64,000 nt of DNA from Agarophyton chilense (lineage: Eukaryota > Rhodophyta > Florideophyceae > Gracilariales > Gracilariaceae), in NCBI GenBank assembly GCA_030374765.1, contig JARGXX010000077.1, positions 1 through 64,000 of the forward strand. The letters are read 5' to 3'. Made by a program: the position numbers and the translations under genes. Shown here piece by piece: positions 1-64,000 of the stretch (the first letter of the stretch is position 1; each line of letters opens with the position of its first letter). The notes beneath the pieces are model-generated. The model was not told where the DNA came from. It saw only the letters and a list, made by a program, of their open reading frames with translations, and searched no databases.

Positions 1-1272
1 GTTTTCAACTTTGGTGGAGTAGCGAGTCTTTGCGACCTCGCGCAACAGGCCGGCAGGGCCGGCCGCGATGAAACCCATCCACTTGCGTCACCATTTATTT
101 CCAGCCCTACTTCAAAACTCGTTACGGAAACTCTTTCTTCGTCCTCATCCAACACAAATGCGTTTGAGGAGAGCCCAATCGCATATATAAACCAAGCACT
201 TTCCACGGAGCGTTGGTTGGAAGCGCAGCATTGGGTCGAATGCAAATCTGTTTGTCGAAGGGAACGCCCCTCTATTTCCACATGGACGGAAAAGAACCAG
301 GCATCTGTCTCTTCTCTCCTTCGGTTCTTAATTGCGATATTTGCAATAGCATCGCAGCTGTCTCCCCCTCTCCACCCCGGAACGAAGCTCCGTTTCCAGC
401 CCCTACATCTTCTGCCTCTCCAGCACGCCCAATCCATTTCACCGTCACCCAGCGCTTCCCCACAAACGAACCCCACGCCGCCAAAAAAACCGTTGCTCAA
501 TCAATCAAACAGAACATCCTTAAACAAACCAAAACACCAACACCAACGGCGGCCCAACACAAAGCCCCAAACCCCACGCCAGTCGTCCACCACGACCCCC
601 CACCTCCACTCCATCGCCGTTGCTGACAACCACGCATCCATCCGCAGCGACCCAATCGCCCACTGTCGCTCATTCTCAATCTCAGTCGCACTCTGCCACC
701 TTCTTTTACACCTTGGAACGAAAAAACACCGCAACAAATCGTGTCACACTTCGAGGAGCTCTCCCGCCGACTTGCCCCTCTCTGTGTGCCATGCTTGCTG
801 CACGAAAAAACGCAAGTGCACTTGACGGACACTCATGCATGCCCCCATTCCCGTCACGATGCTTCAGATGCTTTTCGCCGCACCATATATCGCGCAACTG
901 CAGGTTCGATAAATCATATCGTGCCTCAAGGAACCTGCTACCGTTGCCATCTCGGATTCTGCAAGGGACTCAAAACTCATTCTCAACCGCACACTTTTGG
1001 AACAAGACACTGCATCTTCATTTCGCTCTATCAACTGGCATGGGTCTTGTGGCGAAACATGCTCCAAAACTCGCTCCGAAATTGCACTCCACCTCTTGAC
1101 GGCCGCATGCAATCCAAGTTCAACTCCATTTCCCAATCCTCCCAAGATTCCTCACCCCTCCACCTTGAAATAGACGCCATGTTTCATGATTGTTAACACA
1201 CAACAACCACTTTGCCGTACCCAACATTCTACGCCTTGCAGCTTGTGGAAGTCAACCACAACACTCATTTAA
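1..1272 (+). pseudogene. Helicase copy A, C-terminal remnant (5'-truncated by window edge)
   Basis: The sequence matches copy C from helicase motif VI (QQAGRAGRDG region) through the zinc knuckle to the stop equivalent at 1270-1272. Relative to copy C it carries roughly twenty small insertions and deletions in 1.3 kb, many of them one- or two-base expansions of homopolymers, so no long frame survives. Either this copy is decaying or the consensus is poor near the end of the assembled sequence. Copies B and C lack most of these differences. Confidence 0.85.
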
Positions 1273-1692
1273 GCACGATTTTAGATTCCAACCCGGTACA
1301 ATAAACACCCATTCTTCTTTCTCCATTTTGCTTTCAACTCTCTTCCTTGCCACAGAAAACCACATTTCCTACTCTTTATACTTAAGTATAACGCCAAACA
1401 CCCCATATTCGACCGTTACATTACACCCAAACCAGCAACAAGCGTTATTCAAAACGACTCTATCTCCAGCTCAACCTCAGCCCCTAAATACCCCACTCCG
1501 CCTCAAAAATACAGTGTAACGAAACAACCTACACTCTATATCAGTCCTACACATAAAGCCCAGTACACTTATCGAATGCAGGTCGCTCAACACAGAACTT
1601 TATCCAACCACCGCAGATATCGAGTACACCCTCAAACAATCTGTTCACCACGCATTCGTACTATAATGGAACTTGACGTCTCGACTCTAGAC
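1273..1692. other. 3' spacer of repeat copy A
   Basis: This is about 420 bp between the helicase stop equivalent and the telomere-like tract. It is AC-rich on the plus strand with no convincing gene. The same spacer follows copies B (7196-7616) and C (13098-13518), so it is an integral part of the unit and probably holds the helicase 3' UTR. Confidence 0.7.
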
Positions 1693-1977
1693 TCCTAAAA
1701 CCCCTAAAATCCAATAAACGCAAAGCTTCCCCTAAAAACCCCTAAAGCCCTCCAGCCCCTAAACAATGTTTTCCTCTCCGTAAATAAAAAATCCCATAAA
1801 GGTAAAGTTTCCCCTAAACCCCCTGAACCCCTGAACCCCTGAACCTCTAAAACCCCTAAAACCCCTACACAATGTTTTCCTCTCCGTAACTTCAAAATCC
1901 CATAAAGGTAAAGCTTCTCCTAAAACCCCTAAACCCCTAAACCCCTAAACCCCTAAAACCCTAAACCCCTGAAACCT
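1693..1977 (+). repeat. Telomere-like CCCCTAAA tract, copy A
   Basis: About 3 iterations of a ~105-bp module share the core AATGTTTTCCTCTCCGTAA and CCCATAAAGGTAAAG, separated by CCCCTAAA / CCCCTGAA strings. The last string has about five CCCCTAAA units, one slightly out of phase. The G-rich complement is TTTAGGGG, which looks like a telomere repeat. No perfect terminal telomere is present. Confidence 0.8.
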
Positions 1978-2029
1978 GTAAAAGCCCGTACACAATGGTT
2001 TCCTCTACGAAAACGTAAACTCCCGTAGG

Positions 2030-2935
2030 CCCTGACCGATAGCTACTTAGTGGCGATGCCACTGTTGGACAAACCTTAACGTCATAAGAATCTACCTGTC
2101 ATCGTTAAGCATACGTCATCCCTACCTCACTAAACGCACTGCACGCGTCTTCTTTAGCTGAGAGTGTGGCGCCAGCACTCGCGTGACCTACTACTCACCA
2201 CACTCAACCTACATTGAACTTGGCAATACCATCGAATATCGACCCCCAGTGTTGCCGGATATGAAAACCATCCTAGAACCAAGCGCAAACGCACCTTTTT
2301 CAGCCGCGTACACGACCCCAAAAACGCACATACAAAACGCCTGACAATGTGCCATCTGCCTCCACGAAAATAGCCACAGAACAAGCGCAAACGCATAACA
2401 CAACCCTTTCTTTTGATAAAAATTTCGCACATTATCCAGCTTACAACACAGCTCGACTGTGCAGCGGAGATTGTGGCTGAAACCAAGCGCCTTTGAGTGC
2501 CACACTCGACGCACGCCTCCACGTTGTGCAGCAAAAATGTTACAATAAAACATGTGCAAACGCAGGATTTTTGGCAGAAAGCCCAGCGCGCCTAAAAATT
2601 TATGATTTTTTCAAATGCAAATATTGCGAAAATGGGTGCTGCGCGCCAACATCTGGCAATTCGCGCGCTACGTTACCCGAACGAAGCGCCTGAGCGCAAT
2701 TAGCCACGATTTTTGAGCGTGCCAATGTGTCATACGCGCTCTCCAGCACAACGTTTTTCCATCCAGGGGGTCAAAATCGCACATACGTCGAATGCAGCGC
2801 GTGGCGCTTGGTGTATGTAATTACCAAGCGCTACTGACAACTGCGTTTTTACCAAGCGCCAGCCCACACTTACAACCTGTAATATATATAGGACAAGGGC
2901 AAAACCTCCCTCATCTCGTACCCGACTCAGACCTC
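2030..2935 (+). promoter_or_regulatory. Promoter block of helicase copy B
   Basis: About 900 bp between the telomere-like tract and the helicase start holds no gene of its own. It contains several copies of CCAAGCGC and ends with a TATATATA box at 2882-2890, about 45-55 bp before the ATG at 2936. The block equals those at 7944-8843, 13862-14719 and 14720-15577, apart from small indels here. Confidence 0.65.
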
Positions 2936-5900
2936 ATGTACTGCTACACTACTTCCGTGTTGGATGCCATTCGCATGTCTTCCTCTGGTGAGCTCCCCGC
3001 TCCCTTTCCTCCAAACCCAACATGGCCCAGCGGTCCATAGCGCGCTCAAGCCCTTCTTGCTTCAATCTTTAGCGCCATACCACTCTTTGGATCTCCTCTC
3101 CGTTCGCAACTTCATTGCTTGCGCAAGCGTGATAAGCACCGACCCCAACCCGCCTATCGCTGCCCCCTTGCCGTCTGACCGCACGCCTGAGCCTTACGAC
3201 ACGGTCATTTCTCACGACCCCAACAATACCTCCTTTCGTTTTGCAGCCGCCTCAGATGTGACGCACCTCCTCGCCGCTCTTCAATATGGCATCTGTGCCT
3301 GCGACATACACGAACTGCACGTGCTCTCCAAATCTTCTCCCCTGTTGCAACCTGCCACCCCTGCTTCCGAACGCCCAGTTCACGTTCAAGAACGCATGCG
3401 TACCATCGACGCGGCAATCGACGCTGATTCCAACAACGCCCTTTCCGTTTGTCAGAAAGACACTCACGCTTGCAATGTCCATATCCTCTCGCGAGGAAAT
3501 GTTCGTTTCTTTCCACAATTGTGATGTTCACCCGTCCTGCGGCATAGTGCGTGACACTCACCTCGCCCTCTCAGAAGTCGGCTCTTTGGTTTTAACTCTA
3601 CACAAAGAAATACAACATACTCTTCACAACGACCTGCTTCTTGGCCACGCTCTGCCAACCGGTTTCACAAACGCGCTACACTCACTTCAGGACGACTCCT
3701 TCAACAAAAGCCCAGGCTTTTCTTTCCTTCCCAAACCTCAACAACCGCCCATTTATCGAACAAAACATGGCTTTCGTTTTCACTTGTCTCACGTCTTCCA
3801 TGCCCCACAACTCCAACACCGACCACACTCCGTTTCTTCCGCAACGCAAGCAAAACGGTACCTTTCCCCGCACACAACTGCCCACAACCGACATTTTTGG
3901 GCACCGATATGTTCACGCATGCGTTGTCGAGGTGGCTCTCATGTGCACAGAAAATCAAGAACGCCTGTTGGTTGCGCTACACCTTTCGTCGGGCTCTCCT
4001 GCGCGCGGCACAGAGATTGAGACATACCGTATCCACAACGACCAACACTTTCAACGTTGTCTCATGCTCATCGACGAAAAATCGCCTGTCCTCATTTGCC
4101 GGTACATGAAAACGCGAAACAGCAAAGGGGCCGCCACTCCGATTGCTCGCTTTCCCGATGCCCAAACATCCCGTCTTCTGCTCATGTACTTGACTCTGAT
4201 ACGTCCGTTTGAAGCATATATCGTCCGCTGCCTACACGGAGAAAACTGTTTCCAGATGCATTGGAAAATGCTGTTCGCCAACTGCGGAATTCCGTATGCC
4301 GCAAACACCATCCGCTCGATAATCAGCTCTCACTTGAGCAAACGCGGTTTCCCGATATCCTTCAACGACTATAGAAACTTCACCGTGGGAATGACCAACA
4401 CAGTTTCCAATGTCACCGCATCTTCTGTAGCCGATCACATCTTGGAAGAGCTATTGACCACTGCCCATGGCCAGGCGGGCCACTCTGCGCACACCGCCGC
4501 TTTTCTTTACGCTCGTACACCACATGACATATCCGGTTTGCAGCACTCTCAACTTTCCAAATATCGCGAGTGGTCCAGCAAATGGCACCAGTATCTCGGT
4601 CTTCTTCTTAATGCTCCCCTCACCCAACAACAACAACAACAACAACACCACAGAAAACGTCCGGTTACTGACACAGTTCTACCTACACCTGAACCAAAGC
4701 GCTCCATCCATACATCGCAGCCAACCCCGTCCCCTCCCACTGACCGCTCTGCGATCCCCCATTCTCAAATCAACCTAAACCTGGCCGCCTCTCATCCTTT
4801 CAATCCACATCCGCCTGCTTTTATGGCAGCCGCCATACCGCGCGGTGGAGCTTCTCTCTTACAACAACCGCTTGTGACCTACGAACATATTACATCAGAA
4901 ATGCTCCGAGCACTAAGACAGGCACTTTCCAACGACTCCGCTTTATTCAAGTCCCACCAACAATTTGTGAACACAGCGGCCGTGTACAACAGGCTGTCCA
5001 ACATGCTACTACTCCAGCCGACTGGATCTGGAAAAACACTATCTCTTCTGCTCCCCGTCTTCATGGAAAAGGGCAAATACTCCACCGTTCTCATCACCCC
5101 TCTCACAGCCTTGCTCAGTGAATACGAACTGCGCGCTCAGCTCTTCGGCCTTCGTGCTTCTCGTACACCCACCCCTCCCGGATCGCACTCCTTTGCCGAC
5201 ATTTACATCTTTTCCGCTGAAAGACTTTCTCTTCCTTCTTTTACAGAGTTCACCACGCGACTGATCGCCGCCGACCGCCTCGCCCGCATTGCCATCGATG
5301 AATGTCACTTATTTCTTTTATGGCAACACTTTCGCCCGTGCTTGGCCAACCTCCACAACTGCTTCGGCCATATTCCCACAAAGATCCCTCGCGTGCTTTT
5401 AAGCGCGACAGTGCCGCCGCGCGACCGCCCCCTTCTTCTGTCGCAGCTGCATATCCCGAACGCGCATGTGTACGCTTCTTCGACTGCAAGAAACAACATT
5501 TCTTTTGTCGTGTATCAGCTAAGCTCAGCCCCCAGCACTTCGCGTGCCACACGCTTTCGCGCCGCTCATGGCCACTTTCAGGATGTGTTTGGATACCTGC
5601 TTCAGCTGGGCGTCTCAATCATGCAAGAGCATGTGGCTCGATTGCTTCACTCGTCGGCTGACACAACCCTAGCTCGCGTTCTTATATTCTCGTTAACACG
5701 CCCGGCTGCCGAAGCTGTCCATGAAGCTCTCGCCGCTTCGCGTTCTTATTTTGGTGCCCTTAAACAATCCACTACTGTCACGGTTCTCCTGTACCATTCT
5801 GGTCTCTCCGATGTTCGTAAACGCCGGGCTCACACCCTTTGGAACTCTCCGCCTTCTTCCAGCGCACCCACAACCAACCACATTCTCTTCATGGTTTGCA

Positions 5901-7195
5901 CCTCTTCTTTTGGTACGGGCATCGACGTTCCCAACGTTCGCCTGGTTTTTCAACTTTGGTGGAGTAGCGAGTCTTTGCGACCTCGCGCAACAGGCCGGCA
6001 GGGCCGGCCGCGATGGAAACCCATCCACTTGCGTCACCATTTATTTCCAGCCCTACTTCAAACTCGTTACGGAAACTCTTTCTTCGTCCTCATCCAACAC
6101 AAATGCGTTTGAGGAGCCCAATCGCATATACAACCAAGCACTTTCCACGGAGCGTTGGTTGGAAGCGCAGCATTGGGTCGAATGCAAATCTGTTTGTCGA
6201 AGGAACGCCCTCTATTTCCACATGGACGGAAAAGAACCAGGCATCTGTCTCTTCTCTCCTTCGGTTCTTAATTGCGATATTTGCAATAGCATCGCAGCTG
6301 TCTCCCCCTCTCCCACCCCGGAACGAAGCTCCGTTTCCGCTACCCCTTCTGCCTCTCAGCACGCCCAATCCATTTCACCGTCACCCAGCGCTTCCCCACA
6401 AACGCCCACGCCGCCAAAAAACCGTGCCAATCAATCAAACAGAACATCCTTAAACAACCAAAACACCAACACCAACGGCGGCCCAACACAAAGCCCCAAA
6501 CCCCACGCCAGTCGTCCACCACGACCCCCCACCTCCACTCCATCGCCGTTGCTGACAACCACGCATCCATCCGCAGCGACCCAATCGCCCACTGTCGCTC
6601 ATTCTCAATCTCAGTCGCACTCTGCCACCTTCTTTTACACCTTGGAACGAAAAACACCGCAACAAATCGTGTCACACTTCGAGGAGCTCTCCCGCCGACT
6701 TGCCCCTCTCTGTGTGCCATGCTTGCTGCACGAAAAAACGCAAGTGCACTTGACGGACACTCATGCATGCCCCCATTCCCGTCAACGATGCTTCAGATGC
6801 TTTTCGCCGCACCATATATCGCGCAACTGCAGGTTCGATAAATCACCTCAAGGAACCTGCTACCGTTGCCATCTCGGATTCTGCAAGGGACTCAAAACTC
6901 ATTCTCAACCGCACACTTTTGGAACAAGACACTGCATCTTCATTTCGCTCTATCAACTGGCATGGGTCTTGTGGCGAACATGCTCCAAAACTCGCTCCGA
7001 AATTGCACTCCACCTCTTTGACGGCCGCATGCAATCCAAGTTCAACTCCATTTCCCAATCCTCCCAAGATTCCTCACCCTCCACCTTGAAATAGACGCCA
7101 TGTTTCATGATTGGTTAACACACAACAACCACTTTGCCGTACCCAACATTCTACGCCTTGCAGCTTGGTGGAAGTCAACCACAACACTCATTTAA
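2936..7195 (+). pseudogene. Recombinase-helicase copy B, frame-interrupted
   Basis: Nearly identical to the 1417-codon copy C along its whole length, with the same start and stop positions. About six single-base indels, nearly all in homopolymer runs (for example in the A run shortly after the start and in the T run before motif VI), plus one 3-base insertion, split the frame. The middle segment stays open from 3641 to about 5950 and holds the Walker A, DECH and SAT motifs. The few, homopolymer-biased differences could be sequencing errors, so the gene may be intact in the organism. I list it as a pseudogene because the given sequence does not read through. Confidence 0.8.
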
Positions 7196-7616
7196 GCACG
7201 ATTTTAGATTCCAACCCGGTACAATAAACACCCATTCTTCTTTCTCCATTTTGCTTTCAACTCTCTTCCTTGCCACAGAAAACCACATTTCCTACTCTTT
7301 ATACTTAAGTATAACGCCAAACACCCCATATTCGACCGTTACATTACACCCAAACCAGCAACAAGCGTTATTCAAACGACTCTATCTCCAGCTCAACCTC
7401 AGCCCCTAAATACCCCAACTCCGCCTCAAAAATACAGTGTAACGAAACAACCTACACTCTATATCAGTCCTACACATAAAGCCCAGTACACTTATCGAAT
7501 GCAGGTCGCTCAACACAGAACTTTATCCAACCACCGCAGATATCGAGTACACCCTCAAACAATCTGTTCACCACGCATTCGTACTATAATGGAACTTGAC
7601 GTCTCGACTCTAGACT
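7196..7616. other. 3' spacer of repeat copy B
   Basis: Gene-free spacer matching the one after copies A and C. It holds an AATAAA-like ACAATAAACACC shortly after the stop, a possible polyadenylation signal. Confidence 0.6.
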
Positions 7617-7890
7617 CCTAAAACCCCTAAAATCCAATAAACGCAAAGCTTCCCCTAAAACCCCTAAAGCCCTCCAGCCCCTAAACAATGTTTTCCTCTC
7701 CGTAAATAAAAAATCCCATAAAGGTAAAGTTTCCCCTAAACCCCCTGAACCCCTGAACCCCTGAACCTCTAAAACCCCTAAAACCCCTACACAATGTTTT
7801 CCTCTCCGTAACTTCAAAATCCCATAAAGGTAAAGCTTCTCCTAAAACCCCTAAACCCCTAAACCCCTAAACCCCTAAACCCCTGAAACC
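7617..7890 (+). repeat. Telomere-like CCCCTAAA tract, copy B
   Basis: Same modular structure as copy A. The terminal uninterrupted run contains four CCCCTAAA units before CCCCTGAAA. The unit count differs from copies A (about five) and C (six), which shows slippage or telomere-type turnover inside an otherwise nearly constant repeat. Confidence 0.82.
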
Positions 7891-7943
7891 TGTAAAAGCC
7901 CGTACACAATGGTTTCCTCTACGAAAACGTAAACTCCCGTAGG

Positions 7944-8843
7944 CCCTGACCGATAGCTACTTAGTGGCGATGCCACTGTTGGACAAACCTTAACGTCATA
8001 AGAATCTACCTGTCATCGTTAAGCATACGTCATCCCTACCTCACTAAACGCACTGCACGCGTCTTCTTTAGCTGAGAGTGTGGCGCCAGCACTCGCGTGA
8101 CCTACTACTCACCACACTCAACCTACATTGAACTTGGCAATACCATCGAATATCGACCCCCAGTGTTGCCGGATATGAAAACCATCCTAGAACCAAGCGC
8201 AAACGCACCTTTTTCAGCCGCGTACACGACCCCAAAAACGCACATACAAAACGCCTGACAATGTGCCATCTGCCTCCACGAAATAGCCACAGAACCAAGC
8301 GCAAACGCATAACACAACCCTTTCTTTTGATAAAAATTTCGCACATTATCCAGCTTACAACACAGCTCGACTGTGCAGCGGAGATGTGGCTGAAACCAAG
8401 CGCCTTTGAGTGCCACACTCGACGCACGCCTCCACGTTGTGCAGCAAAAATGTTACAATAAAACATGTGCAAACGCAGGATTTGGCAGAAAGCCCAGCGC
8501 GCCTAAAATTTATGATTTTTTCAAATGCAAATATTGCGAAAATGGGTGCTGCGCGCCAACATCTGGCAATTCGCGCGCTACGTTACCCGAACGAAGCGCC
8601 TGAGCGCAATTAGCCACGATTTTTTGAGCGTGCCAATGTGTCATACGCGCTCTCCAGCACAACGTTTTCCATCCAGGGGGTCAAAATCGCACATACGTCG
8701 AATGTAGCGCGTGGCGCTTGGTGTATGTAATTACCAAGCGCTACTGACAACTGCGTTTTACCAAGCGCCAGCCCACACTTACAACCTGTAATATATATAG
8801 GACAAGGGCAAACCTCCCTCATCTCGTACCCGACTCAGACCTC
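7944..8843 (+). promoter_or_regulatory. Promoter block of helicase copy C
   Basis: Gene-free 900 bp upstream of the intact helicase. The 8-mer CCAAGCGC occurs at 8193-8200, 8295-8302, 8396-8403, 8734-8741 and 8761-8768, and inverted at 8714-8721. Related GCGC-containing words lie between. The last copies cluster just upstream of the TATA box, as transcription-factor sites would. The palindromic GCGC core faintly recalls E2F-type sites, but this is only a resemblance. Confidence 0.6.
8789..8800 (+). promoter_or_regulatory. TATA box of helicase copy C
   Basis: TAATATATATAG lies 44-55 bp before the ATG at 8844. The expected start of transcription about 30 bp downstream would leave a 5' UTR of some 15-25 nt. 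The same box precedes copy B and ends both copies of the duplicated promoter block. Confidence 0.55.
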
Positions 8844-11800
8844 ATGTACTGCTACACTACTTCCGTGTTGGATGCCATTCGCATGTCTTCCTCTGGTGAG
8901 CTCCCCGCTCCCTTTCCTCCAACCCAACATGGCCCAGCGGTCCATAGCGCGCTCAAGCCCTTCTTGCTTCAATCTTTAGCGCCATACCACTCTTTGGATC
9001 TCCTCTCCGTTCGCAACTTCATTGCTTGCGCAAGCGTGATAAGCACCGACCCCAACCCGCCTATCGCTGCCCCCTTGCCGTCTGACCGCACGCCTGAGCC
9101 TTACGACACGGTCATTTCTCACGACCCCAACAATACCTCCTTTCGTTTTGCAGCCGCCTCAGATGTGACGCACCTCCTCGCCGCTCTTCAATATGGCATC
9201 TGTGCCTGCGCCATACACGAACTGCACGTGCTCTCCAAATCTTCTCCCCTGTTGCAACCTGCCACCCCTGCTTCCGAACGCCCAGTTCACGTTCAAGAAC
9301 GCATGCGTACCATCGACGCGGCAATCGACGCTGATTCCAACAACGCCCTTTCGTTTGTCAGAAAGACACTCACGCTTGCAATGTCCATATCCTCTCGCGA
9401 GGAAATGTTCGTTTCTTTCCACAATTGTGATGTTCACCCGTCCTGCGGCATAGTGCGTGACACTCACCTCGCCCTCTCAGAAGTCGGCTCTTTGGTTTTA
9501 ACTCTACACAAAGAAATACAACATACTCTTCACAACGACCTGCTTCTTGGCCACGCTCTGCCAACCGGTTTCACAAACGCGCTACACTCACTTCAGGACG
9601 ACTCCTTCAACAAAAGCCCAGGCTTTTCTTTCCTTCCCAACCTCAACAACCGCCCATTTATCGAACAAAACATGGCTTTCGTTTTCACTTGTCTCACGTC
9701 TTCCATGCCCCACAACTCCAACACCGACCACACTCCGTTTCTTCCGCAACGCAAGCAAAACGGTACCTTTCCCCGCACACAACTGCCCACAACCGACATT
9801 TTGGGCACCGATATGTTCACGCATGCGTTGTCGAGGTGGCTCTCATGTGCACAGAAAATCCAAGAACGCCTGTTGGTTGCGCTACACCTTTCGTCGGGCT
9901 CTCCTGCGCGCGGCACAGAGATTGAGACATACCGTATCCACAACGACCAACACTTTCAACGTTGTCTCATGCTCATCGACAAATCGCCTGTCCTCATTTG
10001 CCGGTACATGAAAACGCGAAACAGCAAAGGGGCCGCCACTCCGATTGCTCGCTTTCCCGATGCCCAAACATCCCGTCTTCTGCTCATGTACTTGACTCTG
10101 ATACGTCCGTTTGAAGCATATATCGTCCGCTGCCTACACGGAGAAAACTGTTTCCAGATGCATTGGAAAATGCTGTTCGCCAACTGCGGAATTCCGTATG
10201 CCGCAAACACCATCCGCTCGATAATCAGCTCTCACTTGAGCAAACGCGGTTTCCCGATATCCTTCAACGACTATAGAAACTTCACCGTGGGAATGACCAA
10301 CACAGTTTCCAATGTCACCGCATCTTCTGTAGCCGATCACATCTTGGAAGAGCTATTGACCACTGCCCATGGCCAGGCGGGCCACTCTGCGCACACCGCC
10401 GCTTTTCTTTACGCTCGTACACCACATGACATATCCGGTTTGCAGCACTCTCAACTTTCCAAATATCGCGAGTGGTCCAGCAAATGGCACCAGTATCTCG
10501 GTCTTCTTCTTAATGCTCCCCTCACCCAACAACAACAACAACAACAACACCACAGAAAACGTCCGGTTACTGACACAGTTCTACCTACACCTGAACCAAA
10601 GCGCTCCATCCATACATCGCAGCCAACCCCGTCCCCTCCCACTGACCGCTCTGCGATCCCCCATTCTCAAATCAACCTAAACCTGGCCGCCTCTCATCCT
10701 TTCAATCCACATCCGCCTGCTTTTATGGCAGCCGCCATACCGCGCGGTGGAGCTTCTCTCTTACAACAACCGCTTGTGACCTACGAACATATTACATCAG
10801 AAATGCTCCGAGCACTAAGACAGGCAATTTCCAACGACTCCGCTTTATTCAAGTCCCACCAACAATTTGTGAACACAGCGGCCGTGTACAACAGGCTGTC
10901 CAACATGCTACTACTCCAGCCGACTGGATCTGGAAAAACACTATCTCTTCTGCTCCCCGTCTTCATGGAAAAGGGCAAATACTCCACCGTTCTCATCACC
11001 CCTCTCACAGCCTTGCTCAGTGAATACGAACTGCGCGCTCAGCTCTTCGGCCTTCGTGCTTCTCGTACACCCACCCCTCCCGGATCGCACTCCTTTGCCG
11101 ACATTTACATCTTTTCCGCTGAAAGACTTTCTCTTCCTTCTTTTACAGAGTTCACCACGCGACTGATCGCCGCCGACCGCCTCGCCCGCATTGCCATCGA
11201 TGAATGTCACTTATTTCTTTTATGGCAACACTTTCGCCCGTGCTTGGCCAACCTCCACAACTGCTTCGGCCATATTCCCACAAAGATCCCTCGCGTGCTT
11301 TTAAGCGCGACAGTGCCGCCGCGCGACCGCCCCCTTCTTCTGTCGCAGCTGCATATCCCGAACGCGCATGTGTACGCTTCTTCGACTGCAAGAAACAACA
11401 TTTCTTTTGTCGTGTATCAGCTAAGCTCAGCCCCCAGCACTTCGCGTGCCACACGCTTTCGCGCCGCTCATGGCCACTTTCAGGATGTGTTTGGATACCT
11501 GCTTCAGCTGGGCGTCTCAATCATGCAAGAGCATGTGGCTCGATTGCTTCACTCGTCGGCTGACACAACCCTAGCTCGCGTTCTTATATTCTCGTTAACA
11601 CGCCCGGCTGCCGAAGCTGTCCATGAAGCTCTCGCCGCTTCGCGTTCTTATTTTGGTGCCCTTAAACAATCCACTACTGTCACGGTTCTCCTGTACCATT
11701 CTGGTCTCTCCGATGTTCGTAAACGCCGGGCTCACACCCTTTGGAACTCTCCGCCTTCTTCCAGCGCACCCACAACCAACCACATTCTCTTCATGGTTTG

Positions 11801-13097
11801 CACCTCTTCTTTTGGTACGGGCATCGACGTTCCCAACGTTCGCCTGGTTTTCAACTTTGGTGGAGTAGCGAGTCTTTGCGACCTCGCGCAACAGGCCGGC
11901 AGGGCCGGCCGCGATGGAAACCCATCCACTTGCGTCACCATTTATTTCCAGCCCTACTTCAAACTCGTTACGGAAACTCTTTCTTCGTCCTCATCCAACA
12001 CAAATGCGTTTGAGGAGCCCAATCGCATATACAACCAAGCACTTTCCACGGAGCGTTGGTTGGAAGCGCAGCATTGGGTCGAATGCAAATCTGTTTGTCG
12101 AAGGAACGCCCTCTATTTCCACATGGACGGAAAAGAACCAGGCATCTGTCTCTTCTCTCCTTCGGTTCTTAATTGCGATATTTGCAATAGCATCGCAGCT
12201 GTCTCCCCCTCTCCCACCCCGGAACGAAGCTCCGTTTCCGCTACCCCTTCTGCCTCTCAGCACGCCCAATCCATTTCACCGTCACCCAGCGCTTCCCCAC
12301 AAACGCCCACGCCGCCAAAAAACCGTGCCAATCAATCAAACAGAACATCCTTAAACAACCAAAACACCAACACCAACGGCGGCCCAACACAAAGCCCCAA
12401 ACCCCACGCCAGTCGTCCACCACGACCCCCCACCTCCACTCCATCGCCGTTGCTGACAACCACGCATCCATCCGCAGCGACCCAATCGCCCACTGTCGCT
12501 CATTCTCAATCTCAGTCGCACTCTGCCACCTTCTTTTACACCTTGGAACGAAAAACACCGCAACAAATCGTGTCACACTTCGAGGAGCTCTCCCGCCGAC
12601 TTGCCCCTCTCTGTGTGCCATGCTTGCTGCACGAAAAAACGCAAGTGCACTTGACGGACACTCATGCATGCCCCCATTCCCGTCAACGATGCTTCAGATG
12701 CTTTTCGCCGCACCATATATCGCGCAACTGCAGGTTCGATAAATCACCTCAAGGAACCTGCTACCGTTGCCATCTCGGATTCTGCAAGGGACTCAAAACT
12801 CATTCTCAACCGCACACTTTTGGAACAAGACACTGCATCTTCATTTCGCTCTATCAACTGGCATGGGTCTTGTGGCGAACATGCTCCAAAACTCGCTCCG
12901 AAATTGCACTCCACCTCTTTGACGGCCGCATGCAATCCAAGTTCAACTCCATTTCCCAATCCTCCCAAGATTCCTCACCCCTCCACCTTGAAATAGACGC
13001 CATGTTTCATGATTGGTTAACACACAACAACCACTTTGCCGTACCCAACATTCTACGCCTTGCAGCTTGGTGGAAGTCAACCACAACACTCATTTAA
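8844..13097 (+). CDS. Tyrosine-recombinase-like / RecQ-like helicase fusion protein
   Basis: A 1417-residue open frame without introns. The motor has superfamily 2 RecQ-type motifs: Walker A QPTGSGKT (692-699), DECH (786-789), SAT (821-823), an arginine-finger motif QQAGRAGRDG (1016-1025). Its normal role would be ATP-driven 3'-5' DNA unwinding in the nucleus. Residues 1283-1296 form a perfect CX2CX4HX4C zinc knuckle, with more Cys/His after it. The N-terminal half (about 340-545) resembles a tyrosine recombinase: R356 in RGTEIETYR, K390, R478 in DYRNF, and H514...Y523 in GHSxxTxxxxY, with the usual 9-residue H-to-Y spacing. A Q run (about 562-568) and a Pro/Ser/Thr-rich linker separate the halves; a second low-complexity linker (about 1095-1200) precedes the knuckle. 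The fold assignment of the N-terminal half is inference; the helicase call is firm. The start is the first ATG after a TATA box. Confidence 0.92.
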   Translation: MYCYTTSVLDAIRMSSSGELPAPFPPTQHGPAVHSALKPFLLQSLAPYHSLDLLSVRNFIACASVISTDPNPPIAAPLPSDRTPEPYDTVISHDPNNTSFRFAAASDVTHLLAALQYGICACAIHELHVLSKSSPLLQPATPASERPVHVQERMRTIDAAIDADSNNALSFVRKTLTLAMSISSREEMFVSFHNCDVHPSCGIVRDTHLALSEVGSLVLTLHKEIQHTLHNDLLLGHALPTGFTNALHSLQDDSFNKSPGFSFLPNLNNRPFIEQNMAFVFTCLTSSMPHNSNTDHTPFLPQRKQNGTFPRTQLPTTDILGTDMFTHALSRWLSCAQKIQERLLVALHLSSGSPARGTEIETYRIHNDQHFQRCLMLIDKSPVLICRYMKTRNSKGAATPIARFPDAQTSRLLLMYLTLIRPFEAYIVRCLHGENCFQMHWKMLFANCGIPYAANTIRSIISSHLSKRGFPISFNDYRNFTVGMTNTVSNVTASSVADHILEELLTTAHGQAGHSAHTAAFLYARTPHDISGLQHSQLSKYREWSSKWHQYLGLLLNAPLTQQQQQQQHHRKRPVTDTVLPTPEPKRSIHTSQPTPSPPTDRSAIPHSQINLNLAASHPFNPHPPAFMAAAIPRGGASLLQQPLVTYEHITSEMLRALRQAISNDSALFKSHQQFVNTAAVYNRLSNMLLLQPTGSGKTLSLLLPVFMEKGKYSTVLITPLTALLSEYELRAQLFGLRASRTPTPPGSHSFADIYIFSAERLSLPSFTEFTTRLIAADRLARIAIDECHLFLLWQHFRPCLANLHNCFGHIPTKIPRVLLSATVPPRDRPLLLSQLHIPNAHVYASSTARNNISFVVYQLSSAPSTSRATRFRAAHGHFQDVFGYLLQLGVSIMQEHVARLLHSSADTTLARVLIFSLTRPAAEAVHEALAASRSYFGALKQSTTVTVLLYHSGLSDVRKRRAHTLWNSPPSSSAPTTNHILFMVCTSSFGTGIDVPNVRLVFNFGGVASLCDLAQQAGRAGRDGNPSTCVTIYFQPYFKLVTETLSSSSSNTNAFEEPNRIYNQALSTERWLEAQHWVECKSVCRRNALYFHMDGKEPGICLFSPSVLNCDICNSIAAVSPSPTPERSSVSATPSASQHAQSISPSPSASPQTPTPPKNRANQSNRTSLNNQNTNTNGGPTQSPKPHASRPPRPPTSTPSPLLTTTHPSAATQSPTVAHSQSQSHSATFFYTLERKTPQQIVSHFEELSRRLAPLCVPCLLHEKTQVHLTDTHACPHSRQRCFRCFSPHHISRNCRFDKSPQGTCYRCHLGFCKGLKTHSQPHTFGTRHCIFISLYQLAWVLWRTCSKTRSEIALHLFDGRMQSKFNSISQSSQDSSPLHLEIDAMFHDWLTHNNHFAVPNILRLAAWWKSTTTLI

Positions 13098-13518
13098 GCA
13101 CGATTTTAGATTCCAACCCGGTACAATAAACACCCATTCTTCTTTCTCCATTTTGCTTTCAACTCTCTTCCTTGCCACAGAAAACCACATTTCCTACTCT
13201 TTATACTTAAGTATAACGCCAAACACCCCATATTCGACCGTTACATCACACCCAACCCAGCAACAAGCGTTATTCAAACGACTCTATCTCCAGCTCAACC
13301 TCAGCCCCTAAATACCCCAACTCCGCCTCAAAAATACAGTGTAACGAAACAACCTACACTCTATATCAGTCCTACACATAAAGCCCAGTACACTTATCGA
13401 ATGCAGGTCGCTCAACACAGAACTTTATCCAACCACCGCAGATATCGAGTACACCCTCAAACAATCTGTTCACCACGCATTCGTACTATAATGGAACTTG
13501 ACGTCTCGACTCTAGACT
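13098..13518. other. 3' spacer of repeat copy C
   Basis: Gene-free spacer as in the other copies, with ACAATAAACACC shortly after the stop as a possible polyadenylation signal. Confidence 0.6.
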
Positions 13519-13808
13519 CCTAAAACCCCTAAAATCCAATAAACGCAAAGCTTCCCCTAAAACCCCTAAAGCCCTCCAGCCCCTAAACAATGTTTTCCTC
13601 TCCGTAAATAAAAAATCCCATAAAGGTAAAGTTTCCCCTAAACCCCCTGAACCCCTGAACCCCTGAACCTCTAAAACCCCTAAAACCCCTACACAATGTT
13701 TTCCTCTCCGTAACTTCAAAATCCCATAAAGGTAAAGCTTCTCCTAAAACCCCTAAACCCCTAAACCCCTAAACCCCTAAACCCCTAAACCCCTAAACCC
13801 CTGAAACC
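13519..13808 (+). repeat. Telomere-like CCCCTAAA tract, copy C
   Basis: Three imperfect ~105-bp modules end in six perfect CCCCTAAA units, the longest run of the three copies. The complement TTTAGGGG is the candidate telomere repeat of this organism or element. Confidence 0.83.
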
Positions 13809-13861
13809 TGTAAAAGCCCGTACACAATGGTTTCCTCTACGAAAACGTAAACTCCCGTAGG

Positions 13862-14719
13862 CCCTGACCGATAGCTACTTAGTGGCGATGCCACTGTTGG
13901 ACAAACCTTAACGTCATAAGAATCTACCTGTCATCGTTAAGCATACGTCATCCCTACCTCCCTAAACGCACTGCACGCGTCTTCTTTAGCTGAGAGTGTG
14001 GCGCCAGCACTCGCGTGACCTACTACTCACCACACTCAACCTACATTGAACTTGGCAATACCATCGAATATCGACCCCCAGTGTTGCCGGATATGAAAAC
14101 CATCCTAGAACCAAGCGCAAACGCACCTTTTTCAGCCGCGTACACGACCCCAAAAACGCACATACAAAACGCCTGACAATGTGCCATCTGCCTCCACGAA
14201 ATAGCCACAGAACCAAGCGCAAACGCATAACACAACCCTTTCTTTTGATAAAAATTTCGCACATTATCCAGCTTACAACACAGCTCGACTGTGCAGCGGA
14301 GATGTGGCTGAAACCAAGCGCCTTTGAGTGCCACACTCGACGCACCCCTCCACGTTGTGCAGCAAAAATGTTACAATAAAACATGTGCAAACGCAGGATT
14401 TGGCAGAAAGCCCAGCGCGCCTAAAATTTATGATTTTTTCAAATGCAAATATTGCGAAAATGGGTGCTGCGCGCCAACATCTGGCAATTCGCGCGCTACG
14501 TTACCCGAACGAAGCGCCTGAGCGCAATTAGCCACGATTTTTTGAGCGTGCCAATGTGTCATACGCGCTCTCCAGCACAACGTTTTCCATCCAGGGGGTC
14601 AAAATCGCACATACGTCGAATGCAGCGCGTGGCGCTTGGTGTATGTAATTACCAAGCGCTACTGACAACTGCGTTTTACCAAGCGCCAGCCCACACTTAC
14701 AACCTGTAATATATATAGG
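13862..14719 (+). repeat. 858-bp promoter block, first tandem copy
   Basis: This is the block that normally leads into a helicase gene, from CCCTGACCG to the TATATATAGG box. Here it is not followed by the helicase but by a second copy of itself. Junction bases TAGG occur at both block borders, so the duplication looks like recombination at a 4-base microhomology. Confidence 0.9.
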
Positions 14720-15577
14720 CCCTGACCGATAGCTACTTAGTGGCGATGCCACTGTTGGACAAACCTTAACGTCATAAGAATCTACCTGTCATCGTTAAGC
14801 ATACGTCATCCCTACCTCACTAAACGCACTGCACGCGTCTTCTTTAGCTGAGAGTGTGGCGCCAGCACTCGCGTGACCTACTACTCACCACACTCAACCT
14901 ACATTGAACTTGGCAATACCATCGAATATCGACCCCCAGTGTTGCCGGATATGAAAACCATCCTAGAACCAAGCGCAAACGCACCTTTTTCAGCCGCGTA
15001 CACGACCCCAAAAACGCACATACAAAACGCCTGACAATGTGCCATCTGCCTCCACGAAATAGCCACAGAACCAAGCGCAAACGCATAACACAACCCTTTC
15101 TTTTGATAAAAATTTCGCACATTATCCAGCTTACAACACAGCTCGACTGTGCAGCGGAGATGTGGCTGAAACCAAGCGCCTTTGAGTGCCACACTCGACG
15201 CACGCCTCCACGTTGTGCAGCAAAAATGTTACAATAAAACATGTGCAAACGCAGGATTTGGCAGAAAGCCCAGCGCACCTAAAATTTATGATTTTTTCAA
15301 AAGCAAATATTGCGAAAATGGGTGCTGCGCGCCAACATCTGGCAATTCGCGCGCTACGTTACCCGAACGAAGCGCCTGAGCGCAATTAGCCACGATTTTT
15401 TGAGCGTGCCAATGTGTCATACGCGCTCTCCAGCACAACGTTTTCCATCCAGGGGGTCAAAATCGCACATACGTCGAATGCAGCGCGTGGCGCTTGGTGT
15501 ATGTAATTACCAAGCGCTACTGACAACCGCGTTTTACCAAGCGCCAGCCCACACTTACAACCTGTAATATATATAGG
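14720..15577 (+). repeat. 858-bp promoter block, second tandem copy
   Basis: Same length and nearly the same sequence as 13862-14719. It ends at TATATATAGG, exactly where the first copy ended, and then meets unrelated retrotransposon DNA at 15578. The helicase promoter therefore points directly into the antisense strand of a retroelement. Confidence 0.9.
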
Positions 15578-16389
15578 CGCCACCGCATTAAGCGGCCAGA
15601 AGGATCTGCGATGTTCAGCAGCCACCTCAACGAGGAATGGTCCGTGTACACGGTGAAATGAACGCCCATGAGGTATGGGCGCAGAGTGGATAGCGCCCAA
15701 ACCACTGCTAGGCACTCCTTCTCGGAGACCGAGTAGTTGCGCTCGTGGACGTTCAGCGTGTGGGACCAATAGCCAGTTGGTTTGCGTTCCCCCTCGGGGG
15801 TGGTTTGGAACAGTGCGCAGCCCACCTGGCGGTCGCTGGCGTCGGTGTCGATGGAGTAGGGAAGCCCAGGTTTGGACCAGGATAGGATGGGAGCTGTCGT
15901 AACTGCCTTAATCAAGGAGCGAAAAGATTCCGACTGATCGGTGGTAAATGGCGCAAGCTTCGGTGGCTGGCCCTTCCGCAGTAGCGCGTTTAGCGGAGCG
16001 GCGATATCCGAGAAACTCGGTATAAACCGTCGATAGACGTTGACCAGACCTAAAAAGGATCGGAGCTCCGTTTGAGTACGGGGCTCCTTCGCCTCACAGA
16101 GGGATTTGATACGAACTTGTTCGATCATTAACCGTCCTGGACGGATGACGTGCCCGAGATAATTCACCGTGTCGGTGAAGAACTCGCACTTCCTCAACTT
16201 GAGGGTTATTCCTGCGTCTCGCAGTACGGTCATCACGTCCCGCACGTGGGTCAGGTGATCGTCCAGGTTTCTGGGAAAGACAATGATGTCGTCCAAGTAG
16301 ACAAGGCACGTGCGCCACTTGAAACGCGACATCAGTATGTCTATTGCCCTTTGAAAGGTGGCCGGTGCATTGGTTAAACCAAACGGCAT
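15578..16389 (-). pseudogene. Reverse transcriptase / RNase H part of the first Ty3/Gypsy fossil
   Basis: The translation shows the RT core with the YLDD active site, the FLGLVNVYRRFIP connection region and an RNase H domain with its early acidic motif (DTDASD). It is cut by the subtelomere-like array at its C-terminal side. Role in an active element: copying genomic RNA into DNA. Confidence 0.88.
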
Positions 16390-16644
16390 CCGCTTGAAGC
16401 GGTAGGAACCCGAGTGGCAAACAAACGCGGTTTTGTCCCGGTCCTCTTCCAGGACTGGGACTTACCAGTAGCCCCAGTTAGCATCCAGAGCCGTAAACAC
16501 GGTAGCGTCCCCGAGCGAGTCTATACACTCGTCCATGCGCGGAATCGGGTAGGTGTCCCTCACGGTGACGGCCTTGAGGCGGCGGTAGTCAACGCAAAAC
16601 CGCTACGTGCCGTCAGCCTTGAGGGCCAGCACCACCGGTGAAGC

Positions 16645-17997
16645 CTAAGGAGATTGGGCGGGCTCGATGACTCCAGCACGGAGCATCTTGTCCACCTGAA
16701 ATTCTTCCTCCTCCCGAGCTTTTGGTCCCACCCTGTAAGGGGGTTGTGCAACCGGACGTGCGTCCGGTAGCAAGTTTATCCGATGTTCGGTTGTATTGAT
16801 CTCACCCAGTGAGCCGTCCCACATTGTGGTAAACTCGCGTAACATTCCGCGTAAGCGGTCCCGGTGTGAGATCGGTACATGACTCAGGTCCAGGTCCTCG
16901 AGGGCCTTGATCGGGTCTATCTTATCGTAGCTCGTAGGCTGTGCCCTGGTGTCAGGTGTGGGAACCGACGAGGTCGGAAATTCATCCGTCTTGACGGTTT
17001 TATCGAGCGCCAAGTGCTGTGCCTCCCCGGGGGTTTCTGCACCGGATACCGGGAGACCATCCTCGGTAGAGGGAGTTATTCTGAGTACTTTGGCAGCCGT
17101 CACCTTTGTAGGGAGCATCGCGAGCGGGTGCGGCGCCACAGACCCAATGACTTGGTTCTTTGCCAGCGTCTGGGGAGCCTTTCCCAGATTGGCAACCAAC
17201 ACCCTGAAAGGGGAATTCGGCGTGACTTGCACGATTCCGTTCGCAACGGTTAACAGAAATTTCTCGTACAACGAGGGCAAGGGCTGAACAACCCGAAGAC
17301 CGTGTTGACGGGAATTGACTGAAACCATAACCTGGCTCTCCGGGGGGATGGTGACTGACGAGGCAACGCGTAGCTTCGTAGAATCCCGGTTCGCCGGTGT
17401 GGGTTCCTGCGCAGCAGGTAGGGGAACGTGTTTCCTCGATGCCCGCTTCAGCGGTTGACAAACAATGGGGACGGTCGATCCGTCCTCAAGTTCCACCTGC
17501 TTAAGGCGTGGGCGGATGGCGTCGACAAACCTGTCGCAGTAGTCACATCCCAGTATAACTGGCACGGCCAGCGAGCGGCACACAATAAAAGTTAGTTTAA
17601 CCACCATCCGCCCTAGCCTGACGACCAGGTCGATCACACCAACCGTTTTCAACGGGTTGTTATTGGCGTCTGAGACGTCGGGTACCGTTTCAGAACGGAT
17701 GAGTGACCGCAATGGCGGGGGTAAAACCGGTTCCACAATAAAGTTCGGCCCAGCACCTGTATCCAGGACAGTGAGATATCTCACAATAAACTGCGTGTGC
17801 AGACCGAGGTCAGCGTAAACCTTGTAGTTACGCTTGGCCATTACCAAGACTCTATCCGAGATCCGGTTATTTCTAATCCGTATCCACGGTCGACGCAAAA
17901 CACCGACGTGTTTAGAGTTCGCGTCTGCGGTGTCCTTCCTTGTCAGTATTTTCACCGGGGAGCGAGGCATCGGCGCCTCGGGCGTCGTCAGCCTCAA
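16645..17997 (-). pseudogene. Aspartic protease and RT-linker part of the first Ty3/Gypsy fossil
   Basis: A retropepsin-type motif (LDTGAGPN) lies near residue 80 and marks the protease that processes the polyprotein. The remainder is a long linker leading to the RT start. The IGG-type flap motif is replaced by ILGCDY, which is usual in this group. Confidence 0.8.
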
Positions 17998-18032
17998 CTC
18001 TGAGGACGCCTCTCCCGAAGGGGAGACTCACT

Positions 18033-18806
18033 CTATTCTTTTCCCTGTACAGGGTCCTGGTCGGGCGAAGGCCCGACTTCCTCGGCAACGAGTGCATGAT
18101 TCCGTTGCACGGTAGCTACCGCAGGAGCGGGTTGAGATCCACCAGCGTGGTTTGGCGCTAGTGCGGCGCGTGCCGGCTGAGCCGGTTTGTACCGAGAATT
18201 CGGAGTGTGAGCCAATGCGTTGGGGAAGTCCGTCTTCGCGCGGAGATATGACGTGAGTGGCACGGAGCCCTTCTCCTGCGGGGAGAGGGCTTCGTAATTA
18301 TCCACCACTCGCGCCATATCGCGTAGCGATAAAAGGCATTGCGGGGAGGTGTGCCCGCGCTCGTAGCACAAGTGGCACACCAACGTCACTCCCGCGTTTC
18401 GCGGTACGGCATTCCGAGCATCGGTGTATCTTCCGGGTTCCCGGTTTCCAACCCATCCAGGGCGCTGACTTCGTGTCATTCCGTTCGAGTACGGCATACG
18501 GGGGGCCGGAGTGCGGCGGTCATTAAGATAAAAGACCTGCCCGTTCTCCGTGTCCCTTGCGGTTGAGTCAACCGAGCCATCCGTTGTAGACGGTAATTCC
18601 GTTGTCGGAATAGATAAACCATCGTGATGGATGACATTCATATTGTCATAACCCTGTTTGGGGATGCCATCCGTCGCAAATGACGGTGAAGAAGAGTCCG
18701 ACTCAAGCAGCAATGCTTTAGCGGCCTTCGACCGGGTTCCCGGATTGCGTGCACGTAGTGCATCTCCCTCTGCGCGGGCAAACTGTACGAGTTCAAGGTA
18801 GGTCAC
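18033..18806 (-). pseudogene. Nucleocapsid region of the first Ty3/Gypsy fossil
   Basis: Contains a zinc knuckle CHLCYERGHTSPQC of CX2CX4HX4C type, the RNA-binding part of Gag. It directly follows the gag frame on the same strand with only a few bases between. Confidence 0.78.
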
Positions 18807-18812
18807 CTTCGG

Positions 18813-20150
18813 CTATTGTTCCCTGTAACGGGCGACAAGAGTCTTGATGGCTAGATCCAAGCCATCAATGAACATCGTACAGCGTTCCCCAGCGGGGTAT
18901 ACATTACCACAACGGTGGAAAGCCTTATTCAGGCGTACCGAGTAATCGGTCTTGAGCTCGCCGGAGCGTTGTCGAGTGTCTCGCAAAGCGAGTATCGCCG
19001 CTTGTATCGCGGAGTTGGTTGCGTAGGAACGCAGGAGGTACTGCACGGCCTCGGGCCAGCAGGTCACACCTCTTTCGGAGGCTCGCGACGAGCCCCGAAC
19101 CGACAAAAACTGATCTTCAGCGACACCCCGAAGAAAGTAGGGTAGCGCCACATAGGCTTGTCCTTCGTTCATTCCGAGTATATCGGCTTCCGCTACAAAG
19201 CGGTGTAGGAAATCCAAGACCAGAATTGGATCATCCCCAGTAAACGACTGTTTACGAAGTGAAAGCTGCATCCGCTTGATGCAGTCTTTCACTTTACCCG
19301 TGTCACGCGGTGTCCGACCTAAGGAGGAATCTTCTAGCCGGTAATACCGGTAGGACAGGAGTGTCCTGTACAGAGGGTTGGTGGGCTTCAAGGGTTTGAG
19401 TCCCGGATGTCGCCGACCCTTGGGGCGCGACCGGATGGCCCCGTAGGTGGCAGAGGACCGCTTTGAGCGGGAAGAGCGCCCATAATGATCCTGTGGGTCA
19501 TCACTCACCGACGAATCGGAACTCTCCGAGTCACTCGGTTTACCGTCCGACTCAGATGATGAATCGGACGGGTGTCCGTGCTTACGGTTAGAATCCCGGT
19601 TCTTCCGGCTCTTACAGTTCCGCGACTGGGTCTCTCGATGAGAGACAACCGGTATAGTCGCGTTCGCGGGCGAGGTTAACGTCCTCTCGACCGACTCAAG
19701 TCGGCTTCGGAGACGCTCGAAGCGATTCTCCATACCTTCTGCGAAGGAAGACGGAGCGCCAAAACACTCGAGTAGTGTATTGACGTCCGACCGCAATACG
19801 CGGATATCCTCGGCTAACTCAATTGGAGGGGGGCTAGCGAGGCTTCCTCGTAAAGAGGTGAACTCCCTCGAGAGGGTATTGTGTGCAGCCCGAAGGGAGC
19901 GGAGCTGCTCTTCCAAGCGTACAATCCGCGCTTGGTTGACCAACCGCGGAGGCGGAGAAACCACCGTTGCGACGGTCGTTAACCCGGAATCGGGCTGCGG
20001 GTCTTCAGTGCCGGTGACCGGTATCTCCCGGGAATCCGGTGTTGGAGCCAGGGCCTGTGGAACATTAGTGCCCCTGGCATCACCGCTTTGGCGGGAACGG
20101 CTGCGTGTTGCAGAAGGCTCCATGCTAGGCGGTTTTTTGGCCTTGGCCAC
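18813..20150 (-). pseudogene. Gag (capsid) region of the first Ty3/Gypsy fossil
   Basis: A 445-codon frame with a disordered Ser/Arg-rich N-terminal half and a helical C-terminal half (about 250-440). The latter resembles the retrotransposon gag domain, including FLHRFVAEAD and a block ending MFIDGL. The leader between this frame and the presumed LTR (20151-20820) holds no other gene. Confidence 0.75.
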
Positions 20151-21099
20151 ACCGTCTGGACGGAAGAATAGAAAGCAAACCGGTGAGACCGGAGAAAACC
20201 CGTTAAACAGAAAACAACCTCAGAGAGGACACAAGCGGTCTTGACTTCTAAGTCGGGAGACCAATTTGTAGGACAATGCCCCCAAGGGAGAAAACCTACG
20301 AAGACGTCCGGATCTTCCTCTCACGAGGTAACCGGCGCGGTAGAGCCCTCCTAGGGATCGGCGCGCAATGCCGGGTGTAAGCCGGAGCCGAACCGTCGTG
20401 ACGGGCGCAGGGAGGCTAAAAGAAGCCGAGAATATCCGCCGAAGCGGTGCTTGCGTATCCTCTGAGGAGGCAAAACCCACGAGATTGGCGAGCACGAAAG
20501 GTGTCAGTGCGAGCCGCAAGAGCGGGAATTGCCCAATGAAGGGGAGCAAAAGGGAAGGAAAATGGGAACGGAGGCAAGAGGGCGAGGTTGACCACGAGTC
20601 GCAAGAGGGGACTCGGGAATAGCCGGCACTGCCGGGTGTAGCAAACCGTATACACGGGCGGAACCACGAAAGTGGGAATAGATACCCAACACACGAAGGC
20701 TTCCTGAACGTCCAAGGGGGTTGGGAAGCCGTGCACCACGGGAAATCCCTCCGTAAGGAGTTGTATATCCGCGCAGGCGGTTCGACCCAGAGCGAAGATC
20801 TGGAAGACCAAGATCAACCTTGTTGGGGAGACTTTACTGGACCGGCGGCCGCGAGGCCGGCGGCCTAAGTACTGTAGTCACCGTAGAATAGAATAAATAA
20901 AGTCTATCCTAAATAGCTAAATATCCGTCTACAAAGGGGCCAATCTGGCGGCCACGTGTCGCGCGGGCGCTGCGGCCACGTGTATGGCACCCGGTCCCGC
21001 CGGTGCATCACCGGCGTTCCGGCCATCGCCGTGAAAACGGATTACTTCTACTCATAACGAGGTTGCACGCCGGAGGCTCCGGAAAAAACTTAAGTCCCC

Positions 21100-23800
21100 A
21101 AAAACCTCCCTGGAGGGCGTTGCTCTGCAGAACTGTCCCAGTACGTACACGGGGCTACCTGGATATCCTCCAGCATCCCGCGTTTCGCTGAGCGTGTCAG
21201 CCCACTTCGCAAATTGCTTGAAAAAGCCTACGCCAAGGCAGGAGGATGTCGTAAAAAGAAGGCTATCGCACGAATCTCGCTAGAAGATTTAGGCTGGATC
21301 GAACATCATCTGAACGCCTTCAATGACTTGCAAGCCCAAATACGAGAGGCTACTCGTCTGGCACATCGCAACCCAAATTTGACGCTGTGCATTTACACGG
21401 ACGCCTCAGATAAGCACTGGGCTGCAGCGGTCACGCAGTGTCATCCTGATGAGCTCAATAAGCAGCTTCGAGACCAAACGCATGAACCATTGGCGTTTCT
21501 TAGGTCACCGTTTTCAGAGCGTGAAGAACACTGGTCTACATATGAACGTGAGGCCTACGCAGTCGTTCAAACATTCCGAAAGCTTTATTACATGCTTGCT
21601 TGCGACCAAACCATCCGCGTTTTCACAGACCACCGCTATCTGCTCTTTGTTTTCAACCCGGTAACAATGGAGCCTTCTTTAGGACGCCACAAAATACTTA
21701 AAGTCATTCGCTGGGCCCTTTATCTCAGCGCCTTTAACTACCGCATCGAACACATTCCCGGTGCCTCGAACGTCTGGGCAGACATCATGACACGCTGGAT
21801 GCGCGGGTATCGAAAACCTCCTGTCATTCGACGAGTGGTTCCGGTGATACCTTTTGGCGGAGTCACAATGTCCCCAGATGACCCTGAATTTCAGTGGCGT
21901 GATATCAGCGAAATCTTGGATGTCCAGAAAAAGCACAAAACTACAGCTCCGAAAGCAGCAACGCTCCAGGATTCCCAGATCCTCTCTGTACACGGAGCAA
22001 CTTGGATACCAGACGACGCTATTCACCTCAAGCTTCGACTTCTCACCATCGCACACGCGGGGACTGCCGGTCATCGCAGTGGAGACTCCACTTGGCAGGC
22101 CTTTCGGACTGAATTCTTCTGGACTGATCAGCGCGACGATGTTCGTGATTTCGTGGCTGCTTGTTTACTCTGCGTTTTATCCAAAAGTGGCAACAAAGTA
22201 CCGCGTCCGCTATCCCCGACGCTACATGCTACCAAGGCAAACGAAATTATACATTTTGACTATGTTTTTCTTGGGCAAAGCGACAACGATCACAAGTACG
22301 CCCTGGTCGTCAAAGATGATCCCAGTGGCTATGTATGGCTCAATCCTTCCCCAACAGCCGATTCCAAACATGCAGCCTCGGTCCTTGCTCGTTGGACATG
22401 GATTTTCACAGCACCTGATGTATGGGTTTCCGATCAAGGATCGCATTTCAAGAATCAGGTACTGGAGCATCTCTCCTCTACCCATGGGATCCGCCACAAC
22501 TTAACCCTCGCATACTCGCCCTGGATCAATGGAACCGTAGAGTCCGTCATGCGCTCTGTTCTTTCTTCCATGAGAGCAATGTTGGCAGAACTGAAGCTAG
22601 GACCCCAAGACTGGCCATCTGTTCTACCCGCTATCGCCACAGCGCTGAACGAAACTGGATTGGAGCGTCTCGGCCGCAATTCAAATGGAATCGTACGAAG
22701 CCCTCTTGAAGTCATGACTGGAATTCGACCAAAGCGCCAAAATCTTCGCGTCCTGCCGCCCTCTTTCGATCACCTCAACGCCAAGACTGTTACGCGAGCT
22801 CGTGCCATACAACTTCTCAAGATCGAAGAGCTCCAATCCTCTCTCAACCAGATGCACAAAGAGGTCTCAAACCGAAACTTTAAGAGTCGCAAGCACGCCA
22901 TTGCCAGGCACAACGCCGCAACAAATATCATTTCCCCATCGTTTTCAGTCGGAGATTTTGTTCTCGTGCGCCATGCAACCGACCGAGGACACAAAATGCG
23001 CTTCAAGTGGCACGGCCCATGCCGCATCACCACTGTTCACAGTCCACTGGTCTATTCAATCAGTCCCCTTTCAAACGGAAGAATTGAAAAAGCCCACGCA
23101 ACCCGTTTAATCCCGTACAAAGACGCATTGCACGGAACACAGGTTCCTCAAGAAATGATCGAACTGCACGATAAAACCGAATCTCGATACGAAGTCATAG
23201 ACAAAATCGTAGATATCGGCAAAGACAAAGATGGTATTTGGCTTCGAGTCGTCTGGGATGGACTTTCTAACGAGCGTGACTGGACATGGCAGCTCGCCTC
23301 CGTTCTACACACTGATATTCCTGAGATGGTGCGCGCTTTTCTCGCAACTTGCAAGAAGAAGAAGCTTGCAGCGTCAACCATGCGCCAGCTAGACATATCT
23401 GCCTGAGCACTACAGCTAAACAAAGCCGTTGCGCTCATGGGGGCACTGTTGCACGCTACCGCCTGCTTGACCCCCACGCACGATCACGGTCAGCCCTAGA
23501 TTTCTGACCGACACGCTAATCGGTATCCCGATGCGGCAGCGCCCGATGCGCTCGCAACCGATACGCCGGCGATGCGCTGGCTCCGATTTATCGGACCTTC
23601 GCCGATGAGACGTCGCCTACAGTTTGCTCCTTTTTTTTACAATAAATACCATCGCCCGCATTATACATCCGGCAGCCTTGAACGAAGGCAGTCGGCACAT
23701 TACCAAACCATCTCTTGGTCTGCTCACGCGCACTTGAACCCTCACACCGCTGAGGGTGTTGCCTTCCGCCTACCGCAGGCAAGGCCTTTGATTGCCACAG
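21100..23800 (+). mobile_element. Ty3/Gypsy chromovirus-like fossil, 3' part of pol only
   Basis: The left end begins within the RT-RNase H transition, close to the presumed LTR of the neighbouring minus-strand fossil. The 5' half (LTR, gag, protease, most of RT) is missing. It contains a long RNase H-integrase-chromodomain frame. A polypurine-like GGGGGCAC at 23439-23446 is followed by TGTTGCACGC at 23447, a plausible start of a 3' LTR with an AATAAA-like signal near 23641. The right end of the LTR is not clear. Broken by truncation; the retained part reads openly, so it is probably young. Confidence 0.85.
21214..23406 (+). CDS. RNase H-integrase-chromodomain polyprotein fragment
   Basis: A 730-codon frame. 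Residues about 60-200 are RNase H (YTDASDKHWAA, later HIPGASNVWAD). Residues about 265-330 hold the HHCC zinc-binding integrase N-terminus (H...H...CLLC). Residues about 340-500 form the DDE integrase core (FDYVFLG, VSDQGSHF, SVMRSV). A basic GPF/GPY-like segment follows, and a chromodomain-like module at about 650-700 (YEVIDKIVD, LRVVWDGL, WTW). Such chromodomains can steer integration toward marked chromatin. It is a remnant of a truncated element, not a host gene. Confidence 0.87.
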   Translation: MLEKAYAKAGGCRKKKAIARISLEDLGWIEHHLNAFNDLQAQIREATRLAHRNPNLTLCIYTDASDKHWAAAVTQCHPDELNKQLRDQTHEPLAFLRSPFSEREEHWSTYEREAYAVVQTFRKLYYMLACDQTIRVFTDHRYLLFVFNPVTMEPSLGRHKILKVIRWALYLSAFNYRIEHIPGASNVWADIMTRWMRGYRKPPVIRRVVPVIPFGGVTMSPDDPEFQWRDISEILDVQKKHKTTAPKAATLQDSQILSVHGATWIPDDAIHLKLRLLTIAHAGTAGHRSGDSTWQAFRTEFFWTDQRDDVRDFVAACLLCVLSKSGNKVPRPLSPTLHATKANEIIHFDYVFLGQSDNDHKYALVVKDDPSGYVWLNPSPTADSKHAASVLARWTWIFTAPDVWVSDQGSHFKNQVLEHLSSTHGIRHNLTLAYSPWINGTVESVMRSVLSSMRAMLAELKLGPQDWPSVLPAIATALNETGLERLGRNSNGIVRSPLEVMTGIRPKRQNLRVLPPSFDHLNAKTVTRARAIQLLKIEELQSSLNQMHKEVSNRNFKSRKHAIARHNAATNIISPSFSVGDFVLVRHATDRGHKMRFKWHGPCRITTVHSPLVYSISPLSNGRIEKAHATRLIPYKDALHGTQVPQEMIELHDKTESRYEVIDKIVDIGKDKDGIWLRVVWDGLSNERDWTWQLASVLHTDIPEMVRAFLATCKKKKLAASTMRQLDISA

Positions 23801-24127
23801 CCTCTACGCTTTCGCTCGTACTCATTGCGGTCTCCGACGTCCGCAATTCCCTTCGACACATCCTTTCAACTGAACGTTCCGGTGTACTATCCTTCGGAGT
23901 CGTGGCGTGCCACACCTTTCACCGAAATGCAAACGAGACGGTAGACGGCAAAACACAGAGAGCATACGGCATTCTTGTAGGCGACACAGCGGGAATTTGA
24001 ACAAGAAAAGCACATAATCAACTGTAACTGAGCTTTTCAAGGTTCCAAAAAATACAATTCTTCGAGAGCGGAGGAAAAAATGGGCATATTCTTTCTTTTC
24101 AGAGCCCACAAAGCCCGTAACTCTTAC
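23801..24127. other. Unassigned spacer, possible LTR tail
   Basis: No gene seen. The sequence may still belong to the 3' LTR of the preceding fossil, since no clear LTR end was found. Confidence 0.3.
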
Positions 24128-24543
24128 TCATGTTCGCAAATTCCTCATAGGATCAACAAAGTACGTTCTTATCTGAAGTTTCTTCTTCGCTGTCTTGACA
24201 TCCTGTTGAACAATTGCAATTTGCCTGGAAAATGTAACAACGCTTTCAACTGAATACACGGTGAAGATGGAACCTTCACAGTCAACTCTCTCTTCGTAAA
24301 TTTGTTCGTGATACCCTTTCTGAAGCCCTTTTGTGGTCCAAACCACAAGACAAAGTAACTGATTAACGCCATACATGAACTGTTCAATAAAAAGTAATAC
24401 TTTTCCATAGTACATGTCAATGTTCTGCTCCGCTTATCCTTGATAAATACCAGCGGCGTAGCATGAAGCTCTCGTCCGGTCATCCACTTTGCTGAGAATA
24501 CTGCAAGTGCACATAATACAGTACCCATCGTCTGCTTTTTCGT

Positions 24544-24849
24544 TTAGTAATCGGCTCTAGAAACTATTTTCTCCGAATCCAAAAGATTAACCTCCAACGC
24601 AACGTCCGTATTTCGCTCATAGTATTCGAGAAGAAGCTGACAAAAGTCAATTCTTGTAGCACTAGAGATCTCAGATATTAAAAGATTTTTTCGTGGATGC
24701 CGTAAGCACAAGCCCTCGAGATCTGTACCGCTAATTCGAAAGAATAATGAATTGATTAGCTCTTCCCTCTCTTCATCAACTATCGGCAGCTTAATACCTC
24801 TATGTAAATAATACATATGTGCAGCTTCCTCCAGCTTTATTTTTTCCAT
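24544..24849 (-). pseudogene. Tnp2-associated C-terminal fragment 4
   Basis: A 101-codon fragment overlapping fragment 3 by a few bases in another frame. I recognise no motif in it. Its position suggests the tail of the same transposase. Confidence 0.35.
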
Positions 24850-25181
24850 AACCGATACCGCAGACTTAACGCTGGCAGTGCTGCGCCTGTTGTGGAATCC
24901 AACAAATTTTCATTTTCCCACTGTGACAGAAGAGAAAGTGGCCTACATGCCCGTACAGAATCTTCGAGGTGAATCAATAAGTGATTGACGTACTTAGACA
25001 AATTGGTGCGTTTGTGTATATCTTTGCAGTAAACTGAATTGAAGTGCATGAAGAAGCGCTTCGTTAAATACCCTATTCGTCGAACATCATGCTCATGCAT
25101 TTTCCAATGACATAGAAGGTTACAAAATTCAACGATGTAGCTCCATCCAGACATGAGAGATGGCGGAAGAATACCATCCAA
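24837..25181 (-). pseudogene. Tnp2-like transposase fragment 3
   Basis: Contains HLLIHLEDSVRACRPL and a downstream WENEN block, matching the 'HxxxHLxDxxxxxGPL...FExxN' region that follows the transposase core in CACTA proteins. It sits downstream of fragment 2 on the same strand, in the expected order. Confidence 0.6.
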
Positions 25182-25479
25182 AACAATGAGACTTAACTCT
25201 GAGACAAAAGCGTTCCACTCCGTTGCTTTCCATCTTCTCCTTTTATTGAGATCGCGCGGTCGCCTAATACGATTATTGTAAAATGTACCGTCTTCTCGAA
25301 GTCGCTTACTGAGTTATGCCTGCGCCTTCCTTTCCCGAAGAATCGCGATATCTTCAAAGTGCCCGTACTCTGCGCACAGTATTGAAATCATGTATGCAGC
25401 TATGGTTTTCGAAAAGCAAGTGCATATGGTCAATCGACAATCCGTGAAAGGGTTCAAGAAAATCCAGTCTCTGTACCTG

Positions 25480-25851
25480 CTAACAAACATCTGGCGACTC
25501 GAAACCTATGTCTTGGCATCTTCTTTTCAATTCTTTCAAGGAAATAGAGTTTCTCGACTTGTTGAGCTCCGCAATAGAGCTCCGGTATAGTAGAAGAGTA
25601 CGCATATGAACTTCAGTCGAATCCCAAAGACTACATCGCACTGCTACTCCGGAAACATCTTCTTGGACAAAGGGAGGGTAGTAGACGTGTCTCCTCTCCG
25701 TAACATAGGTCCCTCTGATCATGCAGAACCCGCAAGAAACAAAACTGTTGTAACCTTTCAAACCTGTCAGCTTCTTTAGAGCAGCAAGATTGCCAAGCAC
25801 ATAAATTAGACGAACACGAATTATTCGTTCTATTCTATACAACATTGTCAC
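25480..25851 (-). pseudogene. Tnp2-like transposase fragment 2
   Basis: Contains VLGNLAALKKLTGLKGYNS, then a CGFCMIRGTYV cysteine pair and RRHVYYPP. This is the usual Tnp2 layout of a D/N-x-PA-type turn, a gly-rich loop, a CxxC pair and a 'Y-P' block. The usual Asp of 'GD.PA' is Asn here. Confidence 0.6.
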
Positions 25852-26020
25852 ATTAATTCCCGCTTGAGGTCCTCTAATTCTTCTAATAAGTGATACCAGA
25901 AAGAGAAAAAATCAGAAGGGGCTTGTTGCCCGGGAATGATTGAAACTGGAAACATATTCTTGACCTTGAAACGTTCGGAAAATCTAGGTTCAATATCATC
26001 AGCACTACAGGCCAATAACT

Positions 26021-26263
26021 TTACTCCGTTTTCTTGAACTCATTCACACCATCCGTAGACAGAGAAAGGATGATGTCGTATCTAACGTTTCTAGTGCGGC
26101 CAAGCTCCTTCAAGATGTCCCTAAATATAGTTTCCAACATGAAATCTTCTAGTTTCTCATGAGTGGTCGCATCAAACCTGCCATCGATCTGTTTGTGGTA
26201 GTACTGAAAGAAAGAAGGCACACTTGATTTGCTCCGAAGCCGAGCAGTTCTTCGATCCTTCAC
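26021..26263 (-). pseudogene. Tnp2-like transposase fragment 1 (N-terminal core)
   Basis: Eighty codons ending in YDIILSLSTDGVNEF, closely like the 'LSTDGV' signature at the start of the Tnp2 core, whose Asp is a catalytic candidate. The sequence after it (SKYWP-type region) is lost to decay; recognisable homology resumes at 25851. Confidence 0.6.
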
Positions 26264-26470
26264 TGCAATATAACTAAAATGTGGTATTGAGCTAAAATGT
26301 GGTATTGAGCGGATAACTGCTTACACGCGGAATGTTGGCATCGCTCGGCATTGCTACATCTGTCGAAACTGAGATTTATGTTTCCTCTGGAGTAGAATGG
26401 AAGCATTGCAAGCTGCAAGTTGGACTCTCGAAGCAAAGTTTTTCGGACTCCATTCCATGAGATCTAGAAA

Positions 26471-29400
26471 GATCGTCTTTCGACGAGCAAGACGGCCATC
26501 ATTTCTACTGTAGCATGTCTGTGTTTCAATTCAAAACCGATTACAAACGCGTATTCCTTCATGAACCGCTCGAATGGCGACCTGTTTATATCCAGCAGAG
26601 GTATGTGATCTTCATTTTTTTCAAAACTATCCGCCAAGCACGTCGTCGCTTATATCTGAAAAATATGAAGGAAAAATTTGGAGGCCTTCTTCGGAATCCA
26701 AAGCGTTATCTGCAAGCTGCAGCTCCGAACTGTCCCGAATACAAACCTGATAATTGAACGAAGGTTGCTGTGACTGCGTATTGCTTTCAATGCCAACAGT
26801 TCTGTGAGCCTACTCAGATTCAGATGAAGCGGAAGCAAATATGTGTTTCACATCTCCCGAAACAAAAGAATTGCGTTCTCGATGTGAGTAACCATGAGAA
26901 ACATGCACAATACCGGTTTTCACAAATGCAAGTCATGCCTGACGGCCTGAGAAACTCATAAAACTGTCGAACTCTTCTTCCTTCCCATTCGGAGTTGTCA
27001 CTTCTCCCCAAGTATGTTTTTGTAAGCCCCGACCTTCTCCAATTTCGGTCACCAAGTCTTTCTCATCTAATTTCATCTCCACGAAAAAAAGCATCATCCA
27101 GAACAGCTTTCAGAGGGGATACCACTTTCGGATGGCGCTTGTTCAATCTTTTTTCTAAATTCTGAGCATCTCAATAGTGTCCGAGAGCTGTCACTTGACT
27201 GACAACTCTAACAAGTGGGCACGGACAGCGACAGTTTGATGAGCAACAAAAGCCTTCCATGATATCCGGATAGAACCCACTACTACTACACGGTTAGTGA
27301 ATGAATCGTTCACACCTAACTTCACCTCCAGGTGATACACTAATTAAGAGTGCTTGGATATGTAATTTGATAGTACAACGCAGATCATGGGACTTGTTAA
27401 CGAGATGGATTCGAAAAGAAAAGCTTGACTGTCGTTTTCTAAACAAGGTTGGCTTTTCGCTTCATTCAACGAAAACACATCTCATGAACAAGAATATGAC
27501 AAATGATCATCACTTTAAAAGTGATGAAGAAGATGAAGATAGTATGGTATCAAGTAAGGCACACAGCAGAAAGAATTGCGAGACCACCAATGCTCAGGGA
27601 GGAATTAAAAATCCCCTTGAATCGTACGAAGGGGGGGAAGGGGGCCTTTTGTACGGTAGATATAGGAACTTTGTAAATATGAGAGACGTTTGATCATAAA
27701 AGGTCACTAAGAAAATTCGGAAGCAGTCCAAGAGAAAAGAAAAGAAGAAATCATCAAATGTGTCTGATATTGCACTTGCTGAATCTAGATCAATGTCTCT
27801 GAAAAATAGGAAGTGGAGAAAAGCCAGAGCATAGCTCTCTGGAACTGAGGCTATTATTTCTTCACTGCTGGACTAATTCTTCGATAGAGCTCCTGCATGA
27901 ATGCTTCCGAAGCAAAGGGTCTCGGTTTCGCAGGTTTTCCATCCCTTTTCTCTCAGTAATGGTGATGCTTTGTCCGAATATATTCCAATAACTCAACTGT
28001 TTCCAACATGATACGCATATAATGGCGCGCAACGCACTACTACACGAACGAAAGGATCTTATGGGTACAGGATATAGTAACTAACGCATGCACGAACGGG
28101 TGATGTATAGAATAATCGAATTAGCAGCTCTGGTTGAATCGTCATGGTTGTCGTGGACCCCTTATAATACTGGTTGCATCAAAAACTCTTCTAAGACTTG
28201 CTTTCTATCGGGAAAGTGTTTTTCTCACAGATATCCACACACTTTCCACGAAAACAATGTCGGCCAAGAAGAAACTAGTTCATATCACGAGCCTGGTCTT
28301 TCTTTTCGGAACCAAGACCTTCTTAAGCATCTTCAACTTCATGCAAGCAGTTTCAGTTGTTCTTCCGGTAGAATGAGAGCAAGGAGTACCACGCTGCATA
28401 CATACATGAGCAACTACAGTGGACGAAACGAGAGTAACAGTCGATCTTTCATCTGGTCAGGAACATGTTCAAAACTATCCACTCTTATTGGTACAGTAGC
28501 ACCCTTCAAGTATTATTGGCCGACGGGCGGACAAGATGGTTCGAATTTTTTTGACGTTGATTGGAGGAACGAGGGGACACAATTCGGTGCCTGGATGAAT
28601 TTTACGCATATCATCGGCAAGCTCCGCGCTAAAGTTTCTGATACTTTGCCGCACCCGCAACGACGGAGGCTGTGTTTCCCAGGCCTCGATATGTTTCTTC
28701 GAACCATTTACCTTTCATGCTGATTTGAGTGCTCTACCCGTGCTTGCTTTGGTAACCTAAAAATGGATGTATCTCCTAGGATTGGAACAAGCTCTTTAGT
28801 AGAGTCTCCTTGGAAATCATCTTCAGGTCAAAATAATCATATTATACAGCCCATTGTTCTTTGCTCTTCAGTTCCACAGTCCTCTAAGATCATACGCGTC
28901 GTCCAAAGGGAAGATCCTGGTTCTATTTGTAAAGCAGTAGAGCACTTTACAGGAACTCCTGTGCCATCTCCTAGCTGGCATGTGCTGAAAAGAAACCAAT
29001 ACCGTTTGATTGCTCCACGATTCGGCCCTTTTCAACTCAAAGAATGTCACAAGTTTACCACAAAAGAAGCTTTTTAGAAACGGAAGTACAGAAGCAAAAA
29101 GAAAAAAAGGAATCACAAAAGAGCACAAGCTCGAAAAAGGTACCACCTGAGAAAGGTTTATTCTGCTAGTGAGATCATGCAGGATCGCTGTGAGTTTCTT
29201 CCCTTTAACCCACATGATGAACTTCCAGTATTGGTAACGAACCAAAGAACATGTGATGCCACAATTGTATCGACAAAGGTTACTGCATTGTATGAATTCA
29301 AGAGATGGTTTCATGTCGGGGACGAAGGAAACAATTTGAATGAAGAATGTTCTTTGTTTGAAATCCATCGGGACTCAGTTAAACGGAGTCGCTTGGTGGA

Positions 29401-30944
29401 GGTGGTGCTTTCCGGCCAGAAAAATAACATTGGAAACACAGGAGACGAATCGGGAAACGAATCATCACTGTAGTCCTGTGGTAACGTTTTGTTCTCATTA
29501 TGATGTGACGCAACAACAGTTTCCAACTCAGCAAGTTGGTGTAGTGCCTTTCAATTCCGTGAATCATTCTGAACTTTTTGACAATTGTGATAGCATAGGT
29601 CACCATAAACATTTGGAACCCAACCTCAAAGTCTCATTTCAATGCCAAGTAGGGATATATATCGGTAGCAAGCAGTTGTGGTTGTAATGCAGATATCAGT
29701 TCACCTCCTCTACGAAGTATGAAACTCGCGCAAAGCCTGCTCAGAATATCTCAGAATACATTCACTCATGCAAATAGAGAAAATAGCGAACGCCGCTAAT
29801 CCCGCTGTATTCCTTGCATAAATCTCCACTGTTGAGTTGTCTCCCGCGAAGACCATGGCAGAAAGAGACATAAACATGAGACTAAACCCCCCAAATACCA
29901 GTGCTGAAGTAGTATCCACATTGTAATACGGCGATATGAGAAAAATATATCATCGCAGAAAGTGCTGTTAAGGTACTAGGATATGCCGTGTGACTGGAGC
30001 AAGCCAATATAAAATATCCCGTACATGAGTGGCGAAACGTGTCTCAGAAAAGCTCAAACTGATGTACTTCTGTTGTTAATCATCCCTGTTGCGGTTCTGT
30101 CAAAAGAAGCAAGGATTGGGACTGGACTTCACTGGAATCTGGTTGGGTCATTGCTTGTTGACAGAGGTCTGGTTCGGTAAACCAGCGTTTGATGCTGACG
30201 TCGAAAACTAGTAGGTGGCGTCGGGGGGGACGTACTGATTAGAACCTCGAATCTTTGGGAACGAGACAAAGACAGTTGCTCCCGGGCGCAACCGCGCGTC
30301 ATAGAAGCAGATATATCTACACGGCACGGTATTGAATAGAGTATTTGCCCTTCAGAACTAAGGGTACGTCTTTAGTCTGCTGATCAAAAGTCTGTTCAAA
30401 AAGCGGCAAAACTAGCACATCTCTCGAGTTTATATAGGCTGTAATGTGGGAGGCCTTGAAAGTTGAACACTTCGAAAAACAAATAAGAGCTGCGGAGGAG
30501 AAAGAATTTCTTCTACTTCCATACTTTTTTCAAAGATTCCGTACAGAATCTCCTTTCACCAGTTGCAGAAAGAAGAGCAAGCGTTGTTTCGACGAAGATC
30601 TATGACCACTCTCACCATGTTTGAACACATAAGAAACTGATGCGAATTTTGTACCTCAAATCAGTGTAGCTTCCACGCACATACAAATAATATTCATGAA
30701 ATCGACGAAAATCACAGTCACAGTGACCAACCCAAGAACAAACCAAATCATCTCCATTCCCTACCTCTTTCAAGCTCATCACTGGCCAACTTGTCTTGGA
30801 TTGTGTTTGGTTAATCGGTGGAAGTAGTATTACAGTGAGGACATTCGAAACTATTCCGTTACTCTCTGTTCATGGTATACAGCTTGCGTCACACACGGTG
30901 TGCTTAATACATAATGCAGGTAAGCGATACCGCAGAATGGAGGA
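26471..30944. other. Decayed DNA without a recognisable gene
   Basis: Short open frames occur (for example 27301-27693, lysine/glutamate-rich; 28088-28723, 211 codons; 28763-29077; 29177-29473), but none has a motif I can name or a convincing start context. An 18-bp direct repeat (CTAAAATGTGGTATTGAG, twice) lies just left of here at 26275-26310. I read the stretch as old mobile-element or gene relics. Confidence 0.4.
29710..29919 (-). CDS. Possible small membrane protein, 69 aa
   Basis: The frame predicts two hydrophobic segments (about residues 5-26 and 38-56) separated by a short polar loop. No family is recognised and the surroundings are decayed, so it may be a fragment of a lost membrane protein or chance. 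Confidence 0.15.
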   Translation of the reverse strand: MDTTSALVFGGFSLMFMSLSAMVFAGDNSTVEIYARNTAGLAAFAIFSICMSECILRYSEQALREFHTS

Positions 30945-31744
30945 TCAATACGAAAAGAATCTTTGTGATTTCACCCCTATTTCAAAGGAATGACATTGAA
31001 ACGGCAAAAAAGCGCGGCCAACAATGGAGAATCCGTGTATGAAACTGAGGGTAGCTGCGTCAGAAGTCTGTATCCGAACGTTTCTCAAGCAGCCATAATA
31101 GATCTCTTTGAGAAAAACCTCGTCAATTTCCATTCGCGATTCAAACAGATTCTCTAAGATAGGATGATCTTTGACCTCTTCTGGTACTAGACCCAATGAC
31201 AGATGGTCATGTAGTCTGCATTAATTTTGAATCTTAAACCATTCGAAAATGAACAGTCTCGGTTGAAAGTGATCATGCGTATCATGTGCACCCTCCTCAG
31301 TGTTCGAGTGGGGACTAAAATCAGAATGCGCGACGTGATCCATGAAAAATAGCACTTCCCCGGGGCGGAAAATGTTCTCACAATTTCCTCGACCGGCGAG
31401 GGACGATCCGACACATGTCTGTGAACAAATAATTACACGACAGCTTTTATGCAATCATCTTCAAAGGGTATTTTGGGTAGTGCCCCGTCAACCTTAGCTT
31501 CGGGCGCTGCGATAGCGGAGCTCCGGGATCTCAACTTAGCTTCCAGCCGAGTTTTCATGCCACAGTCAAGATCGATCATGAATAGCGACGCAAATTGATC
31601 TCTGGCTTCATCACATGCAGCTGAGTCCAGCGTGGAACCCGTTCTTACGCCAATGTCTAGTACATTTGTGTTCAGAGGGATAGTATCGACCAGTTTCCGA
31701 GGTTTCTTATAAATGTTGGGCGGATCTTTGTGACGGTTAAACAT
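30945..31744 (-). pseudogene. Class I SAM-dependent methyltransferase pseudogene (METTL7-like)
   Basis: On the minus strand, a glycine-rich SAM-binding motif (VLDIGVRTGSTL), then PFEDDCIKAVV (motif II type), then RPGEVLFFMDHVAH, then a tail resembling the IHPF/VGxA end of METTL7 and UbiE-type enzymes. These pieces lie in order but in different frames with stops between (for example just after KAVV, near 31433). The usual GxGTG is RTG here. The gene would methylate small molecules; this copy is dead. The exact family is uncertain. Confidence 0.55.
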
Positions 31745-32577
31745 TCAGGCGAAGAAGCTGGGTATCGGCTGTTGCGTCTGTGTTTTCGGAAAGCTAGTAT
31801 TGGGTGCTAGATTTCTAGTTTGTGTGTGCTAGAATGTCTATGGTTAGCATTCAAAAATTCGCAGAATTTTGATGCCAGACTATCTAGAGCAGAAATACTA
31901 GCCCAAGTGAATTTTGGGGAGAATCTAGAAAACTAGCAAACACCCGTACTAACATCCGCACACTAGGAAGAATGGAAGAGAACTTGGGAGATATATTTCG
32001 ATACTCATTAATCCTAGACCATGAATTCTACCGACAATGAAAGGAATACTAAACTCTATCTAGCGCATGATCATTCATTTCGCGCAGGTATCGTAGCTAG
32101 TATGAGCCGTTCAAATGCCCTGCAGATTCAATTTAATGTCCTCTGATGACCCTAATGTCCAGTGCATAATACGGCGATCCTGCAACTGAGACCCGAAACG
32201 GGTCCCCGTTGCACGTGAAATGAGATCTTCCCAATTCGCATGCGGTGACCCGCTTCGCATTACGTCCCCCGATCGTTGCGCTTCACTTCGGTTCGCGCTT
32301 CGCGCGACGCGAAGAACCCTCCATTCTCCGAGAACCGTCCAAGCAGTACAGCAGTTCACCCTTCATCAATCCCAAATTCCTACATAACTAGATAGACATC
32401 ACAAAATCACACAAGTTAGAGCCCAATTCCTCGCTTCATGCAAGCACATTCCATATAAACAAACTAACATCTGTCAAAAATGTCCGGAATTGATGTGGGT
32501 CGAGGTCTCGTTTCGTCTAGCACTGTCTGTGAGAACTTTCTGATTTGTGATTCTTCGACAAGCCGGGTGTGTGGTTA
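31745..32577. other. CTAG-rich and GC-skewed spacer
   Basis: No gene seen. Contains the left inverted end (31774-31970) with many CTAG words and a short Cys-free, CpG-rich patch (about 32200-32360) with nested GCGAAGCG-type inverted words. Confidence 0.4.
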
Positions 32578-32832
32578 GTTGGGGACAGGGTTGCGGCGGT
32601 GGTGGAGGGGAAGTTGGTGCGGGGGTGAGTTGGGGACAGGGTTGCGGCGGTAGTGGAGGAGAAGTTGGTGCGGGGGTGAGTTGGGGACAGGGTTGCGGCG
32701 GTGGTGGAGGGAGAGTTGGTGCGGGGGTGAGTTGGGGTTTAGTTGTGGCGGTGGTGGAGGGAGAGTTAGTGCGGGGGTTGGTTGGGGACAGGGTTGCGGC
32801 GGTGGTGAAGGGGAAATTGGTGCGGGGGTTAG
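32578..32832 (+). repeat. 51-bp minisatellite, five units
   Basis: Units start at 32578, 32629, 32680, 32731 and 32782. Each begins GTTGGGGACAGGGTTGCGGC or a close variant. Because 51 is a multiple of three, both strands stay open and encode 17-residue repeats: Gly/Val-rich on the plus strand, Pro/His-rich on the minus strand. The open frames here are therefore a by-product of the repeat and not evidence for a gene. Confidence 0.9.
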
Positions 32833-33157
32833 TTGCGGACGATTTTGCAGACGAGGTAACGGCGGCAGATGATGTTTTACTTGTGGTTGTACAAATGTTG
32901 ATTGTGAAGAGGGAGTTGGGTGTTGCATTGTATTTAGCAGGAAGTCGGGGAAGGTATGTCGCACTGAGAAGGGAGGTGGAGAGAAAATGGCAATGTTATG
33001 GTTAGTTGCGGACGGTGTTGCGGCAGGAGATGATGTTTGGTGAGGGTGGTACAAACGTGGGTTGTCAAAGCTGAGTTGGCGTTTCCAGTGGATTCAGCAA
33101 GAGATCGGGGAAAGGGTGTTGTCCTTTGAAGGGCGCTGGAGAGAATGTGGATCACGG
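32829..33157 (+). repeat. Diverged ~165-bp tandem duplication
   Basis: The segment starting TTAGTTGCGGACGATTTTGC (near 32829) is repeated from about 33002 (TTAGTTGCGGACGGTGTTGC), with matching blocks in order (GGCAGATGATGTTT, TACAAA, TTCAGCA/TTAGCAG, TCGGGGAA). It continues directly from the minisatellite. Confidence 0.7.
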
Positions 33158-35400
33158 TGACGACGGTTGAGGCAAAGTAAAATGAATTTTGGAAGCAGTC
33201 TTTGTGCGGATCCCAACAAGATGGCGAGTTGGAGGGTTGGCTTTCGGAAGGTGGGTGCGTAACGTGCAGCGTTGGATGCACTCTCGGTGAAAGCGCTGAG
33301 GGAGAAGGGAAAAGGGGAATGCGGAGCTGCGGGGATGGGGATGGTGGGGTGCGGCTGTATGCAGGGGCGCGAGCAGCGCTGTAAACGTTTGGTGCGCGGC
33401 GAGCTGGGGCTTAAGGATGACTAGCGTTGAGAGAGAGGGAGGAGGAGGGTCCATAGAAGGGGAGGGATAGGGTTCGTGGTGGTTGTGGTGGTGGTTTGAG
33501 CATCCCGGTTGTCGGGCGTTTTACACGTCCACAAAGAGCCGTGCGCGTATGCAGTGATACCCAGACATCGGTTCCCTTTCAAAACAACAGCGCGTGCCCC
33601 ATTTTGGACGTACATGGCACAAAAGCGACGTGCGCGCTGCAAGTGTGCCACGTGTGGCGCACCCAAATCGCAAACTCCATATCCGCCTGGCTTTTCGCCA
33701 TCAACTTGATGGAACCTGGTCTTTCGTTCGAGCAAGCCATGCGCCAGTGAATTTCACTGTGCCCACTCTTCAGCGGTTTCGCCCCGCACCTTCTCTCAGA
33801 ACGCGATTTGTTCCTCACTTCTTCCAATGCCGAGGCCAACCTCTCTCGTCATCGCCGAAACAACACTCGCTGCTTTGCTCGCTGCCTTTTGCGCCACTTC
33901 CACGTCACGCCCCCAGATCCCAGAATCTTGCTTCCGGATGTCCAATCGCCTCAACCTCTTGTGCAGCTTTGAAAAAGTGCCAAACACACCATTCTCTATC
34001 TCTCAGATGCAGCAACCTCAGAAGACGTAGATCCGCCACCTGTCACGCTGTCTCTGGCGGAGGTTGTGCTTTGTGCAGCTGTACACAGTCAGAAGAGGGA
34101 TCCATTTATTCAAGCAGTACTCACACTACCACCGCACCTCCAAGATGCCCTGGCTACATTCATTTGCCGCAGAACCGTCGAAAAGCCAAAGGAAACGGGC
34201 GTGCTAGGGCATTTCGTAATTGACAGAGGGCGATGACTCAACGCGGAGCGACAGTCCCATGGCGCAAGGTAGTCTCTTAGGAATGGAAAAAGGGTGTGCA
34301 GGGCGTGGCAAGAATGGGTGCGTATAGCGGGCGGTAAACAAAATCGGACTTCCTTTATTGTCCAAGGGGGGTTGGGAGCCCCACCGAGGATCGCTTCAAC
34401 GTCACCTGTAACCCACTTCCGCGCTTCAGAAAGCACCTATCGCCGCTTTCGGAGGTTTGAAATCACGCGGAAGAGTACTGTGTGCCTGGCGAGAGCTGTA
34501 AAGCTATTGTTTCGAATTCAGCCAGGGATTCTTGCGCTCGCTAGGTGTATCGCAACTGTTAGCGTGTTTCGAACAGCTGACGCTCGCCTTTACGTGCTAT
34601 AATGCGCCGCAGTGGCGTGAGGCAAACCCGGAAGTCGAAGGGTAAACCTTTCGGCAGGAACCAAGCCAGCGTTAAAAAGCGAAACGTAGCGAGATGGCGA
34701 TAATGAGATGCGGTGCGAAAGAGGCGAGCGAAGTGAGTTTGACATTGGAGGCTGAAGGGCGAGTGAAGCTTCTAGTGCAGGGACCGAGTCGGACGAAGAA
34801 GGTGGTTGGTACGGCGGTGCTAATGTCGGCGAAGCTCCCATCAAGAAAAATATTGTTGCAGCAATACTTCCATGGTCATGCTCTGCATCAACGTTGGAGT
34901 CAGGATCTGGTGGCAATCTACAACGCAAGCCTGACAGACGATAAGGGGTTGAATGTATCCCTTTCGTTATCTCGATTCAGATTCGTTGCCCAAAACGCTG
35001 GGAAATATCGACGGAAAGAATCTGTTCACTTGGAAGACGAAGTTCATGGCAACCTTCTACCTGTCACAGCCACGAAGACCACCGCTACCGAGACCCACTA
35101 ATCCCGAACGCGACGATGAAGCCAAAGCCGCAGCCGAAGCCTAGCGCCACGCGCTGAGAACCCTTCTCAGACTTAGTGGTGATGAGAGGACATCAGGCAG
35201 AGGGGTACGATTGGCAACGTGAAGACTCGGACGAAGCATGGGAACCCAAAAAACGTCACTTTGAAGGGAACCAAGGGAAACCAGATCGTTGCATCGAATA
35301 ACGCGGCGACGGGCGGGGGCAAGAATAGTGTGATACCTTCGAAGCCCCCCGCTTAGGGTGGTTACGAGAGGGTGCAGAAGTTGAAGACGCCGGAGACACA
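33158..35400. other. Unassigned G-rich stretch
   Basis: Several overlapping open frames on both strands (the longest 33594-34223, 209 codons) lack recognisable domains. The frame from 34694 to 35101 has no motif I can name. Probably interior of the TIR-flanked element. Confidence 0.3.
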
Positions 35401-35745
35401 GTGTCGGGGCAAAAAAAACCGCCTGCTTCTATTAATTCAGGAACGAAGGCTCCTGTGTCACGCTCAGGGACTGGTGGAAGCCATACCGATAGCAGCAGAG
35501 CAACGGCATCTGCTAATGTAGCAACAGGAAGCAGTGGAGGCGGGCTCATAGCGGTTGTTTTGGATGGCGACAATTGGGAGAGTGATGTCGTGGAGGTATC
35601 AAAGCCCACTAAAGACCTGTGTGATGACGGAGATGAGGTGTCGTCGGAAAATGTGTACCAGACATATGTGCAGACGGAGTTTGAAATGAGCGACTATGAA
35701 TATGTCAAGATGGTCATCGATGTCGATCTGATTGAGCTACCTTAA
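35401..35745 (+). CDS. Hypothetical acidic fragment, 114 aa
   Basis: Ser/Thr/Gly-rich N-terminal half followed by an acidic half. I recognise no family. It sits upstream of the oxygenase-like frame on the same strand and may be part of the same decayed element gene. Confidence 0.2.
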   Translation: MSGQKKPPASINSGTKAPVSRSGTGGSHTDSSRATASANVATGSSGGGLIAVVLDGDNWESDVVEVSKPTKDLCDDGDEVSSENVYQTYVQTEFEMSDYEYVKMVIDVDLIELP

Positions 35746-35984
35746 GTAACTGTGAGGGGCGTTTGTGAACCCCATATACAGAACTTGATAAAGGCTGTAC
35801 GAAGGACGGAATTCCTAGGAGGGGTGGGTACCTTGAGCATTGCTGTGTCGGAATCCGAAAGGCCGGAGATTTAATGGGTGGTGGACAACGAATGTTGGTG
35901 TCAAGCTCGCTAATTGATGGCCTACATCGACACGTCACCCTCAACAACCTGAATCTGACGCTTCTAGGCAATCAGAAGGTGTGA

Positions 35985-36470
35985 TTGAAGCTGAATGTGT
36001 CGTGGTTGAAGCGTAAGGAAGGGCGTATGATTTCGATGAGGGAGATTATGGCGGATGGAAATTCTTTGAACAACACGGTGGAGCTCGCGAAGAAGGTGTC
36101 ATTTGCGGACAAGTTACACACTCTGGTGTCGGTGGTGAGACTGATTGTGCAGTCGAAGAACAGGGATCTGAAGATGATGATATTAGTCAGTGCTATTGCC
36201 GGGGCTCTGAAGATGAGTTGTGTAATTGGAGACTGAACCGTCCGACCTTTGCCTCGTTTCGCGGAGATTGGGTTGAAACTGGGGAAGACAGATGCTATTT
36301 TGGTGTATGGGCAAGTCATGTGTGTTAAGTATGAGCAGCTAGGGTTGACACACTTATCGAGCGATACCGTCCGTGACATGGAGGAGGAAGTAACGTGCTT
36401 TGCGTTGGAAACCCTGGCAGAATATATGGATATGTGGCAGAAGGCGAAAGGTATAATGGGAAGGATTTAG
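35985..36470 (+). pseudogene. Hypothetical element fragment
   Basis: Two open pieces in one frame are separated by a stop near 36234. Lys-rich and helical in character, with no known motif. Different frame from 36698 onward. Confidence 0.2.
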
Positions 36471-36697
36471 GACAAGAGGAGGTCTCGGTATGACTGCTGC
36501 TTGCAGATGTGTAAGTTCTGTGTGGAGCTGACGGGTTTGAAGAAAAAACCGTTGAAGGATATGTTTAAGGAGCCAGTAGTGGTGACGAAAGCGCAATTCC
36601 ACCCATTGTAGTAGTATGTGGTTCGGGGTACGAGTCAGCTGAAATGGCGACGACGAAGGTGATGTGGGCTTGTAAGATCTCGAAGAGGGTGTAGCTG

Positions 36698-38305
36698 GTG
36701 CCAGCGAAGCTCAAAAAGCAACTCAATGTTGAGCGTAGTGATACTACGCCCACCAATGCTGTTATTCGATCGTCGAGCGCAACCAAGGCTGATGCGCCCA
36801 CCGGAGGAGAAAAATTGGTGAAGAATAGTTCGAGGAAGCAGATGGCTAAGAAGGTAGCTGCGGAAGAAGGTGATGAGGATGAAGAGGATGACGAGGTGTA
36901 TGTTTCGCGGAGCGTTTGGAATAGGCGTGTGAAGCAAGGTGGAAATGGACAGGATTCGAAGAAGGCCAGGTTAGAAGACCCTGTCACAGAGTATTTGATG
37001 AGCTATTTCCGGTCGATAGGATCTTGGGATTTTTGGGAGTGTTTCAGTTGCCAGAACGTTCCCCTTCTCGGTGAGTCCGAGCACGCAGAGGAGGAGAGTA
37101 CCAATTTTCGGGCATTTGATGATCTGGTTCTGGCGCTACTAGAGCCTCGGTTGGAAAAGGCGAAAGAAGTAGGGGTGGAAGGGGAGAAGACGTGGCTCGG
37201 ATATGCGACGTAGCTGAAGATCAAATGGCCGGAGGGGACTGAGGAGGCGATCAAGGACATGTATTCCTGGATGGATATGGGACACTTGCGAAACCAACAA
37301 CATGGCCATCTGATGAGATCGCACGACATAAGAGCTCTTCGTCATGCGGTGTTTTGGCAGGCATCCTACGAAGAGCAGAGGGCGATAGCGGTTAGGAAGG
37401 TAGTGGTGGGGAAGGAAGAGGAGGATCGATTATGGAAGGGGGCGATGACTGAAGAGTTTTGTGCTCTTGTGTACTTTGCGAGGAGGGTAGAGGAACTGAA
37501 AGTGCGTGGGTTCTGTGTGATGGAGTGGTTTGCGACGGATGGAGTAAATGTGAAGAAGCTGTGGGAGATGAGTGAATTGATGGGTGGGGATGTAATTGTG
37601 TGAATGCTGGAGTTCTTTGAGATCAGTTTTAGGCAGCAAGATGACTTCCGGTATCCGGAGTATCAGCCTATTTGTGATGCAATCATCAAGGCTGGGGAGG
37701 AGCAGAGCCTCTCGGATAGTAGGATGGGGCTTGGAAGTTATATGACGATGACGAGGGGGAAAGTGGACGACATGAAGTTGAAAGTGGATATGAATGTGTG
37801 GGTGAAGAAGCGTGCGATGTTGGATCCACGAGTGGGACGGATATGTGTGTGCTCGGGTTCGGAAGATAACCGAGTGGCGGTGATGAAGATGTACGCTCCA
37901 AATAATAGGGCAAGGGTGTTGTGTACTGGGAATGGATGCCCGCGGAAAGAGCTACATACTGACTTTCAGACGTTGACGAACCGTGACAAGATGGAGTGGA
38001 AGAACCCGGGCTATTTCATGATGGCAACTGGAAGGTAGTAGTTTCCAATGTGGGGGTGTGTAAGATAGCATACCCCTTACGCAAAGAGCAATGCGGAGTT
38101 GGAGTGGGTTGCGCAACGGATGTATGTGAAAAAGTACACTATACCGCCGATGTCGATATTAGTTGGGAGGGGTGATGTCTTTCATGCTGGAGCGGGAAGT
38201 GCGGACGGTGTCATGTCGGATTAGAAGCTGTTTCCGTACTATATGTACGTGGTTCCGGAGAACCAGAACTTGCCTGATGGGGTGCAACTGAAGGCGAAGG
38301 TTTAG
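36698..38305 (+). pseudogene. 2-oxoglutarate/Fe(II) oxygenase-like frame with in-frame stops
   Basis: One frame continues for 1.6 kb without a frameshift but is crossed by several stops (37211, 37601, 38036, 38039, near 38063 and 38219). The N-terminal part is an acidic/Lys-rich linker. A later segment has HTD (codons at 37955) and HAGAG (codons at 38183), the spacing and context (KELHTDF ... GDVFHAGAG) of the HxD...H metal site of 2OG-Fe(II) dioxygenases. Such enzymes hydroxylate or demethylate proteins or nucleic-acid bases. TET/JBP-type members are known to ride on fungal and algal transposons, but nothing here shows which class this is. Confidence 0.35.
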
Positions 38306-39569
38306 AAAGGACTTTGCGTTTTGAGAGAGAATGGCGTGGATGAATAGGAAGAAGACGTCGCAGTAGATGATTAAGTCCGAGAGCCGAGAGGATGAGGAGG
38401 GTGTGATTGAGGTGGTATGCGAATGAAAAGAAATGGGAGATGAAGAGGGTGGGAGCTGTAAACCTTTGAAAGGGGTGAATGCAGGGGATGATGAGGAGGG
38501 GAACTGAGTTATTAAGTGAAGAGTGTTTTTATTTATTGTTCACTTGGCCGTAAATAAAAAAGTCTGTTAGTGTTCTAGTGTAAGTGTTAGTGCTATTCGA
38601 AGGGAAGGAGGCGTCTGGTACGTGATAATGAGTACACCCCGAATGCGGAGATGTAGCGCTTGAATTTGTAATCCAGTTCGTAGTTGACGGTAGCAGAGGA
38701 TATGAAGACTGTGCTGAAGAGGTGTTGGTGATTAGGGGAGGGGCGGCTGTGGAGGAGGTCAAGGAGGAGGGCTTGAAACATTCCAGGAGGAAGTGAGCGA
38801 AGAAGACGGATACGACTCGGTGGAGCAATGTTCGAATGCAGAGAACGATGTCGCTGACGAATTGAGCCCGAAGTAGAGACATGAAGACAGTGGTGCAAGA
38901 GATGTAGAGAATCCGTTGGGGTTAGCGGGGGTGTTGAGGAGGAGAATTAGATGGTTGAAAGTATTCACGGCGTGGCTTTAGTTCCTGGAGACGGCCACGT
39001 AGCCGCCACCGGGTTGGGAGTGCTTCAGAAGGGAAGAATGGTAGGGGTGTAGTGCCGATGGTAGGATGATTGAAGAGTTTATTGGTGGTTGTTAAAGGTA
39101 GATAAACTAGCGTTTCACTTCCATCGAATGAGATGCAAACTAGCGCTTCAGTGCACTTCCGTTCTGCATTCTTCACTGCTAGTATTCGCGTGAATGGGTG
39201 AAGGTGTGGTATACGAAAAATCTGAACTAATGGCTTGCATATTGCCGATTCTTCTTTTTTCGCAGATTTTTTGACGATTATCTTTGCCCCCTACGCTTCT
39301 AGCACCTGTAACTAGCATTCCGAGAACACCAAGTTGGTGTGAGGGTGTTTGAGCCAGGCTTTTGTCATTCACATATAGCGTTTGGCATCCAGACATAGGC
39401 TGTAAACTAGCAGGGGCTTTTGCATTCGTTTCCCATTCATAATGTGCAGGATTTTGATATAGAATCGAAAGCCAAAACTAGCTGGCACTCTAAAAAATTA
39501 GCAGAAATTACCTCTGCATCCGCGATCCGTCATTTTTGGCAGATTTTTTGCCGGATATCTTAACGCATA
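38306..39569. other. Right-hand spacer of the TIR-flanked region
   Basis: No gene seen. Two diverged copies of one end-type segment lie at about 39225-39320 and 39505-39605, each with GCAGATTTTTTG followed later by CTAGC and CCGAGAACAC. Confidence 0.4.
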
Positions 39570-39878
39570 CTAAACTAGCGGCTAATACTAGCTTTCCGAG
39601 AACACAGACGTGAACGGAGGATACAAAGATTCTCCACGCCCGCATGGAGAAGGGTTTTCTCAGCCACAACGGGGCTGAGCAAGTGTTTATGACTCTCTAG
39701 CTAGTAGAAAGAACAAAGGCTGAGGTCGTAACAAACTGATGGCGAGAGAGAGAAGAGCTGGAATCCTTCACATCATACGTGGAAATTGTTGCTTTGATGT
39801 TTTAATATAACACCGGTGTCACAATTAGAATATGAAACGACTCGTGTACGACGTGTCTCTGTAAGTCCTCTGTTGATT

Positions 39879-39887
39879 GAGTGTGAT
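39879..39887 (+). repeat. Left 9-bp target-site duplication of the MULE
   Basis: GAGTGTGAT directly before the terminal inverted repeat. The same nine bases follow the right terminal repeat at 46276-46284. A 9-bp duplication is the hallmark of Mutator-superfamily insertion. Confidence 0.93.
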
Positions 39888-40166
39888 GGCGAAAGGCCAA
39901 AATACACGACGTCTGCTATGAATGAAATAGACTAGATGTAGACCAATTTAAATTCTGGCCGCATTTCAGATACCGTACAATGCGCCGTGGCCCCCAACTC
40001 GGAGTGCGCTCTCTGAGCTCGCGTGGCGCTCTTTGCGCATATGCGTATCAGCCCAATCACACATCTTCAACATCGACCTCGCTCTCTCCTCGTCCAATGC
40101 GCAAGCCGGCCGCGACTCGAGCTCCTTCTTTCCCAATCACCTCGCGCCAAGTCCTCGCCATGTAGA
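39888..40166 (+). repeat. MULE left terminal inverted repeat
   Basis: About 279 bp, inverted match to 46000-46275, from GGCGAAAGGCC to CTCGCCATGTAG. It should contain the element promoter and the transposase binding sites. Confidence 0.92.
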
Positions 40167-40785
40167 TGACGTCCACTTTCCAGCCATATTTCAAAACTTT
40201 TGGCGCAATTTTTGCGCTCAATAAACTGAGCTCACTGTGCCAGTCAACATCGTATTTCCCATCATCCCAATCCGTATCGTATCGAAAGATCTGAATCCTT
40301 TCATTCCTTTTTACCCGTTCCATATGGATTTTACACCTCGAATAACTCTTCCTCCTCCTAAACAAATGCATGATAAAAAAGGTAAGATATCGAAAACAGA
40401 ATGTTTCTAAACCTTTTATGGTAACCATTCTAACATTCTCATTTTCTGTGTAATAGAAGATTTTCTTGAACTGTTTTGTATAAATCATGGGAAAGAAGGT
40501 CTTTCCAGAATATGTATTGAGTTCTACAAGAACCTGGGAAAGTATGGTAGACTACAGTTAACATCGTCCAAGCTGCGATTTTCAGTGGTCCAATGACACG
40601 TCTATGACATTTTCGAAGCAGAGGAACGTGACGCAAGTCCTGTGTTTTTTGTTCATAGTTCGAAAAAGACCGCCTACTTGTGCAGTGATCTTATCACTTC
40701 GGCTCTGATGGACATGTAGCCCATACCAGGAGTTTGTATCTGTCCCTGTGACACAGGCACATCTCTAACAGGCTACACAAACAGG

Positions 40786-41499
40786 ATGGAGACAGAACGG
40801 ATGACTTCCGAAGAAATTGTAGAACTGATACTGAAGCCGCTCTCTACATCGCTCTCGAGGAATGCTACGGGCACAAACGGCGCCAATCACACTGTAGTAG
40901 TCCTTTTGAACCTCTCAAATTAGCATTGGGGGGTTCTCGTAGAACAGAAGTCGCCTGGGAGTAGGTCGGAGAAAACGAAAAAGCCTACAGTTTTCATTGG
41001 AGACAGTTCACGCTGGAAATGCCCGGAGCAAGTTCTACTTCTATTCAAGGGAGCGTTTGAATATACTATTCTGAATGGCAAGGGTTCTGCAGTTCTGTCG
41101 CAAAAAAACTTCATGCTTGACATAAAGAAGTACCCTCTGCAGAAGGATGGACATAGCTGTGGGTGTTATGTGATATCCGCAGCGGCTGAATTCGCTGAGC
41201 ATCGAGGGTTTGCGCACGGCCCCAGCCCTGCTTTCTCCGAGCGATATAGGTAGATGGCCATCAGGAGCCATATAGTTCACATTCTTATGGCCTACGAGTT
41301 CTACGAAGGAAAAGAAGTTTCCGATACTATGCTACAGGACTACCGCTTAATTTACCGCCGCCATATCTATCGAACTCGAGAGCAGGGAAACTCCCGCTTG
41401 AGGAAGATCTGCAGCCCGGTTAGGGAACGAGGTTCTATGATTCTCACGAAGAGAAAGGCGACTGAATCTCCCTCACAAGTTGTGTCAGCGACATATTGA
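40786..41499 (+). pseudogene. Ulp1-like (C48) cysteine protease of the MULE
   Basis: The frame runs from the ATG at 40786 through in-frame TAG codons at 40921 and 41251 to a stop at 41497. It shows the C48 catalytic layout: HWGVLV (His), then FIGDSS (Asp), then QKDGHSCGCYVI (Gln and Cys). Ulp1-type enzymes remove SUMO from proteins. In MULEs of the Kaonashi/KIU type they are carried as passengers or helpers of unknown function. All three catalytic motifs are kept, but the stops suggest it is dead unless TAG is read through. Confidence 0.75.
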
Positions 41500-41901
41500 G
41501 ACAGCGCCGCAGCTACTCTACGGGGACGCGATCATCATGATGATGTAGGTAATGTAACGAAGAGGGGGGGATGAGAAAGACGTCCGAAATCGATATTGTG
41601 TTGTGCATGCAAGAATATGAACAGCTCAAGGACTTTATTGTGCGGATGATTGAGGGAAATGAGAAGGAGCGGTAGTTGCAATGTCAGCGAGACATTAAGG
41701 AACAGGTTCGGAGCAAGATTGACGTCTTCAATTCCTGCTTGTTTCCCCTCCCGCGAAGGAGTTCTACTCGAATAGTGAAGTTCATGGATAGTTCTGACAT
41801 TATTCATTTAATCATGGTTCAAGTCCTTGATGAATTGATGGATAGAACATCTGCACGCAGCGTACACTTTCTGGACGCTTCCCCAGATGTGCATTCCGTA
41901 G

Positions 41902-43506
41902 TTGATCATGTTATTGATCAGGCCAAGGTCGTCTCCGTTCAAAAGGTCTTTGAACGAAAACGATAACCGAGATGAGGAGATGGCTTCTTCACTGGCATCA
42001 AGAGTGGGAGAGAAGCCTCCCAGTGGTCCCGGGCTGAAATTTGTATGCAAGGTAGACGAAATGAGTGCTTTCATGTGCTCGACAGCATCAAGGCATGGGT
42101 TCTTGTATGTCATGCACCATTTTCGATTGATAAGAAGGAAAATGAGGCAGAATGATCGTTTCTTTACTGGGAGACTTCGTTGTGCCACAAGCAAAGCACC
42201 CACTCGGTGTCCTTCAACCATTAACTTCAGCTTGAGAAGGGAAAGTCTGAAATGGTACGTTTCTGCAGATCTACGACTCAATCTCACACCCCTCAAGGTA
42301 GCTGATGAGGTCATTAAGGAGCGTTTTCAAGCTCTTCAGAGCTAATTGAGAGATCGCTATCAGAATTGGAAGGAGGAGTTTTCTAGAGGCGCGAGGAGGA
42401 GAGCAATAAATCGGGAAGCGTTAGAACAAAAACTGTTTACTAAGAAAGAAGTTGATTCTTTGTCCGAAATTCTGGGTTGCAAGGTAATGGAAGAAGTTTT
42501 CAGGAGAAGCCCACCGATTGCGCAGAAACTTAAAGTCAAGCCTTACACGTCCCCAACGCCAAATAGAACGACGAACAGCCTTTCTCTTCGCCGCGCTAAC
42601 AAGTTTCGCACTCCTGAAGAGAACCTCGAGTACAGTATATCGTGCCAGCGTGTAGGAGACGTGAATGGGATACAGAACAGGTCTACACAACCTGAGGTAG
42701 AAGACGTCATTGACTTGTTGTCTTTAGGAAACGACGTAGGAGACATGACTGGTAATGAATTGCGAGGCGTCAATGGTAATGAAGTAGGACACGTGAGTGG
42801 TCTAGCAGCCTCACTGTCTGGAAAAAAAGCCCCGGGGATACCGAGCCCAGACAGGGAACCCAAAAACTACTCCAAACATAGCCTTGAGTGTGTGCAAACT
42901 TCTTCCTACTCTTCTACTTCAAACTATCAGTGTAGTACAAGGGCATCACCCAAGAGCATGCTTGCATCCGCTGTAGACGACGTAATGGAGAGCAGAAATG
43001 GTACGGAAGGGATACATGATGAAATTGGACTGGATGATAGAACTTCAGAACTGATCGACCGATTTCTGTTTTTAGATGACGGGGAAGAGATTCCTTTAGA
43101 TATTTTCCACGTAGAGGAATCTCTCAACAACGATGACGACACTGAATGTGATGATGAAGTTGACGTGCATTTCAAAGATGGACAAAAAGAAAAGGTGGAG
43201 AAGGTTAGTTTTGCTGAGAGTAAGACTGGCAAGGTGGAAGACGACAAGGAGCATATTGAAGAATGCCTTAAGTCGGCGGTAATTGCTTACTTTCAAAGCC
43301 TTTCTTTCGATGGCCCCGGCCACGATGTAATGAAAGAAGTGCAGCGCATCGCCGATTGTATGGGATACTATCTCTATACGATGACATCGATCTACATAGG
43401 CGATAGGAAGCGAACTGAAGAAAATGGAGTGGCTGGAGACCGTCGTGTGCTACAAAAGGGTCTCCTGAAGTGCCAGAAGTACAACTCCAAGCCACCTGGG
43501 CGATGA
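41902..43506 (+). pseudogene. MULE transposase N-terminal part and linker
   Basis: Two in-frame open pieces (41902-42345 and 42346-43506) adjoin at a stop. The first holds a block resembling the WRKY-GCM1/FLYWCH-like zinc-binding fold that precedes MULE cores (GRLRCATSKAPTRCPSTI). The second (386 codons) is a long acidic linker with GNxVGxxxG repeats and a helical C-terminus. The long linker is unusual for MULE transposases, and its function is unknown. Confidence 0.5.
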
Positions 43507-43842
43507 AATTTCTCTCTTACTATCAAGACAGTCGGTTCAGAAGAAGATGGAGGCAGTAGATCCTACGTCGCGGATTTCAAAGTGGCTAGACACAATCATA
43601 AACCTGCAGAAAGCTGTGGGGTGAAGCGTCTGGCCCCGAAGATGCGCTCTAAAGCGCTTCACATGACCAAGACTCTGATAATGTCCTTCCAAGATACCTT
43701 GAGCTACTTGGAGGACAAGTATAAGAAACCAATCAATCCTATAGAGGCTCCGAAGCAATTAGGGGACGGTGGCTCGCTAAGAAATCCAAAGGATTTGGAA
43801 TGCATGAGACTTTTTGAAGAACTTGTTGCCCTCAACAAATAA

Positions 43843-44445
43843 GACCCTCGTAACAAGTTCTTGTTCAACTGCGACAGCTTTGGAAAAATGATTTCGGCGA
43901 GTTGGAATTTCAAGGAGTGGCTTAGTGACTACGAGGACTACGGAATTGTGCCAGGCATCTCGGTGGATTGTAAGGCTGTAGCAAATCGGTTTGGATATTC
44001 GTTGTTTACCGTCAACGGGAGGTAAAATGATGGGTTCACGCTAACGTTCTTCATGGGTTTCATTGCCGAAGAGAGAAAAGAGGATTTTGTTCAGGTACTT
44101 TCGCGTTTCAAGTCCATTATCCTGTTCTCTCCGGCGATGATAACTATGGACCAGAGCGTCCCATGTATCAACGCGACGGAGAAGTTCTTTGATAAATCTT
44201 TCATATCGCTTGACGAGTGGCATCTAAATCAAAACCAGATAAAAAACGTCACTTCGTGGTGTGGGAAGATAGGAAGAAGCACATGGTGTGATGATATTTC
44301 CCGATACCTCTTTAACTTGAGAAGGTCGAGAAGTATATCCAGTTTTGTTTGTAGAAGAGAAGCATTCGAACGAAAATACTTTTACGGTTTCCAACGCAAC
44401 CCTCTACCGGGCAAACATTCTGTCGAAGAAGGTGCCTTTCTCTAA
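43843..44445 (+). pseudogene. MULE transposase catalytic core
   Basis: Two pieces: ISVDCKAVANRFGYSLF (first Asp region) and, after a stop, FFMGFIAEERKEDFVQVL, then ITMDQS (second Asp) and EWHLNQNQ (the C/E-x-x-H-like motif of MULE transposases, with Glu in place of the usual Cys). This core cuts and joins DNA at the terminal repeats. Stops at 43840 and near 44023 interrupt it. Confidence 0.72.
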
Positions 44446-44924
44446 GATCCCCTACGAAATTCTTCGACTGACAAGGAAAAGAAGAGTTGAAAGGCGATTC
44501 TCATACCTCAGATCCCTTACTCCGCTCAACTCGCGTCATTGATCAATCCGCAACACACAACTCCCTATCCCCCCCCCAGTTCTGAACTATATGATCAACG
44601 AGTATACCAGATACGCGCTCTTGAAATTTAAAGAGCTCAGTATAGTTCCGTCGAAGACCTACGCAGTTCTAAGCACACCATTAGTAGACATCGAAGCTGT
44701 GAAATGGCGTGAGGTGATACAAAATGGGAGCTATGTTGGCCCTGTGGCGAATTTCGAGTTAATGTGAAGAAAAGAGTATGCCGCAGCGTCCGAACCACTT
44801 CCGCAACCAATTTCGCCATCAACTTTAAATTCCATTGCGATTTCGTCGCCAGTACTATTCATCACTGTGCTTTTCGCTTGAAGAGTAAGCGGAAGTAGCA
44901 CAAAATGCGAAGAGAAACCTGGAA

Positions 44925-45164
44925 GTGCGCTGCAGCTGTAGAAAGAGCATCACCATGGGTTTCCCATACCGTCATGTAGTTCGATGCGCGATAGTGTCTG
45001 GGAAAGAGGTTCTACGTCAGCTGCGGTTTAACGAAGCACTCTCTGAGTACATTGCAATCGATAAATTGTTTGATACGTACTGGAAGAGAAACTCCGAGAA
45101 GTGGAACATTTCGAGAGTGTCCAAAATTCGTCAAACTGCCGATAGGATTGATGCAGATGCGTAA
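44925..45164 (+). pseudogene. SWIM-type zinc-finger part of the MULE transposase
   Basis: RCSCRKSITMGFPYRHVV matches the SWIM pattern CxCx(n)CxH, with the third Cys changed to Tyr. SWIM fingers follow the core in plant MULE transposases and aid DNA binding. The order and spacing behind the core are as expected. Confidence 0.6.
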
Positions 45165-45908
45165 AAGTTGAAGCTCTTACCCATGGATTGGGAGAAGGAC
45201 GACAACTCAGAGAAAGGTGATCTGGTAACCGGAAATTCGGACGTAGAGCTTCGGAACTACGGCCGTTATTCAGATGAAAAGGCCTTGTACGACCAGATAC
45301 ATCGCCTGGCTTCGAGCATGGGTAATGTTGCACTTCAGAAAGTACATAGCCTCCTTGGGACAGTAAAGAAAACGCTTTCCGATTTTTCTATTCCTTCACT
45401 GTCTCTAATAACAAAATTACAAACCTGAGAATCTAACGAATTCGGCGGGGAGCAACCACTTCGATTCCTCGTGGGTTGACCAAATGGACTTCTCCAAAAT
45501 CCTAAAACCAATCTTGTCATCTGTGAGGTCTTCAAAACGAACAAAGAGCTTCACTGAGAGGTTTACTACCAAAAAGCAACGACATGGTACTCCAAAGTCC
45601 TACCCTACTGCCGTTCATGGCTCTCAATCTCAAACCATGAGTCTACTCTACCAATCTGAGATACATAACGCACAGGCCAGAGAAATAGAAATAATAGAAA
45701 GTGTACACCACAAGAAAAAAAGATATAAAAGCAATCCTTTAGTATTATGAGTATTAACACTTACAAACTGCCTAAAATTCGCTTTATCTGCCACGTGATA
45801 CGGCGGCAGAGCGATCTTTGCTGCACGCACAAGATGTGCGTTATAATGATGGTCATGAGAACGGAGAACTGAAACTGAGGAGGACCGATGACTGCTCCAC
45901 CATATGTG
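45165..45908. other. MULE interior, C-terminal side
   Basis: Short open pieces at 45168-45428 and 45484-45750 probably continue the transposase or a second gene. I recognise no motif. Basic and Ser/Thr-rich toward the end. Confidence 0.3.
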
Positions 45909-45944
45909 CGGGAAGTCATTAGTCGCGCGACTAATGACTTCCCG
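45909..45944. repeat. Perfect 36-bp palindrome inside the MULE
   Basis: CGGGAAGTCATTAGTCGC is followed without spacer by its exact reverse complement. It lies 55 bp inside the right terminal repeat. A spacer-free palindrome of this length can extrude a cruciform or, as RNA, a hairpin, and could mark a site of foldback or hairpin-type repair. Confidence 0.95.
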
Positions 45945-45999
45945 AAAGGAGTAGTCATCTTCCATTCTCAGGTTTAAATGTCGCGCTGTTTTTCTTAGC

Positions 46000-46275
46000 T
46001 ACATGGCGAGGACTTGGTGCGAGGTGATTGGGGAAAAAGGAGCTCGAGTCGCGGCCGGCTTGCGCATTGGACGATGAGAGAGCAAGGACGATGTGAAAGA
46101 TGTGCGATTGGCCTGATACGCATATGCGCAAATACGCCATGCGGGCTCAGAGAGCGCACTCCGAGTTGGGGGCCACGGCGCATTGTACGGTATCTGAAAA
46201 GCGGCCAGAATTTTAGTTCGTCTACATCAAGTCTATTTCATACATAGCAGACGTCGTGTATTTTGGCCTTTCGCC
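46000..46275 (-). repeat. MULE right terminal inverted repeat
   Basis: Inverted match to 39888-40166; ends GGCCTTTCGCC at 46275. Confidence 0.92.
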
Positions 46276-46284
46276 GAGTGTGAT
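46276..46284 (+). repeat. Right 9-bp target-site duplication of the MULE
   Basis: GAGTGTGAT, identical to 39879-39887. Confidence 0.93.
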
Positions 46285-47579
46285 TTGGAAACAATTCTCA
46301 GTTCCGAATTTTGTTCCCAGTTCGGCCGCCATGTTTTTCATTCGTTGCGATCACTCTTCTCAATTTTCCAAGAAGAAACGCATCTCTTACATATGTACAA
46401 AAGTGACCAGCGTTCAAGACTTTTATATTCGTACCATCTATGCAAACGTCAGTACATTTCTCGCGTCAAATAGAGACACGGTTCTGTTTTTTCTACACAA
46501 AGACATCTTACGGGCTGCAAGGGGGTCTGACATCAGTCTTCGATGTCCGCTGCAACACCCGGTTCGTTCCCAACAGTCTTTAAATATTCAATCCTTCTCT
46601 TCCAAACTGTTCTTCTGTTCCAAACTGTTCTTCTGCGCTTTCCGGTTCGGCTCTCACAACTTCAACCGCACCAGCCACAATGATGGGCGTGGTAGAGCCC
46701 GTAACAGTGATCCCGCCAGCCGATGTCACAACTTTCCCCTCTCTCCCTCGGAAATCAATGCGAGTATCTCTTCAGATGGCAAACTCTCAGCGCATTTTGT
46801 CTCCCGACAAGTCAAAGCCAGGGCCTCTCAAGGACTACGCACTTATAATGCCTGTATATTTGCATTTGTATTTTATTTGCATTTACATCACGAGAGCATT
46901 GTTGAAATTACATTTGCAGCACGAGAGCATCAGAGAGCATCGTTGAATTTACATTTGCAGCACGAGAGCATCATAGAACAGTTGCTCTCTCGTTAGTATC
47001 ATTCTTGCCTATAAAGAGAGGACTTCTGTTCTGCCTCACTCAAAACAGAAGTCTTCAACTCACATCGTCTTGTTTTCAACCGGCCGACCTTCTAGGAGGG
47101 CCTCCTCAAACTAAGCTTCTAACCGTTTTAAATTGGAAGAAGAAGCTTGGGGAGCGTGTTTGGAGTCGTGCTACAATGCAGGTTGCGCTGAAACACATAT
47201 TTAATGTATTAGGGTGCTGTTCTTTCGAGGCAATTGCGGGTTTGGTCTGCGATGTGTTTTGGTTGGTCAGTACTGCACAGTTGACTACATTTGTAGCAAA
47301 CATAGCATACCCGGAGAGCAAATAAGATAAAACAGACCGAGAGGAGCAGGGGAAGAAGAAGCTTAGGACTAAAATGAGACAAATCCTCCAAGGTTTTATA
47401 CAACCAAGACCCTCGGAGATGCTTGAGGGTGAATCCATTTCTTTTTCTTCCGGCAGTGCTACACTTACAAGTGCATTGTGCTTGGTAACCACATTGCCAA
47501 GCCTAGCACTACGATTCCGCACAAAACAAAAAAAGAATCCTCAATCGCCAGATCTCCAAGATTATCGAATCCAAGTATG
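46285..47579. other. Spacer right of the MULE, with short tandem repeats
   Basis: An open frame (46256-46996) crosses the MULE border, so it cannot be an old gene. About 46880-46985 holds three imperfect copies of a 26-41-bp unit around ACATTTGCAGCACGAGAGCA. Remaining sequence 47000-47579 may include the decayed 5' part of the E(z)-like gene (Lys-rich piece 47374-47580). Confidence 0.4.
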
Positions 47580-48700
47580 AAGATGGAATGAAAAAGAAAT
47601 GCTGGCTCCTCAAAGAGTTCCTAGCAGAATGTGAATTATGGTGGATAGATGCTGAACGCGATGCTCGTAGAGCGGTGGATGTGAGAGCGCTGATTCCCGA
47701 ATTACACACCGTTATCGGGGCTGATTCGTGTCGAATTGAAAGCTCTTGCAATTCATACTTGCTTCTCACTACTTGAAATTGGAACTCATCTGTTTTCGCG
47801 TCAGCTATTTATTCATTGTGATCGAAGGAATCCTGCCTGTCGAATCCAAGCAGAAAGGCCGGCGACGATTTCGCAAATCTCCGTACAGCGTTAATAGCTC
47901 CTAGTCCAAGCTCAAAAAGTTGCGCATGTAAGACGAAAAAGGTCTGAAAGGTGGTCTCAAAAAAGATTTTGAGCCTTGCAAGCACCCCGGGTCTTGTACA
48001 ACGAAGTCTTGTCTGTGTTATTTGAATGGTGTCGATTGCGAGAAGTATTGATTTTGTAATCACACTAGATCCCATCAAGACCGCCAAGAACGCAAATTAA
48101 TCTGTGCAAACGCTTTGAAGGGCTGTTCTTGCCAACCTTCGAAAGCATTTGTTATTCGTGGAAACGGGAATGTGATCCAGATCTTTGGAAAAACTGTCAC
48201 GATTGTAAAGAAGAACGTGGTAGATAAAGCTGTACGAACAATGGGTTACTGATGGGAAAATGGAAGGGAATCGTCGAGAGTCATTCTGAAACTCATGGTT
48301 GGAGAGCGTTTGCAACGACCTCTATTGCGTAGAATGAAGACATTAGAGAATATGTGGGCGAGATTGTCGATCAAGAACATGCGGATCGGCGACGTCGATT
48401 TTATGACGAAGTTCAGTAATATTTTTTCTGTAATATGTTAGACGATTATGCGCTAGACTCCACTCGAATCGGTAACAAATTGCGGTATTGTCACCATGCC
48501 TTTGAGCCCAGCTGTTAGAATCGGCTAATGCGGGTAGCAGAAGATATACGAGATGGTCTGTACGCCAAGTGAGACATTGCAATGCATGAAGAGTCGTTTT
48601 CTTACTACAAATACAAGTCCGGGCCGGACTGGGCTGTACCTGCGAAGGATAAGAAACGGAACCGGCAGTTCGGGAACAAAGTAGCGTTATTAGTGTACTG
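47580..48700 (+). pseudogene. E(z)-type histone H3K27 methyltransferase pseudogene (CXC-SET)
   Basis: Pieces in order match Enhancer-of-zeste proteins. From about 47964, a CXC domain (EPCKHPGSC, CEKY then a stop where Cys is expected, KGCSCQ). Near 48160, RECDPDL.KNC in another frame. From about 48290, SET segments (HGWRAFA, IREYVGEIVDQEHADRR.FYDE). Then DSTRIGNKLRYCHHAFEPSC (RKGNKxxxxNHS equivalent), LYAK, and near 48605 YYKYKSGPDWA (FYDYRY equivalent). Several stops and frame changes make it a pseudogene. Intact E(z) is the catalytic subunit of PRC2. The 48700-49057 tail (48745-48933 open piece, Lys-rich) may be its C-terminal extension. Confidence 0.78.
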
Positions 48701-49057
48701 AACGGGCAACATCAAATCAAATCGAAGATGGCGCTGCTTCTAATATGGAGAGTGGCAATGAGGGAGTCATGGAAGACCCTCCTGTGGTCCCTAAGATCAA
48801 GAAAGCAAAGGTTGTCCATGCGTTTAAACGCTCTGTCGAAAAGAACAAAGAAACCAAGGTACTTCGACGAAATTGGTCCTCGACTAAAGATTTAATGACT
48901 CGAAAGAATAGTGAAGTACAGCAGCAGCGGTAGCCATCCACCTCAGAAAATTCACAGCAAGTACAGGGACTCATCTCTGAATGGTGTGGGGTGTTAAGGA
49001 GAGTTGTTTTGAGAGCGACACATGCTGGTTCTATTGAACATCCTTTATTGACGTCCG

Positions 49058-49690
49058 TCCCGCGACGGAACGTGCTCGGTGTGCACGCCCAAAAATAACC
49101 CGGCCTCAGCTGGGTGGGCACATGAGTGCCAGCCGGATGACCCCATGAGCCGGACATCGAGGCGCTCCCAGCCGTCGTCGACAAGTACTGCGCCGGCGAA
49201 CTGCGCCTCACAGTAGAGCAGAACGTCGTCTTCATCAATTTCACCACCGACCTGGTGCTCAACATGCTCAAGGAACCTATCATTGAAAAGTTCGCCGTTT
49301 ATCCGGGACGCATCATAAACAGCTTCATGTCGTGCCTAGTTGGACAATTCTGTGGATTGGCGCTCATCGAGATCAAGAACCACGCCACTGCTCTAGCTGA
49401 CGAGCTGTAGTGCCCCGTTCACGTCCCTCACGACGTGCGCATTCACTGGACCGGTTTCCCACACAGCTGTGGACAGGTGCAAGTGGCTGACATCAAGCTC
49501 AGGGGCTGCCCCGCCCTTTTGGAAGGGAAGGCAGTGGATGCAGTGCCCGTGTTCGTGAGCGGTCGCATATGTTAGAAAGCGCGCCTTGGTGAGGAGATAA
49601 TGAAGGACGTGCTGGCCACAAGCGAGCACCTCGTACTCGTGTTGGCGGATTTTTCGGTTGAGCGCTTCAGCGCTACGCTCAGGCTTTGAG
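49058..49690 (+). pseudogene. Ferredoxin-nitrite reductase pseudogene, C-terminal ~200 residues
   Basis: Starts with RRNVLGVHAQK and GLSWVG, continues through KYCAGELRLTVEQNVVF, then SCLVGQFCGLALIE and IHWTGFPHSCGQVQVADI, and ends near VERFSATLRL, which is the usual C-terminus. The siroheme/4Fe-4S ligands should be a C-x5-C pair and a C-x3-C pair. The first pair is present; in the second the first Cys is Phe (TGFPHSC instead of TGCPNSC). In-frame stops lie near 49099, 49408 and 49573. The N-terminal half is absent. The intact enzyme reduces nitrite to ammonium in plastids. Base composition is GC-richer than the flanks, as expected of a recently dead gene. Confidence 0.85.
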
Positions 49691-50989
49691 AGCGCCTTGT
49701 GATTTAATTTCTTCATCGGAAAAGTGCGGTGGCCTTTAAAGCATCCATGTATATTTACAAGTCAGAAAGGTTAGAAACAACACCTTTATTATCTACTCAT
49801 TGAATCAATTGTTGTTGTTTTATACTTTTTCGTGGGTACTTTGTTCGGTTTGAGCATGAATGGACGCGACTCCGATGTTGGAGTTTGTTCGAGTGGGAAT
49901 GGGGGTGCGTTGGAGGCGTGGATGGCGAGCTACGTGGAAGAGGTGAACGGGGAGATTTGGGCTGTTGCTGAGGAGATTGGGAAGGCTGTGGAAGAAGAAA
50001 TGCGGCGGGTTGGAAAGGTGTTTGCGCCAAAAGTGATGGAGAAAGGGCGGTAGCGGGAGCATGATGTGAGGGAGTGCGTTACAAAGCAGTTCAGGGGGGT
50101 GAGGGGGCGGGAAAAAAGCCCGGTGAGCGTCTTGTGAGGGAGAAGAGGGCTATGAAAAGACGTGATAGCCAGCTGAAAAAACGCGTTTTGGGAGATTTGA
50201 AAGTGGTGAGGGAGCGAAGACGGAAACGGAGCAGCATCTGACGAAGGAGATCAACGAGGTGAGCGAGAGAGAGCACCAGTTTTAGGGCCGTGCTCCCCAC
50301 TTGAGAGGGCTTTGAAGGGACTGCAGAGGTTTATGGGGGGTGGAAGGGGAGAACCGAGAAAGAGAAAATTTGGAAATTAGTCTTCTTTACGACCGGTCGA
50401 AGGGTCGAAGGGGGATGGGGGGGACGAAGTGAGGGTGGGGAAGAAAAGGGTGATAACTGCAGTAGATTTGGGACAGAGATTGAGAAGGAAGATTGATAGT
50501 GAAGGGAATTGGCAGAGGGAATTGGAGAGTTTTGTGGGGGAAGAGGAGGAGGTTAGGGCGAATGGGCTTTTGGGGGATGAGAAGAATGAGTGCGGAGGTG
50601 GAGAGGACTCAGAGAGCTGAGGAAAGCGGCGTGATGAGGCAGAGAGTGTACCCCGGGAGTTTTATACGATGTTGTTTCCGGAGAGGCAATGGCCGGATGC
50701 TAAATTATTTTTTGGGTTCCGATGTAGCGGAAGGCAGTTGATTGAGTAAATTTGTTTCGATAAAAAAATGGTGGCTAATCGGTGATGCTGGGGACGTTAG
50801 TGAATAAAAAACTAGAGACAAAAGGAGAGAATATTGAACTAACATTGGAATGCGACTAGCACTGTGGGTTCTAGGAGGAGTGGAAACAAAATATCCAAAA
50901 ATTTGAACTTTGTACAGTGCAACTGGTGTGAACTGGCGCGAACTGCAATTCCGCTAAAACTTTCAAGAGGTAGCGCTCCAACATAGCTA
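49691..50989. other. G-rich spacer with small unidentified frames
   Basis: Open pieces at 49832-50053 (acidic, helical) and 50429-50620 resemble in style the plus-strand G-rich frames of 34-38 kb, and may be a shorter member of the same element group. No motif recognised. Confidence 0.3.
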
Positions 50990-51040
50990 TGTAGCACACT
51001 AAATTAGCCTTTCGGGAACAGAGACGAACGGAGGTCCTTT
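50990..51040 (-). repeat. Third copy of the CTAGC/CCGAGAACACAGACG-type end
   Basis: CTAAATTAGCCTTTCGGGAA followed by CAGAGACGAACGGAGG matches the right end at 39580-39620 (CTAGCTTTCCGAGAACACAG, then ACGTGAACGGAGG). It lies directly before the third retrotransposon fossil. Confidence 0.55.
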
Positions 51041-51049
51041 CTCTCAAGG

Positions 51050-53640
51050 ATTAGAGTCAAAGATCGAAAAGTTCGCTGATCAGATGGCACAGTTGGCTCT
51101 TATGGTTAAGAAGTCCCCAACGGAACCCCGGGATCTAGATAAATCTTGTTTATACTGAAAAAAGATTGGACATTTTTCCTCCCCATTATGATTCAAACCC
51201 CCTTCGTGATAAAAGATGCGACGGATATGGCAAGATGGGACACACTGAGATGACCTGTTGGCGTAAGATCGGGCCAGAAGAAGCTCAAAGACTACCCAAT
51301 GGATTAGAAGAGAAGAGAAAGCATTCGAACTAGTCAAGAAGCGGGACAAAGCCTGCTTCAATTGTAATGAAGAATTTGGGGACGGCCAATGTTGTGGCTA
51401 CAAGAAAAAAACTGTAAACGGACAAACATTCTCATAACAATCCCACTAGGATGAAAAAGCTTCTATTCCATTCTTGCTGAACTCACCTCGTCATGAAAGA
51501 CTGAACCATCAGAAGAATGATGAAAACAAGCAGAGAAAGCCGAAACAGAAAAAGTTGAAGAAAGAAAATATACGAGACCATGCAAGGAAATATAATGTGA
51601 TAACGAGATTGGCGAATGCCTCTCCTGGGATCACGTTTGGGCAGTTGATTGTTGAAGATGCCGATGATGCTAAGAAATAAATCAGGAAGCTCATCAGCCG
51701 CCAGAAAACTGTTCGTTGACCTTTTGCTGACCCTGTAGGCAAACATCCGAGATGTCTAAAAGCTGTCCCTGTTGGAATAATTGGGGCAAAACTGAAGCAT
51801 TATTGGATTCTAGCGTTGTTCCTAACTTAATACAAACATATTTCTGCGACAAACTATCTTTGGATCCTACCAAATCCTCAAAAAGAATCACCGTAGCCCC
51901 CGGTGATAGCTCCCTTTGCAAGGGAGCTTTCCATGAAGTGCAGTTGGTGCCGTGAAAGTTCCACTAGATCCTTTTCATTGAAGAACCACTTTTCGATGTC
52001 ATAATCGGGTATCAAACTTTGGAGATGTTGCAAGCCTTCTTTGACCTCGGTAACCAGGAAGTGAAGATGAAGAACACCGGACGAATAGTTGTACTTGGTT
52101 ATGACAATTCCCGTGTTAATGTTTTAGAGAAAGAAGACTCTGAACCAGACAGCGATGAACTTACATCTGATTCGGATACTGCTGTCGAGGAATCTAAATC
52201 TGACTATAAAGAACTAGTTTTAGCTCTCACAGAAAAAAAAATACCGTGATGAAACCAGATCTGAACGTCCTTGGATCTAATTCTCAGGATAAACCTCCGT
52301 TTTCTAAACTGTCTCATTTACCTACGGAACAAAAGGAAGTATTTATTTCGAATCTGATGGAGACTAACTTAATCGCTTGAAAACAAACGGATCTCCGTTT
52401 TGCTGAATTTATAGTATCACATTCTTTTGAGATCATGCCCAGCAATTTTATGTATCCCAGGGCTATAATAATGTCTCCGAAGCGTAATGAGTTCATACGG
52501 AAGGAGATAGACCTACTACTTGATGCTGGCATCATTACACCTTCAGCATCTGGATTGTTCTTTCTAATCCTCATTGCAATCAAGAAAGATGGGAGTCCCA
52601 GATTCTGTGTGAACTACGGGGAACTCAACAAGATTATGAAAGCTGATCGTTTTTTTTTCGTCGTATGGAAGAGATCTTTGATGAATTAGTAGGATTCTGT
52701 CTCTTCACAACGCTAGATTTGTTCTCTGGGTACTGGCAAGAGGGAATGTCAGAAGAATGCAAAGCGATGATTCCTTTTTTATGTAGATATGGAACTTTCA
52801 CGTTTGAAGTTATGCTATTTGGCCTTATGAATGCCCCTTCCACTTTTCAGCGTATAATGGACTTTTTCCTTCGTGGTCTTTTCTTTGTCCTGGTCTATAT
52901 TGAAGACATTGTAATTTTCCCGAGAAGTCTTGAGGAACATGTGAAGAACATCAAACTCAATTTGAAAAAGATAAGAAAGCATAATCTTAAGCTGAAATTA
53001 TACAAATGTTTCTTCGCTCTTTCGAAAGTATTGTTACTCGATCAAGTCATTGACAAGAACGGTGTTTTTGTGGATCTATCAAAGATCTAAAGAATCCAAA
53101 AAGCACCGACACCTTCAACGATTACTGAACTTAGGTCATTTCTTGGTCTACCTGGGTTCTATAGTCGTTTTATACAAAACTTTGGCGAGACTTCAGCTTA
53201 GCTTCACAGTGCTACATCCGAGAACAAGAAGCTGACATGTACAAATGATATACTGGAAGCCTTCCATGAGTTGAAAGAGAAGCTAACAAAACCACCAGTT
53301 TTATCATCTCCCAAATTTGAGAAAGCTTCCATTCTGGAAACCGATGCTTAAAGTGTTTTGTTGGGAGCCGGTTCATCGCAGAAAAAGGAAGATAATAAGA
53401 TCCATCCATTACAATTTGCTATTCGTACGATGACTGCAGCGGAAAGTAATTATTTGGCCACTGAGCGAGAATCTTTAGTAGTCATATTTGCGCTGAAGAA
53501 GTTCGGGTGTATCTACTGTCATCCATCTCTTTCAAAGTTTTTACTGATCATATGGCCCTTTGATATGCCTTCCAATATTTACTGCAAAAAACCAGATTTG
53601 GGTACAGATTGAAAGCATTTATTTTTGTTATCACATCTCC
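51050..53640 (+). mobile_element. Old Ty3/Gypsy-type retrotransposon fossil
   Basis: Plus-strand order: gag zinc-knuckle remnants (51.1-51.4 kb), an aspartic-protease-like segment (51.75-52.2 kb), reverse transcriptase (52.3-53.1 kb; FGLMNAPSTFQRIMD and a Y-x-D-D-like YIEDIVIF block) and RNase H remnants (53.3-53.6 kb). Integrase and LTRs were not found. Many breaks (more than ten by eye). Clearly older than the two fossils at 15.6-23.8 kb. Confidence 0.82.
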
Positions 53641-55450
53641 TTTAGAAGTCCTGTAAAGATTATACACGCTTGCTCTTCGTTAACGCAGAAGTGGGAAGGC
53701 TGAAAAAATCGTTACACGTCCGGAGTGTCTGACCGGAATCCAAGGCGTCTGACCTCTAGTGACTACTGACCTACGTCTTTGGTTGCGTTCATTTAAAAAG
53801 ATCAAGAAAAAGATGTTTATATCGGAATACTTCTACCTTATTTGGGCCATTCAGTAACGGAAAAGGCTTATTTTCGCCGAAGTTTACTCTGAAGTCTGGC
53901 CCACAGCGTCACAGTCAAAGATGGCGCCCACAATATACGGAGCGTATCAAGAACATATCCCTTCCTAAAACCGGGCCAAAATGGCGTTTTCTGTACTGTA
54001 GAGCCATTTTTTCACCGAATAAAACCTTATTAGTCAAACAAACCTTGTTTCTTAAACATATCTTTCATTCGATATAGAGCTCTAGAATGACTTTTGTACC
54101 GCTTTTATATCTCCAAAAACATATGTAAATTATTAGATTAGACCCAAAAAGGCATGATCATAACTGTTATAGCGCAAAAAATATAAAAAGCCCAAAAGCG
54201 AACAATTAATACAGCAAAATCTGTTTGGTATGATTTCAAGCAATGTTTGAGCCATACCACCTTATTTTTAACACAAAAGCGCGTGGAAGTATGCTGCATT
54301 TGTTCCGTAATACGTCATTGTGCAAAAACAATTGAATCAAAACGGTTTTTGAATGTAAAATGTTCTTATATATGACGCAAATTAAAAAGTCAAAATTGGC
54401 TCAACTTTACAACAACAAAAGAACCTTCTTTTAAAAACGCGCCATAAATGCAAACGTTCTTTTTGTCGCTCATAAAAGCCTCATTAAAAAAGAGTATGAA
54501 AAAAGATATTTTTTGCACGAAAAATGTGAATATGGACTGACCAGATTTCTATAAATTTTATTAGCATGATAATTACAAAACGAATTTGAGTTTTGTAAGA
54601 CATTTCTTTGGATTAGCATCTGGGATGGTTTTAGATGGCATATTCAAAATGAAACTAACATAAATAGCATTTTCAAAGCTTCAATGACTTAGAAAGTTAT
54701 GTGCTACTTTATTCTTACTTTACGTATGAATTAAATTATGATTTTTAGCAGGATAGTGCGCTTGTAAAAAAGTCAAATGTTTAGAAGCAGTACATGAATG
54801 GTTTAAATATGACTGATACGGATCTTTCATGACAACTTTCCGATGTACATTTTATTGAAAACACCTATAGAGTGATAGATTAGATGATTTATGGGCAAAT
54901 TAGACAGTTCAGTACAGCTTTTTATTCGAATATTTGTATTACAAATTACTGTGACAAAATTACCTTTACTTTAATTAATTTTTTTATTGAATGAATGATA
55001 ACACACTCTACAAGTGTCAGTAGGGTTAAAGAGGCGAAAGCAAACTACTGAAAGCGCGCTGTAGAGAATATGACTGACGAAAGGATATGTTTTTGAAACA
55101 TTTTGAGTTGATGTTTTTCATGTGTTGTTTTCATTGAGTGTACTGTAGTCGAAAAGATTTACGAAATTTTTGTGCAAGGGATATGTTTTTGAAACAGACT
55201 TCATATAAATTTCGTTTAATGTTTTGTCGACAGGGGTGGTTTCTGTTGCAGTATTTGTTCACAGAATTATCTACGAGATGCATTTAACAAGTGTGATGGA
55301 AGGGCGTGGTTCTTTTGACCATTTGGTTGCGTTTTTGCTTTTGAGTAAAGATTCTATTTTTGAGGTATAGAAACTTCGCTGAGTGTACACCATCCCAATT
55401 TAAGCCTCTAATTAAGCCGGTGTGATTGCTACCGACAGGGATTTTGGGAC
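53641..55450. other. AT-rich gene-free tract
   Basis: From about 53800 to 55260 the sequence is conspicuously AT-rich, with long A and T runs and no open frame of note. It separates the element graveyard on the left from ordinary genes on the right. It could be a decayed element, a scaffold-attachment-like region or a replication origin; nothing decides between these. Confidence 0.5.
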
Positions 55451-56428
55451 TCAGAAGCGCTTTCGGCTCAAGCAGACGCGGTCGCCTATGCGCACGAAGC
55501 ACACTCCTGCCGTGACTGGCAATAGATTGACTCCGAAACGGTTTTTGGTGAGGGTCCGTAAAGCGGCGGTAGGCTGCTTATTTGGCAATGAATCCGGAGT
55601 GCCTGTACTCTGGTCGATTCTCGGCACTTGGCAGCGATCACAAGGTTTCGGTACCTTAAACGCCGTATCACCCACCGTGATTTCCGCCCAATTGTTTTCT
55701 TCGAAGGGTTTCATGTTATTACCATCTATCACGACATTTGGCCGGAAGCGTTCCATCGCGAGGGCGGGTATTTCAGCGTGCTTGCGTACCGATTCACGGG
55801 ACCTTTCCGTGACGAGTAACAAAGGAAAGCCGTCGGCGAACGAGACCACATGCTCTCCGTTTTTGTCGTCTCTGGCAGGGCGCCTATGGTTATCTGGCAT
55901 GCGGACGAGGCGTAGATCGGGCGTGGATAGCGCTGCGCTGAGCCAACTTGCAACTGCATCCCCGCAGTCAACAGCGTCAGGCACGACGTCTTGCCAGACT
56001 CTTACCACTCGGCGGTGTGCATCGTCTTCTGGGTAGTCAGCTGGAAGAACGAAATCAGGATTGCCCGGGGCGGTGAGCACAAGCTTGCCCGACTCGTTCC
56101 AAAATGGGCGGATGGTGGCCATTCGTGGCAGTTGTCGCTGCGTCTGGAAAGCTCCATCGAGTTCGCGCACTACCATGAGCATGCGGTCATGGGCCAGGCC
56201 GCGTGGTGTCACCTCGGCGCTCGCAACTCGGATACCGCCGCACCCTTTGATCGGGTAGACAAATAGGTCCCGTACAACCGGGCAGGCCTGGGAAACGTGA
56301 CGTTTTTTCCCGTACACGAAACCAATCGCCATCGCCGCCGACAGCACAATGCATGTGTAAGCAGCAATAGCGAGCATCGGCAGGCTTAGAACTTCTGCGA
56401 AAGACGAGCTCGAAGGGCACGTAGACAT
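55451..56428 (-). CDS. MOSC-domain protein, mARC-like molybdenum enzyme
   Basis: A 325-residue intronless gene. Residues about 12-38 are a hydrophobic N-terminal anchor, as in mitochondrial amidoxime-reducing component (mARC), which sits on the outer mitochondrial membrane. Residues about 50-170 form the MOSC N-terminal beta-barrel (LFVYPIKGCGG, LAHDRMLMVV, RQLPRMATI). Residues about 185-325 form the MOSC domain (RFRPNVVIDG, PFEENNW, then PCDRCQVPRIDQSTG). C263 or C266 should bind the molybdenum cofactor. mARC reduces N-hydroxylated compounds and nitrite with cytochrome b5. The start gives the expected anchor. It looks intact. Confidence 0.88.
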   Translation of the reverse strand: MSTCPSSSSFAEVLSLPMLAIAAYTCIVLSAAMAIGFVYGKKRHVSQACPVVRDLFVYPIKGCGGIRVASAEVTPRGLAHDRMLMVVRELDGAFQTQRQLPRMATIRPFWNESGKLVLTAPGNPDFVLPADYPEDDAHRRVVRVWQDVVPDAVDCGDAVASWLSAALSTPDLRLVRMPDNHRRPARDDKNGEHVVSFADGFPLLLVTERSRESVRKHAEIPALAMERFRPNVVIDGNNMKPFEENNWAEITVGDTAFKVPKPCDRCQVPRIDQSTGTPDSLPNKQPTAALRTLTKNRFGVNLLPVTAGVCFVRIGDRVCLSRKRF

Positions 56429-59055
56429 TTTTGTTCAGTTGTGGAATTCGAATAGATGGAAGGATCGAAGGCGGAAAGACTTTTGTATAATGAGCAAGCG
56501 GAGAAGAGGCGCCTGACGGAGAGCCGCTGGTTGCAGAGCAGCGTTTCGTTTCTACCAGTGCAGGCGTAGAAACAAGGCGCAGGCGGTTGACACATGAAGC
56601 TGTCAGCTGAAGCCCCGTAAGCTCACGGTTCTCAGTATGAAGCTTAGGTTCTCAGTATGAAGCTTAGGCACTCTGCAATTAGAATGAAACCCAGCAAGTT
56701 GCGAGTGAGCACACACCCCGAGGTGTTGACGAAAGCGTAAGCTCTGTAGTCGTGACTCTTTAGAGTCAGACGCCAACGGGACGAGCGAAACTTAATTTGA
56801 AGTACAGTTACATTACCTTGTGCGCTTCAGACGCTTTGCTCGACCAGGTACAGCTGCTCCACGCGAAGGCACAGTTCAAAGGCGCGCTGATTGTCTGACC
56901 TACGAATCTAACAAGGACGAGTTCATATCCAACGGAAATTTTCCGTATTCATCATTGGGCAAAGAACCCGTTGACAGCGATGTTTAAAATGCACATCTAG
57001 CTAGAAATTAAACGTGAAAAACACAAGTCGCAAACACTAATTAGATAATCCGCTGAGAAAATGTATGTGAAAGCTTGATATCCAACGTTTCGACTTGAAA
57101 CCTTAAATATCCCTTCTCTCCTTATCTCCCTCTATTTATGGGTATTCATTTGAGATATATCGAAAACCGAGTGCAGATAACGGGGCAAGAGAGGAGCAAA
57201 GTTGGGTCCCGAGCCATATGCTTATCGCACAAAAAAAGACCGATCGGTCGATTTGTCACTGTATCACTCTCGTAACGGGAGTGATACAGTGACAAATCGG
57301 TCCTTTTTAGTACTACAAGAGCGCTACTAGGACGCGTTTCGGAAAACTGGAAGAAAGTGCACATTTCTGGCGCTTTCTGGCGAACGGCGCCGACTGTACG
57401 AAATATGAAAAGGGAGATATTATCACGATCTATTGGCGGCACACGGTGCATGAATCAAGAGTTTGAGATCGGAAGGATCAAGGGACAAGAGGCGATGAAC
57501 ATAGTCGCAAACAGCTGAAGCAATTGAAAATGGAAGTCGGCTGGATCTCACGCTTCTTTTCAAAATGACGAGGTACAAAGGTAGCTCAGAGAACGTGTGA
57601 CAACAGCAAATATTGGATTCTGGCTCTTTCATTTGATACGGCTTTACATGTGTAGAAAATATTGCATATCTACCTCATGAGGCATTTGTATCACCGTACC
57701 ATAGGGTACAATGCCTACAGCAAAGATGCCCGTTTTTTTTGCCACGAATCCAAATGCATGATCCGTTTTGTTTTTAGGTGAATGTTCGAGTTATAATTCC
57801 CGAAATTGGCGCACAACGATGAGCGGAAAAGGGCGCTCAGGGCTTCCCCAAGGTATACGTTTAGACTGTTATCTTCGTAGAAGTACGAATCAAACATTTT
57901 CTGGACGTTGACATTTCTGTAGCTAGCGTAGTGTCTTCTCGTTCTGGTTCATTTTACTTGTTAGGCTATGTAGTCGCCCCATTTTCGCGAGACCACCGTT
58001 GGCCTTTAGCCTACCGGTAATAAAAATGCAATGATTTTTTACACAAAACGTAAATTTTCTAGGGTCTTTGAGTTGAGAATGAATGATTAGCTCCTCCGAG
58101 CTTTAAGGAAAGAAGTCGAGTACACGGATGTGTTGAGGAAACGGAAGGAATTTACTCTGCGTTTGGGAAAACTACACTTCGGAAGATTTGTCAACGTGGA
58201 CGTGTCTTTCTTTGCCCTCTCGAATAACTCCTCCTACCTGCTAGCATCTCACACGAAACCAATCACAGCCAGGATATGAGTTTGACGGCATTTGACTGCC
58301 TTTCACAGTGCGGGAAGATTTTGATGATCATCGCTGTAAGCAGGTCGGACAATGCAGCTGATTACGCACAGACGGGAGTAGTCGGGTGTCAATGAATTGT
58401 GCAGTTATTGATAGTCAGTCTCTGAGTCAACGAGAGTCTTTGATGACCAGCCAATTAGACGAATGAGTCTTTATGAGAAATCGCACGGAATTAAAAGCAC
58501 CAAATCATTGACGTGGACGACTCTTGACCAAACACACCCGTAGCGAATGCTCGGTCGCAGTGTCAAAACCAGGGGCGTATCGGAAAGGCAGGTTAATAGC
58601 GTAAGCAAAGCCAAGCTTCCATCTCGAAATGTGCATAGGGGTACTAGCTCTCAGCACAGTCGACAGTTTACCGATGAGTATTCAGCAGATCCTGGTTGTT
58701 AATCTCTGAGGGTATTACGCGCGATAGAGATGAAAGGGAAGGTGAATGCTAAGTAAGAGAATTAGCAAAAAAGAGCAGTGACATGTTTCAGATAAGGCTT
58801 TCGCTGCGAGATAACCACGGGAGATGAGTATGCAGTCAGTGTTCCATAACGTTTGATCGAATGTGTAAGAACGATAATGTGGTGTGGCGGCCAAGCCATG
58901 GAGATGTTTCATGCTCCGTAGCAGAAAAGGTTGCCAAGAACTAAAGACCCAGAGAGAGTACACTGTGTGAGGATTGTTACTGCTTCAGGAGGGGAGACGT
59001 TCTCGCCAGCCGCGGCACCTGGTCATTGTCCCATCTGGATCAAAAGCGGTGGCGC
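56429..59055. other. Intergenic region
   Basis: No convincing gene in 2.6 kb. Contains a 20-bp direct tandem repeat (GGTTCTCAGTATGAAGCTTA at 56627-56646 and 56647-56666) and a long hairpin (57249-57299). Probably 5' region of the MOSC gene on the left and 3' region of the helical-repeat gene on the right. Confidence 0.5.
57249..57299. repeat. Perfect 21-bp-stem hairpin
   Basis: CGATTTGTCACTGTATCACT plus C at 57249-57269 is exactly complementary to 57279-57299, with a 9-nt loop TCGTAACGG. The bases just outside also pair in part (GACCGATCGGTC is itself a 12-bp palindrome at 57239-57250), and a T run follows at 57303. It could be a MITE-like foldback, a structured RNA or a small-RNA precursor. 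Confidence 0.9.
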
Positions 59056-60045
59056 TTATAGTTCCGAGACAGTTAGTATTGTTGGAGACGAAAGACATGC
59101 AAGTAGGTCTACACATCGGTGTTGCAGGGAAACGTTGTCAGCAAAGAGTGACGAAATCTCTACAATGACGGCACTGGCGTCCGATCGCAAAAATTGTAGT
59201 AGCACTTGCTTTCGAGAAAACACCACTTTGAGGGCATCCATCGCAGCAATGGTGTGAGTGAGATTGCGCGAAGCCATTATGTCAACGCTGTTGAGGATAG
59301 TTGTGACGTCACAAGGGCTGAGGGAGAACGTGTCGGAGTGCAAGTCGGCTCGCTCACATGCGTCGACGGTGAGAGCGACAAGATGAAGGAGAAGCGGCCA
59401 CAGTTGGGTGTCCAAATCAGGGGACCGCAGGCAAGAGAGAGCTGTGCTAAGCAACGAGTGCGCGCGGTTGGCAGCGTGCCGGGGCATTATGCGGGCGCAC
59501 TGCTCGTCGCGCAAGACCGTGAGAAGGTTTTCGAGGGCACGGCTGGGTTTGTTGAGCAACGAGACGGAGTCCATGACGGCGCACATGAGCGTGGTGTGAT
59601 GAGCGGTGAAATTGGGCTGATCGGATGCGCGCAGGGACGAGAGCAAGTCGGGAAGTAGGGCGGCGACTACTTGGAAGTGATTTTCGTCAGGGTGATGGAG
59701 CACGGCAAGAAGCGGGGAAAGGATGGCGTGCGCTAGGCGCGGATGCGGAGTGGCATCATGGAGCAAGCGCGCAATTTGTGTCCAAGCGTCATGACGAACG
59801 GCGTGATGCTGATGGTCGAGTTGACGAAAGGCGGGCGGTAGTTCGAATGGCTCGGCAGGAGGATGGTCTTCAGAGAAGGAAAGTCGGCGACGACACTTGG
59901 CGGGGGTCTCCGACAAGGCAAGCAGAGAGCGGCGCTTCTTGTCGTCGGGGCAACGGAGTGGGGCGGGCGGTGGCGCAGAGACTCTTCGCGAGCTTCCGTT
60001 GAAGGGAAAAGCCTGCGGCGGGGATACCGGCGTGCAGGGGGCCAT
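59056..60045 (-). CDS. Helical-repeat (HEAT/ARM-like) protein of unknown function
   Basis: 329 residues from the ATG at 60045; the frame stays open upstream but becomes Arg/Cys-rich low complexity, so this inner Met is the better start. Residues 1-70 are disordered and Pro-rich, with several S/T-P sites (TPVSPP, SETPAK, SFSEDHP) that could be CDK targets. Residues about 80-325 are a chain of amphipathic helices (HDAWTQIARLL, ILSPLLAVL, LLPDLLSSL, LLSTALSCL, LLHLVALTV, VVFSRKQVLLQFL), as in HEAT/ARM or TOG/CLASP-like arrays. I cannot name the family. Reading frame intact. Confidence 0.65.
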   Translation of the reverse strand: MAPCTPVSPPQAFPFNGSSRRVSAPPPAPLRCPDDKKRRSLLALSETPAKCRRRLSFSEDHPPAEPFELPPAFRQLDHQHHAVRHDAWTQIARLLHDATPHPRLAHAILSPLLAVLHHPDENHFQVVAALLPDLLSSLRASDQPNFTAHHTTLMCAVMDSVSLLNKPSRALENLLTVLRDEQCARIMPRHAANRAHSLLSTALSCLRSPDLDTQLWPLLLHLVALTVDACERADLHSDTFSLSPCDVTTILNSVDIMASRNLTHTIAAMDALKVVFSRKQVLLQFLRSDASAVIVEISSLFADNVSLQHRCVDLLACLSSPTILTVSEL

Positions 60046-62837
60046 TGATGGGGGAGAGCAGAGGGCGAGAACGTAGGGCGGATGGCAATGAGAACGATGA
60101 GGGTGTAGCGTGGAGGAAGACGGGAGGGAGGCGAGCGGAGCGATATAGGCATTAGTACGATGGCTGCGCAGGGTTGTTTGGCGCCACGCGGCGCACGCGT
60201 GGCAGTTCAAAATCAAAAACAGGAGTGATGGGGGTGTGTGTGGGTCGGTTTTGAAAAAGCGCGCGCTTACCGCCAACTGGCTGTGGCGCGCGACGGCGCT
60301 GCGCTGGACAGCGGTGTAAATTGAAGGCCAACTGCTTCCAACTGCGCGGCAGCGCCGCTTGCTGGCAGCACCGTCTAGATAGCGTTGCGCGCAGCGCTCG
60401 GCGACGCCGCCGTCCAACCGCACACCGCGCGCAGGCGCATCTGCTGTGAGGCAATTGCCTCTGGTGCCCCGCCGCCAGGCACACCGCTGTCTGTCCACAG
60501 CCTGCCGCCATACTGGCCACCCAAGCCCCGCCTCTATCAAATCCGCGCGCGCCCCTTCGTCTGCTGCCCACCCGTAGCCCGCCGCTGCCGTCGCTGGCTT
60601 GCCCCGACGCCCTCCCCCACCCCCCTCGTGCTTCCCACTCCCCCTTCTCTATCTCCCGCCTGCTACGCTCCTTGTCCCAGTCATTCCGATTTATTTCCCG
60701 CCTTCGGTTGCCCAACCCCAATCTCCTTAAAAATGCTGTACACACACATCGCTTCATATTCGCCGTACGTTGCCAGTTCGCCCGCCTCTCCGCGCCCCAC
60801 AGCTACCTCTACCGGGGCCGTTTTTTGCACTTGTATCGTTAGCCCGTCGCCTCAACCCCTTTTCCGACGCCAACGTTGCAACATCTCTTGTCCGATATGC
60901 AATCTCCATCTACCCTTGGTAGCTGCACTCACTGACATCACCACACACCGTCCCGTCCCACATCATCACCCTTTTGTGCCCTCTTCGTTTGTCGCGCTCC
61001 TCGCTTCAAGCTGTGATTTGCACACCGGTTTAGCCAGTGTTATGGCTCCCTTTTTTTTCACTGGCGTGTACCGCCAATCAGTCTTATGCCCACTCTCCAC
61101 ACTCCGAATGCCGCTACCCATGTAAGCATACCACCTCGTCTTCAACCAAATCTATCCTTTGGGCCTATGTTTCTCAGTCGCCACGCCTGACTGTGTACCA
61201 ATCGCTCTCACTAATTCCTGAGTTAAACTCACCCAGCACGCTTACCACCCACATTCCACTCTCGCCATCTCGATCACGTGCAACTTGCCTCGGCCCGAGA
61301 CTACTCCTCGTGTGACCTTTTCTAAAACCCGCCGCTCACCTTATCTGTCGCGGCAACCACTTGTTTGCAACGTAGCACTTCCCGCTTCCACTCAAAAGCG
61401 ATTATGTAAGCAGAAACCCATTCAAAGCCTGTCCATAAACAATAGGCGACATGAGCCACAACTAGATCTCACCCAAGCTCCCGTCGTATGCTCCTGTAGC
61501 TCTGTCTAGTACAACCTCTAGTGCAAACAGAGACGCATGTCCTTGAGACAAAAGTCATCGCACTGAAAGTCGCGCGACTGATAGATAGACCTCGAGATAA
61601 ATTTGGCAGGCCCATCACGGCGATATCCCCTATCCCGGGCTGAAATTACACCCTAACCTTTCCTACTGTCTCTCGAGATTCGGGAACATGGCGGCGCTCT
61701 TCAAAATTGTTCAAAACAAATCATACGCTGACCTCTTTTCGCTTTTTGCTCCCGAGTCGTAGAAGATCCCAGTGGGTTCGGTGTATCTACTGTGCCCCAC
61801 ACCTAAATAATTGACTTGCTTACTTCCTAATACAGCAGAGAGCTTGCAATTTCCCAAGACCACAATAACCGAGAACGTTGTGACAGCACAGGAGTGGTCT
61901 TTAAAGATTTACACAACTCAATCAACTCATGGTACAAAGGTACTTTAACCGATAAGTTGCAGCTAGAACTTTGAATAGACATGCAAAGCCCAATGCTGTC
62001 TGCAAATGTCTAAGCAGAAATTATCTGCAGCCCCGTGCGTAACAAAGAGGTATTTCATGGTCACTGAATAGCTTTTTGAGCCACAATGAGACGTATTGCA
62101 TCGGTGCGGCATCTTGCTTACATCTAGCGAGTTCGAAGGTTTAATACAGTGGCTTGGCCCGTGACGTGTATACCAATGAATCATACTGCACACAAAAGGT
62201 TAGCAATTGCTACTCCTATCCAGTCTCTAGTCTAGCTAGTGTCTTTATGAGGTTGAGCGACAGGCGCGGCACCTATGGACACGCACCCCTTCAGGAAAGG
62301 GATACAACGAAGATATGAACCGGCGCCCCCTGATGAGTTGGTGCGACGCTTCTTGCCTCAAATTATATCTCCAACTTATACAACGAGGGAATACGAATCT
62401 GCAAATCATTCGATCACTCGATCTCATCCATGGTTCGTTCATGTTCGATCAGGCCAACCAATTTTTTTCCTCGACAGGGACGCAATCATGCAACCACTGC
62501 TGAAATGTACAGATTATACTAGTCGTTTCATTCGAATTTAACACACTTAGCCTAAACACTATAAACATACAAGATGACTGGCGCGCACTACCTCTCTGCT
62601 AACATACAATCCTGTGCAGATACAACTCCAACTACATCTAGAACAGGGAGCACATCACCACCCATGATCCCCTCATGTCCTCGCTGTCCTGGCGATATGG
62701 GATCCATCCCCCCTGTATCACGTCATTTCGTGTCGTCTGATGCTCTCCTGTATTCTAAACAGTTCTGCATGAGAGGTGACTGACACACGAAGGGTACTTC
62801 ATGAATTAACGGAATTAGCTGAACTGAGACAATGTTC
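60046..62837. other. Intergenic region
   Basis: 60046-60760 is GC-rich and probably the promoter and 5' region of the helical-repeat gene. A C-rich plus-strand open frame (60385-61125) is compositional, without motifs. 61100-62837 shows no convincing gene; it should contain the 3' UTR of the kinase. Confidence 0.45.
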
Positions 62838-63947
62838 TCAATCGAAATGGAGAAGTTCCATGATGTTTTTCAGTGTTTCCGTGATATCAGAAAAGTGCGG
62901 ACGCATTTCCATTTGTTGATGCCAGCAAGCCTGTATAAGTGATTTAATCTCAGAGGGGATTTCGTCGTCGCGCTCAAACGACGGTCTTTCCCCTCTGAAC
63001 GCGACCTTTTGCATAAGCTGTACCGGTTCGACGGATCGTCCAAACGGGACTCTGCCACAGAAAATTTCCCAACAGACAATCCCAAAGCTATATACATCCG
63101 CTTGCTGCAGGTATGGGTTGCCGCTTATTACTTCCGGGGCCATGGTTATCAGAGATCCGGTGAGACCTCCACCGCCAGGAACAAGTGACTGCTGAGCAGA
63201 ATTAAGCTTGGAAAGACCAAAATCGATAATAGTGCCCTTGAAAGTGCCATCATTTTGTTGCTCGACAAGAATGTTCTGGGACTTCAAGTCACGATGAAGT
63301 ACAAGTGGTTCTCTCCCATGTAAATACCGCATCCCAAGGGCGATGTCTTTCGTGAGTTGGAGTTTTTGTCTCAGGTTCAGAGCAGCTCTCCGCCGTCCAT
63401 GTAGCAATTCAAACAAACTGCCCCCATTGATCAGGGAACTTACAATGCAAAGGGGATATCTTGGGTCCACGCAGGCACCCATGTACAAAAGACAGTTAGG
63501 ATGTCGAATAGATTTCAGCAAGGAAACCTCTGATAGAAAGCGCATACGGTTCCAAGCCATATCGGCCCCATCATCCGCTGCAATGGAGTTTTGAACGCCA
63601 GCATTAATATTTCCCATCATACTATCGAATTCAGGTTCAAAGGACTCGCCATCCTGAAGATATCTGCCTGCAGGGGCGCCTCCCTGAGCTGAAGCGCCTT
63701 CCAACGAAGTCGGTGCAACTATAGTGGAGCCATCACTGTTCAAAATGAGCTGCGGACCAGATTTGAAGACCTTGACAGCAACTGGAGAATCAAGCCACGT
63801 GCACTTCCATACAGTGGCGAATGAGCCACTTCCGATTTGGCGCTTGAATTTGAGCTCATTGAAGTCAATTTCGAAGCTTCCGATTGCTCGATCTGTCAAG
63901 GTGCGTCGAGAACGGCGGCTGCTACGCGTCGGAGAAGAAAATTCCAT
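62838..63947 (-). CDS. Raf-like (TKL-group) protein kinase, probably 5'-partial
   Basis: 369 residues from the first ATG in view. The frame remains open to the window edge, so the true N-terminus may lie further upstream. Motifs: IGSGSF glycine loop (38-43), VAVK with K59, E140 in the alpha-C helix, HRDLKSQN (218-225; D220 catalytic), DFG (242-244), MAPE (269-272), DVYSFG (284-289), RP near 349-350. The set and the HRDLKSQN/GSLITMAPE wording are typical of Raf/CTR1-like MAPKKK of the TKL group, which phosphorylate Ser/Thr. About 70 extra residues (roughly 63-133, Gly/Ala/acidic) sit between beta-3 and the alpha-C helix, an unusual place for an insert. No introns. Confidence 0.9.
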   Translation of the reverse strand: MEFSSPTRSSRRSRRTLTDRAIGSFEIDFNELKFKRQIGSGSFATVWKCTWLDSPVAVKVFKSGPQLILNSDGSTIVAPTSLEGASAQGGAPAGRYLQDGESFEPEFDSMMGNINAGVQNSIAADDGADMAWNRMRFLSEVSLLKSIRHPNCLLYMGACVDPRYPLCIVSSLINGGSLFELLHGRRRAALNLRQKLQLTKDIALGMRYLHGREPLVLHRDLKSQNILVEQQNDGTFKGTIIDFGLSKLNSAQQSLVPGGGGLTGSLITMAPEVISGNPYLQQADVYSFGIVCWEIFCGRVPFGRSVEPVQLMQKVAFRGERPSFERDDEIPSEIKSLIQACWHQQMEMRPHFSDITETLKNIMELLHFD

Positions 63948-64000
63948 TTGCTCTCTTTGGTAAGATGCGGAGGACGAGCGCTCACTATCCTTCGAAGCTT

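What the first reader, a model, noticed from the sequence alone, without database searches (positions are those of the whole stretch)
8844..13097. Tyrosine-recombinase-like domain fused to a RecQ-like helicase and zinc knuckle in a subtelomeric repeat
The region N-terminal to the helicase has, in order, R356 (RGTEIETYR), K390 (MKTR), R478 (DYRNF) and H514...Y523 in GHSxxTxxxxY. This is the R-K-(HxxR)-H-Y layout of tyrosine recombinases. The H-to-Y spacing is 9, as in lambda Int, Cre and XerD. The R356-K390 (34) and R478-H514 (36) spacings are longer than usual, and the HxxR His is Asn. Together with a complete RecQ motor and CCHC knuckle, this would be a recombinase-helicase, perhaps a Crypton-like element that lives at chromosome ends. 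I recall fungal RecQ-type helicases with a similar QAGHSxxTAxxxYAR block, but cannot check.
Basis: partly seen in the sequence, partly recalled or inferred. Interest (0 to 1): 0.9.

Follow-up and report, generated by a model that had tools for sequence, protein, structure and literature searches.

The report
Recombinase-helicase gene at algal chromosome ends
A gene repeated at many chromosome ends of what looks like a red alga, with relatives in mushrooms, joins a DNA-unwinding motor to what looks like an intact DNA cutting-and-joining enzyme, which could explain how such chromosome-end DNA spreads.

Summary
Window 8844-13097 is an open frame of 1417 aa, a left-truncated copy of an 1848-aa gene (OrsD zinc fingers, helical part, recombinase-like domain, RecQ-like helicase, CCHC knuckle). 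R356, K390, R478, H514 and Y523 are invariant in 17 of 17 aligned sequences, down to about 19% identity; the HxxR His is not conserved. Two AlphaFold models match tyrosine recombinases/type IB topoisomerases in 34 of the top 37 and 17 of the top 17 PDB rows. No sequence profile tested detects the domain, and a paper on such helicases reports only the helicase core. The host looks like a red alga, not a fungus. The gene lies in a near-identical multi-gene subtelomeric block whose centromere-side end is fixed (...TGTAATATATATA). At 21 such ends found without bias the next bases are GG (17) or GA (4), and in 9 of 9 junction classes with an intact counterpart that G belongs to the joined DNA too. 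Conclusion: a telomere-linked helicase with an overlooked, probably active tyrosine recombinase that may join its block to GG sites at chromosome ends. Fold and residues are well supported; the role in spreading is inferred. No left end was found; 'Crypton' is not established.

The parts
8844..13097 (+). Open reading frame of 1417 aa: left-truncated copy of the 1848-aa OrsD-YR-helicase-CCHC gene
9819..10499 (+). Tyrosine-recombinase-like domain, residues 326-552
9909..9911 (+). R356, box I arginine
   Evidence: invariant 17 of 17
10011..10013 (+). K390, lysine beside the predicted beta hairpin
   Evidence: invariant 17 of 17
10275..10277 (+). R478, box II arginine (N at R-3 instead of His)
   Evidence: invariant 17 of 17; R-3 column reads N,S,L,G,L,Q,Q,N,A,N,Q,A,N,N,N,S,N
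10383..10385 (+). H514
   Evidence: invariant 17 of 17
10410..10412 (+). Y523, presumed nucleophile
   Evidence: invariant 17 of 17
10896..11918 (+). RecQ-like SF2 helicase core (DEAD + Helicase_C), residues 685-1025
12690..12731 (+). CCHC zinc knuckle CFRCFSPHHISRNC
   Evidence: read by eye; weak zf-CCHC match in relative P0002
13098..13560 (+). 3' flank of the gene, part of the repeat unit
13500..13830 (+). Telomere-like CCCCTAAA arrays inside the unit
13831..14717 (+). Terminal 0.89-kb segment ending at the fixed end ...TTACAACCTGTAATATATATA
14629..14662 (+). Inverted repeat GTGGCGCTTGGT-N10-ACCAAGCGCTAC (12-10-12), candidate binding site within a CCAAGCGC cluster
   Evidence: binding is a guess
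2891..8799 (+). Second tandem unit; its coding frame (about 2964-7194) is broken by frameshifts
8800..14717 (+). Third tandem unit, 5918 bp, starting at GGACAAGGGC after the fixed end of unit 2
14718..15575 (+). Short fourth unit (858 bp) made of the terminal segment alone; ends at the fixed end next to Ty3-like retroelement DNA
1..2890 (+). First unit, cut by the contig start

Best explanation
The ORF is a truncated copy of a telomere-linked helicase gene whose middle domain is a tyrosine recombinase with an intact R-K-R-H-Y set. The full protein is OrsD-type zinc fingers, a helical part, the recombinase domain, a RecQ-like motor and a CCHC knuckle. It is encoded in a selfish subtelomeric block that occupies many chromosome ends. 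Proposed mechanism: the zinc fingers and recombinase bind the CCAAGCGC sites near the block's centromere-side end. Y523 cleaves at TATATATA|GG and joins that end to a GG on another, often shortened, chromosome end, while the helicase opens DNA for copying or strand exchange. Repetition leaves arrays of the form full block, then left-truncated older blocks, then other DNA. Shown: architecture, predicted fold match, residue conservation, repeat geometry, one fixed end, and G(G/A) shared at the joins examined. Inferred: catalysis, the binding sites, and that this protein makes the junctions.
Against: No recombinase family is detected by sequence: Pfam on 17 members (25 of 28 matched families shown), PHROGs and NCBIfam on 15, a 15-row profile against PDB sequences (0 matches at E up to 10), and hhalign against six bacterial/phage recombinases (no better than seven unrelated proteins and reversed controls). 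Foldseek alone is weak (best integrase row E 0.12), and the tool warns that helical models can reach such Z by chance. K390, H514 and Y523 lie in or beside low-confidence model parts. The HxxR His is missing. Two relatives (P0012, P0018) show no helicase match in the search listing. No left end was found; circles were not looked for. For one acceptor (TLH CACAGG) no reciprocal half was seen at 37 places (9 read directly, the rest from gene coordinates or held contigs). Homologous recombination could copy the arrays without this enzyme. Shared G at the joins is also what microhomology-primed repair would give.
Confidence: 0.52

Rival explanations
1. The domain has the recombinase fold but acts as a DNA-binding, nicking or topoisomerase-IB-like module that helps the helicase at telomeres; the subtelomeres spread by host homologous recombination or break-induced replication.
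For: Type IB topoisomerases and protelomerase TelK are among the structural matches. Collinear subtelomeric blocks are about 97-100% identical, as gene conversion would give. Array copies share junctions, as if copied whole.
Against: A full R-K-R-H-Y set with H-x8-Y is kept in 17 of 17. One end joined to many different G-starting acceptors is not expected from homologous copying alone.
Confidence: 0.25
2. The fixed end is the 3' end of a unit copied onto broken chromosome ends by end-primed synthesis (HeT-A-like reverse transcription, or microhomology-primed replication at CC-3' or TC-3'), and the recombinase-helicase is a passenger.
For: The geometry is that recalled for HeT-A arrays: fixed centromere-side end, variable telomere-side truncation, same orientation at ends. 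Two-base sharing at junctions fits priming. No reciprocal half seen for the one acceptor tested.
Against: No reverse transcriptase was noticed among the ORFs listed in the distal blocks (by eye; only the methylase gene and the third ORF were scanned). Shared blocks run over 10-13 kb with two genes and satellites, long for an RNA template. A telomerase RNA-binding-domain match is present, so no substitute is needed.
Confidence: 0.2

Closest known systems
Telomere-linked RecQ helicases (TLH): U. maydis UTASa/UTASb, A. bisporus var. burnettii subtelomeric RecQ
   Same: RecQ-like core, subtelomeric multicopy location; OrsD domain named for UTASb (PMC10532341, passages read); mushroom relatives with a similar architecture found here
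   Different: A recombinase domain is not described in the passages I read; [quoted passage not shown] Host here looks like a red alga. I did not align the U. maydis or A. bisporus proteins themselves
Crypton YR transposons (PMC3212892, passages read)
   Same: Eukaryotic DNA elements with a tyrosine recombinase and short end repeats; no inverted ends
   Different: Helicase and OrsD fused to the recombinase; no Crypton-type Pfam match; only one end defined; end-linked arrays
XerA/XerH, Cre and other tyrosine recombinases
   Same: Predicted fold and residue order R, K, R, H, Y; H-to-Y spacing 9
   Different: R-K and R-H spacings longer (34 and 36), HxxR His not conserved, no detectable sequence similarity
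HeT-A-type telomeric retroelements (recalled)
   Same: Fixed centromere-side end, eroded telomere-side end, one orientation
   Different: No reverse transcriptase noticed; telomerase domain present
Helitron Rep-helicase elements (recalled)
   Same: A tyrosine strand-transfer enzyme fused to a helicase; fixed end with a small palindrome near it (TTACAACCTGTAA)
   Different: Recombinase-type fold instead of HUH Rep; RecQ-like instead of Pif1-like helicase; GG/GA instead of AT target

Membership tests
Tyrosine recombinase superfamily | Catalytic-domain fold | tested here: met
   Two AlphaFold models; 34 of top 37 and 17 of top 17 PDB rows are YR/TopIB/protelomerase; predictions, not solved structures
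Tyrosine recombinase superfamily | R-K-R-H-Y active-site residues in order | tested here: met
   Invariant 17 of 17; clustering in space not measured
Tyrosine recombinase superfamily | His of HxxR | tested here: not met
   R-3 column is N/S/L/G/Q/A; this residue varies in some recombinases (recalled)
Tyrosine recombinase superfamily | Sequence-profile similarity | tested here: not met
Tyrosine recombinase superfamily | Covalent 3'-phosphotyrosyl strand exchange | not testable with these tools
   needs biochemistry
Crypton | Crypton-type YR (DUF3504-like) or GCR1_C sequence family | tested here: not met
   Not among the Pfam matches of the window protein, the full-length protein, P0001 or P0002, nor among the 25 of 28 families shown for 17 members
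Crypton | Short direct repeats at both ends of a delimited element | tested here: inconclusive
   One fixed end followed by GG/GA found; left end not found
Telomere-linked helicase | RecQ-like helicase core | tested here: met
Telomere-linked helicase | Multicopy at chromosome ends | tested here: met
   (contig ends; terminal telomere repeats were not seen)
RecQ family proper | RQC/zinc-binding and HRDC domains | tested here: not met
   Not among the three Pfam matches of the full-length protein; TIGR00614 at 92 bits, below its cut-off of 219.8

The most novel reading that the evidence does not exclude
A new class of eukaryotic mobile element: a recombinase-helicase that adds its whole subtelomeric block, from one fixed end, onto GG (or GA) positions at chromosome ends. 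It would be a tyrosine-recombinase counterpart of Helitrons and of HeT-A, and its enzyme is shared by red algae and mushrooms and hidden in proteins long filed as telomere-maintenance helicases.
Probability: 0.2. Interest if true: 0.92.

Novelty: new variant of a known kind. Interest (0 to 1): 0.77.

Why it matters
Telomere-linked helicases have been known at fungal chromosome ends for decades without an agreed role. A conserved recombinase active site in them would turn them from presumed telomere helpers into likely mobile or selfish enzymes. It would give a testable mechanism for how subtelomeres become identical across chromosomes, and would show the same fused enzyme in lineages as far apart as red algae and mushrooms.

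Tried and rejected
Sequence-profile detection of the domain (Pfam, PHROGs, NCBIfam, PDB sequences, hhalign with six fetched recombinases and seven unrelated plus reversed controls) found nothing. Foldseek alone gave E 0.12 at best. A fungal host was rejected after light-harvesting and phycobilisome-linker genes were found. Telomerase replacement was rejected: a telomerase RNA-binding domain is present. Searches for perfect CCCTAA and CCCTAAA arrays gave 0 places. A recombinase neighbour of the 39%-identical MTase-SET paralogue on C12 was looked for in 8.1 kb on one side and not seen by eye among its ORFs. A reciprocal half for the TLH acceptor was looked for at 37 places and not found. An rRNA search towards naming the alga did not complete. 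Hits P0006-P0009 (RecQ, HRQ1, Lhr-type) were not used. A5 holds 15 of the 17 sequences (P0004, with a long insertion, and P0017, near-duplicate of P0013, left out). The helicase tree holds 14 of 17, the rest having 250 residues or fewer there. The trees are weakly resolved and used only to show a split between algal-type and mushroom sequences.

Junction bookkeeping: of 51 block ends read, 30 were places returned, whose 120-base query ended in the two Gs after the block end and whose scored full matches are 100% identical; GG at those 30 is therefore selected. The unselected set is 21. In one search, 14 of 51 rows had no or only a poor intact counterpart and are not in the 16 classes. Classes at the two telomere-like sites are paralogous and arrays may be copied whole, so classes are not all independent. 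Block ends that have diverged in the last bases were not collected.
Full report
Observation. The ORF and the residues are as described. The gene is one of at least 33 near-identical copies in the 79.8-Mb assembly (98-100% identity; 33 of 929 candidates were scored). Of these, 23 have an open frame of 1876-1880 codons and 31 have no stop inside. The full protein, read from L004, is 1848 aa with an OrsD double zinc-finger region at 96-203. The window copy starts after a junction at 8799/8800 and lacks the first 431 residues.

Host. The assembly holds light-harvesting proteins (9 rows) and phycobilisome linkers (13 rows, seven on C39, which looks like the plastid, and six on other contigs). By established knowledge this points to a red alga. 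The species was not determined.

Relatives. Three protein searches gave P0001-P0005 (P0005 from Pholiota; the others unnamed) and eleven more (P0010-P0020) from Gymnopilus, Amanita, Phlegmacium, Infundibulicybe (two), Collybia, Galerina, Suillus, Gelatoporia and Gloeophyllum, plus one unnamed JGI protein. Of the 16, 14 match DEAD, 12 Helicase_C and 9 OrsD; P0012 and P0018 show no helicase match. In the 17-row alignment 13 of 227 columns are invariant in the domain: G352, R356, T358, E359, R373, Y388, K390, L417, P422, F445, R478, H514, Y523. The R-3 position of box II is not conserved. Identity to the window sequence in this stretch of alignment A3 is 19-36%.

Setting. Full-type copies lie near contig ends with the 5' side outward: 25 of 26 on contigs over 90 kb of known length, 21 of 26 within 30 kb (of 37 places, 7 had contig lengths unknown to me and 4 lie on contigs under 60 kb; the pattern used does not see truncated copies such as the window's). 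No terminal telomere repeats were seen, so that these are chromosome ends is inferred from orientation and repetition. Outward of the full gene lies a second gene, an N6/N4 DNA methylase fused to a SET domain, with 45 matching rows in the genome, six of them from three paralogues of about 39% identity, then satellites, and a third long ORF region without Pfam match. Collinearity between contigs runs over 10-13 kb outward.

Junctions. Many copies of the block share sequence up to the same base, CCTGTAATATATATA, and differ after it. I read 51 such ends; they are followed by 35 different 40-base strings: positions inside the helicase-recombinase gene (four distinct), the methylase gene, telomere-like arrays, the terminal segment itself, satellites, retroelement DNA and DNA without a counterpart in what I held. 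The 21 ends from stretches fetched for other reasons carry no such condition: 17 go on with GG and 4 with GA. An intact counterpart tells what the joined DNA looked like before: in the 21, 9 classes, 7 with GG and 2 with GA at that place, the base before being A in 7 and C in 2; with the selected ends 16 classes, 14 GG, 2 GA, the base before A in 11, T in 2, C in 3. GG is 3.7% and AGG 0.63% of positions on that strand of the block. So joining obeys a short target rule or two-base sharing. The terminal segment carries a cluster of CCAAGCGC (23 of the window's 24; 2.2 expected in the whole window), including a 12-10-12 inverted repeat 55 bp before the end, and a small palindrome TTACAACCTGTAA next to it (seen in the fold, whose overall fold is not significant, z -1.46).

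Mechanism. The fixed end, the G(G/A) rule, the repeated sites near the end and a gene in the same block for a predicted recombinase-helicase fit a site-directed joining of the block to chromosome ends by that enzyme. No experiment here ties the enzyme to the junctions, and end-primed synthesis or host recombination remain possible. Against simple insertion: no left end and, for the one acceptor tested, no reciprocal half. Of two internal or deeper copies examined in part (C4 and C68), one has a frameshift and one an in-frame stop and H in place of R356 (read by eye), so such copies decay.

Known work. Nine paper searches (listings capped) showed no title or abstract start describing a tyrosine recombinase in telomere-linked helicases. 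Passages read in PMC7473861 say no domains beyond the helicase core were found in A. bisporus or other fungal subtelomeric RecQ proteins, and that var. bisporus lacks them without apparent telomere abnormality. PMC10532341 (passages) names an OrsD domain in U. maydis UTASb. PMC3212892 (passages) gives the Crypton features. PMC10817607, PMC8381367 and PMC9812998 were read in passages only. Literature outside the held library was not searched.

Verdict. The domain is very probably a tyrosine recombinase by fold and active site (my estimate 0.88). That it drives spreading of the subtelomeric block is my best but unproven reading.

Noticed in passing
L010:827-4165 (C107), same gene in 45 matching rows of the genome: Next to full-length copies, a gene for an N6/N4-type DNA methylase fused to a SET domain (Pfam N6_N4_Mtase 2.1e-16, SET 1.3e-5); part of the same subtelomeric block but not seen among the ORFs of the truncated units in the window.
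   Followed up: partly
L018:114-3381, minus strand: Third long ORF region (738 and 367 aa, two frames) further outward in the block, no Pfam match.
   Followed up: partly
window 1-9000: Small indels, many in homopolymers, crowd the first units (35 and 45 gap openings against the inner unit, 0 between inner terminal segments), suggesting assembly error near the contig end rather than real decay of copy 2.
   Followed up: partly
window 1736-1983, 7652-7890, 13554-13808: Degenerate CCCCTAAA telomere-like arrays inside each unit; no perfect CCCTAA or CCCTAAA arrays of four repeats were found in the assembly.
   Followed up: partly
window 15517-20150 and 21214-23406: Ty3-like retroelement pieces (RT/RNase H on minus strand; RNase H and integrase core on plus strand) directly inward of the array.
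   Followed up: no
[not shown]
   Followed up: no
L009 and L018, outward of the methylase gene; C107:23000-28200: Satellites of about 773 bp (outward) and about 840 bp (inward, with GGGGTTTAG) flank the block.
   Followed up: no
C4:1103022 and C68:72382: Internal or deeper copies; the recombinase region is frameshifted in one and carries a stop and H in place of R356 in the other.
   Followed up: partly
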